Shown: positions 1-64,000 of the stretch, piece by piece
How positions within the stretch are numbered: the first letter of the stretch is position 1
Layout: the number at the start of each line of letters is the position of its first letter
Assembly: GCA_030272585.1 (NCBI GenBank)
Contig: BSYQ01000003.1
Coordinates: 434,001-498,000 of the forward strand
Reading direction: 5' to 3'
DNA from: Bryopsis sp. KO-2023
Taxonomy: Eukaryota; Chlorophyta; Ulvophyceae; Bryopsidales; Bryopsidaceae
Length of the DNA stretch: 64,000 nt
Position numbers and translations under genes: made by a program
Notes under the pieces: model-generated
Seen by the model: only the letters and a program-made list of their open reading frames with translations
The model's database searches: none
What the model was told of the DNA's origin: nothing

Positions 1-247
1 GCCTCTCGTTCAGCGCGGATCCCAAGTTGTTCACCAATTCACCCACAGCGTTCCATGTGGTGGCGGGTTTGAAGTCGACGAACATTTCGGGATTGTAGTC
101 GCTGCGTTTGTCTGATTTGAGAAATTCCGGCTCCAGAAAATGTGGTGCAGGAGCTGCTTCAACGGCAGAAGCGGAAGCGGAAGCGGTCCCCCGTTGCCAC
201 AGTGTTTTCGAAGATCTCGAAAATCCTCTTCTCACGAAAGGCAACAT
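1..247 (-). CDS. N-terminal part of an unidentified protein with a mitochondrial-type presequence (runs off the left edge)
   Basis: Reading leftwards from an ATG at 247-245 gives 82 codons open to the window edge. The first 20 residues (MLPFVRRGFSRSSKTLWQRG) are rich in Arg and Ser, lack acidic residues and look like a mitochondrial targeting peptide. An Ala-Ser-rich linker follows, then a compact soluble stretch containing YNPEMFVDFKPATTWNAVG and ending LGSALNER at the edge. I do not recognise the family. The start was chosen because it is the first ATG in this frame and gives a coherent presequence. A TATA-like box lies about 180 nt upstream on the same strand. The rest of the gene lies outside the window. 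Seen: frame, leader composition. Inferred: mitochondrial location. Confidence 0.55.
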   Translation of the reverse strand, partial: MLPFVRRGFSRSSKTLWQRGTASASASAVEAAPAPHFLEPEFLKSDKRSDYNPEMFVDFKPATTWNAVGELVNNLGSALNER

Positions 248-428
248 CTTTAGCGTGCGCACGCTCCAACAGTTCGATCGAAGGGGAGAGCTCTTTTCGT
301 AGAGAGATGCCGGTGACTGTGGACGTCGAAAAAAAACTCGGCAACGGGGCCAGGTGCGGCGCCAGAAACTTTACCAAGAAGTGCGCCGTCTGCCAGAAAA
401 CGGATTCCAGCCTTGCGTCATCGCCGTC

Positions 429-436
429 TATTTATA
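429..436 (-). promoter_or_regulatory. TATA-like box upstream of the left-edge gene
   Basis: On the minus strand the bases read TATAAATA, a good TATA match, about 180 nt before the ATG at 247. It is placed where a core promoter for the left-edge gene would be expected. No other promoter element is evident. Confidence 0.35.
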
Positions 437-1530
437 GGACTTCAGCCCCATCTTGACGTACATACTGGACAAGAGTTTCACTGGCAGTTACACACATTCT
501 CACTTTGTTAACGGCGGCTCCACTCACCAACCTTTTCCCCCCAGCCTCCAGGCACACTTAAGCTCCAGTTGTCTTTTACAGAAGAAATCAGTTGAAACAG
601 TTTCTGGAAACGCAATCCGATCTCGTGAGGAGATCGGTCGGAATATCCTTGCACGATGTGATCTGGATTTTTTGTTATTTGGAGTGGAGGGGGCAAAACA
701 GAAGTTTGACAAGACGACAAACCGAGCGATATTACATCTCTCTCTTCCATGGTGCCAAAAAAAAACCAAGAACTTGCCCTGTCCCATTTGACAGCTCCCC
801 ATACCAGCAACAAAAGCAAGCAAAAGAGAGCTCACAAAATAAGGTCCAAACCAAACCAATCCACCGAAAACAACAAAAAAGATCCAATGTGAAGAAAAAA
901 AGGCAAACCTTGAATTCAGGGAGACTCTTCCTTTCAATCTTTCTCCCTGGAAAAGAAACCAACAAAAAAAAAATAACGAAGTAGAATGGCACCCGACGTT
1001 CTCTCATTTTTCCACCAACCCTGCCACGAAGTTTGAACACAAATGGAAATTGCCCGAAAAACATGAATAACCAAAATGGGCTTTTCTTTCTTTCTTTCTT
1101 TCTTTCTTTTTTCCATATTTCATTTTTCCCAATCCAAAAACAAAAACCGACACTCTCTCACACACTCTCTCTGTTTTTCTCTCTCACACTCACTGTCACC
1201 ATTTTTTCTGCGACTTTTTTATAACAAAAGATTTGCAAGGAATTTTTGGGTTTTTGTCAAACCCGTTCAATGACACTCACACACTTATCTTTTTTCCCAA
1301 TTTTTCTCTACTTTTCTTTTTTTCAACAAGGGAATTTCAAGGTAGAACCAGGTCCAACCCAAGATGGATTCAGATTTACACTGTGGTGTGCTTTTTGATT
1401 TTTTTGGAACCCCTCCCCTCAGAACCCCATTCCCAGTTGAAGGTTGTGCATCCTCAGACCCACCCCAAATAACTGCAGTCTGTTCATATCTTTTCCCCCT
1501 TTTTCTCTTTTCAAAGGCTTCTTTTCAACT
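437..1530. other. Intergenic region with simple repeats
   Basis: I see no gene here. The stretch is rich in A and T runs. A (CTTT)n microsatellite occupies about 1081-1110 and a CT/CA-rich tract about 1148-1200. Short open frames on both strands show no domain and no codon bias. The right part should contain the 3' UTR of the isomerase gene. Confidence 0.6.
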
Positions 1531-2547
1531 CTAGTGCTTGTTGGCGTTGCAAATCTGAACGAAAGATGCTCCCTTGAGTGAAGCACCCCCGACCAAGAAA
1601 CCGTCGATGTCTTCGCGACCGGCAAGGTCCACGCAGTTTCCGTCGTTCACCGAGCCTCCGTAGATAATCCGCAAGTTTGCCGCGACATCCGCCCCAACAT
1701 TATCCGCGACCCATTTCCTCAGGTAAGCGTGCACCTCCTGGGCTTGTTCCGGCGTCGCAACGACCCCGGTGCCGATCGCCCACACGGGCTCGTACGCCAA
1801 AACCACGTCGTCCCAGTTAGAAACCCCGTCGACTATCGCCCTGAGTTGCGTTTCCAAAACGTTGAACATTTCTCCGCTTTCCCTTTCTTTGAGCGTTTCG
1901 CCGATGCACGGGATCACGGACAAGCCCTTGCTCTGCGCGTACGCCACTTTCTCGCCGACAAACTCGGGGGATTCTCCGCACAGAGCTCGCCGCTCAGAGT
2001 GGCCCAAAATGACCCAAGAAATTCCAACGTCCGCCAGCATTTCTGCAGCGACTTCCCCGGTGTACGCGCCCGACGCGCCAACCCAGCAATCCTGCGCCGA
2101 GATCTGGTACGGCCACTTGAGCGTCGCTTTTACTTGTGACAAATACACGAATGGTGGAGCGCAGACCACGTCCACGTCGCTGGGGATGCTCCCCGCATTC
2201 AAGTCGTCCACAAGCGTGATAATCGACTCCGTGGATCCATTGCACTTCCAGTTTCCGCCGACGAAGAATTTCGCGGTGGACTTCATTCGCACCTCCCTTC
2301 GGAAGCTGGTCTGGTTTTGATCCCCTCCGAAACATTTGCGCGATGCGACTCCCACGCGAGTTTGGAAAACGCCCAGAGGGGAGGATTGCGTGCCACCGAC
2401 GAGCCGGGCGACGCGCCCGGACACCAACGCCTTAGCAGCCATAGTTGGAGAATGTGCGTAGTTTCGCGTGAAGATCGATCGACCGCAAGACGGAAAAGGG
2501 GGGTGGAGAGTCGCGAGCGCAAGTGCCAGCAACGAAAAAATCTGCAC
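1531..2547 (-). CDS. TPI: Triosephosphate isomerase with N-terminal leader
   Basis: Interconverts dihydroxyacetone phosphate and glyceraldehyde 3-phosphate in glycolysis or the Calvin cycle. From about residue 93 the 338-aa frame is a complete TIM barrel: substrate-loop Asn-Trp-Lys with Lys101, catalytic His183 in GHSERR, catalytic Glu253 in [11 protein letters not shown], and the phosphate-binding IIYGGSV and GFLVGGASL near the end. The core is about 246 residues, the usual length. Ahead of it lie up to 92 residues: a hydrophobic start ([12 protein letters not shown]) and then, from Met36, a Ser/Arg-rich stretch like a plastid or mitochondrial transit peptide. If Met36 is the true start the leader is 57 residues. 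If Met1 is used, signal peptide plus transit peptide would suit a complex plastid. Sequence alone does not decide. No intron. It lies head-to-head with the DPH6 gene, 293 bp apart. Confidence 0.96.
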
Positions 2548-2840
2548 AAAGAAAAAACATTGTACGGCATTCGATCTTGCCTAAACTACTTTACAAAGCC
2601 CCAAGTCGCACAACCGCCATCCACCCAGTTCCACCGAATTCTCCCCCCAACACCTGCCCCCTTTTCGAATGCACGCGAACGGTGTTGGTCTACGGTACCT
2701 ACGGCTTCCTGGATACCCCCCGTGAAAACGCTTTCCAATCAGTTGAGTTTATGCTTGCTTTTCCACGCTGCAGCTATTCACCGTAGGCTTGACTCAGAGG
2801 GTCGCCCAGCCGATTGTCGGCGAGCTGAGCAAACACCAAC
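2548..2840. promoter_or_regulatory. Divergent intergenic promoter region, TPI / DPH6
   Basis: The 293 bp between two genes transcribed away from each other must hold both promoters and 5' UTRs. I see no clear TATA box. The DPH6 start has a CACCAACATGA context, good for eukaryotic initiation. Confidence 0.5.
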
Positions 2841-5129
2841 ATGAAGGTGGTGGCCTTAGTCAGTGGAGGCAAAGACTCTTGCTACAACATGATGCTGTGC
2901 GAACGCCATGGACATGAAATCGTTGCACTGGCCAATCTACTCCCGATGGATTCAGGGGTGGACGAATTAGACAGCTACATGTTTCAAACTGTTGGCCATC
3001 AGCTGATCGGAGCCTATGCCCAATGCACTGGTTTACCTCTGTTTCGAAGGAGAATCCGGGGGGCTTCGGTGGGCAAGGATCTATCTTACCAGGAAACCGA
3101 TGGAGATGAGGTGGAAGACATGCTGGCATTGCTAGCTTCTGCAAAAGCCAGCTATCCTGAAATCGAGGCGGTTTCATCAGGGGCCATAGCTTCTGATTAT
3201 CAGCGTCTGAGGGTGGAGAATGTTTGCTCCCGGCTGGGGTTGATTTCTTTAGCATACATGTGGCGAACCCCCCAAGTTTGTCTGTTTGATGATATGCTGG
3301 ATGGCGGGCTGCATGCCATCTTTGTGAAAGTGGCTGCCCTCGGGCTGAAACCGAAAAGAGACTTGGGGAAAACGCTGGAGGATTTGAAGGAAACCTTGCA
3401 TGTGCTGCGAGAGCAGTTTGGATGCAATGTGTGCGGAGAAGGGGGGGAATACGAAACGTTGGTCTTGGATTGTCCGTTGTTCAAGTATGGGCGGATAGTA
3501 CTGGACAAAGCTGAAGTGGTGGTGGAATCGGACGACCCCATAGCCCCCTCTGGCATGTATCATCCGAAGGAATTTCATGTTGAAGTTAAAAGCGCTCCTG
3601 GGGCTGGGAAAGAGATAGATGTTGGGGATGAGTCATGTGCAGCTTTGGTTAAAGGAGCCGATATCTCGCAATTTGAAAGGGAACATAAGGAGGCCATTTC
3701 CCAAGCTTCATCGAGGATTCGAGTGCACAAGTCGAATGGGTTTATCCATGTAATGTCTGAGGGGATTTCAGCGAATCAGGGGGGGTCAAACCCTACGGAC
3801 AGCATGCAAGTTAAAGGATGCATGTATTCGATGCTATCGAGCATCAAGTGTTGTTTAGAGGAGAATGGGATTCCCTGGCTTCAGTGCCTGTTCGTTCATA
3901 TGTACTTGGCAGACATGCAGGGTTTTGTACATGCAAATTCTGTTTATTGCATGTTTTTCCCTGGTGTGGACCCTCCTTCCAGAGCGTGTGTGGAATTGCC
4001 GCTGGAACAGGGGGTTGTGTGTGCATTGGATGTGCTGGCTTCCACGGATGTGGATGTGCATGGAGATTGGCCTCGCAGGGTTTTGCATGTACAGAGTTTC
4101 TCTGAGTGGGCTCCTTGTTGCATTGGACCGTATAGTCAAGGAACATCAGCGGGAGGGGTTGTCTATATGGCTGGGCAGCTGGGGTTTGATCCTCCATCGA
4201 TGATGCTCCCACCAGGTGGCTTTCGACCAGAGTGTGAGAATGCGATGGAGCATTGCCAATCTGTGGCTGTTGCCATCAACTCCGATGTCAAAAAATCAGC
4301 GATTTCTTTTGTAGTTTACGTTTCGAAAGAGACTTTGGAGGACCCTTTGTTCGTAGTGGAAGGAAATGGTTTAGCGTCGAAATTCTTGCCCCATTATGGG
4401 TGGTGGGATGGCCAGCAAACTGACCTACAGTCATTTGAAGAAACAATAAACGAGGAGTTGGATCCCTACCTGCTGCCTCCAAAGTTGAGTCAGTCAATTC
4501 CTCCCTTGGTGATACATGTGTGTGTTCCCAAGTTGCCAAAGGGGGCTGCGGTTGAAGTCCAACCGTTGGTCATCGATGCCAGGAAATTTGAGCAGTTAGT
4601 GGGACATGGAAGTGATGATGTTAAAAAGCTGGAAAGAGGGGTTGCTGGGGACCAAAAATACGATAGCGATTTGGAAGTGATCCACTCATTTCGTCAAAAA
4701 TCACTGTACTTGGAGAAGTTTGAGTTGAGAAGTGGAGCTTTGACTGTGCAATGCCGAGTGGTCAGCGTTTCTGATACAGTTTCCAAGATGCACATGTGGA
4801 TTTCTTCAGGAGGTGGAGGTGGGGATAATGCTGACGAGTTGGGTCAGTTGCTGTCTCGTGGGGTCCAGCGTTTTTTGAAAGAATGTGGCTTGGGGTGGAG
4901 AGATATATGTATCGCCAGGGCATTCAGTCGATCAGAATTCAGCCCAGTCATGAAGGCTGCATTAGATAGGATGAATGGAATTGCGAAAGAATCCAATTTT
5001 GGGAGATTGGAGTGTGCCTTTGCTCCTGTTCTGGAGCTGGGCAAAAGTATGGCAATGGAAGATACTGCTGTTTTGGATCTGCAGTCTAATTTGGGATGGA
5101 ACAAAACAAGAACTGAAGATATTTCTTAG
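2841..5129 (+). CDS. DPH6: Diphthine--ammonia ligase with C-terminal RidA-like domains
   Basis: Catalyses the last, ATP-dependent amidation that turns diphthine on elongation factor 2 into diphthamide, in the cytosol. The 762-aa intronless frame starts with the ATP-pyrophosphatase domain (residues about 1-245): the P-loop SGGKDS at 8-13 and the GEGGEYETLVLDCPLF block near 210 are diagnostic. Two RidA/YjgF-like domains follow, roughly 295-420 and 430-560; the second contains IGPYSQG and VVYMAGQLG. A less conserved tail runs to 762. The ligase-RidA-RidA fusion is the normal eukaryotic DPH6 architecture (as in fungal and plant homologues), so the protein looks full length. The ATG at 2841 is chosen because it sits directly before the conserved start of the domain. 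Confidence 0.95.
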   Translation: MKVVALVSGGKDSCYNMMLCERHGHEIVALANLLPMDSGVDELDSYMFQTVGHQLIGAYAQCTGLPLFRRRIRGASVGKDLSYQETDGDEVEDMLALLASAKASYPEIEAVSSGAIASDYQRLRVENVCSRLGLISLAYMWRTPQVCLFDDMLDGGLHAIFVKVAALGLKPKRDLGKTLEDLKETLHVLREQFGCNVCGEGGEYETLVLDCPLFKYGRIVLDKAEVVVESDDPIAPSGMYHPKEFHVEVKSAPGAGKEIDVGDESCAALVKGADISQFEREHKEAISQASSRIRVHKSNGFIHVMSEGISANQGGSNPTDSMQVKGCMYSMLSSIKCCLEENGIPWLQCLFVHMYLADMQGFVHANSVYCMFFPGVDPPSRACVELPLEQGVVCALDVLASTDVDVHGDWPRRVLHVQSFSEWAPCCIGPYSQGTSAGGVVYMAGQLGFDPPSMMLPPGGFRPECENAMEHCQSVAVAINSDVKKSAISFVVYVSKETLEDPLFVVEGNGLASKFLPHYGWWDGQQTDLQSFEETINEELDPYLLPPKLSQSIPPLVIHVCVPKLPKGAAVEVQPLVIDARKFEQLVGHGSDDVKKLERGVAGDQKYDSDLEVIHSFRQKSLYLEKFELRSGALTVQCRVVSVSDTVSKMHMWISSGGGGGDNADELGQLLSRGVQRFLKECGLGWRDICIARAFSRSEFSPVMKAALDRMNGIAKESNFGRLECAFAPVLELGKSMAMEDTAVLDLQSNLGWNKTRTEDIS

Positions 5130-5761
5130 AAACGGGGACGCCCGCGTGTGTTATGATGGTCTCTTTTCATAGTGTCGTCGCCTCTTGTTTGGTTCTTTCT
5201 TGTGTGTACGCGGCCAAATCACGGTGCCCATCATTCAGCCCATCCAACGACGATCGCCAGTCTGTTGCCCAAGCGGCACTCCCGTTCAGGATGGCCCGTC
5301 ATAGAACCTACAAGAACTACCCTCCCACTCGAACCCGTGTTCAGCGAGCCAGCAGACCCAGTCAAACGGTCAACGACTTTCCAGCCTCCCGTGACCCCCC
5401 CTAGAGGGTATTCGTAACCAACTGCTGACGAAGGGCTCCCTCGTCTGGCTGGCCCGTTTTCCCAGAAGCGCCCTCCGAAGTAAGTGACGACTCCCTGACG
5501 CGTATATGGAACACAAACAGGGGTGACCGGCAGCGTCATAGAACCTGCGTCTTTGGGGTCGCAAGTGTCGGTTGGGTCCTAAGTGAACGGTTAGCGACCT
5601 GAAAGTCCTGAGGGTCGACGTTCAGTTGGAACCCAACGCGCGATCATCTGCTACGTTGCTGAAGCGAACCTCTCTTCTCGTGCAGGATCTCTGCTTCTGC
5701 CGGCTGCATCGTTGACTTGAGAAAGAAGAGGCGGAAGGGCAGTCAAAGGGGATAGTGGACC
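5130..5761. other. Intergenic region
   Basis: No convincing gene. Frames on both strands here are short and lack domains. A 12-base word (gtcatagaacct) occurs twice, near 5308 and 5536, but I see no larger repeat. It should contain the DPH6 3' UTR and the promoter of the next gene. Confidence 0.5.
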
Positions 5762-6916
5762 ATGCGTCATATATCCGTAGTAACAGTTCCAGAGAAGAGA
5801 TGCAGCAAGTGTGGGTTCACCAAGATCGCGAACGAGTTCTACAAGGACGCGTCGAGCGCGACAGGCTTGGACTCGTGCTGCCGGGAGTGTAGACGGCAAT
5901 ATGCAAGAAACCGACCCAAAAGAGATACACCAGCGGTGGCGGAAAAGATCTGTTCACACTGCAATGAGGTGAAACTCGCTTCAGAGTTCGGTAAGAACGC
6001 GAGAGAAACGACTGGGCTTCAACCGTGGTGCCGGGCTTGCCACAGCACATACGTAAACAGAAAACCAAAGGTGGACGCTCCCTGTGTAACGGAAAAGCGA
6101 TGCTCGAAATGCGGGGTGGTGAAACCAGCTGTGGACTTCTGCAAGGACAAATACAAGCCATCAGGGCTGAGATCTTGGTGCCGAGAATGCAGAAACAAAG
6201 CTCGAGCCGCCACTAGGCAGGAGCGGCCTTGTGTTGACTCACAAAAATGTCGTGGTTGTGGGGTAATCAAGGACGCGGCATCCTTTCCCAAGTGCAAAGA
6301 GAATGCGTCTGGCCTTAAATCAATGTGCCACGAATGCGGAGACGACCGGTCAGCGGCGATGTCCCAAGAATCGCTCGGTTCCAGGAAGAAGTCTAGCGCA
6401 CCCACGTCAATGTTCTCCGACGACGGGTGCCAGACTCCATCATCAACACACACGATGTTTTGGAGGGAAAGGGATGTTCCGCGCCGCCGCTCGGGGCGAC
6501 AAGCATCTGTTATGAATGCTTGGTCGCCACAGAGAAGGGACGGGAGCTTTGGTACGAATACGCCGCCAGCCGCAGAAGCCGCTAGAAACAGGCGACTAAG
6601 CAGGGATGATTGTTTCGCGACTGATAGTTCAGCGCCTGTGGCGAGCGCCGCCGCCCCTTGGAGCCTGGATGATCTGCCATTTCCATCCTTCAAGCTGGGT
6701 CAACAAAAGTGCGAAAACAAGTTTTACCAAAACGAGATTTCAGGTAGTTTTGAGCGACGGAGCAAACGCAGCAGGATTGAAAACCGAACCGAGGAGGTTT
6801 CGGATTGTAATTTGAGCAAAACAGACGCGAATCTGGCTGGGCTGTACATGTTAGTTAGAGCAGCGGAAACAGTTTCCGCAGATGCCTTCCAGCTCAAGGC
6901 GACTTCGTTTGTGTAG
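5762..6916 (+). CDS. Protein with four tandem Cys4 zinc-binding modules
   Basis: The 384-aa intronless frame has four copies of a 50-residue module with pattern K-x-C-x2-C-x3-K-x4-F-x10-GL-x3-C-x2-C. The cysteines are at 14/17/40/43, 64/67/90/93, 114/117/140/143 and 163/166/189/192, so the period is almost exactly 50. The spacing fits one zinc per module, like the small Cys4 units found next to HNH nucleases or alone in algal and phage proteins. No nuclease motif is present. Residues about 195-384 are Ser/Arg-rich and probably disordered. The start ATG lies 13 codons before the first Cys. DNA or RNA binding is the likely role but is inference from the fold type and basic charge. The gene stands alone between DPH6 and gene-poor DNA. 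Confidence 0.8.
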   Translation: MRHISVVTVPEKRCSKCGFTKIANEFYKDASSATGLDSCCRECRRQYARNRPKRDTPAVAEKICSHCNEVKLASEFGKNARETTGLQPWCRACHSTYVNRKPKVDAPCVTEKRCSKCGVVKPAVDFCKDKYKPSGLRSWCRECRNKARAATRQERPCVDSQKCRGCGVIKDAASFPKCKENASGLKSMCHECGDDRSAAMSQESLGSRKKSSAPTSMFSDDGCQTPSSTHTMFWRERDVPRRRSGRQASVMNAWSPQRRDGSFGTNTPPAAEAARNRRLSRDDCFATDSSAPVASAAAPWSLDDLPFPSFKLGQQKCENKFYQNEISGSFERRSKRSRIENRTEEVSDCNLSKTDANLAGLYMLVRAAETVSADAFQLKATSFV

Positions 6917-8093
6917 AATAGTTAGTGAAAATCGTTTACCACATACCAATTGTGCGGCGGAATAGAGCCCCGCGCTAAGACAGCAGGATCCAATTTTGGC
7001 CAGGGTTGGAAGTGTAGATATCATGTCAAGACACATTTTTTTTCACATCAAATGTAAGATTCGCAGGACTAGAAAGCAGTTTGGAGGGCAGTGTGGGACA
7101 ACGCAGGTTGTTGCAGCAGTTTAATTTAAGAAAGAAAAACACATTTCTTAGCAATCCTAATGTGGAGCAGTTTTCTCTTCAACATGGAAACACACAGATT
7201 GGGTTCTTCTATCTTCAATCCTTTTCGAAAGATTTTGTAAAACCGTGGGTCAGTTTTAGAGTCCATATTCATGCTGAAGATGTAAAAATTCAAGAAAGTG
7301 CAGTGGAACCAGTTTTTTTTCCAAAACGATACGAACATCAAATTTTAAAACAAAATAAACACTTGTGTTCAGCAAAAAAAAAGCTTGAGGCAAACAAGTG
7401 ATGGTTGGGTGTCAATCAAGAGGATATTGTGAGTTACAGTTTTGAAGACATTTCTATTTCTATGATAACGAGCTGTGGACAGTTCTGTGATGCAAATTGG
7501 TTGAATGTTACAACACATTCTCCGAACAATATGTATATATATACACTGAATTGGGATGGCTGAGTGATCACTTTCCTGAAGGTGTGTTGGAGGTTTTGAG
7601 AACTGAAATGAGGGCAACATCCACAGCTGCAAAACACCAAACACTTCAGGGATCCCGAGGTGTTTTATACCACAACCACCATTTTGTACACAATTTCAAT
7701 AGCGTCGTTTTATTAAATCTCGACACACACTAATTAAAATTAATCCCTGGAGTGGATAACACTCCTTTGTCCCCACTAACCTTGCAGTCTCGATAACAGG
7801 ACTCCCAAGGGGGGAGTCTAGGTTCCAGATTCCTGCTAACACCTCCATCCACTGCTACATGGAAGAGGCCATTGGAATTGGTTGGGATTTCTTGCTGCAA
7901 GTTGATTGACTTTGCGTGTTGTTCGCTGGGTTCCGCTTAATCATCCCGAAATTGTGTGGAATTGGGGGGAGATTGGTTTCGTACGAAATGTGGGGATGAC
8001 GAACATACGTCAGGTTGCATCCGGTGACGAAACACCAAGTTTGTATCAATGGCTTGTTGCGCTCGATCGCCTGACACAGCGGAATTATTTTCG
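6917..8093. other. Gene-poor region
   Basis: AT-rich DNA with homopolymer runs and no frame I can support on either strand. The first part is the 3' flank of the zinc-module gene. Confidence 0.5.
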
Positions 8094-9009
8094 ATGGATT
8101 TATCCATAGAGGAGCGCGAAGTGGCCACGCGATCACGAAAACGATGCTTGAGAAGTGTGAAGGATCCACTTCTTTTGTTGCGGACGTGATTGCTGGCTTG
8201 CCAGTCGAGACTGCACCCCCTTTTTTCACTCTCAACCTTCCCTCCTTGTCCATCCTTATTGCACGCTTCGCTGCTAGCATATCGGAAAGGGATGCTTCCT
8301 CTGGTGAGCCTTTTTTTTATACTCGTTTTTTCGCTTTTCTCTTTCCGGTGCTTTGTTTTGACATTTTTTGTGTATCACAAAGGATTTTCCTTTTGGATTG
8401 GTGTTTTCCTGCAGGGTGTTGCTTGCTCCTCTGGAATGCACTCATGCAATTTTGCTGGTCAGATGATCGGCGAGGTAATTATTATATCCCTTGAGGGTCT
8501 GTTTTCAACCATTTTATCGTCCACAGGGGTCGATCGAATGGCATCCTCTGATTTTCTTCTCCTACCTTTTCTGCTCTGTATTTCTGTTTGTTTGAAAATT
8601 TCAGGGGAAGGAATGGGAGGGGTGACCTTGCACAGTGTCTTTTCAGTCATTTCTTGTTTCACGCTTTGGATTATCTGAATCCCCCAATTTCACAACACGG
8701 TTTGCTCAATTTCTGTCATGAGATGGATGTTTGAGCCCTTCCTTTGTTTTCCTTTCTGTTTCGTTTGTGTCAAGCAAGCATCTCCGGAAGGGATGTAAAA
8801 CCGCCCTTCGTAATGGATGTTGTGAAAAACTGACCGTTGCTTTTTTTGCTTCTCAGAGTCCTTACGGTGAAAATGCACCCATTCAAACGCCAGCAATGGA
8901 AGTCGGAGTACAGCAACAAATCCACCAGCAGAGGTGGACTGTGCATGGGAGTGGGACCGCTTTTATTAAGGTACATATCAATCAAAGAAATCCAACCCCA
9001 GCCCCCTGA
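8094..9009 (+). CDS. Possible spliced gene, product unknown (tentative)
   Basis: Several splice-like signals appear in order: a donor CTG|GTGAGC near 8302, an acceptor tcctgcag near 8415, a donor GAG|GTAATT near 8475, an acceptor tttcag near 8604, and an acceptor tctcag near 8860. The last exon would read SPYGENAPIQTPAMEVGVQQ onward for about 50 residues to a TGA at 9007-9009. The internal exon near 8416-8474 is about 59 nt. I could not fix one frame through all exons, nor the start codon; ATGs at 8094 and 8144 both fit poorly. No domain is recognised. Treat this as a lead rather than a gene model. Confidence 0.25.
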
Positions 9010-9997
9010 ATGAAAGCAGAAATGGGCTAGAAAGCTAGAAAACAACTGGATCAATCGGGGAATTTGCCAAGGAAACATGGTGGGAAATTGAGAGGAGGTA
9101 GCATGGATGGTGTGGGTGACGGTTGATGGAGTAATGAAATGGCATGCGGTGGGCGGCATGACGGGCAGACGTCCCATCTTGACAAATGACACACCCGTTG
9201 CTTCTCGGGTGGCTGGCGCTTATTCGGTCGTTAGATAAGGCGATCGACGGGGGGATACGACGCACGCAACGCACCCCGCGAACGAAACAACTTGCATCTG
9301 AGGGGAAACGGCGCTTTGGCATGTGCGGGCCTATCCCTGGTTTGGAGATATAACGGAGAAAGTGCCACGGTGGGTGTAGTTTTCGTGGAGGGAAGGGGGG
9401 CGATACAGGCCTTAGAAAAAGGCAGATAAGAAGTAAAATATTGATACAGTCGGGCGAAGTTTGGCCAGTCCCGAGAAGTCGAGCGGTTTGCGTGGGGGTT
9501 GGAGAGAATCAGGAGGGGAGCCTTTTTGCTGGTAGGGTTGTGCGAAAGACGGTGCTGTCTTTTTTGGTAGTCTAGGATCGGGCGTAAAAGTAGCGCAAGG
9601 GGGTTGGGAATGGTGCGTCTGATGTCGGTGCCCCAAATGGTATTCCCCAGCGGTTGTTGGTTTGGGCAGTTTTCGGGGCCTGAAGGGAGCGCACGTGTCG
9701 ACATTCGTAGTAGAACTCTGCTGGAAGGGGTGCGGAGATTTGTTTCTTTTTGGGGGCCCGGGACGACGTGACGAAGGCGGGGGAAGCAGTCGCTCGTTTG
9801 GGCCCGAATTTTTCGCCCAGTATTGGTCGCAATCCTAGGCAGTTGTTGTGCAACGTTTGGTTTCAGCTTGCGCTCGTCGCTGCGAGCGTGCATGTCGGTT
9901 TGGGTCGGTGGAAGAAAAGCTTCCGGTTTTCCCCCGACTTGGCCTTAGTGTTATCTCCATGGTGTGACAGGTTTGTTTTTGTTTTCTGGGCGCAGGT
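9010..9997. other. Intergenic region before the Tudor gene
   Basis: No supported gene. A 220-codon minus-strand frame (9231-9893) has no recognisable domain and looks like chance opening in GC-richer DNA. The right end should be the promoter and 5' UTR of the next gene. Confidence 0.5.
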
Positions 9998-12900
9998 TTG
10001 ACCCTCCAGCGGCGTTTGCGAAGGGTTGTGAATCCCCGAGAGCGCGACGAGTGGTGTGTGCTTGATTGCCACCGACGAGCGCCGAGTCACGGCGATTCTC
10101 CTGCCTTGTTAATGGTGGCGCAGTGGCCCGTGATTGGAGGTGCACGTTCGCTGGGCATGAATGCTGGAAGGGCGTCCGAGACGAGCCGCGCGAAAGCTCC
10201 CCCTGTGACGACGCTGGTCGCAGGCCCTGAGGTGGTCGGGAGAAAAATACAGATTCGAGAGGAGTATGGGCAAGCGTGGATTTCCGGGCGTCTGACGGAG
10301 TTCAATGCCGAAACGAATGAGCACAGGTTTGTTGCGGACGCCAGCAGCGAGGAGGATGGGAGCGATGACGAAGACGAGCTTGAAAACGGAGGGATAGAGG
10401 AGTGGGTGTGCCTGGGCAAAAGGCTGTTTCGTTGGGTGGCTGCCACACCGCCTGATTCGGAACCGAACCCCACTTACAAGGATTTTCCGGGCGACCACGC
10501 CGCGATCGGATGGAAAGTGCGAGTGTACTGGAACGAGATGGGGCGTTGGTACATAGGACACGTGCGCAGCTTCGATCACCGAACTGGAATGCACGAGGTC
10601 AGGTTCTGCGACGGAGACGTGCGGTTTTACCTCATGAGGAACGAGCCTGTTCTGTGGCTGGACCGGCCCCAGAATCGCAAGCGTGCGCGAAAGGACGGGA
10701 GGGCGGACACGTCGCGAAAATCATCACGACCCAACTCGAAAGCGAACGGAGTGGGGCGCAAATCAAGGTCCACGACGTCGATGCTCGACGGCGACGCCGT
10801 GTCTGACGCCGGGAACTCCAGGGAGTGCGACTCTAGTTCCAACGATCACGGGAGGAGGAACGGAGAGTCGCAGGCGCCCCATGCCTCAGGGTATGTTATT
10901 GAAAGCTCCCAAGCGTTTCTGTGGGCTCACCCCAGGGGTTCTTTGCCATATTTTGAAATGAGGGGGAATTTTGATCCAGCAATAAATTCTTCCAACCCCA
11001 AGTCCACCCCCAAGTGAATTAGAAAATTTCCAACTGCCTCTCTTTCTCTGTAGTGCACAACATAGGTTGGGGTACATGATGGGAAATTCAGTAGGAAGCA
11101 ACTAGAAATTGCTGAGGGTGTCTGTGGTGTGGATGGAACCAGCAGATCGAATGCTGGGAAGGATTCCAGGCATGCTGGTCGAGATTCATGTGGTCTGCCC
11201 TCGCACAAGGACCGCATTGGGGCCAGCCCTTCCCAGCTTGACTCTGGTGAGTAGCCAACAAAACAAATCGACTGCTGCTTCTCAGATGCAGTCAGTCTGT
11301 GTCGTTACGTAACGATTTCTCATAGGGATCTCACGTGATTGGTGTAAATGTGACTCTGTCGGTCTCAGCTCATTTATCTCGGCCCTTGGTGGCCCTCTTT
11401 CACGGTCGGGTCCAATGTTTCGAGGGGAAAGTCCACTGCGTGACGTTGCTGGAAGCCCCCCTAAAGTAAGAGTGGGCCCTTCACCGTCGCTTGCCACACT
11501 GTCGCAGAGTATGAGCGTCTGGTCCGTGACGGGGAGCGAGTCGATCTAGTTGTTGACGAGATAGCGTCGTCTCCCATCGTCCTTTCCGCGACGGGAGCCC
11601 ACCTGAGGAGATTTGTCACTTTCGCGAGCTGAATTTTGCTCTAATATGTGTGTGTGTTGTGTGCAGCAGTGGTGGCGAGGAGCGACAAACGTGGCGTGAA
11701 AATCGATCCGAATGTTGATAAGGTACGTCTCCACTTCCCTATTAGTTTTTCGATGTTCCGCGTCATAGTCGTCAGTCCTTTAACATTGTGAGATTGAAGA
11801 CCGACGCGCGAGTTAGCCGACGTCTTTCGCCAGCGCGGAATACCTTCCTGCAAGATGTTGTTCCTGGCGTTCTTCCGCTTGTCGACGTTTGCTGAAGCTG
11901 TATAGATAACTTTTCAGCGCTGCTCAGATTTGCGGTTACGGTGCTAGGTGATCTGGTCGACGTGTATCTGGAAAGCCTTACGTGGGAAATTGTCGGGTTG
12001 TGGCGTGGCTGACGTCTTTTTCGGTTGGCCAGGGCGCTGCAAATGGTGTCGGTAAAGAGGAAGGCGACCACGACAGCTCGACGTGGCACCTTCGCCCACG
12101 CAAGGGAATGCCCTTCACTGGGGCCTTCAGAAACCCAAGGTTCAGCGTTGTGAAGGCCAGGGTGGGCATTTTCTGGGAGGGTGACGACAGATTTTACAGG
12201 GTATGTCGAGAGAACCTCTGCTCTATATCTGTCTATAGACAAGATCAATTTCTGCAAGCTTCATCCCTGATTTTAAGAAAAGGAAAATCAAGAAAGTACA
12301 TAACATCCATCATCAAAATCTGACCTGGATTCGCTTTCGACTGGGAGAATTGCAATCCATTTCATTCGGAAGAGCCGCGTTGGTGTGAAGGGGACTAACT
12401 TGGGATTGCTCTGCAGGGTACCATCAGCTCATATAATGAGATTACAGGAAAATATACCATTTTCTACGATGACAACACGAAAGAGGAACTGGACCTTCGA
12501 CAAGAGAAGTTCCAGTGGTATGGACCTCGAGGCCGGTCTGGGGTCTATAGTTCAGCCATGAGGGACACTATGATCGAACTGGGCTTCCAAGGCCTCCCCA
12601 AGCAAGGCTCCGTCCCTACCCCTTCCCCCCCCTCGGAGGAAGCCCGGTCCGCAGATCCAAACACCCTCATCGGGAAGCGAATTTTTGTATATTGGGCTGC
12701 GAACGGACAGTACTACGAAGGAGAGGTGCTGGCATATTGCAAGAGGAAGAAAACACACTTTGTGTGGTACAAAGATGGGGAAGTGGAGTGGCTGGACGTC
12801 AGCAAGGAGCATGTGATTTGGGGGGAGTTAGCCAGGGGTTGCACTTTCCCTGCTGGCCTTGCGGAGGGTGAGTGGCAGTCACGACTCAAGCCAACCCCCC

Positions 12901-15565
12901 AGTACAAATGGGGGCTTGCAGGTGGGAGGGTGTGTGTGCTTTTTGCCTGTTTTGGACCCTGTGGAGTTCAAACAGGTAGTTGGGGGTGATGGGACTGTTC
13001 TACTTGATTTTCAAGAAACAAGCAATTGCCCATCACCATGCGCGCGTGTAACAGGGTGGAGGAAAAATAGTCCTGAAATGAGGGATATATCCACAATCAT
13101 TTCCCATTAGTAAATTCTCCGAGTAACCCCCTCCACAAAAAAAAAAAAAAATTAAAAGTAAAGTAAATTGTAAATAGAGTGTGGAACAAAGCGAAGTCAT
13201 TCTTGAAAAAAATATAAAGCATATTGAGAGATTGGGTCGCTTTTATTCGTCACATGATGCAGAAATTCCAACTTCATGATTTCACGAGTTAATTTCTTTG
13301 TTAAATCCCTTTCCAGATGAGGATCCTCCAAGAGGCCGTGCTGCAATGGGCTGGCGCGTTGCTGTGTTTTGGAAAGACGATGCAACTTTCTACGAGGGCA
13401 AAGTGACTGGCTACAATAACGCCACCGGCCGCCATGATGTTTTGTACGATGATAACGAGACTGAAAACCTGTCCCTATCTTCTGAAAAAGTAATTTGGCG
13501 ACTTCCTCCGAGTAAAAGTGGAAGGAGGAAAGGCAGTGTGTTGAAAACTCGGAAGTCTTCGCAATCGGAGAGAACTGAAAAAGATGAGGTAATATCAACA
13601 ACACATTTCCAAATTTTTCCTTTTTTCACGGAAAGAAACCATCCATTCCCTGTTTCGAAACAAGGGGCAATCTGTTGCATGCGTAAATATGTGCATTTTG
13701 GTTCACCAAATGGCATGGGTGAACCTGGGGTAAGGATTGTAATCAACTGGAGGTGTTATGCCAAATAGAGTGTCCCTTGGTTGAATAGAGTGTCCCTTGG
13801 TTGAATAGGAATTTGGTTTTCTCAGGATGACACTCCATCGGTGCAAAATCAAACTCCTGACACAAATCCTTCAGCGCCTTCGTCCGTTCCTCCCCAGAGA
13901 GTGAAAGGTACTCGAGGTAGAGGCCGGGGTCGAGGTCGGCGAAATGGTAACCGAAACGTGCAATCCTCGTCTCGACCCACTTCTCGCAGGCGAAGGTCTA
14001 TTGCTGAAGGAGACAGCGAGGTGGTTGGTCCGGCTCATTCCCCCAATGAGGAAGAAACATCGCAAGCCTCCCCAAAAATTGAAATAGTGGAGGACGAGGC
14101 TGATAACGCTGGCGGGGGCACGGTCACACCCCAATCCCCAGAAAAGGACTTTTCAATGGACCAAGCCGGGGCGATGGAAAACACACAAGGTATTCAGGAT
14201 GCTTCTGGGCGAGGTGTTGGTGGGTTGAGCCCTCATCTGACGAAGTCGCCGAAGAGAAGTATGGAGGAAGCTTGTGAGGGTGTGGTCATGAATGGACACA
14301 TCGCAATGCCTCCTGCTGGGATGGCCCCAATCAGTCCCCACGAAAGGGAGGGTAATCAGGAAGGGGTAGATGGGATGGAGGCTTCTGATTCTGGCAGTCC
14401 AAGGTCGGATGGGCATATGTCTGTGGATGGAGACTTCACTCAGGGTGGAAACATGGAGGCTATGGAGCCTGACGCCTATGACAACTTGTCCTGGGATAAG
14501 TTACCATCGGTAGACGTCACTCGGCTAGTCAGACTGCCACCAGAGTTTGGAAGTCTGGAGGTGAAACTCAGGATCACTGCTGGAAGGCGAGAGTCAGGAA
14601 CTGCCTCAGGAAACCCTGCTGGCGGTCAGGCTGAGGGACGGCAATCAGATCCCGAGGATTTGGAGTGTCAAGCTGTGGATCGACAAGATATGTTGCAGAG
14701 TCGAGTGAGCGCCATTGACCAGATGCTTTCGGCTATAGGGCGATATGAGCGAGCCCACCAAACAGTGGGACATGTCGCATCTCGATGTGACCAGGTGGCA
14801 ATGACCGAGGTTCTTCCGGTGGAAACATTTCGAGAGGCGGCTGGTCGAGCCCCGATTGACCCTCCTTCGATATCTGCACTCTCGGGGGGAACCAGGAAAA
14901 ACAGTCCCTTTAATTTCACCACTCGAGATGGATCTGCTGCTCGAAGCAAAAAGACTTCAGGGAAGAGGGCGAGTGTTGCTCGACAGAGATCGCTTCCTGG
15001 CAGTACATCGGGGGCATCTTTGTCCAGAATTAACTTGGCAGGGCCACCCTCAACTCTCGCTATACAATCATCAGCCTCGTCGCCAGCACTGAAACCACCC
15101 CCACCTGTCGGAACCTTGCCATCTATCTCACAGACCTCTGGATCAGGGTTGGTTGCCCAGATATCCCCCAGGGCAACGAGCCAATTCGGTGTGTCCAGTG
15201 TGCCAGCAATTGTACCCTCGTACTGCAAGCAGTCCAATCCTAGCTCCTCTTATTCTCTCTTGGGTGGGCGCCGGGTCGAATCGGACGTGGGGAATGATCT
15301 GCTGTTAGAGCGGGATTTGAAAGACACTGAAGGGCTGCTCATTCCACCAACATCCTCGTTGGAAATGCCGTTGGATGTATTGGGAGGCAGCGGGGGATTT
15401 TTTTATTGTCCAAGTTCAGGGTTGGGCGAAGAGTTGCTTAGAACGGGTGCTAATGAGTGCAGCAATGATCTGAATGATTTAGAGGATTTGACTGATTTGG
15501 ATGGGGAGTTGAGGAAACAGGTTCCTGGGAAAGGGTCTACCGAGCAAACTTTGGTGAACAAGTGA
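9998..15565 (+). CDS. Multi-Tudor-domain protein, seven exons
   Basis: I assemble seven exons whose phases agree: 9998-10890, 11146-11246, 11667-11722, 12033-12200, 12417-12867, 13317-13588 and 13826-15565. All donors are GT (gtatgt, gtgagt, gtacgt, gtatgt, gtgagt, gtaata) and all acceptors AG. Exon 2 has a NAGNAG acceptor, so it may begin 3 nt earlier. The protein would be 1226 aa, or shorter if an in-frame ATG at 10112 or 10157 is the start. Five Tudor-like barrels can be read, at about residues 78-152, 170-220, 388-440, 492-545 and 567-622. Four of them (not the first, more divergent one) share the pattern GxxVxVYW-x4-WYxGxV-x3-YxxxTGxHxVxYxDGD. The third is split exactly between exons 4 and 5. 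Then come an Arg-Gly run near residue 676 and a long, probably disordered Ser/Pro/Gly tail. Tudor repeats of this type bind methylated lysine or arginine on histones, so a nuclear chromatin-reader role is likely (inference). Confidence 0.8.
13764..13809. repeat. 20-bp tandem duplication in intron 6
   Basis: The word aatagagtgtcccttggttg occurs twice in tandem (13764, 13784) with a partial third copy, just before the acceptor of the last exon of the Tudor gene. It leaves the splice site intact. Confidence 0.8.
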
Positions 15566-18549
15566 TGCAGCAGGGAGGAGGGAGGGGGACATTGGATGTA
15601 TGAATGCTAATATGGGAAAAGAAAATCTAGTTGGGTTTGGTGTGGAGTGTGGGTTATAGGTTATGATTTGGGAGAGGGGGTGGGTGGGCGCTTGAGAGTT
15701 GCATTTTGGGGGGTTAATGAGTTTGGTGGTGTTAATCTATGGAAGGTTTTGGGCCCCCTTCCATGTTTTTCTTTGTGAATTTTTTTTTTCTTTTTTCTCT
15801 TGGAGACAAACTGAAGGTGGTTTTTTCCCTTGTTTTTTTAAATCAAAAAAAGATTGAAAGAAAGAAACGAATTGTGTGCTCTCTTTGTGCTTGTGTTTTT
15901 CCCTATTTTTGTTATCTGCAGGGGTGGAGGAAAAGGGGAGGGGGGGGGGAGAAAGAAATCATACAGGAAGGAAGGAGAAGGAGGGTATTTTTTTTTAAGA
16001 AAGAAAAAACGGACCAGGAGTACTGGGATTCTGTCCATCCTTTTTAAAGCAACTTCAGATTAGGATTTTTTTAAAGTTACCCTGGTTGATGGTGGGTGGA
16101 ATTTGTAATGCACAGTGTGCAGGATTCCTGTCCATGAACATGCCATGTCGGATCACTGCCACCTGGTTAATTGATCTTAAACTGGAGAACTCCTGTGAGA
16201 GCACTGTTTTTCGAAAGAAGGCCGTATCGCTTCTTGAAAGCAGTTGCATTTCACCTGTTATCACTTCTCTCTTCGACCTGTGTTCAATTCTAATTCCAAT
16301 TCCAATTCTGTACGCGACCATCCCCCTGAGACTGTCAACGCAATCTTCTTTCCATAATCACTTTTCCACATCAAAACACGACCTTCTCCTCAGTGGCGTG
16401 GGAAAAATCGTGTTTTGATGGAAAAATTATCATGGAAAAATGAAGTGCCTGTGGGCACGAATCGATTCACTGCTCAATTCTTTTATTTATTTTTTCCCCG
16501 ACCATAACCGCAATGTTTCGTCATGAAGAAAACAGGGACTGCTCTGTACCAATCTGGCGCAACTGGTCCCTACAAGCGACAAGGACACGGTCTGAAGATT
16601 AGTGCGTTTCGAAGCCCAGCGCGTAGGTGGCACCTCGAATATAATTGAACGCCTCACTCTTGTTTGATCGCTCACTGCGACAGTGGTGTGCAACTCGCCC
16701 TCTTAGCTGTTTCGACCTAACCACGCATCTTATTTCACACCATGCAAACAGGTTCCTCGAAGACGATACCGGGATGGTGGAGAAGGCGCTGGTTGGTGTG
16801 GAGAACTTTGTTGCAGACAGACCGAAAGGGAAGAAGGTCTGTCGGCTGGGAGGATTGCAATGCCGGGTTCAAGGTAGTTCTCCAGAGTGTTCAACAACTT
16901 GCAAGTTTCTTCTTTAGTCCAAACCCAAGAGAAGTTGGTAGGGAAAATTCTAGCATAAGCCCTCACCTGGTCCTTTTCTGACTGCAAGTCTTATTACCCT
17001 GATCTTACAGACCCATCACGCACTCGCAGAAAAATGGAACACATTTTCTTCCCACATTGTTGTTTATTAGGAACTGCAACGATGATAAGATGGAAGGCCA
17101 CATCCTATCCTTGTGAGAATATAAACTGGTATGGGTTTTTTCCCTTACCTGGACTGAGTGCGTTCGGGGTTGATGTCCGGCTTGCATTAGATTTTTTTAT
17201 TTTTGCGCTTTGATAAAAAATGTTGTTAGGCACTTCGTGAAATTCATACTCGCCAAGAAGTACTATTTCCGTGCCCTCCCTCTTTCACGTAACTTCGTGG
17301 CCACCCTTTTTTGTCCCTATTTTATCTACGTGCTTGAAAAAAAAAGGGTGATCATGAAGTTACGTGAAAAACTTAACAAATATTGCACGGTCAGGACTTA
17401 TAAAGAAGTCGTGAGATAATAAAAATAAATTTTATACTAAGTATAGTTTTGTGACTCGTCAATAACTAGTACCAATACTGCAACGCACACATGTAGATGT
17501 AGATATTAGTTGTCACTAAAATTATTTACAATAGTCCCCCATCATGAGACCTTACCAGTTCTTTGACGAAAATCTATCGTATAGAGGGGTGAACAAAAAT
17601 CACAATAGATCGAGTTCTATTGTCCTAATAAAAAGAAAAAAATACGTCCGTTGCCCTTGACAACCTCCTGAAGTTATTTCATTAAGGAAACAATAGAAGT
17701 ATGTTGTTTTTTATACTTCCTCCCTTCCCCAAAGGCGAACAAATTAACTGAACTAAGTCAACTAAGTTTTTCTCAAGTTTTGGGAACTCTTGTCATCTCA
17801 ACCGCCTGTTAGACAAGCCATACTCTGTATCCAAAAGAGATCTTGCCTTTTCCAAAATTGCTTTTGTGGTGGTGGTTTGTTTGTATCTCCTATTTGGAAA
17901 TTAGGTAATGTCTTTCTTTATCGAGAATCGAGAAATTAACTTGGCGTTTCATGTTTTGCAACGTCAGTTACACCAATAACGAGCTATTTTGATGCTCCTT
18001 TCTGCCTTTTGCATCTAAATATTACTATGCATTTTTGGCCTTCTTATATAACAAATTGAGGTTTCTCGTATCTTCCTTTTCCCAAAGAATTCCTTGAAGT
18101 CGTGACGTTCAATTAAACCTATGCCACCAATGTTGATTACATCTTCAACTTGCAAGATGAGCGAGAGTTAAACGAGAATGAATAAATTAAATGTATCATG
18201 ACGTTTTAACGTTTTATTTGTGCTCATGCTTGTCAACTTCCTCTTGGATTAACTAACCGGTTCTTGTTTTCGTCAGTATCAATCAAATAAAACAAGCCTC
18301 CTCCTTGCTGACATTTTGGAGCTATCTTTATTCCCAAATGATAGATAATCCATAATTATTTTCAACACGGAGTAAATTTTGTATGGCAAATTGATCAAGT
18401 TCTTTTAATGAGTTCCAAGTACGAAACTTGTATTTTATAATTTAATTCTTATTTTTTTTCCAACAGAGTTGGGCATGAGCCTCTATTAGTATCTGGTTTA
18501 TTGCAAAAAATCCTCTCTTAGTATGCACGGACTAAAAAGGAAGGACGAT
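15566..18549. other. Three kilobases without a clear gene
   Basis: The first part is the 3' flank of the Tudor gene, with T-rich runs and a purine-rich tract near 15930-15990. One possible exon lies at about 16751-16871: frame FLEDDTGMVEKALVGVENF, followed by a possible GTAGTT donor. I found no partner exon. From 17.4 kb the DNA is distinctly AT-rich and holds no open frame of note. Confidence 0.45.
17284..17368. repeat. Imperfect inverted repeat (hairpin)
   Basis: The arm at 17284-17313 (ttcacgtaacttcgtgg and so on) pairs with 17339-17368 at about 27 of 30 positions across a 25-nt loop. It is not tied to a gene I can identify. It could be a MITE remnant or a structured 3' end. Confidence 0.6.
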
Positions 18550-19122
18550 TTAAATCTCAAATAGCTCCACATGTTTGAAAAAAGAACAGTGGTGATGCAC
18601 CGACAGGCAACTGATCGGATGATGGTGGCTGTGATTGAGCAAGTGCCTATGTGTGAACTTGAGTAGCAATTTGTTGTGAGACTGCTCCTCCCATGTACAA
18701 TTCCATTTCAGTCTATAATGGTTCCTTGAGCAATGAAATGAGACTAACCCTTTTCGGTCTGAAAACCAATGAACTTTTCTGTACGTCTCCTCCAACATTT
18801 TGCGATCCCGAGTCCGACGATTCTCCAGACTATACATCTTCACGTCTTGGCCTTTAGTGATATTTGTAAGGAATTGTTGAGCAACATTCTTTCGCAACTG
18901 ATGTAAATCCGCCTTTTTATACGTTGACAATTTAATTAATGAGGTACACACAAACGTGTGTTTCATTAAAACCTCGCGCATCTTGGTGAGCTTGACATGC
19001 AAGTCTGTGTCACGTGGTTCCATTTTGTTCCTTAGGTCATCAACCCAGGTTTGGACCTCGTCCTTGAGATCATCAATATTCACATCAACCAGCTCTTGTA
19101 GAGCTCCTCGGACTCGTTCCAC
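18550..19122 (-). pseudogene. Degraded ORF of unknown family
   Basis: A 190-codon open frame without a clear ATG start. Its first 60 residues are rich in Leu, Asp, Glu and Lys with heptad spacing (ALQELVDVNIDDLKDEVQTW), suggesting a coiled coil; the last third looks like random translation. The frame has coding-like sequence on its upstream side too, on the other side of a 19-bp C tract, so this is probably the remnant of a longer gene or of an element's structural protein. Identity unknown. Confidence 0.35.
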
Positions 19123-19271
19123 ACGCCCATTCGTACGTTAGAATTCGCTGCCGACTTCATTGAAGTCATGTGCCGAAGCACCTTTGAATCCCTCCAGCTT
19201 CGATTTTACTGCCTCTGAGCCCTCATGCCCAAGTACGACACTTGGGGGGGGGGGGGGGGGTCTGCGTCGCC

Positions 19272-19532
19272 TTATCCAAGGTAACGACCGAGGTGTGCGT
19301 GCCTGTCGTGTCTTCCGGTGTGGGCATCGTTGATAGCCACACGCGCAGCCTTCCAGTCACACTTGCAGCGTCCTTTTCTCTCATTCAAACTCTCTGCACC
19401 TCCTGTTGCAATGCGCGTTTTTCTGCCTCCTCCTCTTTTGAGTCGCTCTCCTACCAACCTCACCATCTCTGAGAGGGGCGTATTAGGCGCTACCGTCGCA
19501 TTGCTACTGGGGTGCTCGCGTTTTTCAGCCAT
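19272..19532 (-). pseudogene. Short ORF, possible start of the degraded gene
   Basis: The frame opens with MAEKREHPSSNATVAPN in a good initiation context and is basic and Ser/Gly-rich. It lies just right of a G/C homopolymer (19242-19260) and 48 bp from the insertion point of element B, which therefore landed near the 5' end of this unit. No domain recognised. Confidence 0.3.
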
Positions 19533-19579
19533 CCTTGGTCGTTTTTACCCCAAAATTCTGATTGCAACACCCCTCTAAC

Positions 19580-20042
19580 TGTAAAGACTGCACTGCGACT
19601 GCGACTCTGAAGCAGTCTGCCAGCCTGAAACAACAGCCTAGAAGGCTGCAACAAGTTCTGACACGAGAGAGCGAGAGAGAGAGAGTGTTCAACCCCAAAA
19701 TCGAGTTACAAGAATACCCTGAGGTGCTGCCCAAATACCCTAGGCTGCACCTCTGATCCAAACTGATCGTTCAAGGTCCTATCCATCAACATGACCTGAC
19801 AGTCTGCCTCAGTGTCAGGTCCCCTGTCTGAAACCTTCTGAACTGCCAGCCCTGCAGAAAAGCGTCTGCTGAGCTGTCAGCCCCCATTCACAGATCTAAG
19901 GGTTCCGCTCTGCTGCAGCAAACCGGCTGCAGCATTGCTGGTTCCCTAGAACTGCAGGCCTGTCAGTTCCCCTGAACTGCAGGTCTGCCAGTTCTCCTGA
20001 ACTGAGGATCTGACAGTTCCCCTGAACTGCAGAATCCTTACA
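19580..20042 (-). repeat. 3' LTR of element B
   Basis: 463 bp, bounded by TG and CA, matching 29203-29665. The outer edge abuts target duplication ctaac. Inside, on the minus strand, a purine run (gatggggaggaa) just before it is the likely polypurine tract. It contains a (GA)n run near 19665-19686. Confidence 0.95.
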
Positions 20043-20782
20043 TTCCTCCCCATCTAGTTGGCAGTAGTCCCTTACTGCCTCAAGAGATGATGTTAACAAC
20101 CTTTGCCCCTTTTGGATTTCAACTTTTTTTTTTTTTTTTTTAACTTCTCTGCCACAGAAACTGGGTTTCGAAAGGGGTTATGTTATATAAGGAAGTCAAA
20201 GCAGTTCTGCAAAAACACTGTATTCAGGAAATTGTCCCAATGCAACAGAAACCCAAAATGCCCTGAAAAATCAATTGGTAACACCCTTGCTGGAAAATTA
20301 CAACCTGAAGTGTTTGTTTCTGCCACCATCTTGCACTACCCAGAAAATCCAGAAAAACTGCCTTATAAAAGAAAACTCAAAGCAACAAGGAAATCATAGT
20401 CAGTTTAATTCTGCCTTCCCTAGAAGATTTTCCTACAGCCCACAAGGTCAGCTGAGACACCAAAACTTTTTGGCAAACAAAAACCCCCTTTTCCTGCAGA
20501 ATACCTGAGTCACCTGATTACCCAATCCATTGCAAACTCTGTATAATAAAAACCCATTTGACTGGACTTCCCTCAAAGGTCACCATGCAATTCTTTACTC
20601 TCCCTTTGGCTAATTCAGTAACTCTTATTTCAGATTGCAAATATGGAATTCCCTAGCAATAACATCTTACCCCTGCTGGACTTGCATTGTATCAACAGGT
20701 GAACCATTTTCATAACCAAAACAGGTTGCAAACTTCAGAGTTTTCATCTCAACCTGATCAGAAACTGCAAAAAGATCCTTGT

Positions 20783-20955
20783 CCACCTCCAACACACTGA
20801 TCACCAGAAACTGGACAGCCCTAAGGGTTTAACCCTGCCTGAAAAATTCCACTTCCAACACACTGATCACCAGAAACTGGACAGCCCTAAGGGTTTCACC
20901 CTGCCTGAAAAATTCCACTTCCAACACACTGATCACCAGAAACTGGACAGCCCCA
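20783..20955. repeat. 66-bp tandem repeat in the 3' untranslated part of element B
   Basis: Two full units start at 20783 and 20849 and a partial one at 20915. They carry the shared word acacactgatcaccagaaac and are nearly identical. They lie between the third ORF and the 3' LTR. Confidence 0.9.
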
Positions 20956-21486
20956 AATCACCAACTCTTTCACTGCACCCCCTGAGCAAACCACATTCAA
21001 TCATCAACTCCCATGGTCACACCTCCTGTCGATTCCTGCCTCAGGTCGCCGGACGTTTCAAGCCCATACTATGGATCTGATCGATCTTCCAAAACTAAGG
21101 TAATATTAGGTCACAGCAGTAATCCGACATCATAACTGCGTCCTAGAACCGATTTTAGCAATGATCGGTTTTTTTTTTTTTTTTTTTCATGTTTGGCTGA
21201 TCGGTGATCGTGATCGTGATCGGCCGATCAAATGTTGATCGTGCTCTTGATCGTCCGATCACATGTTGATCGTGATCGTGATCGGTTCGCCGATCACCGA
21301 TCTGATCGGTTGTTCCGATCACGATCCCGATCACGATCAAGCGCCGCGACCTGTCGGCACTTCATCGGCTGACCTTGATCGGTGTGATCGTGATCGGCCG
21401 ATCGTGATCGGACCTGCATCCGATCATGATCGGTATTGATCATTTGATCGATGAATTGATCGGTCTCGCGAAAATGCCGACAAGTC

Positions 21487-21590
21487 ACCACCCGCAGGTG
21501 TTTCTGAGGTGGAAGGATTCGAACCGGGTACCTAACGGATTAGAAGCATACTCACTAACGCTTGGACCACTCGGAGCCACGGTTTGTTGG
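21487..21590 (-). other. tRNA-like segment (minus) in the family-2 MITE
   Basis: On the minus strand the sequence has a Ser/Leu-type A-box region (GGCTCCGAGTGGTCCAAGCG) and an exact B-box (GGTTCGAATCC). The T stem and acceptor do not pair well, so this is a tRNA-derived segment rather than a working tRNA gene. Confidence 0.6.
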
Positions 21591-21666
21591 TCATCCGTGG
21601 CATTATATACGTGATCTGTCAGTCCGACAAACTGAGGTATATAATGACACGGATGACCTAGTGACC

Positions 21667-21755
21667 GTGGCTCCGAGTGGTCCAAGCGTTAATGCGTCTG
21701 TCTCTAGTCTCTTAGGTCCCAGGTTCGAATCCCTGCACCCCAGAAACACCTGCGG
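21667..21755 (+). other. tRNA-like segment (plus) in the family-2 MITE
   Basis: Same layout as the minus-strand copy and facing it: A-box region TGGCTCCGAGTGGTCCAAGC and B-box GGTTCGAATCC about 50 nt later. Stems are imperfect. The two copies share flanking words (cacctgcgggtggtga), so the MITE core is itself an inverted duplication. Confidence 0.6.
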
Positions 21756-22089
21756 GTGGTGATTTCTCGGCATTTGTGATGGACCGATCAATTGACCGAT
21801 CATGATCCGATCTAATCGGCATCTCCGATCCCGATCCCGACCCCGATCAAGCGCTGCGATCTGTCGGCACTTGATCGGCTGACGTTGATCGGTCTGATCG
21901 TGATCGGCCGATCAAAGTTGGCCGATTAAATCGGTCATCCGATCAGATTGGTGATCGGCCGATCTCCATCGATGATCGGCCAAACCGATTTGATCGGCGA
22001 TCGATCTGATCGGAAAAACCCGATCACGATTTAATCGGTCGGACCGATCAATCCACGACCGATTAGATCGTGATCGGATCCATAGTATG

Positions 22090-22940
22090 TTCAAGCCCCT
22101 CTTTGGCGCAAGCGCGGGCACACTCCAGCGGATCTCTCGAAGTGGCACGCAGTCACGATTGGTTCGTCCCGGGGAGGCTGGCTGCGTTGGCAGGGGTGGA
22201 CTGATGACCGCAATCCGCAAGGACGTCAGCACCCTCGGCGCCATGACCGTGTGCTCCCGCAGCTGGCACAGCCCGCACTCTTTCGTCGCATCCACCGAGA
22301 CCCCCTTTCGCGTTTCGCTGAGTCGTCCAACCACCTCCAAGCTCCCGTCTGGGTTCGTTCTCTCCACCGTTACGTCTGGCGCGTACCAGAGTCTCTGGAC
22401 ACAGAGGTCCCTGCAGCATACCCGGTGCTTCCCACATGGAAGCTCCCGCACTGGTGCCCCAAGAGACCTCGCCGTCTTGAAGCAAAGCGAACAGCCACGT
22501 CCCGTTTCTTTCAGCGCCGTCTCCATCTCACTCTTTTGGTCTGCTGCAGGTTTTTCTGGTTCAGGGAGCCCTGTGTCCAGGAAGCCGAAGGACAACTCCT
22601 CTTCGGAATCCAACCGCGTTACCGGCATTTTCTTCGCCCACTCTCGCCACGCTCTCAGCTCACTCTCGGCAGCACTCAGAGACCCTTGCAGCTTCCACTT
22701 TTCCTGCTCCACCTTTTGACACTTGCTCCTCAGCCTTTCCAACTCCGCGACGTCGACTGCCCTCTTCCGCAGGACCTGCACCGCCTCCTCAAACGCCACA
22801 ACCTCATCTGCCCCCTTGATCACGTCGGCTTTCTCCACCGCTGCCGCAGGGATAACCACAGGGGCAGCCTCTGCTGGCTCACTGCTGCTGGCGGGGGTTG
22901 AGACGATAAGGGCGGCCTGGTTTGCTGGTTGCTGATCCAT
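22090..22940 (-). CDS. Element B third ORF: coiled coil plus Cys/His module
   Basis: Starts 186 nt after the pol stop at an ATG and runs into the MITE. Residues 1-45 are Ala/Pro-rich. Residues about 47-105 have heptad-like Leu/Glu/Lys spacing (coiled coil). Then a Cys/His module: C150-x2-C153-x15-C169-x2-H172-x2-C175 with C176/C180, and a second pair C222-x2-C225. No signal peptide or membrane segment, so it is not an envelope protein. The same module occurs at the same place in elements A and D. Function unknown; zinc binding is inferred from spacing. Confidence 0.75.
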
Positions 22941-23125
22941 GTTGATTCCTTTTTTCTTTTCCCTTTCCGAACGATAGGCTCCTCTTTCTCTCTTCTTGCT
23001 CTGCGCACGTAACTTGCTAGACAGTTTCCGACTCCAGTATACTGCACACCTATTTCTGTTTCTGTCAGAGGTTGCTTCAGTCTGTCAGAGACATCAACCT
23101 GTCACCTCTGCTTGATCTAGTCCTT

Positions 23126-26100
23126 TCAGCTTCTTATCTCAAACTCACGTAACTTGTCCGGTGCGTTTCGCAAGTTTCTGGCAGGTTCCCAGGTGTCCTC
23201 CGATTGATCATAACCCTGCCACCTGACAAGGTACTGCTTCTTGCCCCTGACAGTCCTATCTGCCAGAATCCTGTCAACCAGATACTCCTCTTGGCCTGCC
23301 ACCATTTCAGGCTCAGGTTGCCACCTGGGTGCCTCCCTGTCAGGAAAGCTGCCCTCCTGATCTTCGAAAGCAGGTTTCAGCTTGGACACATGGAAGGTGT
23401 TATGAATTTTCCAATGACCTGGCAGCCTCAGCCTGACTGCAACTTCAGATAACCTCTTCAGAACTACAAAAGGTCCACAGTATTTTGCAGTCAATTTCCT
23501 GCTCAACACCTGTGGTAGGGGTAAGTCCTTTGTGGCGAGAAAAACTTTGTCGCCCGGCTGAAAGCCCCCTCCCCTTCTGTTTTCGTCCGCCCCCTGGCGT
23601 TGACGTGCCTGAGCAGAAGCAATGTTCCTTCTGCAGGTTTGCAATGCAGTCTGCCAAGTAGACCACCAATCATCCACTGCAGGGCAAGCTGTAGCAGCTA
23701 CAGCACTTGCAGGAGTTCTGGGTTGTTGTCCATTCATCAAATAGAAGGGAGAAAACCCAGTTGTAGCATTTATGCTGGAATTGTATGCAAATTCTGCAGC
23801 ATCCAAATGCATATCCCAGTCTGTGCCTGCAGGTTCCACATAACTGCGCAGAATTTCCTGCACTGTTCTGTTAGCTCGCTCAGTCTGACCATCTGTCTCA
23901 GGATGATAACTGCTAGACATTGCTAACCGAGTGCCTGCCTTCTTCCAAAGAGCCCTCCAAAAATTGCTAGTGAAACGACTATCCCGATCAGAAACAATTT
24001 CTTGAGGCAATCCAAAGAAACGAACCACATGTTGGAAAAACAAATCTGCTACCCCTGCAGCAGTAACTGTCTGCTTTGTTGGAATGAGTCTGATCATTTT
24101 TGTGAACCGATCCACAACCACCAGCAAATAATCTGACCCTTTCTGAGTCCTTGGCAAAGGTCCAACAAAGTCCAATGAAACACTAGTCCACCTGCCATCT
24201 GGAATTGGCAAGGGCTGCAGCTTACCCAAAGGCTTCTGAGTAGAGGCCTTGTTTCGTTGGCAGGGAATGCAATTCCTCACATACTTCTGCACAGATCCTG
24301 AAATGAGTGGCCAGAAGTAATACTGCTGAACCCTGTGCAGGGTCTTCCTCCTGCCCAGATGTCCTGCCAATGCAGACTCATGGCAAGCATGCAGTATCTT
24401 TTCCCTGAGCCCATCTGCTTCAGGTATCCACCATTTCCAGGAATGACCAACATGTCTCCAAAGTTTCAGACCATCCCATTTCACATGTGGAGGTCTGGAA
24501 GGTGCTCCAATCAGCTGCCAACATAATGGATCCTTCTTGTAAGCTGCCAGCACTGCCTGCTGAAATTCCCGATCTGCTGTCAACCTTATCCTTGCATTCA
24601 GCTGAGGACCATGTTCCTCTGCCTGATGTGTGGCCCTGCTCAACGCATCTGCCACCACATTGTCTCTGCCTGGCCGGTACTTGATCTCGAACTTAAAGGA
24701 TTGCAGGGTCTCCATCCATCTTGCCTGCCTCTGTGACAGATGAGGCTGGGTGTGCAAAAATTTTAGAGGTGCATGATCGGTGTGCACGGTGAACTCCTGA
24801 GCATCCAAGTAGTGCCTCCACACTTTCAGAGCATGCACCACAGCCAACAGCTCCTTTTCATGAGTCGCATAGTTGAGCTCTGCCGGTTGCAGTTTCCTGC
24901 TTTCATATGCCACTGGTTGCTGACCCTGCCCCTGGTCCTGTGTTAGGACTGCTCCAATAGCATAGTCTGAGGCATCTGTGATCACCTCGAATCTCAGACT
25001 TGGGTCAGGCACCAAAAGCACTGGTGCAGACATTAACGCCTCCTTGACATCCTGCATTGCTGCAGCTTCTGCCTCAGTCCATTTCCACACTGCCTCCTTT
25101 TTCAATAGAGCAGTGAGTGGTTTGGCTCTTGCAGAAAAATCCTTAATGAATCTTCTGTAATAGTTTGCCAATCCCAGAAATGACCTGAGATCCTTCACTG
25201 AAGTCAAAGGTGGCCAGTCCCTGATGACTTGCACCTTACTCTGCAACACCTGTACTCCTGCAGCACTCAACTCATGCCCCAGAAACTCAACTTGCTCCTT
25301 GCAGATTTCACATTTGGAAGCTGAAGCATATAATTTTTGCTCCCTCAATCTCTGCATCACCTTTTTCAAGTGAACCTTGTGTTCTGCCCAACTCTTGCTA
25401 AAAATCAAGATGTCATCTAAGTAAACGATGCAGAAGGCATCCAGAAAATCATGTAACACATGATTCATTGTGTTCATGAAGGTGGCAGGAGCATTTGTCA
25501 GCCCAAAAGGAAGAACAATGTACTCGTAGAGGCCATACCTGGTGCGGAAGGCCGTTTTCTCACAGTCTGCAGGGTCCAACCGCACCTGATGGTAGCCTGC
25601 GCAGAGATCAATTTTGCTGAAGCAGCGAGCTCCCTGAATCTGATCCAGCAATTCCTCTATCCTTGGGATAGGGTACCTGTTCTTCACCGTTAGTTTGTTA
25701 AGTGCCCGAAAGTCTACGCACATCCTAAGCTTTCCGTTCTTCTTAGGAACAAACAAAATTGGTGAACCCCAGGGTGACTTGCTAGGTCTGATAAAACCCT
25801 GCTTCAGTAACTCTGCCAACTGCTTCTTCAATTCTTCTCTTTCTGCAAAACTGGCTCTATAAAGCCCCTTTTTCACTGGTTCTGCCCCTTCTACCAATTC
25901 AATCTTGTGGTTCACACCCCTGTCAGGAGGCAATTCCTGCGGCAGTTCCTCTTTAAACAAATCCTGAAACTCCTTTCTGATCTGTTTTTCTAGCCCAACT
26001 GCCTCTTTCTGTTCCTCTGACAAGGTTTCTGGTTCACTGCCTCTCACTGCATCAGTACTTTCCAAACCATTTATTGAACATCCATTATTTACTTCCCGTA

Positions 26101-27289
26101 AATTCAATAGGTACATCGGCAGGCCCTTGCGAGCTGCCCGAGCTACCTCATGTGCAGACATGAGGTCCAAATCTGCTGTACTGCAATCTTCCAATCTGCC
26201 TGTTTGCATTCTAAGTTTAACGACTCTACCCTGAGGCCCCTGCAAAGCCACTATCTTTTCCTGCCAATCTATGGTGGGGTTATGTTTGATCAACCAAGAC
26301 ATACCCAGCACCAGGTCATATCTGCCCAGTGTTACTGCATACATCTTTTCTTCAGACACAAACCTCCCCATCTTGACACTGGCCTGCAGTTCTTTTTCTA
26401 CCTTTTCCGAAGTCCTGCCATCTGCCAACTGAACTTCAGAAACTGCCTCAGAGTGTTGTGTCTGTATGCTGTTTTCCTGCAACCAATCTTTCGAAACAAA
26501 ATTGTCGGTTGCACCACTATCTATCAAAATTCTAGCAAAACAATCTGCCACAAACCCTGTGGTCTTCAACATTCCCTGAGTCCCCCCATGGACTCCTCTC
26601 AACTTCAAAAGTGGGGGTTCATCCAAGCTATATCCTTTAAAGCAAACTTCATTAGGTCTGCCCAGCCCAGATTCCTCTCTCACTGAAAACAGGTCTGCGG
26701 TGTCTGCCCTCAGATCACCAGCAGCACCAACATGCACTGAAAAATCATGCAGGTCAGGTGTGGCCCCGCCTGGCCCTGCACCTACTGCCTCTGAGAATTG
26801 AGTAGTTGTGGCTACCGTAGGCACATCAACCCCCTCAATCTCACTCCATGACCCTGCAGGTGTCAGTGCCTCCTGCACTACACCTTCAGAATCCTTCTCT
26901 GAAACATCTGCAGATGCTGCGACTCCGCGCCCAGCATCTACCATTGCACTCTTCAAACAAACTGCAAGCCTCCCCAACTTTGGCAGACCACTTGCAGTAC
27001 TGCTCACCTTCTCCCTAAGGCCTCCAGAATTCCCTGCACCGGTGTCCCTGCCTGGACCACCACCTGCAGAAATTCCATCCATGAATCTTACACACTTCTC
27101 CTCGGTTACGGCTACACACGGCTCATCAACCTTAGAATGGACTCCACGCCCATAGGCTACCCTCCCCTGAGGTAACACCTTGTGTGGGTGGCTACGCCGA
27201 CCTTCCCACACTCCACTTCTGTCCTCCTGCTTCTCTTCTCCACGGCTGGCAGTCTCTCCAGACTCCAGCCTGCTCAGTTTTCCTGACAA
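23126..27289 (-). CDS. pol: Element B pol polyprotein
   Basis: 1387-codon frame with the Ty3/gypsy order: aspartic protease (ILIDSGATDNFV, near residue 255), reverse transcriptase ([10 protein letters not shown], near 625), RNase H (TDASDYAIGAVL, near 750), integrase with H-H-C-C finger and the LDFVGPLP core start, and a C-terminal chromodomain (YLVRWQGYDQSEDTWEP) at about 1335-1385. It overlaps the end of gag by 16 nt in another frame, consistent with the frameshift expression known in this group. Confidence 0.95.
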   Translation of the reverse strand: MSGKLSRLESGETASRGEEKQEDRSGVWEGRRSHPHKVLPQGRVAYGRGVHSKVDEPCVAVTEEKCVRFMDGISAGGGPGRDTGAGNSGGLREKVSSTASGLPKLGRLAVCLKSAMVDAGRGVAASADVSEKDSEGVVQEALTPAGSWSEIEGVDVPTVATTTQFSEAVGAGPGGATPDLHDFSVHVGAAGDLRADTADLFSVREESGLGRPNEVCFKGYSLDEPPLLKLRGVHGGTQGMLKTTGFVADCFARILIDSGATDNFVSKDWLQENSIQTQHSEAVSEVQLADGRTSEKVEKELQASVKMGRFVSEEKMYAVTLGRYDLVLGMSWLIKHNPTIDWQEKIVALQGPQGRVVKLRMQTGRLEDCSTADLDLMSAHEVARAARKGLPMYLLNLREVNNGCSINGLESTDAVRGSEPETLSEEQKEAVGLEKQIRKEFQDLFKEELPQELPPDRGVNHKIELVEGAEPVKKGLYRASFAEREELKKQLAELLKQGFIRPSKSPWGSPILFVPKKNGKLRMCVDFRALNKLTVKNRYPIPRIEELLDQIQGARCFSKIDLCAGYHQVRLDPADCEKTAFRTRYGLYEYIVLPFGLTNAPATFMNTMNHVLHDFLDAFCIVYLDDILIFSKSWAEHKVHLKKVMQRLREQKLYASASKCEICKEQVEFLGHELSAAGVQVLQSKVQVIRDWPPLTSVKDLRSFLGLANYYRRFIKDFSARAKPLTALLKKEAVWKWTEAEAAAMQDVKEALMSAPVLLVPDPSLRFEVITDASDYAIGAVLTQDQGQGQQPVAYESRKLQPAELNYATHEKELLAVVHALKVWRHYLDAQEFTVHTDHAPLKFLHTQPHLSQRQARWMETLQSFKFEIKYRPGRDNVVADALSRATHQAEEHGPQLNARIRLTADREFQQAVLAAYKKDPLCWQLIGAPSRPPHVKWDGLKLWRHVGHSWKWWIPEADGLREKILHACHESALAGHLGRRKTLHRVQQYYFWPLISGSVQKYVRNCIPCQRNKASTQKPLGKLQPLPIPDGRWTSVSLDFVGPLPRTQKGSDYLLVVVDRFTKMIRLIPTKQTVTAAGVADLFFQHVVRFFGLPQEIVSDRDSRFTSNFWRALWKKAGTRLAMSSSYHPETDGQTERANRTVQEILRSYVEPAGTDWDMHLDAAEFAYNSSINATTGFSPFYLMNGQQPRTPASAVAATACPAVDDWWSTWQTALQTCRRNIASAQARQRQGADENRRGGGFQPGDKVFLATKDLPLPQVLSRKLTAKYCGPFVVLKRLSEVAVRLRLPGHWKIHNTFHVSKLKPAFEDQEGSFPDREAPRWQPEPEMVAGQEEYLVDRILADRTVRGKKQYLVRWQGYDQSEDTWEPARNLRNAPDKLREFEIRS

Positions 27290-28542
27290 TCAACAGCAAA
27301 ATGGCCCAACTTGCCGCAGTTATAGCACCGCACATTTGCTGCAGCGCGACCTGCGTCCATTCTGCTTCTGCCTGCTGACGAACTTTCTCCAGACTTTCGC
27401 CTCTGTCTGCGAGGACTGCTACTGCGTCCCCTGCTCTTGCTGCGACTTGCGTCACGGCGTTTGCCGTCGTCAAAACCCACACGGTTTCGCTGGAGGCCAT
27501 CAACCTCCATGCGGTCACCTGATTGGGGAATATAACGCGGTGTCTGCCGATCGTCAAATCTGCCACGGTTGAAACTCTGAGACCTGCCTCTGCTCTGCGA
27601 GCGTCCTCTGCTCTGTGAGCGTCCTCTGCTCTGGGATCGTCCCCTGCTTTGGGACCTGTCCCTGCGTGAACTTTCACGCCTGCCTCTGGGACTGCGGCCT
27701 CTGCGTCCTTCTCTGCGGTATATCTCCAGAGGTCCTTCCCATGTAGCGGCAAGTGCTATTGCACGCTCCAAATCTGCAGGATCTTTCATTTCAACCTTAG
27801 TGCGCAAACGATCATTCAGACCTTCTATGAAACGAAACAGCTGCTCCCCAGCATTGCTGTCGTTGATCTGCAACATGAGCCTGCGAAAATCGTGCACATA
27901 TTCTGCGACAGACATTCGACCCTGCTTCAGGCGTGACCATTCACGTCTGAAGTCCTTGTTCTCGTTGGTCTTGCCGAACTGCCGTCTGAGATCTGCGACT
28001 AGTGCGGTCAGATCTGTAGGCAAAGCCCTCTGGCCTGCCATTGCCTCTTCGTAACGACTTCTCCACCATGTACCTGCAGCACCTCTTAAACAGCCTGCAG
28101 CCACCAAAACCTGCTGTTCCCTGTCTCTGGTTGCAGTCAGATCATAATATGTCTGCAACTGAACCTGCCATTCGTTCAGAGGGACATCCTGTGGATCACC
28201 ATACCAGGAGTCAGGGCCTTTTGCCCTTGCTTTACCCAGAGCTGCCGGCGGATGCTGCTCGGCCAACCTAGTCCGTACTGCGTGCCGGACTGCATCGTCC
28301 ATCTGCGCGTTGACATTAGCGGCGACCTGCCTCAGGTGCAGGATCTCTTCCTGCATCTCTGCCATGCCCCGCCTCAGACCCTGAAGATCGAACGGATCTG
28401 GGGCTGGCGTTCCCATCTGGGGGTGCTCGTCTGTGCCTGACATTCCTCCTGTTCCGCTCACGCCTTTCCTGCGTTGCCCTCTGCGATCTGTAGATCGGAC
28501 ACTGAGGGTCAGAACAGTCGTAGTATCTGATAATATTACCAC
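27274..28542 (-). CDS. gag: Element B gag
   Basis: 422-codon frame with a retrotransposon gag (capsid) domain at about residues 105-270 (GAAGTWWRSRYEEA, EYVHDFRRLM), an Arg-Ser region with five tandem RSQSRG units at about 300-330, and a C-terminal CCHC zinc knuckle CYNCGKLGHFAVDC. The SR repeats resemble those of splicing factors. Confidence 0.9.
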   Translation of the reverse strand: MVILSDTTTVLTLSVRSTDRRGQRRKGVSGTGGMSGTDEHPQMGTPAPDPFDLQGLRRGMAEMQEEILHLRQVAANVNAQMDDAVRHAVRTRLAEQHPPAALGKARAKGPDSWYGDPQDVPLNEWQVQLQTYYDLTATRDREQQVLVAAGCLRGAAGTWWRSRYEEAMAGQRALPTDLTALVADLRRQFGKTNENKDFRREWSRLKQGRMSVAEYVHDFRRLMLQINDSNAGEQLFRFIEGLNDRLRTKVEMKDPADLERAIALAATWEGPLEIYRREGRRGRSPRGRRESSRRDRSQSRGRSQSRGRSQSRGRSQSRGRSQSFNRGRFDDRQTPRYIPQSGDRMEVDGLQRNRVGFDDGKRRDASRSKSRGRSSSPRRQRRKSGESSSAGRSRMDAGRAAANVRCYNCGKLGHFAVDCQEN

Positions 28543-28798
28543 TGCGTTCTGCCTTCCTGTGGCCGTGAGGAGGCGCTCTGAGAGGAGGTGGAGGCACCAC
28601 TGCCAATGGGTGTCTCACCGGACCAAAAACCTGCACTGGTCTGGGTAACCTGAAAGGGGCTGAAACCCAGTCCCCTGAGAAAGTAAACAGATCAGGTGGC
28701 AGCCCTGCCTCACACTGAATAACAGTCTCTACGTCTGACTCTGCTTCACTTCCACTACTCTCCACTGTCACAGGTTTCCCAAAACTCATGCAGCACAC
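28316..28798 (-). CDS. Element B pre-gag ORF
   Basis: 160-codon frame opening MCCMSFGKPVTVESSGSEAE in the leader and overlapping the gag start in another frame. The N-terminal half is acidic, Ser- and Pro-rich; the C-terminal half is Arg-rich. Elements A and D also carry short acidic ORFs between the primer site and gag. No domain recognised. Confidence 0.5.
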   Translation of the reverse strand: MCCMSFGKPVTVESSGSEAESDVETVIQCEAGLPPDLFTFSGDWVSAPFRLPRPVQVFGPVRHPLAVVPPPPLRAPPHGHRKAERSGNIIRYYDCSDPQCPIYRSQRATQERRERNRRNVRHRRAPPDGNASPRSVRSSGSEAGHGRDAGRDPAPEAGRR

Positions 28799-29189
28799 TT
28801 CTGCAGAAAGCCACTACAACACCGGCTAATTCCGATTAACCAAGAAGCCTTGCGCAAAACCTGCGTCTTCTAGATCTGCGCCGCCGCGCCTACTCTGATT
28901 AACCTAGAAAACTTGCGCAAACCTGCGTCTTCTAGACCCTGCGCCGCTGCGCCTACTCAAACCTGCACTCAGGCAGTACTGCGATTTCGACCTTTTAGAA
29001 AGCTGCGCCTGCCTGCGCCAAACCTTTCTGGGATCTCTCTGAAAGCTGCGCCTATCTGCGCTGAACCTTTCTGCGACCTCTCCTTTGAAAGCTGCGCCTG
29101 CCTGCGCTACCTTTCACCAGAACTTCGTTCTCCCCTTTGCTTCCTCCTGAAGCCTTTCAGGAACGCTGCGATCTTGTCGCCAGCCCTGG

Positions 29190-29201
29190 GCTCCGAAACC
29201 A
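29190..29201 (-). promoter_or_regulatory. Primer-binding site of element B
   Basis: TGGTTTCGGAGC one nt inside the 5' LTR, complementary to a tRNA 3' end GCTCCGAAACCA. The same 12 bases prime elements A, C, D and the non-coding LTR element. Confidence 0.85.
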
Positions 29202-29202
29202 A

Positions 29203-29665
29203 TGTAAAGACTGCACTGCGACTGCGACTCTGAAGCAGTCTGCCAGCCTGAAACAACAGCCTAGAAGGCTGCAACAAGTTCTGACACGAGAGAGCGAGAG
29301 AGAGAGAGTGTTCAACCCCAAAATCGAGTTACAAGAATACCCTGAGGTGCTGCCCAAATACCCTAGGCTGCACCTCTGATCCAAACTGATCGTTCAAGGT
29401 CCTATCCATCAACATGACCTGACAGTCTGCCTCAGTGTCAGGTCCCCTGTCTGAAACCTTCTGAACTGCCAGCCCTGCAGAAAAGCGTCTGCTGAGCTGT
29501 CAGCCCCCATTCACAGATCTAAGGGTTCCGCTCTGCTGCAGCAAACCGGCTGCAGCATTGCTGGTTCCCTAGAACTGCAGGCCTGTCAGTTCCCCTGAAC
29601 TGCAGGTCTGCCAGTTCTCCTGAACTGAGGATCTGACAGTTCCCCTGAACTGCAGAATCCTTACA
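29203..29665 (-). repeat. 5' LTR of element B
   Basis: 463 bp, matching 19580-20042. The outer edge abuts target duplication ctaac at 29666-29670. Confidence 0.95.
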
Positions 29666-29670
29666 CTAAC

Positions 29671-30578
29671 CTTCTTTTGACGGATCTTTTCTCTTTTATT
29701 ATTATTTCTTTGAGCAATCTTTCATTTCTGTAGTAATGCCTCTTTATTTACCTTTTTTGACTTAGTACCATAACCTTTAAAGCGTCACCAATTCTGCCTG
29801 CAATGTTGTTCAAACGCTTGCAGCAACAGTACTACTGGCCACTGATGTCGTGGATAGTGCAGCGTTATGTTACCACGTGTTTGGCATGCCAACGGAACAA
29901 ACCACGTACACAAAAACCAATGGGACTACTGCAACCATTACCTATCCCGGATGAACGTTGGGTGGATGTATCTTTGGACTTATCTATGGGGACCAATGGC
30001 ACCATCAAGATTCAACTGCACAACATGGGAAAGGAAAGCAGGATGTTAACTGGAAAATTGTGTTTGGTTTTTATTCTCATAAAAAAATACTCGACGTTGG
30101 AATGGGAAAAGGATGCCAGTTTATCATTGGTGGAACATTTTTTGGAGCATCCAAACGCAAAGGAGATTGAAAAGGAAGAGTGGGGCACTCCAGTTGCAGA
30201 AATGAAGAAAAGTTGTTTTGAGGGAAACAGAGGATGTAACGACTTACTGAATTATGGGTCGGACTCGCCACTTCGGACGATTTCCAGAACATCACTCTCA
30301 CATGATTTGACGATTTCCCCAGATTAGAGCTCCTTTTCCAACACAAGATGAAACGAATGACCTTTTTTTCGAACGTCTTACTGCAGCGAGAAACTCTTAC
30401 AAAAAAACCAATACGTACAAACAACCACAACGCCCTTCTTATTTCCTTGCATCCACTATTCCTGACTGCATCCCTTGCTCCACCTTCTGTGAATATACAT
30501 TCAGCGTGCAGCAGCGGGAGTCATAGCAACTGCAGCAGCAGTATTCTTAACTGCTGCAGCAGCAGTAGTAGTAGTAGG
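29671..30578 (+). mobile_element. Old LTR-element remnant with integrase finger
   Basis: At about 29803-29980 a plus-strand frame reads QQQYYWPLMSWIVQRYV then CLACQRNKPRTQKP and LLQPLPIPDERW, the zinc finger and core start of a Ty3/gypsy integrase. The remainder has no recognisable domain. Broken and short. CAG-rich simple repeats lie near 30510-30575. Confidence 0.7.
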
Positions 30579-30929
30579 CAGTCATGGGCTGAACAGGACA
30601 GGGTTCTGTGCAGGTTCTGTGCACCCTGTGCAGGTCTGTCCTGTGCAGCGGAATTGCACATGACAGGACAGGAGCGACTGTCTGTGCTGTGCACAGATCG
30701 GACCTGTGCTGCACAGGTGAGCAGACCTGCACAGCACAGCACAGAACCGCACAGAATCTGCATAGAATCTGCATAGAATCTGCACAGAAACTACACAGAT
30801 TTTGCACAGACCCTGTCTGTGCTGTGCTGTACAGGTCTGTGCACCTGTGCAGCACAGGTCTGACCCTGTGCACAGAACAGACAGTCTGTTCTGTCCTGTC
30901 CTGTGCACAGGGGTCTCAGTCCATGTCTG
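30579..30929. mobile_element. hAT-like MITE, family 4 (351 bp)
   Basis: Imperfect terminal inverted repeats CAGTCATGGGCTGA / TCAGTCCATGTCTG and an exact 8-bp duplication gtagtagg (30571-30578, 30930-30937). The interior is built of degenerate self-complementary CTGTGCACAG words. No transposase. Because the target lies in a GTA-rich tract, the duplication is weaker evidence here than in the other families. Confidence 0.7.
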
Positions 30930-31821
30930 GTAGTAGGTGGACCCTTCTCAAGGTAGAACTGCCAGTAGTACTGATCCAGTTCTGGATCCTTACACAAGAT
31001 CACTTGGGAATGGCCAGTGAAACAACTGCAGCTCTGCAGTCCTTGCAACTCTCTTTTGCGTAGTGTAAGGGAACGGACTCGACACGATAGAATGCCGAAT
31101 ATCTAAGTTACAAAGGTTCAAAACTACAAGCCAATAGATATAACCAATTGCGCTACGTGCTGTGCAGGCCAGGCTGGCAGTTCACAGGAACTGCGCACTG
31201 CACTAACCCACAGCACAGCACCGCAACATAGCAGACGCTACCAACCTGGCAACAGCCTGTGTGACTGTCGATCCGTTACAGCCAGGCTACAGACTGTGAC
31301 CTAGCCACTGAGAATTCTTCCGGCCACATCGCTCTGGAGCTTAAGGGATCTTATCCGCCACCGCCTTCAGTTCTGAACTTCTCATCTGGCACATCTGAAA
31401 ACACACATGGAGCAGCAGTGATTGAAAAACACTTATCTCCCACGTCTGAGAGCGAAAAGGAGAATTCTGCTTTTATTTCAGCACCATTTGGGAAAAGCAC
31501 ATTTATATACTCTGGAACTTCTGGGGAATTGCTCGGAGACCTTGAATTTACCTCAGTGGAAGCATCATCAGTGCAGACAGCTCAGTCGTACCCTCAAGTG
31601 GCTGCCAGTGCTCAGTCTCTCCTTCGATCAGCAATGGAGTCTCCTCAGGGTACCTGTGGACAAACAACAGGGACACAAGGATTAAAAAAAGAAACACAAG
31701 GAACTAAGGAGAAAACAGGACAGTAAGCAAATGGAATGGACCCCCCTCAGGATGCCACCCTGCTCCCATACTGGAGATCATAGTTCTCTGACGTCTTCAC
31801 TGACGACCTGCAAAACGTTCC
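30930..31821. other. Unassigned repeat-region DNA
   Basis: Contains a 102-codon plus-strand frame (31418-31726) with Ser/Thr-rich low-complexity translation and no domain. I cannot assign it to a gene or element. Confidence 0.4.
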
Positions 31822-33170
31822 CTAAAACAGTTGGAGCAAAAAGCTTCGAGTATGCCACATAGAGATAGACTGGTGAATACTTATGCATCGGATACCTTTG
31901 TCTTCGACTCGGCCGCTCCCCCCCACCAGGATGTCATCTACAAAATTGCGGGCAGCCTTTCCCTCCAAGACCGACTTCACCCGCTCGTGGAATAACCCCG
32001 GAGATGAGCTCCATCCCTGCGGAAGGCGTAGGTAGCGAAACCGTCCAACATCTGTCTCAAAGCCGAAAAGGGGACGAAGAGAGGGGCAAACTTCCAGCTG
32101 GAAGAAGCCATCTGTGAGGTCCAGAACGGTAAACGTGTCCCACTCCGCAGGGATGGAGTCCATCACCGAGCGAACATTCAAAGAAGTTGAACCCAAGGGA
32201 AGAGAATATCCATTGAGCGTTCAGAAGTCGACGGTTTTGCGAAGCTTCCCAGAGGGCTTCCTCAAAAACAACACTGGAGAAAAATGGGCGCGCTGGCCGA
32301 GTCGAACATGACCTCCACCTTCGCCAAGTTCTGGAGCGTCCTCGCGAGGTCGGCTGGTGCGTCAATCCCTCCAAGGCCCAAATCGCCCGCTCGGAGGTTC
32401 AGTTCCTTGGCTACACACACTGGGACCCGAGGGCATCTCGTTAAAACACTTCCTGGAGCAGCAATAACCTGCCCCCTATCCGCTCCACCAGTGATCTCTG
32501 GAAAGTCTTGGGGCTTTTTAATGTCACTCGTGGAGTGTGCCCGGGGTATAGCGCTTATGCGGAGCCCCTATACTCGCAACCACCACACACTCCCGGAGAA
32601 ACCTTGGATGAACTTGTAAAAGCAGCGTGGACAAAAATACTAGAGAACAACATCGCACTTACTCGGAACGAGACAACCACCTTCCATCTCCAAGTGGACT
32701 GGTCGGGGACTGGGCGGGGCTACGTACTCTTCTCGGGCTCGCCGGAAAGGGGGAGGGTGGTTGCTCTCAATTCGAAGCGGCTCACATGAACACCTCCCTC
32801 TAGCATTTTGGGGGAGCTCCAATGCCTCGCCTGGTCCCTGCGCGATGTTATGCCGCTAATCGGAGCGAGACCTATTGTGGTTTACACGGACTCCCAAAGT
32901 GCTTACCACCGCTTGCATAACCCTCCTAGTACGGACCTCATGTCGGACCTGCGTGCTGTTCGTCTCGTCGCTTGGATTTGGTCACATTTCCCTTCTCCTA
33001 GACGCATGCGAGTGGAGTTTCTGTCAGGCGAAAAAAAATCCTTGGGCCGACCAGCTGTCCCGTTGGTATGCGAAGGATGTCACAAAGGCGGTTACCCAGG
33101 TTAATGTAGCTCCCACTCGCTCTGCGTTTGTATCACGTTTGTATCACGCGCCCTTTTTGAGATAACTTTC
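31822..33170. mobile_element. Rearranged remnant of an LTR element (RT minus, RNase H plus)
   Basis: At 31822-32280 the minus strand reads a reverse-transcriptase palm (LTDGFFQLEV and RNFVDDILVGG). From about 32284 to 33165 the plus strand reads the RT tail and an RNase H-like domain (LQVDWSGTGRGYVLF, VVYTDSQSAYHRL). The two halves point in opposite directions and meet near 32280, so an inversion has occurred. The element is old, with several breaks. Its RNase H resembles that at 53.4-54.3 kb more than those of elements A, B and D. Confidence 0.7.
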
Positions 33171-33365
33171 TCGCAGCGTATCCCAGCTACGTCGCTCGTC
33201 GCTAGTAAGTTTACTACCGCGACGAGGCCGAAACGGCGGCAGAGGACCTAACTCCTTCCACAAACAAGGAACCCTCTTATTTATCCACCTAAGTACTTTT
33301 TCACACCCCAACGCCCCCCACTGCGCATAACTTTTTTTACACTCGCATAAATGGTGGTACCTCAG

Positions 33366-33902
33366 TTAATTCTTTTTCTTCGTGTTGTCGTCCTCGCGTC
33401 CTTTTGCCGGTCCGTTCCCTTTCCACCGCTTGTTCTCACGACTCCCACAGCCCGAATGGTTGCGGCGTTCCATGGCCACTTTCATGTTGGCGATCTGTCG
33501 GCGATCGTCCACCTTGCGAATCTGTTCTCGGACTGACTCGGGCACAAAGGTCCCAGGTCGCCTGTGCAGATAAATATTGTCTTTGACTATCGGCCATACT
33601 GGGAGCTCAGGCTCGTCAACCTTTAAACATAGCACTTCCAGTATATCCTTGGCGCCTTTAAGAAAGGGTAACAGCAAGATCTTTTTTGCGTCACCTAGAC
33701 CTCCGCTCAAGACAACTTGCGCCAATGCGCAAACCAAATCAAAAAGATTACTGGTGACGGGAAACCAGTTCAAATATTCTTGCCCGTAACTTGTTTGAGT
33801 GTTTAACCCCCGTGAGACCCTCGCTCCTTGGATAGTGTGCGTCGCCAAAAACCCACCCACCCCAAAACCTAAACCTTTGGGCCTAGGAACTGGGTTCTTC
33901 AC
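33366..33902 (-). CDS. Hypothetical ORF in the remnant region
   Basis: 178-codon frame. The centre (VKDNIYLHRRPGTFVPESVR) looks protein-like and the C-terminus is strongly basic. It may be a gag or accessory frame of the older element cut by element A, but no domain is recognised. Confidence 0.35.
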   Translation of the reverse strand: MKNPVPRPKGLGFGVGGFLATHTIQGARVSRGLNTQTSYGQEYLNWFPVTSNLFDLVCALAQVVLSGGLGDAKKILLLPFLKGAKDILEVLCLKVDEPELPVWPIVKDNIYLHRRPGTFVPESVREQIRKVDDRRQIANMKVAMERRNHSGCGSRENKRWKGNGPAKGREDDNTKKKN

Positions 33903-34119
33903 GTACTGCGGTACAAGTCCCGTCAGTAACGAAGACGGCGTTGGGCAACCCAGTTACCCGTATCTCTTCCCTGAGATCGTTTAGGTAAACTGCGACTGTC
34001 TCCTACACTCGTTCTTCTAGCCCTTCTTGGGCTCCATTAGTCGGTTCTGTTGTGTTTTCCCCATTTCTGCCTGTGATCACGTGGTGGCGTGACGTCTTTT
34101 GGCAGGGGTATTAGTCTTC

Positions 34120-34308
34120 TGATACGAACGTTTCGAATTGTAGTACAGTCGTGGTACGGGTATTCGGGTTCTAGGGTGATAAGTTCAGAGAGAACTTGTA
34201 ACAATTAATTTCTCTCTGAGTGTCGAGTTTCACCCCTGTTCACTCGTTTCTCAAACTCAAGTGTGCACACAACCTCCCAGTGAAAGCCTAGCTAAACAGG
34301 GCCTAACA
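34120..34308 (+). repeat. 5' LTR of element A
   Basis: 189 bp from tgatacgaacg to ggcctaaca, matching 51245-51433. Primer-binding site TGGTTTCGGAGC follows at 34312-34323. Confidence 0.95.
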
Positions 34309-34339
34309 AACTGGTTTCGGAGCCGAAGCAACCCCTACT

Positions 34340-34804
34340 CAGAGATAGGACTTGGGCCAAATTTTTGGTCCGACTCCGGTCCGGTCCGGTTACGGTCGGG
34401 TTACGGTCACCGTACTACGGCCGTAACTCCGTACCGTAACCGGAGTAATATGTTGTTTTTACGGTACGGAACAGGTACGGTATAACTACGGTAGGCCCTA
34501 AATCACCGTGAAGTAGCGTGGTTCAGTGCTAAAGCGTTAGGCTGCAGTCAGTAGGGTCGCGGGTTCGAATCCCCCTGGGTTCCTTTGGAATCGCGGGACC
34601 CTGCGGGGGTCACTTTCTACGGTTTACGGTTGTTACGGCCGTTACGGTCGTTACGGTCCGGTACGGAGCGGTACGGAGTGGTACGGTGCTACGGTTACGG
34701 CCGTAAAAGTACGATTTTCTGACGAAAATTGTACTCCGGTTACGGTCCGGTTACGGTGGTTACGGTCCGGTTACGGTGACCGTAACCGTAAAGTCCTATC
34801 TCTG
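34340..34804. mobile_element. hAT-like MITE, family 1, copy 1 (465 bp)
   Basis: Terminal inverted repeats CAGAGATAGGACTT / AAGTCCTATCTCTG, 8-bp duplication cccctact (34332-34339, 34805-34812). The homologous leader of element C near 54650 is an empty site with a single cccctact, which proves the insertion. Arms are degenerate GTTACGGT / ACCGTAAC words. The centre is a tRNA-like segment. Confidence 0.95.
34511..34583 (+). other. tRNA-like segment in the family-1 MITE
   Basis: A-box region TGGTTCAGTGCTAAAGCG, then an exact B-box GGTTCGAATCC about 40 nt later. The D arm can pair; the anticodon and acceptor arms do not, so it is tRNA-derived rather than a tRNA gene. It could still act as a Pol III promoter. 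A matching copy lies at 45916-45988. Confidence 0.6.
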
Positions 34805-35279
34805 CCCCTACTGCAAGTCGAGTCTTCTTTTCGAAAAGATCGACAGGGAATTTAGCAGTCGAGTTGCAAAAGATCAGGTCAACTAGGTCGAAGAAGGTTT
34901 CCTTTCGTGTCTGGAACCTACTTCGTGTTGCTGCGCACCAACTTTACGCTGGACGACACAGAACGCACGTTGCTGCGCCTGATCATTCCCTCGAAGATCG
35001 CGCAGGATCTGTAGATCCTCGGACTCTACGACCACACAGCACGGCGTAGTAGAAACGTCAGTTCGTCGCAGAGTTGTCGACGCTAAACGTGGTTAAACGG
35101 AAAGGCAGACGAAGCGGAACCGCTAAGCGGACGTCTTTAGACGGAAACGGAGCTCCGCCAAAAGTTACGCTGCCAGAAATTGCGCGACAAAGAGTGACAA
35201 ATTAGTCACGTGGATCACCGGCAAAGTGATTCACCGAACTGACACGTGATCAGCCCGCCGACAAGTCAAGACATCCACC

Positions 35280-38243
35280 ATGGGGGACGACGAGCAGTTA
35301 TTCCTGGAGTATGGAATCGAGGACGACAATCAAGAGCGCGATGCCCCAGCTGGCGCGCCGCTATATCCGATTATCGTCGCTGGAGACATACCTGCTGTCG
35401 GACTGCCCTACCAAGCAGAAATGGGCCAGCCGCTACAAGCGTATGGCATACCCGTACAACCGGATATGGTGGAAGAGGGAGGCGATGAGGAAGCCGACAA
35501 TGGCCCGCAATTTGATGAAGAGATGGAAGAAGAGCCAGGAGTATTCATCAATCAGCAAACGCAGCACCTGCGCCAAAGCCAAGTGAATGTACATAATCAA
35601 ACTCTGCACGTTCACAATGATGGTTTGTAGGAGCGCGATCTCCAACAATCGCAAGAGCGGTTGTATAGCCAATTGTCGGACGAGGCTGCCCACAGAACAG
35701 CCCAGGTCGCCAAACATCTTGATAGTCGGGTAGAGGGAGCTTGTTCAAGCATGGCTTCCCAAGTACATGATGTGTTGGACTCTACTCTACAGTCCCGCCA
35801 TCACCAGATTGAAGGACAGCTCAGTGAGAGGTTGGATGAGCGGATACAAGATCTGGATGCTGCAGCCAAGGGGAGGCTCAGCCAAATGGAAGCTGGCTTG
35901 GCGAATATCCGTGATGTCGCCCAGAAAGAGGTGGACGAAGCCAAAGAGGCTCAGCGGATATTGGCGGAACAAGTAGCTGACACGGACGACAAAAGGAAGA
36001 AACTTGAAGAAGAATATGACCGGCAATATAACGACGCCCTTTGGGGGTTGGATACAGTTCAACAAGAACTGAGAGAGACGCAGGCGGAAATGGGTGCGGG
36101 TCAAGATAAACAGTTCAAGGAAATCGTTCGTGTTAAGTATGATCTCAAAGAGACGCAAGAAAAAGCGGAAAGTTTTCAGATACAGCATCATGCGGAAGTA
36201 GCCTATTTGTTAAAGGAGGCAGCGGCTGCGAAAGAAGCGGCGGCTAGATTACAAGCGGAAATGGAGGAGTTGAAAAGAAGTCAAAGTCGGTCTTCAAGGA
36301 GAAGCAGATCGAGAAGCTCAACAAGGAGCAGAGAGCCGCGGGAAATGTTACAAGAAATGCTACAAGACCCGGAAACAGCGCAAGAGCTAAAGAAGGTGTT
36401 TGAGGATGTAGCGGACACAAAGTTCACGTCGAACTTTGAGTTTTGGCGGAAGAAAGATGCTGCAGCAGTTGCCACACACATGGCATCCGCCGCCCAACAA
36501 ACACCTCTTGTGGCTGCTATGGCGGGAGCGGGAACCAGAACGGTGGCACAACCACCAAGATTGTCCGAAGTACAAATTCCATTCGGTCAACCGCCCCAAA
36601 CCTCATCCGGCTTTGCCCCGGATTCAGTAGGTTTTCCGCCAATACCACCAGTATTCCCGCGGGCAAATAGACCGATTACCCGACCTGCATCACCCCCAGT
36701 CATTATTCCTGGAGTGGGGCGAGGCAGTGCAATCAGCGGACAGGGAAATGTACCTAGGCCGACCGTGAGGCCTAGCGCTGTGTTTGGACAAACACCAAAT
36801 ACAAGACCACCAGCGGTATTACAGCCAGTACAACCGCCACAGCGTACGCAGGCTTCTCCCGTGGTACAAACTGTTCCGCTGACAACTCCAACAACCACGT
36901 CACCCGAGCCACCTAGACCATTACCCATGCCACCACCAGCTTCTCAGCCAGTGTTATCACATCCATCAATGATTTCACCACCCGGCTATTATGCCATGGG
37001 AGCATCATACATTCGGCCTTCTATCTTAGGTCACTCCGTGAATGTATACGGAGCTCCATCATCCGGAAACCCCTATGTGGGATGGGGATCCTATCCGCGT
37101 ATTCCTCAACGCGCAGGCGGAGGAGGCGGAGGAGGCGGAGGTGGAGATGATGATGGTTCTGGTGATGGAAGTGGCGGAGGCCCATCGGACAGAAGTGGCC
37201 GTGGGTCTGCACCTGGACCACATATTGGTGGAGGAAGAGAAGGACCATCTAGGAACCCAGGAGGCGGTCCTGGAGATGGTGGTGGTGGAGGTGGCGGAGG
37301 AGGCGGACCTCCTGGTCCCCCAAGTGGGGGCCCCGATTTTATGGGCTATGCACGTCCAGAAAATCGTTTGCTTCACATTCCCAATGCGGTCAAATTCCCG
37401 ATGCCGAAACCGTATACTGGCGCTGGAGATCGCTGGATTCGGGATTGGCAGGCAGAACTCACCAATTTCTGCAAAGTGTATGATTTGGATGAGTCTGTTT
37501 GGCTTAAAGTATTCCGCACAAATCTCTCTGGTTCAGCCGCCACATGGCGGAATATGCAAGAGATGCGGATTCGGGAAGGAGTTCGTCCGATGTTCCAGGA
37601 CTGGATTCAACTTGTGGAGGAACTAGCCATTGCTTTTGAGCCCACAAGGATGTCCGATGTTTCGCGTAGGAAGCTGCGGAAACTTCAACAAACAGGGAAT
37701 GTTCGTTCCTACATCAACGCATTTCGGGATCTCATACTCAGAATTCCGAATATGACGGAGGAGGAACAGTACCTACAGTTTGTTGACGGATTGAAACCCC
37801 AGATCCGACATCAAGTTGTTACAATGGTGACAGAAGGAGTGGAAGCGGCGATAGTCACTGCCGAAAGAATCGATTCGTTGGGTGGCCAATCTCAAAACAA
37901 CCGCGGACGTGGTCGCGGACGAGGGCGATGGAACTGGAATTGGAAAAACAAGCCCAAAGCTGACCAGAACCAGCAGATGCAGGGTCAGCAACCGCAACCA
38001 CCACCTCCACCCCAAGATCAAAATCAGCAAATGGGAGGAGGCAACAGAGGTGGAGGCGGCCGTGGCCGCGGAAGAGGCGGAAGACGAGGTGGCGGACGAA
38101 ATCGAGGTGGTGGCGGAAAGCAGCAGCAAGGTGGAGCTAGAGGCGGAGGCGCATGTTATATCTGCGGAGAAGTGGGTCATGGCTTTGGGAAATGTCCTAA
38201 AGGCCCATCTTTTCAGAAATGGTTAAAAGATCACGGCGCATAG
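35280..38243 (+). CDS. gag: Element A gag region
   Basis: Begins with an acidic leader ORF (MGDDEQLFLEYGIED, 35280-35630), followed by the main frame (35661-38243, 860 codons). The main frame has a long coiled coil (residues about 1-200), an SR run (about 210-225), a Pro-rich and a Gly-rich linker, a retrotransposon gag domain at about 590-740 (GSAATWRNMQEM, YINAFRDLILR), an Arg-Gly-rich stretch and a CCHC knuckle CYICGEVGHGFGKC. It is much longer than the gags of B and D because of the coiled coil and linkers. Element C carries a close copy of the 5' part. Confidence 0.85.
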
Positions 38244-39946
38244 AGGCGATTCCACTCCATGCGGCCAGAAGGAAAAGAGCCAGACGCAGAAGATATCGAC
38301 ATCGCAAACGTCAGAAGCTCCGGGAGTCACGAGAACGAGAACGGAAGGGGAAACAGAATAAGAAGCCAGAGAAAGAGTCAAGTAATCCCGCCCAGAGGGC
38401 TGAACATCCGCTAATGAGTACGAAACTTGGGGACAAAGAGCGGATGGACGATTCAAGTACGGTCGCCCAAAGCATTGCCGACAAAGATTTGCCGGAAAGT
38501 GTTGGTTCAGTACGTGAAGACTCTGGAAGTTCCTCCGAAGATAGCAACCTGGAATCTGTCCTACCTTGTGGAGAGAAACAGGCTTCGGAAGGAAGTGTTA
38601 AAAGTTCAAGCCGGACTAGTCCAAGAGTTCCGTTTGACGCCGGTGCAAGAGGGGTACCGGACCGTAGAAAAGGAACAGCGGAAGGAGAAGGGGATTACCT
38701 CCAAGACAGTTTTAATCCGTTAGTTCAAAATAAACACCTCAAGTTCATGGGATATGAGCTTAGAGGGCGGATAGGGGGAGCGGCAATTTCCGCTTATGTA
38801 GACTGTGGAGCTACGGAAAATTACGTGGCACAAAAACTGGTGGACAAGTTTGGGTTAGAGTTCTCCTCGTGTAATAAGACAGTTTCGTTAGCGAATGGGG
38901 CTGTTTGCACTGTGGACAAACGATGTGGGAACATCACGATGCAGCTGGGTGACTACAAAACCCAGTTCTCTGCAGATGTATTCCCTCATCTCACATATGA
39001 CATTGTGTTAGGGTTACCGTGGCTCATTGCTAATAACCCGTCCATAGACTTTGCACAAGGAACCATCAATATCCGTCAAAGGAATCGTTGGATTACAGTA
39101 CCGGTTAAAGAGAAGCCGACTGATTATCTCCACCTGACGGAAGAAACTATCCCCATACTGTCCCACAAGAAAGTATTCCGCCATATAGGGAAACAGGCCG
39201 ACAAGGATAGCCTGGCCTACTTGGTGGTGGTTCGTGAATCTGACCCTATGGATAGCAACCATTTGATGCAATATCCATATGAGGGCCTCCAGGTTGATAG
39301 TCTAAAGACCTCGGCCGACAACCACGCACCAATACAGACGGATCTTCCACGGCTTTTGCATGACAAGATGCATCCGGCAATCCGTTCTGTGGTGGAGGAA
39401 TACAGCCATGTTTTTCCCAAAGATCTCCCACCTGGCATCCCTCCAGTCCGTAAGGGTCACGAATTCAAAGTTGACCTGGAGGATGAGAGTATGAGCCCAA
39501 TCCATCGTCCGTTGTACAAACTTTCTCCAGCAGAATTGGATGAAGTACGGACACAGGTGGACTACCTACTGGAACAACGGAAGATACGGCCGTCAGAGAG
39601 TCCCTGGGGTGCTCCCATACTCTTCGTCCCAAAGAAAGACGGCGGATTGCGGATGTGCGTTGATTATCGATGGATCAACAAGTACACAATCAAAAACCGC
39701 TATCCACTTCCACTTCCGGAGGAATTGATGGATCGGCTCGCTAAAGCAAAGATCTACACGAAGATCGACCTACGTTCGGGGTACTGGCAATTTCCAGTTC
39801 GCCCGAAGGATACTGCAAAAACCGCCTTCCGAACAAGATACGGACATTTCGAGTTTCTCGTCTGTCCTTTCGGAATGTCCAACTGTCCAGCCCAATTTCA
39901 GACAATGGTGCAGGATTTGTTGGGCGAGTTTTTGGACCACTTTGTG
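38219..39946 (+). CDS. pol: Element A pol, upstream part
   Basis: Overlaps the gag end by 25 nt in another frame. After an Arg/Ser-rich spacer come an aspartic protease domain (YVDCGATENYVAQ) and the first part of the reverse transcriptase (SPWGAPILFVPKKDGGLRMC, YTKIDLRSGYWQF). It ends where the non-coding LTR element is inserted, at target duplication ttgtg. Confidence 0.9.
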
Positions 39947-40176
39947 TGATACGAGGTGACGAGGTTAGTGTCTAGATGTCCCATCGGTGAGTGGGTGTGT
40001 CACTGTAGAGTAAGGGGTTAGTGTGTTGTGGACGGTATAAAAGGGGTTGTATTTTTGACATTGTGTAACCTTTGGGGCTGGGTTTGCTATTGTGTTGTGT
40101 TCCCACGTTCTACCCTCCTCCACTTGGAGGAGGGCCCCTAACTACCCTTCCCCCTCAGGGGGAAGGGCCCCTATCA
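39947..40176 (+). repeat. 5' LTR of the non-coding LTR element
   Basis: Contains a TATA box (tataaaagg, near 40037) and, near the 3' end, two perfect hairpins in a row: CCCTCCTCC/GGAGGAGGG at 40113-40134 and CCCTTCCCCC/GGGGGAAGGG at 40145-40167. Each is followed by cccct. It starts TGATACGA like the element A LTR, but the rest differs. Confidence 0.9.
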
Positions 40177-40191
40177 TTTTGGTTTCGGAGC

Positions 40192-43100
40192 TTGGGCGTC
40201 CTTAAACGACGAGGACGGACGACCCTGTAGGAGGAGCCACCTGGCCACGAAAAAGTCAGTGGCTAGGTTAAGTGCCTATCAAGAGGGGATGGGCAAGGAG
40301 TGATGGCACCAAAGGGGGTGGTGCTAGGTGGGATCGAAGGAGCGCGAGTGCGAGCGACGAGTTCGTAAGCACTGGAAAGGTCGGGGTAGAGGCGAGGAGA
40401 AGGAAACGAAAAGGAACCCGTCGCAGGAAGAGATCTAAGGGTCAGATCTACAGAAATCTGCAGGTGACCTTGTGACTGTTAACCTAAAGGACAGCACAGT
40501 GGTCGAAAAGAGTTCGAAACAGGTCGAAAGAGGTCGAAAAGCAGTGTAAAGGTAAGCTGAGAGCTTAAGTTTCCCTAAGACAGAGTTTCGACAGAACCTG
40601 TAAATTTCTGGAAGAAGATCTACAGCAGATCTGCAAAGATCTCCTACAAACGAACCACCTATGGACGAACCAAGCTCGAGTCAACGTTCGTGAGGGAAGT
40701 TCGACACACGGACGGCCAACGCGTGGTGGCGGATAGTTGTTGCGCAAGAAGTCGACGACTGCGCCTGTGACAGCTGCCAGAAATTCCGTTGTCGGACATA
40801 CAGTCATGTCACACTGTGTTACAGCGGAATTTGGCAGAGCGGAAGTATCACAGCGGAATCCGCGGAGCGGAAGTGTTACATCGGAATCCGCAGAGCGGAA
40901 ATGGCGAGCCGGAAGTGCAGCGGACGAGCCAAAGTCAGACAGCGAATGGAAAAGGCCAGAGTCTGACAGCGGACAAAATGGCGCAGCGGACAAAATAGGT
41001 GGCGGAAAAAGGGAGCGGACAGAACTCCGAGGTAGTTCGCCAGAGCTGGAAAAACGAAGTCCGCCAAAGCGGTTAAACGGAAACGGCGGAGAGTGAGGGC
41101 GGACAGAGGAAGAAGGCGGGCAAAGTGGCCCAGCGAACTGCTGCCCTTACACTCTGCTGGGCGGACTATGATATTCCAACGCGGAGGAAGAATAGGCGGT
41201 GTTGTTGTGAGCTAAAGCGGTTGAGCTTGGAGGAGCACCAGCGGACACACAACACGGAATATCGGCGAAGTATCGAGGCTAGAACTACGGTAGTTTCACG
41301 ATCGCGTTGGAGGCGGATTTTGATACATCAAGAGTTGGAGGCGGTCAGGAAACAGGAGCTGGAGGTTGTGTTACATGGCAGGAGCAGAAACGAGTCTGTA
41401 TCAACGCACAAACCGCCTGGGCTGATCACCCAGCGGACTAGCAACCGCAAAAGAGCGGATTTTCAGTGCGAAGATAACAAGACAAAGACCACATACTGCC
41501 GGAAGTTGGACCATAGCGGAAGAACGTAAACACAACTAGCGACAAGAAGACAAAGAGAGAAAAGAAGTCGCCAGGCTAATAGAGAGCGGAAGAGCGGCCT
41601 GCCAGTTACCTACAAACCGAGTTCAAGCGATAGTGGAGTTCAACGCACCCAAGTGGGGGATTAAACCGCCTGCAAAGCTGCTAAGTACGCAGGGCGGAAG
41701 AGAAGGAATCATCTGCTAAGCTATTAAGTATGCAGAATGACTTGTTGCAGAAGGAGCTGGTGGAGAGTATATAGTCCGCCTGGAATAGACTTTCAATAGG
41801 CCAAGACCTCACACAAGCGGATATAAGACGAGCGGATTAAATGTAGCTTGCCACGAGCTATCGAGCGTTCTCGAGAGTTTGAATCTGATTAAGGAGCACG
41901 CAATAGCAGTGCCACATTGGATGTTTGTGACTTAATGTTATGAACGGGCAAGTGAAGCTCTGAGCGGATATCTTGTGGGTAAACTTTGAGGTCTAATGGA
42001 TGTGGTAGCGGATTGTGATATTCCGGGCTGAGTGAAGAAGAAGAATTAGAGGTTATTGCCGTGGAAGTGTATGGTGGTATTCTTTGGAACTAACCGAGTT
42101 GCCATGGAACCAACCAAGGATCACGAGCGGAAAAATTCATTCTCTTTTCAACAGCGGAATAGCAGAGGCGGACTAAATGAGGTCGTCAAGGCGGACTAAA
42201 TTATACCGTCAGGCGGATTAAATTAGACCGTCAAGAACCAGAGCGGAAATAAAAGAGCCAACCTGGATGGTCAGGTCCAAGGACTATTGGCTGAAGGACT
42301 AAGCGGAATCATACGTCTGGTCAGGGCGGACATTACCACAAACCATTGAGCGGATATGGCTCACAATACTAGCCACAAATGGAAGTCTAGCGCCAAGAAC
42401 AACACCCAAAAGTCTAAGGAGTATTCATCGACCAAATTACAGCCGTCAAACTATTGCACTAAGCGGACTAAAAGCTAAGGCAAAGGCGGACTGTTAGAGC
42501 GGACTGCTGAGGCAGAATGCAAAGGCGATGAGGGTGTGTGTCTTGAGCGGAAATTCCAATGCAGCAAAGGTGCAAGCGGAATAAGTGACAGACAATACAG
42601 GCATCCAAAGAGCGGAGTAAATGTGTTCATATGGAGACAGTAGAACTGCCAAGCGGAAATCAACAAAGCCAGAGCGGATAGTGACGCTGCTACTGAGAAC
42701 TATGTGTGATTGCTTGAGCGGAAAGTTCAACTGCTCACGGAGAGTAAATGCCATGAGCTGAAGCGGAAAAAGATGAAAATTCCAAGCTACTGTTGTGGCG
42801 GACATTGATCACACTCTGTGGCCGCAGAAGCGGAAATTTGTGCCTGCAACGTCAAGTGGCGAAGGCCATAAAATAGCGGATTGTCTATAGTCACCTACCT
42901 CCATACAAGAACCAACCTGGAGCGGGTAGAAGCCAAGTTTCCCTATATTGGCTATTATATATATCATATGGAGCATTCAAATATGATCACCGACAAGCGT
43001 GTTTTGTAACAGTTCGAGCTTTGAACAGCATGGAGCGCGAGCAAAGAGTCAGCGGATTTTTGTCAGAAGCAAGAGCACAAGCGGATTATCAAGTGGATTG

Positions 43101-45744
43101 GAAGTAAGGGCGGATTATACTCGTATTAGCCAGTGTAAGGCATTGAGTTATCCGAACCTGAAGAGTGGAAAAAGCTACCAAGCGGATAAGGAGTGCGACT
43201 GACAAAACAATGTAAAGGAAAAGCGCAAACTCAAGGATCAGCGGAAAAAGTTATGTGTCTTGGAGAGTTGAGCGCTGAATAATGGATTCTACTGTTGACA
43301 AGCGGACAAAATTATGGAAGGTCCTGCAAACGACAAAGCATGCGGAAAAAGATGCATAAGAGCATGTCGGAGTGGAGGAAACTTGTCAGAGAAGCGGATT
43401 ATTTAGTGCCAGGGAGATGAGTCCTACCGCAGAAGACACATTTGGATGAAGTACTTCACAGTAGCGGAATTGCATCATCATTAAGACTTCAAGAGGTGCT
43501 GGAGGCGGAATACTACTGTCAGTTGGGGATTAAAGCGGAAATTTTGAACAAGTAGGCCGACCTAAGAAGGGCGCCACTAAATAGAGATTTCCAGGAGCTT
43601 AATCCAAAGCTTGAAGGACCAGCAAGCGAAATATTGACTGGAATTGAAATTGAAAAGAAGCTAACGACAGATATCCACGACATGGGCGGATATTGCTTCA
43701 GATGGCGGAACACTAGAGTGTATAGGCGGAGTACTAGCTTGAGCAGCCTATGGCGCCAGCGGATTCGACCTAAACCGGACAATCCTGAAGCAGGCATGAA
43801 ATGAATGGATCCAGCAATGATGATGGGGAGAATGGACTCCAAAGCAGACTCCAAAGCAGACTCCAAGGCGGACTATAAGGTTCCAAACTATCCCAGAAAC
43901 CTAGACGCGAGGAAATGGGAGTTCTGAAGCTTTGTGGCCGGAAAAAGGAGTGCTTTGATTCCGCAAATTGAAGAAGTTGTCCACCATTGAGAGGATGGAA
44001 GAACCACGATCAAAGAAGCGGAATACAGCTCTTATTTGAAGCCTTAGCGGACAAATATTGACCGAGCATTGCTCAAGAGCGGATTCCAACAAATAGTGGT
44101 CACCAAGAGCGGAAATACTACGTCTTGGTAACAAGCCTGGAAGGATGAATTAGACTACAAGACAGGCGGATATTGCTTGATCAATGGAGGACAAGTGGCG
44201 GAATTTAAGTGCCACTACACTTGTGTGATATATAGTTTCCTAGGCAGATAAGAAATGCTTGAGAAATAAGAGACCATTACCAGAAGAACCCAAAACGCGG
44301 ACAAAGGAAGCAGCGAATCAATCGGACAACCACAGGGAAGTGGGTCTGATAACGCCCATCTCAAAGAGAGTTGGGGCGGATTTCCTGAGCGGATCTTTTA
44401 AAAGAGATTTGGCTGGCTACTTGTCAAGCGGAAACAGGGGATGGGGACTTCCTGGAATGGCGAAAAGCATAGCAGAAGGCGGATTGGCTGGAGAGGAGGC
44501 AAATAAAGATTGAGCGTGGAAGCAGAGATTATGTGTGGAGCATAATCAACAAAGAGGCGGAAATCCAGGTGTGCACGATGGATGGATGCCAGAAGGCCAG
44601 ACAAATCCCGAAGACCAGGGATGGCGCAATCCACGCCGAGGCCTAACTTTGTGGAGCAACCAGAGCAGCCTAAAACGCCATACCAAGCAATGAGCACCAC
44701 GTGGACGAAAGGCTTGGGAGACTATTGAGGTGCGGTAGTTTCAACCAGTCTGGCAAGACTGTTATGGTGTATACTGAGAGACCCAAGCTAGGAGAGCTTG
44801 AACCAGGCGAAGCAAGCTGGTTGAAGGTTGACAAACAAACAAATCGCGCTAGAGGTCCAAACTAGCGACCGCGGAGTATCCACTGACAGGTGGTCAGGGC
44901 GGAAAACAGAGTTTCCTTGGATGCTACACTTAAAGGCGAGTGAGCGGGTAGATTTGTTGAAGTGGAGAAATATACCAGTCGAGAGAGAAGTGGTGAACCT
45001 TTTCAAAAGGCGGACTAAGAGGGAAACCAAGTACCTTGGAGCTAAGAACAAAGCGTTGGAACGCACACCAGAACTCTTTAGAGTTAACTGAGTGTGGCGG
45101 ATTGTTGAAGATGTTAATAAGTTCGACAAAAAGAAGATGCTTCAAGCTCTGTCAGCGGACTGCAAATATGTGTGGAGGAAGAATTTACTTCGAGTATTGT
45201 GCATTGACAGCCCATTCAGTGAAATGTGCAGAACCGGGTAATCCGTCGGCACCCTTGTCCATAGGGAGAACGGTCTATTCCTGGTTGTTTTGAACGCCTG
45301 TGTTAAGGTGTGTGCCTTTACTCGACATTAAACTTCTGAAAGATTCCTTATATCAGCAAAGCAAAGTTCAACTTGGACGAGGAGGAACACGATAATTTGA
45401 AGTAGGAAGTCCAAGACCGCAACCTTGAGGAAAGCGGACCTGAGAAGCGGACCTGGAGGGCGGACTAAAGAGGACTAAGCCCTTAGGCGGATTAAACACC
45501 TGGAGGGCGGACTAACAGTTTAGCCTTCGGGCGGATTAAAGCTTCATCAGGCGGACTATGAAAGGCTCAAGGGCGGACTTCAAAACAAATTCCAAAGGCG
45601 GATGAAATCAGACAGCCAGAGCGGGTTAAATACGACCGCTAGAGCCGGATTTTGAAGGTGAACTTGCATGGAACTACAAGAAGGGACGACTATGCTGATT
45701 TGGAGGGCGGATTACAAGGCTTTCGTTCAATACAAGACCACGGG
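40192..45744 (+). repeat. GCGGA-rich non-coding interior
   Basis: By hand I count about 95 GCGGA on the plus strand in the interior (40177-46387, MITE excluded) and about five TCCGC. Chance would give about six of each. Copies are dispersed at uneven spacing of roughly 20-150 nt, mostly as RGCGGAH, in all three reading phases. They thin out in the first 500 nt. The pattern therefore does not come from coding or from a tandem repeat. Confidence 0.85.
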
Positions 45745-46209
45745 CAGAGATAGGACTTGGGCCAAATTTTTGGTCCGACTCCGGTCCGGTCCGGTTACGG
45801 TCGGGTTACGGTCACCGTACTACGGCCGTAACTCCGTACCGTAACCGGAGTAATATGTTGTTTTTACGGTACGGAACAGGTACGGTATAACTACGGTAGG
45901 CCCTAAATCACCGTGAAGTAGCGTGGTTCAGTGCTAAAGCGTTAGGCTGCAGTCAGTAGGGTCGCGGGTTCGAATCCCCCTGGGTTCCTTTGGAATCGCG
46001 GGACCCTGCGGGGGTCACTTTCTACGGTTTACGGTTGTTACGGCCGTTACGGTCGTTACGGTCCGGTACGGAGCGGTACGGAGTGGTACGGTGCTACGGT
46101 TACGGCCGTAAAAGTACGATTTTCTGACGAAAATTGTACTCCGGTTACGGTCCGGTTACGGTGGTTACGGTCCGGTTACGGTGACCGTAACCGTAAAGTC
46201 CTATCTCTG
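45745..46209. mobile_element. hAT-like MITE, family 1, copy 2 (465 bp)
   Basis: Same length and, by eye, the same sequence as copy 1, with its own 8-bp duplication accacggg (45737-45744, 46210-46217). It lies within the non-coding LTR element, so it moved after that element formed or entered. Confidence 0.95.
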
Positions 46210-46387
46210 ACCACGGGCGGAAGTGCCACATATTATGCAGAAACCAGCGGACAGAAGAGGATATGAAGAGCTCAAGATTTCGGGCGGAATACCAACAGTT
46301 GAGAGGGGACTGTTTGGGCGACAAAGCGGGAACTCTGACGGGGATGTCTTGCAGCAGGAAAATGGGGGCAAGCTCCTCAACCAGTGT

Positions 46388-46617
46388 TGATACGAGGTGA
46401 CGAGGTTAGTGTCTAGATGTCCCATCGGTGAGTGGGTGTGTCACTGTAGAGTAAGGGGTTAGTGTGTTGTGGACGGTATAAAAGGGGTTGTATTTTTGAC
46501 ATTGTGTAACCTTTGGGGCTGGGTTTGCTATTGTGTTGTGTTCCCACGTTCTACCCTCCTCCACTTGGAGGAGGGCCCCTAACTACCCTTCCCCCTCAGG
46601 GGGAAGGGCCCCTATCA
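46388..46617 (+). repeat. 3' LTR of the non-coding LTR element
   Basis: 230 bp matching 39947-40176, including the twin hairpins at 46554-46608. Followed by target duplication ttgtg. Confidence 0.95.
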
Positions 46618-49004
46618 TTGTGGTTGTTTTCATTGACGACATCTTGGTGTTTTCCAACTCAGTGGAGGAACATGTCGATCATTTGAAACAAGTATTCGAA
46701 CGCCTTGCAAAGTATAAATTGTACGCCAAAGCAAGCAAGTGCGAAGTAGGGGTCAGCGAGACCGACTATTTGGGGTTTCATCTGTCGGGAAAAGGCCTGC
46801 AGCCAATGAGTGACAAAGTGCGGGCTATACAAGAGTGGAAGGAGCTGAGCTCAGTGACGGATGTGCGAAGTTTTTTGGGCATGGTATCTTACTATCGTAA
46901 GTTTATACCAGAGTTTGCTCGAATTGCAGGACCCTTGCATGATCTCATCAAAAAGAATCATGTGTGGACGTGGGGACCTCTGCAACGGGAAGCTTTCGGC
47001 AAACTCAAGGAAAAGATTACCCGCACACCGATCCTTCTCCTACCCGATTCGCTGCTCAAGTACACCGTAATAACGGACGCATCAGGGACTGCATATGGAG
47101 CAGTTTTGTGTCAGGACCATGGAAAGGGGCTACAACCAATAGCTTACCTTTCAAGACGACTAAAACCAGCTGAGACACGATATTCCGCTTACGAGCGAGA
47201 GCTGGGGGCTATAGCATATGCGCTTAGCCAATGGCGACATTATCTCGAAGGAGCGCCTGGGGAGGTTACGGTTATGACGGACCATCAGCCGTTAACCTAC
47301 TTCATGACCCAAGCAACAATGTCGCGGACCCAAGCCCGATGGTGGAGGTCAGGGTTTTTTGATTCCATAGGTCCAACAATCGTCTATGTTCCTGGCAAAG
47401 CCAACGTTTTGGCAGATGCGTTATCCCGAAGCCTTCCTGATGTTAAGGATCAAATTCATGCTTTGTCGACCTGGGTGGTAGATGAAGCGGATGCATGGAA
47501 GACCGCTATTGCAGAAGATCAGAAACTGCAAGCGGAAGTCAAGAAAATCCAAGAGGGTAAACCCACGAAACTTTCTCTAGAGGATGGCTGGTTGTATTAT
47601 CAAGCAACTCCCACCTCAGACAAAGTATTGGTGGTACCGAACGGATACCGGGAAAAGGTTATGGGGGAATTCCATGATGTGCCGAGTGCCGGCCATGCAG
47701 GCGCGGCCCGCACCATGGATGTGCTGAAGCGATACTATTGGTGGAAAGGAGTTGGCAAGGATGTTCAAGCATATGTGCGGACATGTCCTGTCTGTCAGCG
47801 GACGAAAGCTGATACGACAAAGCAAAAAGGACTTTTGCAGCCACTCCCAATTCCGTCAGCAAAGTGGGAACAGATTACCACTGACCTCGTGACTGATTTA
47901 CCAAAGTCACATGGGTTTACCGCCATTGCGGTATTTGTTGATCGGTTAACCAAGTACGTTCGCTTTGCACCGTGCACCAAGGAAATAACCGCCCCAGAAT
48001 ATGCGAAGTTGTTTGTGAACAAAATCTACAAACACTATGGCCTTCCCAAAGTGATCATCTCAGATCGTGACCCCAGATTCACAAGTTCCTTCTGGAGGTC
48101 GATGTTTTCACTGTTGGGAACCCAACTCCGAATGAGCACCGCCTATCATCCACAAACGGATGGGCAGTCTGAAGTAACAATTCGGGTGTTGGAGGATTTC
48201 TTGCGGCCTTTTGTGGAACGGTACCCAGACCGTTGGGTAGAGTTTTTGGCGACAGCAGAATTCGCTGCCAATAACTCCCGCAATGTATCCACAGGCTATG
48301 CCCCAGCGCATTTGTTGTATGGGCAGCATATGGGCCAGATTACTGTGCATAGGAAGTTGACGGCAAAAGAGGAGTCCGAAATGGCAACCGAAATGGTCAA
48401 GAGGATGGACGAACAACTGCAGCAGGCAAAGCAGCAGTATGCAACCGCACAAGAGCGGATGTGTGTCCAGGCCAACAAAAAGCGACGAGAAGTGACGTTT
48501 AAAACGGGGGATGAAGTATTGGTGAAGAGTGCCTTCATACCATTGCACTCCCTACAAAAGATCCCACCTAAACTTCGTCGACGTTTTGTCGGACCATTCG
48601 TTGTGGACAAGGTCATATCCACAGTGGCCTACCGTCTCAAACTTCCACCCCATTGGACTATACATGCCACCTTCCATGTTTCCAAGCTGAAGGCATACAA
48701 CCGCTTGTCGGAAGATGATAAGCGGGAGGTGGACCTTCCCGAAGGGGAATTGGTGGATGGCACCATCGAATACGAGGTGGAGCGTATTCTGCGGGACCGA
48801 GGAGCCTCCAACCGTAAGGAGTACTTGGTTTTGTGGAAGGGCTTTGATTTGATGGAAGCCACCTGGGAGCCAGAAGCCCACCTGGCCAATGCCAGCGACC
48901 TTTTGGCTGAGTACTTGAAGAACCGCACGCGCTTGCCGACTAAAGAAGAAATCCGATCAGAACGGGCAAAGAGACGGACAAGGCGGCGGGGGTTAGCTCT
49001 CTAG
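46618..49004 (+). CDS. pol: Element A pol, downstream part
   Basis: Resumes at the target duplication with the catalytic RT motif (VFIDDILVFSNS). Then RNase H (ITDASGTAYGAVL), integrase H-H-C-C finger (CPVCQRTKADT) and D,D,E core (TDLVTDLPKS, SDRDPRFTSSFW), and a C-terminal chromodomain (EYLVLWKGFDLMEATWEPE). Confidence 0.92.
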
Positions 49005-49333
49005 ATGACACAGATTGATGTGGGGATGGGAACGATGGTGAGAGGATGGTATCAGTTCACCCACAATCAAATACATCTGGAGGAGCAAGCTAATCAGTAC
49101 ACAGTCAAGGGGTTGAGGGTAATTACAAAGCGGGCTAGAATCTGACTGAGGCGACTCTCAATAGAGGAGGTCAGCCATCGGTGACAAGTGGATGACTCTA
49201 CCACTTGTATATATACCCACTTCTTCAACCCTCCGCACCATTTTTCACTTTCGAGCAACCCAGTAAACGGAGCCGAGTTCAGCAAAGAGCGAAGTGTGCG
49301 TGTGTGTGTTTGCGGAGAGACCGTCCAGCAGCT

Positions 49334-51082
49334 ATGTCTTCCAAAGGCAACCGTGAAAGCAAAGATGAACAAATCACGCGTTTGCGGATGGAACGAGACA
49401 AATACGGAAAGGAATTAGCGGAAGCTGTGGAAGTAAGCAACAAGGCTTTGACGGCAAACACAGCATTGCTCCAGCAATTGACGGAAGTAAACAAACTCGC
49501 TCAAGAAGGAGTAGGCCATCGAGATGAACTGGCCGACAAACTTGCCGAACAAGAAGCACTGATGAGGGAAGCGGCTCAAAAACATGCGGAAGAGCGGGCT
49601 AAAGAGGAGGCCGACTACCACCAGAAATTTCGGACATTCCAACAAGCAGTCAGTGATGCCAAAGTGAATGCACGGGGATTAGCTTCTGAGTTGAAGGAAG
49701 CCCGGACAACAATCAAAACGCTGGAAGAGGAAAACCAGGCTGTCCGACAAGAGAAAATCTGCATCACTTCGGAGTTGGGATCCGTGAAAAACAACCTCCA
49801 AACTGCGCTGAAGGATCAGTCCTTCTATATCAAAGAAAACAAGGAATTGCGGGAAGCTCAGACAAAACGCTTCCAAGCGCTGAAGCAGTTGGAGAAAGAG
49901 GTGGCGGCCCTGAAAGCTGAAAAAGCGGCGGACAAGCGTGGTGAGCGAGTCGGGCTCGAGACCAAGATCATGATAACAGAGTTGCTAGCATCCCGAGCGG
50001 AGGCGGCCAGGCTTCGTCACATCTTGGAAAAGTTCCCACAAGATTTGGCGGCCATGGCAACTGGAGTCGTCCAAGGGAAGCTCCACACTCTGTCCGATCA
50101 AATGTCGCTGTTGCATAAGGGGAAATTTCAAGATGTGGTAGACATCCACAAGATAAAAGAAATCACCCTGACGCATACAAGCTTGCCGCCCGCGAATGAA
50201 CTGAAGCATGTCCGAGACTGGGATGGGAGACTCACAAGGGAGGCCACGAAGATTGCAAGAATGATGGGCCGACCACCATCGCAGCCGACAAACGAGGACG
50301 ACAGCAGCGATGACGACAGTGATTCCTCGGAAGATGAACAACACCGAAAAGAAAAGGAAGCTGCGGAGGCAGCCAAGGCAGCGGCCGACAAATTGAAGTC
50401 CGACAAAGCTAAGGCCGACAAGGCTAAGTCCGACAAAGCTGCAGCCGACAAGTTGAAATCCGACAAAGCTGCAGCCGACAAAGCAGCAGCCGACAAAGCT
50501 AAGACGGACGATATCAAGCCCAAGCCCAAGCCAATCAAGACGACAACAACGACCCGCAAGAGAATGCGTCCATCAAAGATTGCAAAGGAGCTGGAGGAGA
50601 CACTGCTCAAACGTCACAAGGCAAATGGTGATCCTCGGTTGTTGGGCCGCACTTGTTATCATTGTGCCGGACGACAACTGCATGTGGGAATTCCTGCAGA
50701 TTGTCAGTCCCACTTTGTGTGCCCCAAACATTGGACCAGACACCAGGTGACGGAGAGAATGATCCAGCGATGGAAGGACGACAAGTCTGTGGTTCCGCTC
50801 AACATGACTGTGACGGAACTGCATCTCGGCAAGCGAATGCCGGACTTCCTTCCCCTTGCACCACCACCACCAGCCGACGCCATCGACACTTTGGTTGTTC
50901 CATGCCAAATTTGTAATATCCGCAAATGTGGATTTCCTTCCGGCTCGAGCACGAAGGCTCTCCGGTCGACGATGACGACAATCCTTCATGAGATGTGGGA
51001 TCCAGAGCAGGATATTGACTCAGACATTGACTCTGATGTTGCTGGTGGCGGCGGTACTGTTGGACCAAGCCAAGCCTACTAG
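49334..51082 (+). CDS. Element A third ORF: long coiled coil plus Cys/His module
   Basis: 582 aa from an ATG 329 nt after the pol stop. Residues about 10-250 are an extended coiled coil (Glu/Lys/Leu heptads). At about 340-400 there is a Lys/Ala/Asp repeat built of ADKAKSDK-like units. Then the Cys/His module: C441-x2-C444-x12-C457-x2-H460-x2-C463-x2-H466, and a second pair C524-x2-C527 with C532. The tail is acidic. No signal peptide or membrane helix. Same layout as the third ORFs of B and D. Function unknown; a structural or nucleic-acid-binding accessory protein is a guess. Confidence 0.8.
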   Translation: MSSKGNRESKDEQITRLRMERDKYGKELAEAVEVSNKALTANTALLQQLTEVNKLAQEGVGHRDELADKLAEQEALMREAAQKHAEERAKEEADYHQKFRTFQQAVSDAKVNARGLASELKEARTTIKTLEEENQAVRQEKICITSELGSVKNNLQTALKDQSFYIKENKELREAQTKRFQALKQLEKEVAALKAEKAADKRGERVGLETKIMITELLASRAEAARLRHILEKFPQDLAAMATGVVQGKLHTLSDQMSLLHKGKFQDVVDIHKIKEITLTHTSLPPANELKHVRDWDGRLTREATKIARMMGRPPSQPTNEDDSSDDDSDSSEDEQHRKEKEAAEAAKAAADKLKSDKAKADKAKSDKAAADKLKSDKAAADKAAADKAKTDDIKPKPKPIKTTTTTRKRMRPSKIAKELEETLLKRHKANGDPRLLGRTCYHCAGRQLHVGIPADCQSHFVCPKHWTRHQVTERMIQRWKDDKSVVPLNMTVTELHLGKRMPDFLPLAPPPPADAIDTLVVPCQICNIRKCGFPSGSSTKALRSTMTTILHEMWDPEQDIDSDIDSDVAGGGGTVGPSQAY

Positions 51083-51244
51083 AGACTGACCAACCGAGAG
51101 ACAGTGGTTTCGGGAGTTGGTAGTGGGCTGAGTGTTAGTGGGACTTTTCTTCTTTTTCTGTTGATTGACTTTTGGGGTTTTCTTTTTCGTGTGTTCACGC
51201 ACAAGGGTGCGGGCACCCTTTGGGGGGGGGGGGGGGGGAGTAGT

Positions 51245-51433
51245 TGATACGAACGTTTCGAATTGTAGTACAGTCGTGGTACGGGTATTCGGGTTCTAGG
51301 GTGATAAGTTCAGAGAGAACTTGTAACAATTAATTTCTCTCTGAGTGTCGAGTTTCACCCCTGTTCACTCGTTTCTCAAACTCAAGTGTGCACACAACCT
51401 CCCAGTGAAAGCCTAGCTAAACAGGGCCTAACA
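51245..51433 (+). repeat. 3' LTR of element A
   Basis: 189 bp matching 34120-34308. Preceded by a G-homopolymer polypurine tract and followed by target duplication tcttc. Confidence 0.95.
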
Positions 51434-52112
51434 TCTTCGATCGTGAACGTCGACCAATTTCTGCTTGCGTCAACGGTGTGTTAGTGTGCGAGGGCCAAGG
51501 TCGGGACAGATCTCCGACCGAAAAAACAGTTTTAAAACCCTGTGTTCACTATCCTTGCAATGCCTGCTAAATACCCCAAACGTCAGGCGAAACACCACAA
51601 GCCAGAAACACATTCGATGATACAAACGTTGGAACAAGATAGACTAGTCGAGTGGACTTACGTCCAAAGCACGGAAACACTTTCAAACAAGGATCTTTAC
51701 AAGATGTCCAAGTTACAATATGGCTGTGGTCCGGGCCGAATAAGTATTCGGCCGGGCCGACAGCCTGTCCAACCCTTTCATCCAACTCAGCGTCCTAATG
51801 GCCCCTTGGCCGTGTCTTAATGGACCCTAAGCTGAATGTGAGGCTCCAGGCCCAACCACGTGTTGGGTGAGTGGGCCGAACCACGTGTCATACGACGGAC
51901 GTTCGTATCATTCGAAACGCTACCAACCCATCCAACTGATCATCCCATACTAATCAACAGATGCCCGAACATTCTTCCATTTATCATGGTTTTCCTAACA
52001 TGGGCCTATCCACCTTTCAACTGAGGAACTTCGAAAAGAACAAGCAAAGAAAGTATCAAAAAGCGCACACCCCTGTGTGACTTAAGAAAAAACGACAAAT
52101 GAAAAAATAGAC
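51434..52112. other. Older flank interrupted by element A
   Basis: Continues the DNA that ends at 34119. A short plus-strand frame (51542-51820) and a GC-rich palindrome near 51730-51760 (gggccgaataagtattcggcc region) are visible. On the minus strand at about 51910 the word tgatacgaacg matches the start of the element A LTR, so an LTR of a related, older family may begin here. No gene supported. Confidence 0.4.
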
Positions 52113-52286
52113 TCACTCTTCGTAAGGCTTCATGTAATCCGTGCGCATAGTGATGCGACGACCATCAAATAAGTTAATTTCCCACCTTGAATCGGATAGA
52201 CGATGCGCCACCACTCCTGGGCCCAACCACTGAGGTCGCAGCTTACCCCTCAGATCCCCTGTGTGCACCATGTTATATATCCACAC

Positions 52287-52518
52287 CAGAGTTGTGCGCC
52301 GTTGCAACGGCGCACAACTCTGGCTCCAAGTGACGCTCCCAATCGCCAATCAGCTTGTCGACGCTCGTGCGTTTGAGATTTTACAGTCACATCACATCAA
52401 TAAAAAAGGGGTGAGAGTCGTGCCGACGTCGTTCTTGCGACAACGACAACGGCCGTTAACCGTTAACGCCGTTAACGGCCGTTGTCGTTCTCGCAAAAAC
52501 GACTTCGGCACAACTCTG
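52287..52518. mobile_element. hAT-like MITE, family 3, copy 1 (232 bp)
   Basis: Terminal inverted repeats CAGAGTTGTGC / GCACAACTCTG, 8-bp duplication atccacac (52279-52286, 52519-52526). The interior holds an 11-bp perfect palindromic start hairpin (gcgccgttgcaacggcgc) and a long palindrome of GACAACGGCCGTTAACG words. Confidence 0.95.
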
Positions 52519-53366
52519 ATCCACACCCTCTTGCCGAGGGCCCAAGGTTGGTGCCGACCCTTTCGCTTTCGATTGACGATCGCTCGTGAATGTTGCATGT
52601 TGCGGGTCGCCTCAGCCCACGTATTTTCGCTAGCAGTCCAGAAAGCACGAGGTGTATCGGCGAGCACCTTGTGTACCATGTCATTGTAGACTGCCGCTGG
52701 TTGCGGCAAAACATCCGCCCACCTGTCATGCTGCTCGTCCAAAAGGATGCGCCGAATCCTTTCCATAATTGTGCGATTTGCTCTTTCGCAAATTTCATGG
52801 GCACGATGGAGGTGTGGCGGAGTCATCAACAAATCCACGTTATGATTCGCCAGCCACAGCATGAACGTGCGACCCCGGAACGAGGCAGCGTTATCGCACA
52901 TGAGGCGAGCAAATCTACCCCTCGTAGCTGTCCAATGATCCAAAACCGCCACCACTTCTGTAGCATTCGTGGTTTTAGTGGGCGTTAATTGAACAAACCT
53001 GGTTAGGTGATCAATTACCAAGGCGATATATTTGTAGCCATCCACACTGGGAAGTGGACCCATATGATCTATCGAGATGATGTCATTGGGTTTGAGCGGA
53101 CTGGGGGAGTGTCCATAAGGTTGTCGCAGTGTCAAAGGCTCAAAACTCTGACAAGCACCACACTTTCTAACCTTGGCCGCCACCTCCTCGTACGTATAGT
53201 CAAATCCCCACTTCTTTGCTCTCAGCCAGGTTCCTTTCGCCCCAGGATGACCTTGATGAATCGCCCGCCATACATCAGCGGGAATTTCTCCGGCAATAGC
53301 TATCAGAGCGTGAATGTGGTGGTGCGTCTCAACCCGATGGGGGCGTGATAGTAGATCAGCGGCTAC

Positions 53367-53598
53367 CAGAGTTGTGCGCCGTTGCAACGGCGCACAACTC
53401 TGGCTCCAAGGGACGCTCCCAACCGCCAATCAGCTCGTCGACAATCGTGCGTTTGAGATTTTGAAAAAATGATAAATTATTGGAAAAAGTGTAAGAGTCG
53501 TTCCGACGTCGTTTTTGCGACAACGACAACGGCCGTTAACCGTTAACGCCGTTAACGGCCGTTGTCGTTGTCGCAAAAACAACTTCGGCACAACTCTG
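53367..53598. mobile_element. hAT-like MITE, family 3, copy 2 (232 bp)
   Basis: Same length as copy 1 and about 90 percent identical by eye, with 8-bp duplication gcggctac (53359-53366, 53599-53606). Differences cluster in the loop between the two palindromes. Confidence 0.95.
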
Positions 53599-54421
53599 GC
53601 GGCTACGTTGTCCGCGCCAGGAACAAACGTGACAACCGAATGTGCCTCGTTTGCTAGAAACCATCCCAAAAGTCGAGCTTCATGGACGTCTTTGGTCGTG
53701 ATGTCTCCGGACTTCAATTTCTCCGCAAGAGCACAATTGTCAGTTTTGATATATGTTACTCGATCCCCGCGAAGGGAGCGAGTCTTGTGACATGCCCACA
53801 CAAGTGCCTTTAGCTCTCCGAGGTAGCTCGAGGTCGGAAGTTTCATCACGGCGCTACCCATATCCACGACATTTTCCAGAAATTGCGATTCGTTTGTGGG
53901 TCGCATGAATAACATGTAGCCGGAAAAACCGGACGACCAATCAGTCTCGAGTGTGAATGAGGCCGGTCGTACACCGGGAGTTAGAAGCTTCCTTTGATCC
54001 TCGATCGCTTTCTTAATCGCGTCCTCATTAATTAGTTTCCAATCAACTCGTTTCTTGGCTTGGGCATCTCGGAGGTGTTGTCGGAGGGGGTCTAGCAAAA
54101 TCTCAACATCTATTATAGCTCGTCTGCAATAGGAGATTATGCCAATAATGCGTTGTAAATCTCGAACATTTTGAACAGATCCTGTTAGTATATTTTTGCA
54201 CTTGTAGCGCTCACGAGGTAGTTTGGGATAGAGCCGAGGGTGGCTGACGCATGTGGGTTCACGAGTAAGACAGATTAGACCCAGAGGTTGGGGCATGCGT
54301 CAGCGTACTACACTTAGGGGTACTTAAGAGACCCACTCGTTCATTTGACACTCTTAGTTACTTTGTAAGAACTCGGGATTCGTGGGATTGGTGTGTTCCC
54401 GCTTGTGTGTGTGTTTGTGTG

Positions 54422-54609
54422 TGATACGAACGTTTCGAATTGTAGTACAGTCGTGGTACGGGTATTCGGGTTCTAGGGTGATAAGTTCAGAGAGAACTTG
54501 TAAAAATTAATTATCTCTGAGTGTCGAGTTTCACCCCTGTTCACTCGTTTCTCAAACTCAAGTGTGCACACAACCTCCCAGTGAAAGCCTAGCTAAACAG
54601 GGCCTAACA
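54422..54609 (+). repeat. 5' LTR of element C
   Basis: 188 bp, differing from the element A LTR at only a few positions. Preceded by a GT-rich tract; the matching right-hand duplication is outside the window. Confidence 0.92.
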
Positions 54610-55279
54610 AACTGGTTTCGGAGCCGAAGCAACCCCTACTGCAAGTCGAGTCTTCTTTTCGAAAAGATCGACAGGGAATTTAGCAGTCGAGTTGCAAAAG
54701 ATCAGGTCAACTAGGTCGAAGAAGGTTTCCTCTCGTGTCTGGAACCTACTTCGTGTTGCTGCGCACCAACTTAACGCTGGACGACACAGAACGCACGTTG
54801 CTGCGCCTGATCATTCCCTCGAAGATCGCGCAGGATCTGTAGATCCTCGGACTCTACGACCACACAGCACGGCGTAGTAGAAACGTCAGTTCGTCGCAGA
54901 GTTGTCGACGCTAAACGTGGTTAAACAGAAAGGCAGACGAAGCGGAACCGCTAAGCGGACGTCTTTAGACGGAAACGGAGCTCCGCCAAAAGTTACGCTG
55001 CCAGAAATTGCGCGACAAAGAGTGACAAATTAGTCACGTGGATCACCGGCAAAGTGATTCACCGAACTGACACGTGATCAGCCCGCCGACAAGTCAAGAC
55101 ATTCACCATGGGGGACGACGAGCAGTTATTCCTGGAGTATGGAATCGAGGACGACAATCAAGAGCGCGATGCCCCAGCTGGCGCGCCGCTATATCCGATT
55201 ATCGTCGCTGGAGACATACCTGCTGTCGGACTGCCCTACCAGGCAGAAATGGGCCAGCCGCTACAAGCGTATGGCATAC

Positions 55280-55849
55280 TGAAACGGCTGACTTAGTAGG
55301 CGAAGATCTAGGCGGAAAACAGAGGTTACAGTCTGAGAGTTCCAGGTAGTCGCGGACTGACTGGAATGGGGTAGTTACGTGATGCTCAATGAGAGGCTGA
55401 AACGTAGTGAAAAGAGTTCGAACCAGGTTCAGTATATTCAGTGTCAGGTCTCAGATGGCTGAGAGTTTGGGTAGAGAGTCGGGAGTCAGACTGGAAGGAG
55501 CTTCAGTCTGGGTCCTTAGTCTAGAGGTTATCAAGGGTTATAAAGGGTTAGTCGGAGCTCTGGCTAGAAGGGCTGAGCTGAGAAATGATAGAGACGTTTT
55601 GGGGAGAGCTAGATGATAGCTAGTATTTGTAAGGTTAGGAGATGGGCTGGGAGTTTCTAGAAGCTCTGGGCTGAGAGTATAAAAGGCTGGGGATCGTTGT
55701 AAAGAACAAGCTTGTTGAAATAAGATTCAGTTGTATACTCTCGTGTCTCAGACCTTTCTTACAGAACTTCTGGTCGTCTCCCAACGTGTGTGAAGAACGG
55801 GTTAAGTGGCGGCTGGAAGTATTCAGCCTCAGGAAACAAATCCGTTTCA
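55280..55849 (+). repeat. 5' LTR of element D
   Basis: 570 bp from tgaaacggctgac to aaatccgtttca, matching 62939-63508. TATA box tataaaagg near 55678. Confidence 0.95.
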
Positions 55850-55870
55850 CTGGTTTCGGAGCGAGTTTCT

Positions 55871-56101
55871 ATGCCTATAATCAGAGAAGAAGAATACTGG
55901 TTTGGCGAAGAAGGAGATCCTAGGTTACTGCTTGTAGACCTCTGGCTGGAAGAGAACCCGTTGGAAGTTCTGCACATAGGCGAAGACAATAGTGATACTG
56001 AAAGCACAGGATCAAGCGAATCGAGAACTGAGACGGAGGCGACAGTTGATCTTCCGCTTACCCCTGAAACCCCAACTCAGGAGGAACCCCAACATCAGTG
56101 A
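55871..56101 (+). CDS. Element D small ORF 1
   Basis: 76 aa starting 8 nt after the primer-binding site (MPIIREEEYWFGEEGDPRLL). Strongly acidic, with a Ser/Thr/Glu/Pro-rich tail. No domain recognised. The next ATG is 11 nt after its stop. Confidence 0.55.
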   Translation: MPIIREEEYWFGEEGDPRLLLVDLWLEENPLEVLHIGEDNSDTESTGSSESRTETEATVDLPLTPETPTQEEPQHQ

Positions 56102-56112
56102 GTTCGTTGTCT

Positions 56113-56412
56113 ATGGACCCTTGGCTGGCTCACCTTCTCGATCTTTATTACAGAGTAGAGTGGCAGTATCCCGACGAGGAGCTGGGATTACCGATTGTGC
56201 GGAGGGAAGCTAGGAGGAACGAGGTCCAGTTGAACTACGAAGAACTCGACCTACTCTGCTTCCTGAAAGAGCTGGAAGAACAGGCTGACAAGGAGAATCA
56301 GCCAACCCCAACTACCAAGTCACCTCTCGACTTTCCCACTACATCAAGGTTTTACCGCTACGACGAGGAGGAACGGAACTCCTTGGCCCTGACATCGCTT
56401 TTTCACCAATGA
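56113..56412 (+). CDS. Element D small ORF 2
   Basis: 99 aa (MDPWLAHLLDLYYRVEWQYP at the start), acidic, with a Leu-rich helix near residues 40-55. Its stop overlaps the start of the next ORF as ATGA (56409-56412). No domain recognised. Confidence 0.55.
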   Translation: MDPWLAHLLDLYYRVEWQYPDEELGLPIVRREARRNEVQLNYEELDLLCFLKELEEQADKENQPTPTTKSPLDFPTTSRFYRYDEEERNSLALTSLFHQ

Positions 56413-56768
56413 AAGAGGAGAGGATCCACGAACTAAACGACACCTACCAAGTAAAGTGGACGCTCGCGCAGCCAGGAGTACATAACGTACGGGGGCACGA
56501 GCAAGAGCCGGTTGTGAACTCAGAGGGTCTGGAAATCCCAACTATCAGACCTCTGGGTTTGTTTGGCGACAAGTTTCTGCAGCTGACCCAAGAGGAGCGG
56601 CAGATCGTGAGGACGTGCACCGGAGATCCAGAGAGGAAGAGGGTTCCAGACACCCTCGTAAATCAGGAAGGAGAGTCAGTGGAGCTCCTTGATCGGAAAA
56701 GGCAGTCGAAGAAAGTTAGGGTATCCGAATTTACCTATCCGCGGAATACCCTAACCGAGGATTTTTGA
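56409..56768 (+). CDS. Element D small ORF 3
   Basis: 119 aa (MKEERIHELNDTYQVKWTLA at the start), charged, with a basic patch near residues 95-105. Ends 7 nt before the gag ATG. No domain recognised. Confidence 0.55.
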   Translation: MKEERIHELNDTYQVKWTLAQPGVHNVRGHEQEPVVNSEGLEIPTIRPLGLFGDKFLQLTQEERQIVRTCTGDPERKRVPDTLVNQEGESVELLDRKRQSKKVRVSEFTYPRNTLTEDF

Positions 56769-56775
56769 GGCTGAG

Positions 56776-57771
56776 ATGGAGCAACAGGTGGCTGAGTTGA
56801 GGGCGGCGTATGAGGAGGTAATGGGAAGGTTGAACCGAGTGCAAGGCGTGGTCGAAGAAGTACCGGGAATGCTGAGCACGGCGGTCAATGAGGCTGTGGG
56901 AAGCTCCATTTTGGAGCAACTAACCGACAAAGTGGGAACAGCAATCGGGGCGGCAACTGCAGCACAGGCTGGAACGGCGGCTGGAAGTGGTGGTCGAGGT
57001 AATGACCTGAGAAGCAAGCCAGCCCGACCTGATCTGTGGGGAGGCAGGCAGAATGACCCTCCTATCCAGGACTGGTTGTTCAGCCTCCGAGTGCATTTTG
57101 ACGCCACCCACGTCGAAGATGGAGTCTCGAAACTCCGCCTGGCAGGATCTCTACTGAGAGGGCCAGCCGCGACATGGTGGAGGACAAGAGTGGAGGAGTC
57201 GGAGACTGATGGAGGCCGACCTTTGCCGACGTATGAGGACTTCTGTGAGGAGCTGAAAAACCAGTTCGGAGAACCACATTTTTTGCGCCGCACACGGACA
57301 GAATGGGCGAATTTACGCCAAGGCGGAATGTCTGTGCGGGAATACACGCATCGCTTTAGGCAGCTGATGTTGTATATTTCCGACGCATCGGAGGGCGAAA
57401 AAATACACAGGTTCGTCGATGGTTTGCGAGGGAGGGTTGGTATCGAGACCGACCTCCAAAACCCCAAGACCTTGGATGAAGCTATTCGAGTGGCGGAAAG
57501 GTGGGGAGGAGCTCAATCTGGGAGTTCGATCTTGAATCGAGATCGCGGCGGCGGCGGCGGCAGCGGCGGCGGCGGAAATCGCAGATCGGATCACATGGAA
57601 TTGGACTACGTCGGAAGAAGGCGACAACAGAGACAGCAGAAACAGCGAGGTGATAAAGAGAGAGAAAGAAATAAGCCAGTCTGGAAGAAAGAAAAAGCAG
57701 ACGGAGAGGTGAAGTGTTACAAGTGTGGGCGTCGAGGGCATTACGCTCGAGACTGCCCCTCGCGAAAATGA
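56776..57771 (+). CDS. gag: Element D gag
   Basis: 331 aa: short N-terminal coiled coil, retrotransposon gag domain at about residues 90-230 ([26 protein letters not shown]), Gly/Arg linker, CCHC knuckle [14 protein letters not shown] at the C-terminus. Stop and pol start overlap as ATGA (57768-57771). Confidence 0.92.
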
Positions 57772-60700
57772 GTATGTTAGGTAAACTCGCAGGGTGTGAA
57801 GTTAAGGGGAAGCCTGCGAGTTCGAGGAATTCTAGGAATTCGAGGGATTTTCCGTTGGAAGAAACGTCCAAGGAACCGACTAGACCTGATAACCAAGATA
57901 ACCTAGAAGTCCATTCATTTGATGGGACAGATTTAGACATGACTAAGTTCGGATTTCTAGCAGTGGCTGAAACTGATAACCGAACTAGACAACTGATTAC
58001 TGTGAAAGGGGAAATCTCAGGTTTTGCAGCTGAGATATTAATAGACTGTGGAGCAACTGATTGCTTTTTGGCTCGGAAATTTTGCGAGAAAAATAAGCTG
58101 GAATTAGAAGCACAAGAAGAAAAAGTTAGCCTGGCTGGGGGAAGTACCTTAGAATCAAAAGGGAAGATCAGGGCTACTCTCAGATTTGGAGATTTTGCTA
58201 GTAGGGAGATTTTTCATGAAATGTCTCTTGCTAAGTATGATGCTATATTGGGAAAAACTTGGCTGGCTAAGCATAATCCCCGGGTTGATTTTCGAACGAA
58301 TGAGGTAGTGGTTTCAGACGGGCTGAAAGAACATTTGATTTCTCCGGCAAACCCCGGAGAGGAGGAAGAGGAACAGTGTGTGCTGATGGTGTTTGAAACA
58401 TGTTTGAACAGAACTGACTCTGAACAAAATGTTTCCAGACAAGCTGAACTTACAGCAGAAATCAGACAGGAATTTCCTAACACTTTTGTGGAAGAATTAC
58501 CCAGTGAGATACCCCCTTCCAGAGGTATCGAACACACGATCCAGTTGGAACCAGGCACGGTTCCACAAAGTAAAGCACCTTATCGACTAGGCATCAAGGA
58601 AATGGCAGAACTGAAAACTCAGATTGCAGCCATGTCGGAAAAAGGGTTTATTCGACCGAGTAGATCCCCTTGGGGAGCACCGGTAATTTTTGTACCGAAG
58701 AAGAACGGGAAACTACGCATGTGTGTAGATTATCGGGCATTGAATAAGGTGACGGTGAAAAACGCTTATCCGATTCCGAGGATAGATGAACTGATAGATC
58801 AGCTTCATGGCGCAAAATACTTCTCAAAAATAGATTTGTGTTCGGGATACTATCAAGTCAGGATGGCGAAAAAGGATTGGGCGAAAACTGCTTTTCGAAC
58901 TAGATATGGATCTTACGAATACACAGTTATGCCAATGGGTTTGACAAATGCACCAGCAACTTTTATGAATGTGATGAACGATGTTTTTCGACCACATCTG
59001 GATAAGTTTGTTATAGTTTATCTCGATGATATCTTAGTTTACAGTCGGAACTGGGAAGAGCACAAGGAACATCTTAGACAAGTGTTTCAGCTACTCGAAA
59101 AACACAAACTTTACGTTTCACCGGACAAATGTGATTTGGGGATGACAGAAGTCGAATTTTTGGGACACATAGTCGGAAGAGAGGGACTCTCCGTGGTACC
59201 TAAGAAAGTTTTAGCCATTAAGGAGTGGGCACAACCTCAGACAGTTCGGGATATTAGGTCGTTTTTGGGTTTAGCGAATTATTATCGGAAATTTATTAAG
59301 GGATACTCTGGGATTGCAACGCCGTTACATGAACTAACAAGGAAGGAAGTTAAATGGCAGTGGACTGAAAGTCAGGAGAAAGCGTTTCAGACGCTAAAGA
59401 AGAGCATGCAGGAGGCACCTGTGTTAATAATTCCAGATCCGGAGTTGAGTTTTGAAGTAACTACAGACGCATCGGATTTTGCTATTGGAGGAGTTTTGAC
59501 GCAAGATCAAGGTCAGGGGCAACAACCAGCCGCGTTTGAAAGTCGGAAATTAAATTCAGCTGAGAGGAATTATCCGACACACGAAAAAGAACTGTATGCG
59601 ATAGTCTATTGTTTGAAAACTTGGCGACATTATTTGGGGGCGAGGAAATTTGTGGTTCACACGGACCACGCTCCGCTGAAATATATTCAGACGCAGCCTA
59701 AATTATCCAGTAGACAGGCTAGATGGATGGAAACTTTACAGGAATTTGATTTTGAGATTAAATACAAACCTGGAAAAGAAAATACAGTTGCAGATGCATT
59801 AAGTCGAAGGTCGGAAATGGAATTAAACGCTGTGGCAAAAGTCCGAGCAGGCGTAGTATTTCAGGATCAGGTTAGACTTGCGTATCAAGGGGATGAACAT
59901 TGCAGAGAAGTTATAGCTAATTGGGAAGCTGGTGAAAAAGATCCGCGTTATAGGTGCGATGGCACAAAATTGTGGTATAGTCTGAAAGACAAATGGTTTT
60001 GGTATATTCCAAAGGACAAAGAAATTAGACAAACAGTGTTGGCTGAATGTCACGATCAGGCTGGACATTTTGGGAGACACAAGACTGTCGCAAATGTTCG
60101 AAAAAGATATTATTGGCCTAGATGCACTGAGGATGTCGAACGATATGTTAGGACTTGTGTTGGTTGTCAGAAAAACAAGTCTAGCACTCAAAAACCATTG
60201 GGGTTATATCAGCCAATTCCAGTTCCAGACGAACGCTGGAAAGAAGTTTGTTTAGATTTTGTGGGACCTTTACCTATGACACAAAAGGGTCATGATTATT
60301 TAGTGGTTATGGTCGACCGTTTTAGTCGAATGATCCACTTGGTAGCCACCACTACTGCAGTTACAGCTAGTGGGGTAGCTGAAATTTTCTTTGATACAAT
60401 TTTCAGACATCATGGGTTGCCAGAGGCTATTATTTCCGATCGAGATACTCGTTTTACAGGCCAGTTTTGGCGAAAACTGTGGGAATTAGCGGGAACTCGT
60501 TTAGCCATGTCATCGGGATATCACCCTGAAACTGATGGAATGACTGAAAGGGCAAATCGAGTAGTCGGAGACATGTTGCGAATTTATATTTCGACCATAG
60601 GGGGTGATTGGGACACTAAATTAGTGGCGGCTGAGTTTGCTTATAACTCATCTGTTCACTCATCAACAGGTTTTACACCTTTTTATTTGGTTTATGGGCA

Positions 60701-61313
60701 ACATCCCAGATCTCCTCAGGATTTGTTAGACTCAGGTCCAGTTTCAGATGAATGGTGGACAGTTTGGGCTAAAAGTTTACAGCTGGCTCGGAAAGCGATT
60801 TTGAAAAGCCAACAGCGACAGAGGGCTGTCGCAAACCGAGGGCGGAGGGATGCAAGTTTTGCATTAAATCAGTATGTCTTTTTATCGACAGCTGATTTAC
60901 CTTTACCGCCAATGATGGGCCGGAAGTTGGTATCTAAGTTTTGTGGACCTTTTAGAATTATTGATATTGTGACATCAGTAACTTACAGGTTGGAACTTCC
61001 TAATCACTGGAAAATACATGATGTTTTTCATGTTTCCAAGCTAAAAGCATTTGAAGATGGATCAGAAGAGTTTCCAGCCAGGGCTATTTCTCCACCTCCA
61101 GATCCAGTGGTGTTGGAAGGAGTCGAGGAATATATCGTCGAAAAGATCAAGACACATCGAACCAAACGGCGGAAAAAGAAGAATGTGACAGAGTACTTGG
61201 TTTCCTGGGAAGGATACGGATCGGAAGAGGACCAGTGGCTCCCGTCACATCACTTGGGTAATGCGCAGCAAGTGCTGCAGGAGTATTTACGTCAAAAATC
61301 TTCCATGGACTAG
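57768..61313 (+). CDS. pol: Element D pol polyprotein
   Basis: 1181 aa from the ATG that overlaps the gag stop. Domains in order: aspartic protease ([15 protein letters not shown]), reverse transcriptase ([13 protein letters not shown]), RNase H ([13 protein letters not shown]), integrase finger ([14 protein letters not shown]) and core ([23 protein letters not shown]), chromodomain ([17 protein letters not shown]). Length and order are those of a complete chromoviral pol. Confidence 0.95.
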
Positions 61314-61407
61314 CTCCTGTTTTCCTGAGTTCGGGTTGAGTGTGTGCGAGTGCGAGTGTGTGCGAGAGACAGTTTGGAGTTCGAAAAAGAAAAAGAAAGC
61401 AGACAAC

Positions 61408-62427
61408 ATGGTTGAGTTTGGTGGAGGAGTCAAAGCACTGTTGGAGGAGATTAAAAAGAATGCTGGAGCGATCGAGGGAGTGTCGGAAAGGATCAACAAA
61501 ATGCTGGAGGAGTACCTGAAGGAAGGAACCAGACTGGAAAGAATCCAAGAAAGAGATGAGCAGGAGGCCCTGGAAAAAATGGCAAAGCTGGAGGAGGAAA
61601 AAGAACAACTCAAGCAAAAGATCGGCGAGCTGGAAGAAGAAGGGGGATTTCAGGCGGAAAGAGATAGCTGGGAGGCTGAACGCACTCGGTTGCTCGACGA
61701 CCGGGCGAAATATTTGGCGGAAAATGAGGACCTCAGCGTAAAATTGGCGATGGCGGAAACTTCAGCGGACGCGGCGAAAAGAGAGGCGGAAAAGCTGCTG
61801 ATGGAGGGGGCAGATGAGGAAATGCGCCACAAGCTCGACGGGGTCGAAGACAAGCTGCGGGAAGAGCAAATGCGGAACCAACAGCTCAAGGGCCAGGTAG
61901 ACTTGTTGAAGAGTATGGTGGAGTCCATGTCGGGAAAACCAAGCGGAGAAGTGAAGCACGAAGAGGGGGAAAAACACACTTGCGTGTTTTGTCGCACCCC
62001 AAGCAGCAACTGTCAGCCGACCGGAGAAGACTGCCAACGGCACTGGGTGTGCTCGAATATCGGGTGTCGGGATCGAGTGTGGCTGAGTATCAGTCTGGAA
62101 GTCGATGAGGAAAAACGAGACTGGCGGAGAATGTGGGTACCAGCTGAAACAGGGCCACCAATGGTGCTACACTCGGAAACCTGCAAACTCTGCGCCTTGG
62201 GTTTCAAGTTGGGGTCGGATTATACTCGGGGAGTGTATTTAAAGGCCAAGCGGACCGTGGGCCCCCTGAGAAAATTCGAGGCAGCCGAAGACGATGCAGA
62301 ACCAACGGACTACGATGGGGATTGGGTCGTCAATGAGCCAGGCGGAGACAGTGGACCAGAAGGAAAGAAAAGGAAACCTCCTGGAAGTTCAGGGGGATCC
62401 AGAAATGTGAAACTCAGAAAAGCCTGA
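61408..62427 (+). CDS. Element D third ORF: coiled coil plus Cys/His module
   Basis: 339 aa starting 94 nt after the pol stop. Residues about 10-180 form a Glu/Lys/Leu coiled coil. Module: C192-x2-C195-x13-C209-x2-H212-x2-C215-x4-C220, second pair C259-x2-C262. The tail is acidic then basic. No signal peptide or membrane helix. The spacing matches the third ORFs of A and B. Function unknown. Confidence 0.8.
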   Translation: MVEFGGGVKALLEEIKKNAGAIEGVSERINKMLEEYLKEGTRLERIQERDEQEALEKMAKLEEEKEQLKQKIGELEEEGGFQAERDSWEAERTRLLDDRAKYLAENEDLSVKLAMAETSADAAKREAEKLLMEGADEEMRHKLDGVEDKLREEQMRNQQLKGQVDLLKSMVESMSGKPSGEVKHEEGEKHTCVFCRTPSSNCQPTGEDCQRHWVCSNIGCRDRVWLSISLEVDEEKRDWRRMWVPAETGPPMVLHSETCKLCALGFKLGSDYTRGVYLKAKRTVGPLRKFEAAEDDAEPTDYDGDWVVNEPGGDSGPEGKKRKPPGSSGGSRNVKLRKA

Positions 62428-62938
62428 GTTGAATATTAAAAAAAAAAAAAATATAGGATCAAGAGTGAAATATGATTTTCTGTTGGTAATTGGGTGTTTG
62501 AATTTTATTTTGTTTTTGGAAGAAAAAGGAAAAGAACAGTGAATGGATCAAGTGAGGGTAGAGGGAATTTCTGGAAAACAATTAACATACTGAGTGTGTA
62601 AAAACACTTGTGAGAATTACAGTTTGACTAGAGCTGAGACTGTGTGATTTCCAGTGTGGGCTGTGAAGTCTATTGAACAGGGTTGGGTTTATGTGTGAAC
62701 GGGCTGGGATGGGAAGTCACAGCGGCAGAAGTAACCATAAGCAGAAACCAACATTCAGCTCAAGTCGCAATCGGGAAGTTGTTACGGAAAACGTCGGAGA
62801 ATATTGCTTACAGCTATATCAGAGGTATTCTCAGAATAAGCGAGTTAAGTCACTTGGCAGTTCTGGTGAAGTCGTGCAATACGAACTTAGTGTACAGAAC
62901 ATCGCTGGGTCAGCGATCTCTCTCTAAGGGGGGAGGAG
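62428..62938. other. Element D 3' untranslated part
   Basis: Begins with an A-run (62437-62450), then AT-rich sequence and ends with the polypurine tract. No supported gene. Confidence 0.6.
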
Positions 62939-63508
62939 TGAAACGGCTGACTTAGTAGGCGAAGATCTAGGCGGAAAACAGAGGTTACAGTCTGAGAGTT
63001 CCAGGTAGTCGCGGACTGACTGGAATGGGGTAGTTACGTGATGCTCAATGAGAGGCTGAAACGTAGTGAAAAGAGTTCGAACCAGGTTCAGTATATTCAG
63101 TGTCAGGTCTCAGATGGCTGAGAGTTTGGGTAGAGAGTCGGGAGTCAGACTGGAAGGAGCTTCAGTCTGGGTCCTTAGTCTAGAGGTTATCAAGGGTTAT
63201 AAAGGGTTAGTCGGAGCTCTGGCTAGAAGGGCTGAGCTGAGAAATGATAGAGACGTTTTGGGGAGAGCTAGATGATAGCTAGTATTTGTAAGGTTAGGAG
63301 ATGGGCTGGGAGTTTCTAGAAGCTCTGGGCTGAGAGTATAAAAGGCTGGGGATCGTTGTAAAGAACAAGCTTGTTGAAATAAGATTCAGTTGTATACTCT
63401 CGTGTCTCAGACCTTTCTTACAGAACTTCTGGTCGTCTCCCAACGTGTGTGAAGAACGGGTTAAGTGGCGGCTGGAAGTATTCAGCCTCAGGAAACAAAT
63501 CCGTTTCA
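62939..63508 (+). repeat. 3' LTR of element D
   Basis: 570 bp matching 55280-55849, followed by target duplication catac and the continuation of element C gag. Confidence 0.95.
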
Positions 63509-64000
63509 CATACCCGTACAACCGGATATGGTGGAAGAGGGAGGCGATGAGGAAGCCGACAATGGCCCGCAATTTGATGAAGAGATGGACGAAGAGCCAG
63601 GAGTATTCATCAATCAGCAAACGCAGCACCTGCGCCAAAGCCAAGTGAATGTACATAATCAAACTCTGCACGTTCACAATGACGGTTTGCAGGAGCGCGA
63701 TCTCCAACAATCGCAAGAGCGGTTGTATAGCCAATTGTCGGACGAGGCTGCCCACAGAACAGCCCAGGTCGCCAAACATCTTGATAGTCGGGTAGAGGGA
63801 GCTTGTTCAAGCATGGCTTCCCAAGTACATGATGTGTTGGACTCTACTCTACAGTCCCGCCATCACCAGATTGAAGGACAGCTCAGTGAGAGGTTGGATG
63901 AGCGGATACAAGATCTGGATGCTGCAGCCAAGGGGAGGCTCAGCCAAATGGAAGCTGGCTTGGCGAATATCCGTGATGTCGCCCAGAAAGAGGTGGACGA

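Follow-up and report, generated by a model that had tools for sequence, protein, structure and literature searches.

The window analysed here is a stretch of 64,000 nucleotides from the 91 Mb assembly (28 contigs) of Bryopsis sp. KO-2023, a bryopsidalean green alga. It holds three LTR retrotransposons, A, B and D, each with an extra ORF (ORF3) between pol and the 3′ LTR (Table 1). Their pol genes have the Ty3/gypsy order of RT, RNase H and integrase, followed at the end by a chromodomain (PF00385, E 7e-10 to 4e-16). All three had a gag by domain search, with a CCHC knuckle in B and D; the gag of A gave a gag-domain match, and a knuckle-like motif was seen by eye. The elements are flanked by 5-bp TSDs, their ends having been read by eye. 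Despite their different LTRs, D and B have a PBS-like sequence in common directly after the 5′ LTR (window 55850-55880 and 29175-29202). The A-family element that received D is split by it into window 54422-55279 and 63509-64000, with the target duplication CATAC.

Table 1 Elements A, B and D and their genes in the window.
Feature	Position in window	Strand	Basis and remarks
Element D, chromovirus, inserted in a second A-family copy	55280..63508	+	LTRs 55280-55849 / 62939-63508, TSD CATAC
gag of D with CCHC knuckle	56755..57771	+	ORF, domain search
pol of D: protease, RT, RNase H, integrase, chromodomain	57675..61313	+	ORF, domain search
ORF3 of D, 339 aa: helix-rich region, linker, Cys/His module, basic tail	61408..62427	+	ORF, motif, copies
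Cys/His module of D, first to last Cys, residues 192-262	61981..62193	+	motif
Element B, chromovirus	19580..29665	-	LTRs 19580-20042 / 29203-29665 identical, TSD CTAAC
gag of B	27274..28614	-	ORF, domain search
pol of B with chromodomain	23126..27289	-	ORF, domain search
ORF3 of B	21912..22940	-	part common to other copies 22940 to ~22077, then read-on in window copy
66-bp tandem repeats of B, between ORF3 and 3′ LTR	20782..20953		repeat scan
Element A, chromovirus, RT region split by insertion	34120..51433	+	LTRs 34120-34308 / 51245-51433 identical, TSD TCTTC
gag of A	35631..38243	+	ORF, domain search
Second part of A pol: RNase H, integrase, chromodomain	46500..49004	+	ORF, domain search
ORF3 of A, 582 aa, sixth ligand His	49334..51082	+	ORF, motif, copies

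The ORF3 proteins of A, B and D run from a helix-rich N-terminus through a linker to a C-terminal Cys/His module with eight ligands and the pattern C-x2-C-x(12-15)-C-x2-H-x2-C-x(2-4)-[CH]-x(38-57)-C-x2-C. The variable spacings are x13, x4-C and x38 in D, x15, x4-C and x41 in B, and x12, x2-H and x57 in A. As a regular expression, the pattern matched three of the 201 window ORFs (≥90 aa), which were exactly the ORF3 of A, B and D. By chance, 0.0025 matches per window are expected (one match in 400 rounds of shuffling all ORFs). The plan that a preliminary description had recognized as common to the three ORFs was thus confirmed. Its module spacing was also correct, apart from the last gap, which is 38–57 and not 40–60 residues. 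The places it gave stand for the ORFs of A and D and for the start of B at 22940 on the minus strand; the frame of B had to be corrected, since it reads on to 21912 in the window copy. In other copies, such as the one at locus L014, this frame closes ~288 codons after the ATG. Judging by its ligand pattern, the module probably binds zinc.

An N-terminal coiled coil had been proposed as well. The helix-rich character of this region held, and the coil itself is suggestive in A, B and D by a simple heptad score, reached by 5 (D), 12 (B) and 12 (A) of 200 shuffles; for the ORFs of two further carriers, E and B3, it was reached by 19 and 24, a weak signal as in B and A. In a crude scan, 14 of 15 ORFs, among them A, B and D, were free of membrane-like windows, as expected from the earlier remark that ORF3 occupies the position of env but has no membrane segment. 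The stop-to-stop frame of the remaining ORF, G, had eight such windows. An env-like gene was rejected for the lack of these windows in A, B and D. Eight of the 15 ORFs (D, E, E2, B2, B3, B4, H and H4) have a basic cluster close to the C-terminus; that of F is ~30 residues from the end, and there is none in A, B, G, A2, H2 and H3. Nuclear entry is therefore a guess.

ORF3 is present in many copies, the counts being lower bounds because the best candidates were scored. For D, there were at least 52 full-length open copies, 45 at 97–100% and seven at 90–91% identity, without a stop. For B, there were at least 59 full-length copies, 56 at 93–100% and three at 86–89%, also without a stop, and for A at least 14 at 97–100%, one of them with a stop. 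Fragments and stop-bearing copies ranked lower in all three lists.

Its place after pol was surveyed from the pol ends. From the 1111 candidates of this pol search, the best 150 were scored; 62 were D-type, and the other 88, at 47–50% identity, are the B clade by our own reading. The D-type pol C-termini were followed by a full ORF3 in 51 of the 62 cases, by a partial one in ten and by none in one, with a gap of 98 bp in 44. After the B-like pol ends, we found the full B ORF in 50/88, a B2 module in 33, a partial ORF in four and none in one. The ORF is therefore carried by most pol ends of both types. The claim of an accessory gene following pol was borne out in this respect, the gene being open in full-length copies (one stop in 14 for A) and standing after most D-type and B-clade pol ends.

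Within the A/H clade, an H-type ORF was found ≤3 kb from the pol end in 29/35 members of the nearest group, 22/43 of the next and 7/17 of the third; this survey scored the best 150 of 1137 pol and 81 of 189 ORF candidates, and its misses are partly blind. The most distant chromovirus group of this clade has 55 pol ends, near which H, A and E types were looked for. Within 3 kb, 0/55 had an H-type and 0/55 an A-type ORF, and an E-type ORF lay near one, probably as a nested insertion. In a chromovirus outside these 55 (L024, 47% identical to the query), ~320 bp separate the pol stop from the enclosing element, which leaves no space for ORF3. Some chromoviruses of this alga seem to be without the gene.

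Twenty further loci were chosen because they were matched by the ORF3 proteins of A, B and D. At 18 of them the ORF lies in an element of the same orientation: E (five), a Helitron (two), a KDZ-like element (four), A2 (four) and B-type (three). The other two, L026 and L039, had the ORF without a pol of its own. Loci L041-L043 are further A-clade chromoviruses, and the pol of L041 and L042 aligns with that of A to its end. The five E loci combine a gypsy RT and integrase with a module ORF. At the one E locus searched against Pfam (L021), the integrase ORF matched integrase families only, with no chromodomain.

The Helitron carrier, F, encodes in one ORF a Rep (Helitron_like_N, PF14214, E 1e-42) and a PIF1 domain (PF05970, E 2e-51), as seen at L027. 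A module ORF of 449 aa was present at 5/5 loci of this family, one of which has its Rep frame cut to 578 aa. A second module ORF lies upstream, at ~14 kb in four loci and ~23 kb in the fifth, and the two are 74–75% identical over the module. For a second Helitron family (21 loci, frames of 1407–1816 aa), inspection by eye of the matches listed gave no module ORF nearby. Eleven of its loci (frames of 1440–1816 aa) are clustered in 126 kb of one contig (C11:3347457-3473943).

In all four copies fetched, which have ~9 kb in common, the KDZ-like element has a D-like module ORF, G, and an A/H-like one, H. Genome-wide, G was found at seven loci and H at six; an insertion splits one of the G loci, and one locus has a stop in the match. 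The KDZ domain of this carrier (PF18758) scored 20.5 bits (E 4e-4) against a Pfam cut-off of 26.6 bits, so the class of the G/H element is tentative. A genome-wide KDZ search at E 0.001 gave no match, its positive controls being equally silent. Short relics of many module-ORF families and of Helitron Rep, several with stops, lie at ~1.3-6.2 Mb of contig C2, a region that may be old or of low recombination.

This range of carriers does not support the idea that ORF3 defines a lineage of chromoviruses, since related ORFs occur in E (no chromodomain found at L021), in a Helitron and in a KDZ-like element. The same idea is opposed by the chromovirus group with 0/55 H-type, 0/55 A-type and 1/55 E-type ORFs. 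That the ORF3 gene is real and common to several element types we regard as close to certain.

The carriers also bear on what the protein might do. As has been proposed for integrase chromodomains, ORF3 could tether new copies to their insertion sites, its module binding a chromatin protein. In favour, many carriers have a chromodomain, and the KDZ-like ORF matches one weakly (E 6e-4, under the cut-off). Chromoviruses, however, already have such a domain in pol, and we consider a tether quite improbable.

The modules fall into classes. Modules of D, E, F and G aligned with those of B over 78 columns in a profile comparison (probability 95, E 4e-8), by which the B- and D-type modules are homologous. 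In nine modules of this B/D class, all eight ligands and a Trp after the sixth ligand are invariant. The A and H types have His as the sixth ligand and a longer last gap. Profile comparison of A/H with B/D modules gave P 0.008, 0.018 and 0.12, and the link between A and H modules P 0.003; homology of A/H to B/D modules, and of A to H, is not established at the sequence level. The statement that spacing was kept while the sequence diverged applies within the B/D class; its extension to A would need a homology for which the profile link is weak (P 0.008, 0.018).

These values leave some room for convergence or chance, that is, for a resemblance between Cys-rich ORFs of separate origins: A/H and B/D are not confidently linked by profiles, and A and H are joined only at P 0.003. 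In the B/D class as in the H class, however, the alignments make homology clear and refute this reading, and the pattern lies far above shuffling in a frame that is under selection. As a general explanation, convergence is highly improbable.

Trees added little. The B-types formed a clade (support 100/99). The best tree joined D and B too, but with poor support (59/20), and a topology in which the H modules of chromoviruses group to the exclusion of the KDZ-like one was not rejected (p-AU 0.21). The argument for transfer comes from the presence of the ORF across element types and from an inversion of identities between D and E, and not from the trees. For most pairs, the integrase is far more similar than the module (integrase/module identity 95/51% for A-A2, 93/38% for H2-H3, 89/45% for B-B2 and 57/24% for D-B); for D-E it is inverted, with 28% in the integrase and 36% in the module.

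A and A2 differ in dS along the element: 0.086 in gag, 0.54 in pol and saturated in ORF3, and their nucleotide similarity ends between pol and ORF3. This pattern suggests block exchange between A and A2; very fast change of ORF3 is a possible alternative. H2-H3 is uninformative on exchange, because its pol is nearly saturated at synonymous sites.

Comparison of genomic copies showed purifying selection on the coil and the module. Over the whole ORF, dN/dS was 0.18–0.28 in nine non-independent E pairs (a tenth had no synonymous change), 0.14 in A, 0.15 in H and 0.15 in A2; G gave 0.91, resting on very few changes. By region, four E pairs had 0.05–0.19 in the coil, 0.17–0.23 in the module and 0.07–0.56 in the tail. 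Their linker values (0.21, 0.25, 0.47 and 1.05) overlapped the module range except in the pair with 1.05. The linker is thus clearly loose in one of four pairs, which lends little weight to an adaptor with a free linker. In A, the coil had 0.07, the module 0.04 and the linker 3.7, the last with hardly any synonymous change to measure it by. Constraint was stronger on the RT and integrase of E than on ORF3 (0.03–0.06).

A structural or nucleic-acid-packaging role in particles or transposition complexes of the elements themselves would also be compatible with a coil and a small zinc domain, a combination that suits a nucleic-acid chaperone; LINE ORF1 proteins are a coiled-coil analogue. The differing synonymous divergence of gag, pol and ORF3 between A and A2, as of separate blocks, fits as well. 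This role is nevertheless rather improbable. B and D already have a gag with a CCHC knuckle, one chromovirus group manages without ORF3, and the ORF is carried also by the Helitron and the KDZ-like element, types that are not known to make particles.

No known domain was recognized in ORF3 or its modules. Searches against Pfam, NCBIfam, PHROGs and PDB sequences gave weak matches only, the best at E 0.0028 for the coil stretches and, for the modules, at E 0.022 (Pfam), 0.032 (NCBIfam), 0.033 (PHROGs) and 0.54 (PDB). The modules thus did not turn out to match unrelated known domains. The plant mobile domain (PF10536) was absent among the Pfam matches of ORF3 and modules. The gag knuckle (PF00098) was absent from both, and the module spacing differs from its consensus, C-x2-C-x4-H-x4-C.

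The module might be a RING-like finger of divergent form. ORF3 would then be a coil-dimerised transposon E3 ubiquitin ligase that targets a host restriction factor for degradation. The ligand order C-C-C-H-C-C/H-C-C agrees with the C3HC4 type (C-C-C-H-C-C-C-C), and the stretches C1-x2-C2-x(12-20)-C3-x(2-3)-H-x2-C5 and C7-x2-C8 fit. The invariant Trp after the sixth ligand in the nine B/D-class modules and a match of one member to Prok-RING_4 (E 0.058) point the same way. RING E3 ligases, alike in ligand order and part of the spacing, have a Cys as sixth ligand, x2 after the fifth; here it stands at x4 in the B/D types, and at x2 but as His in the A/H types. None of 16 modules matched a Pfam RING family above cut-off, and the best PDB sequence match (E 0.54) is itself not a RING. 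Spacing and profiles thus lend no support to RING membership, and we consider a ligase of this kind, a special case of a host-facing role, unlikely.

Relatives outside the carriers were searched for at E 0.01. The D module (five candidates) and the H-type module (227 candidates) had none elsewhere. The B module had one protein match in 122 candidates, a chimeric gene model of element pieces from the same alga, and two scans of viral contigs found no relative. Gene sets often mask transposons, and missing database relatives therefore do not show absence. An annotated algal protein (P0004, BSKO_12552) is an apparent chimera of integrase and ORF3 pieces, so that the public protein set includes a gene model derived from a transposon. 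We found no description of an ORF3 gene in the open-access literature, which misses most subscription papers. ORF3 apparently represents a new family of accessory genes, carried by an unusually wide range of elements.

Accessory genes show what a transposon needs from its host. That elements which replicate in different ways have the same type of gene suggests an obstacle common to them. The carriers would replicate by reverse transcription, by rolling circle and probably by a transposase. They share the nucleus and its silencing, and not particles or enzymes, so the protein most likely acts on the host nucleus. We tentatively favour, among the readings considered, a host-facing, anti-silencing accessory role. 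The ORF3 protein would self-associate through its coil, and the zinc-held module would bind either noncoding DNA of the element itself or a host factor of chromatin, silencing or ubiquitination. Such binding might relieve silencing of its own element family. The tandem repeats found downstream of the ORF in E, F, G/H, B3 and B would be candidate targets, comparable to those of VANC in VANDAL elements; the repeat scan found none downstream of the ORF in D, A, B2 and B4.

More speculatively, this family of zinc modules, so far undescribed, might be a cassette exchanged among retrotransposons, a Helitron and a DNA transposon, all of which would need it against the same host silencing. The alga being coenocytic, with a great many nuclei per cell, the protein could work in trans from one nucleus to others. 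ORF3 with an anti-silencing role would give a handle on the silencing system in ulvophycean green algae.

Several known systems resemble ORF3 in part. VANC proteins are accessory non-transposase proteins of the Mutator-like VANDAL elements of Arabidopsis with demonstrated anti-silencing activity (PMC5735166, PMC10398659), and their targets often form tandem repeats (PMC5735166). ORF3 resembles them as an accessory transposon protein with strong divergence between related elements and with noncoding tandem repeats that vary between relatives. It differs in that VANC belongs to DNA transposons, whereas ORF3 is carried by LTR elements, a Helitron and a KDZ-like element, has a Cys/His module and a putative action; D, A, B2 and B4 moreover have no such repeats after the ORF. 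The plant mobile domain (PMD) occurs in Gypsy and MULE elements and in the host proteins MAIN/MAIL1 (PMC9289625, PMC5418596). It too is one accessory domain in both retrotransposons and DNA transposons, of which ORF3 would be a further case, and it is linked to silencing; ORF3, however, has no PMD match.

Extra ORFs in gypsy elements are known from other hosts, and so are accessory domains (PMC9289625, PMC6431247). An AlkB-like ORF of orchid Ty3/gypsy elements, found in that screen in Phalaenopsis only, was proposed to counter host surveillance (PMC9289625); it holds a known enzyme domain, whereas ORF3 has no known domain and several element types as carriers. The gypsy element SM1-Galahad of Selaginella has short ORFs after gag-pol, one of which (113 aa) has a chromodomain (PMC3350952). 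Like ORF3, this ORF lies downstream of pol in a chromodomain element, but it is short and holds the chromodomain itself. With this precedent, an extra ORF after pol is as such not new. Giant gypsy elements, for example the planarian Burro, also have accessory domains, some linked to ubiquitination (PMC6431247). As described there, these are mostly fused in giant polyproteins, and the ORF3 module is apparently not among them.

Two other regions of the window were noted. The minus strand of window 52285-54299 encodes another retroelement pol, with direct and partly inverted repeats of a 234-bp stretch nearby. At window 5756-6916, an ORF of 386 aa has four C-x2-C ... C-x2-C units by eye and is perhaps a host zinc protein.
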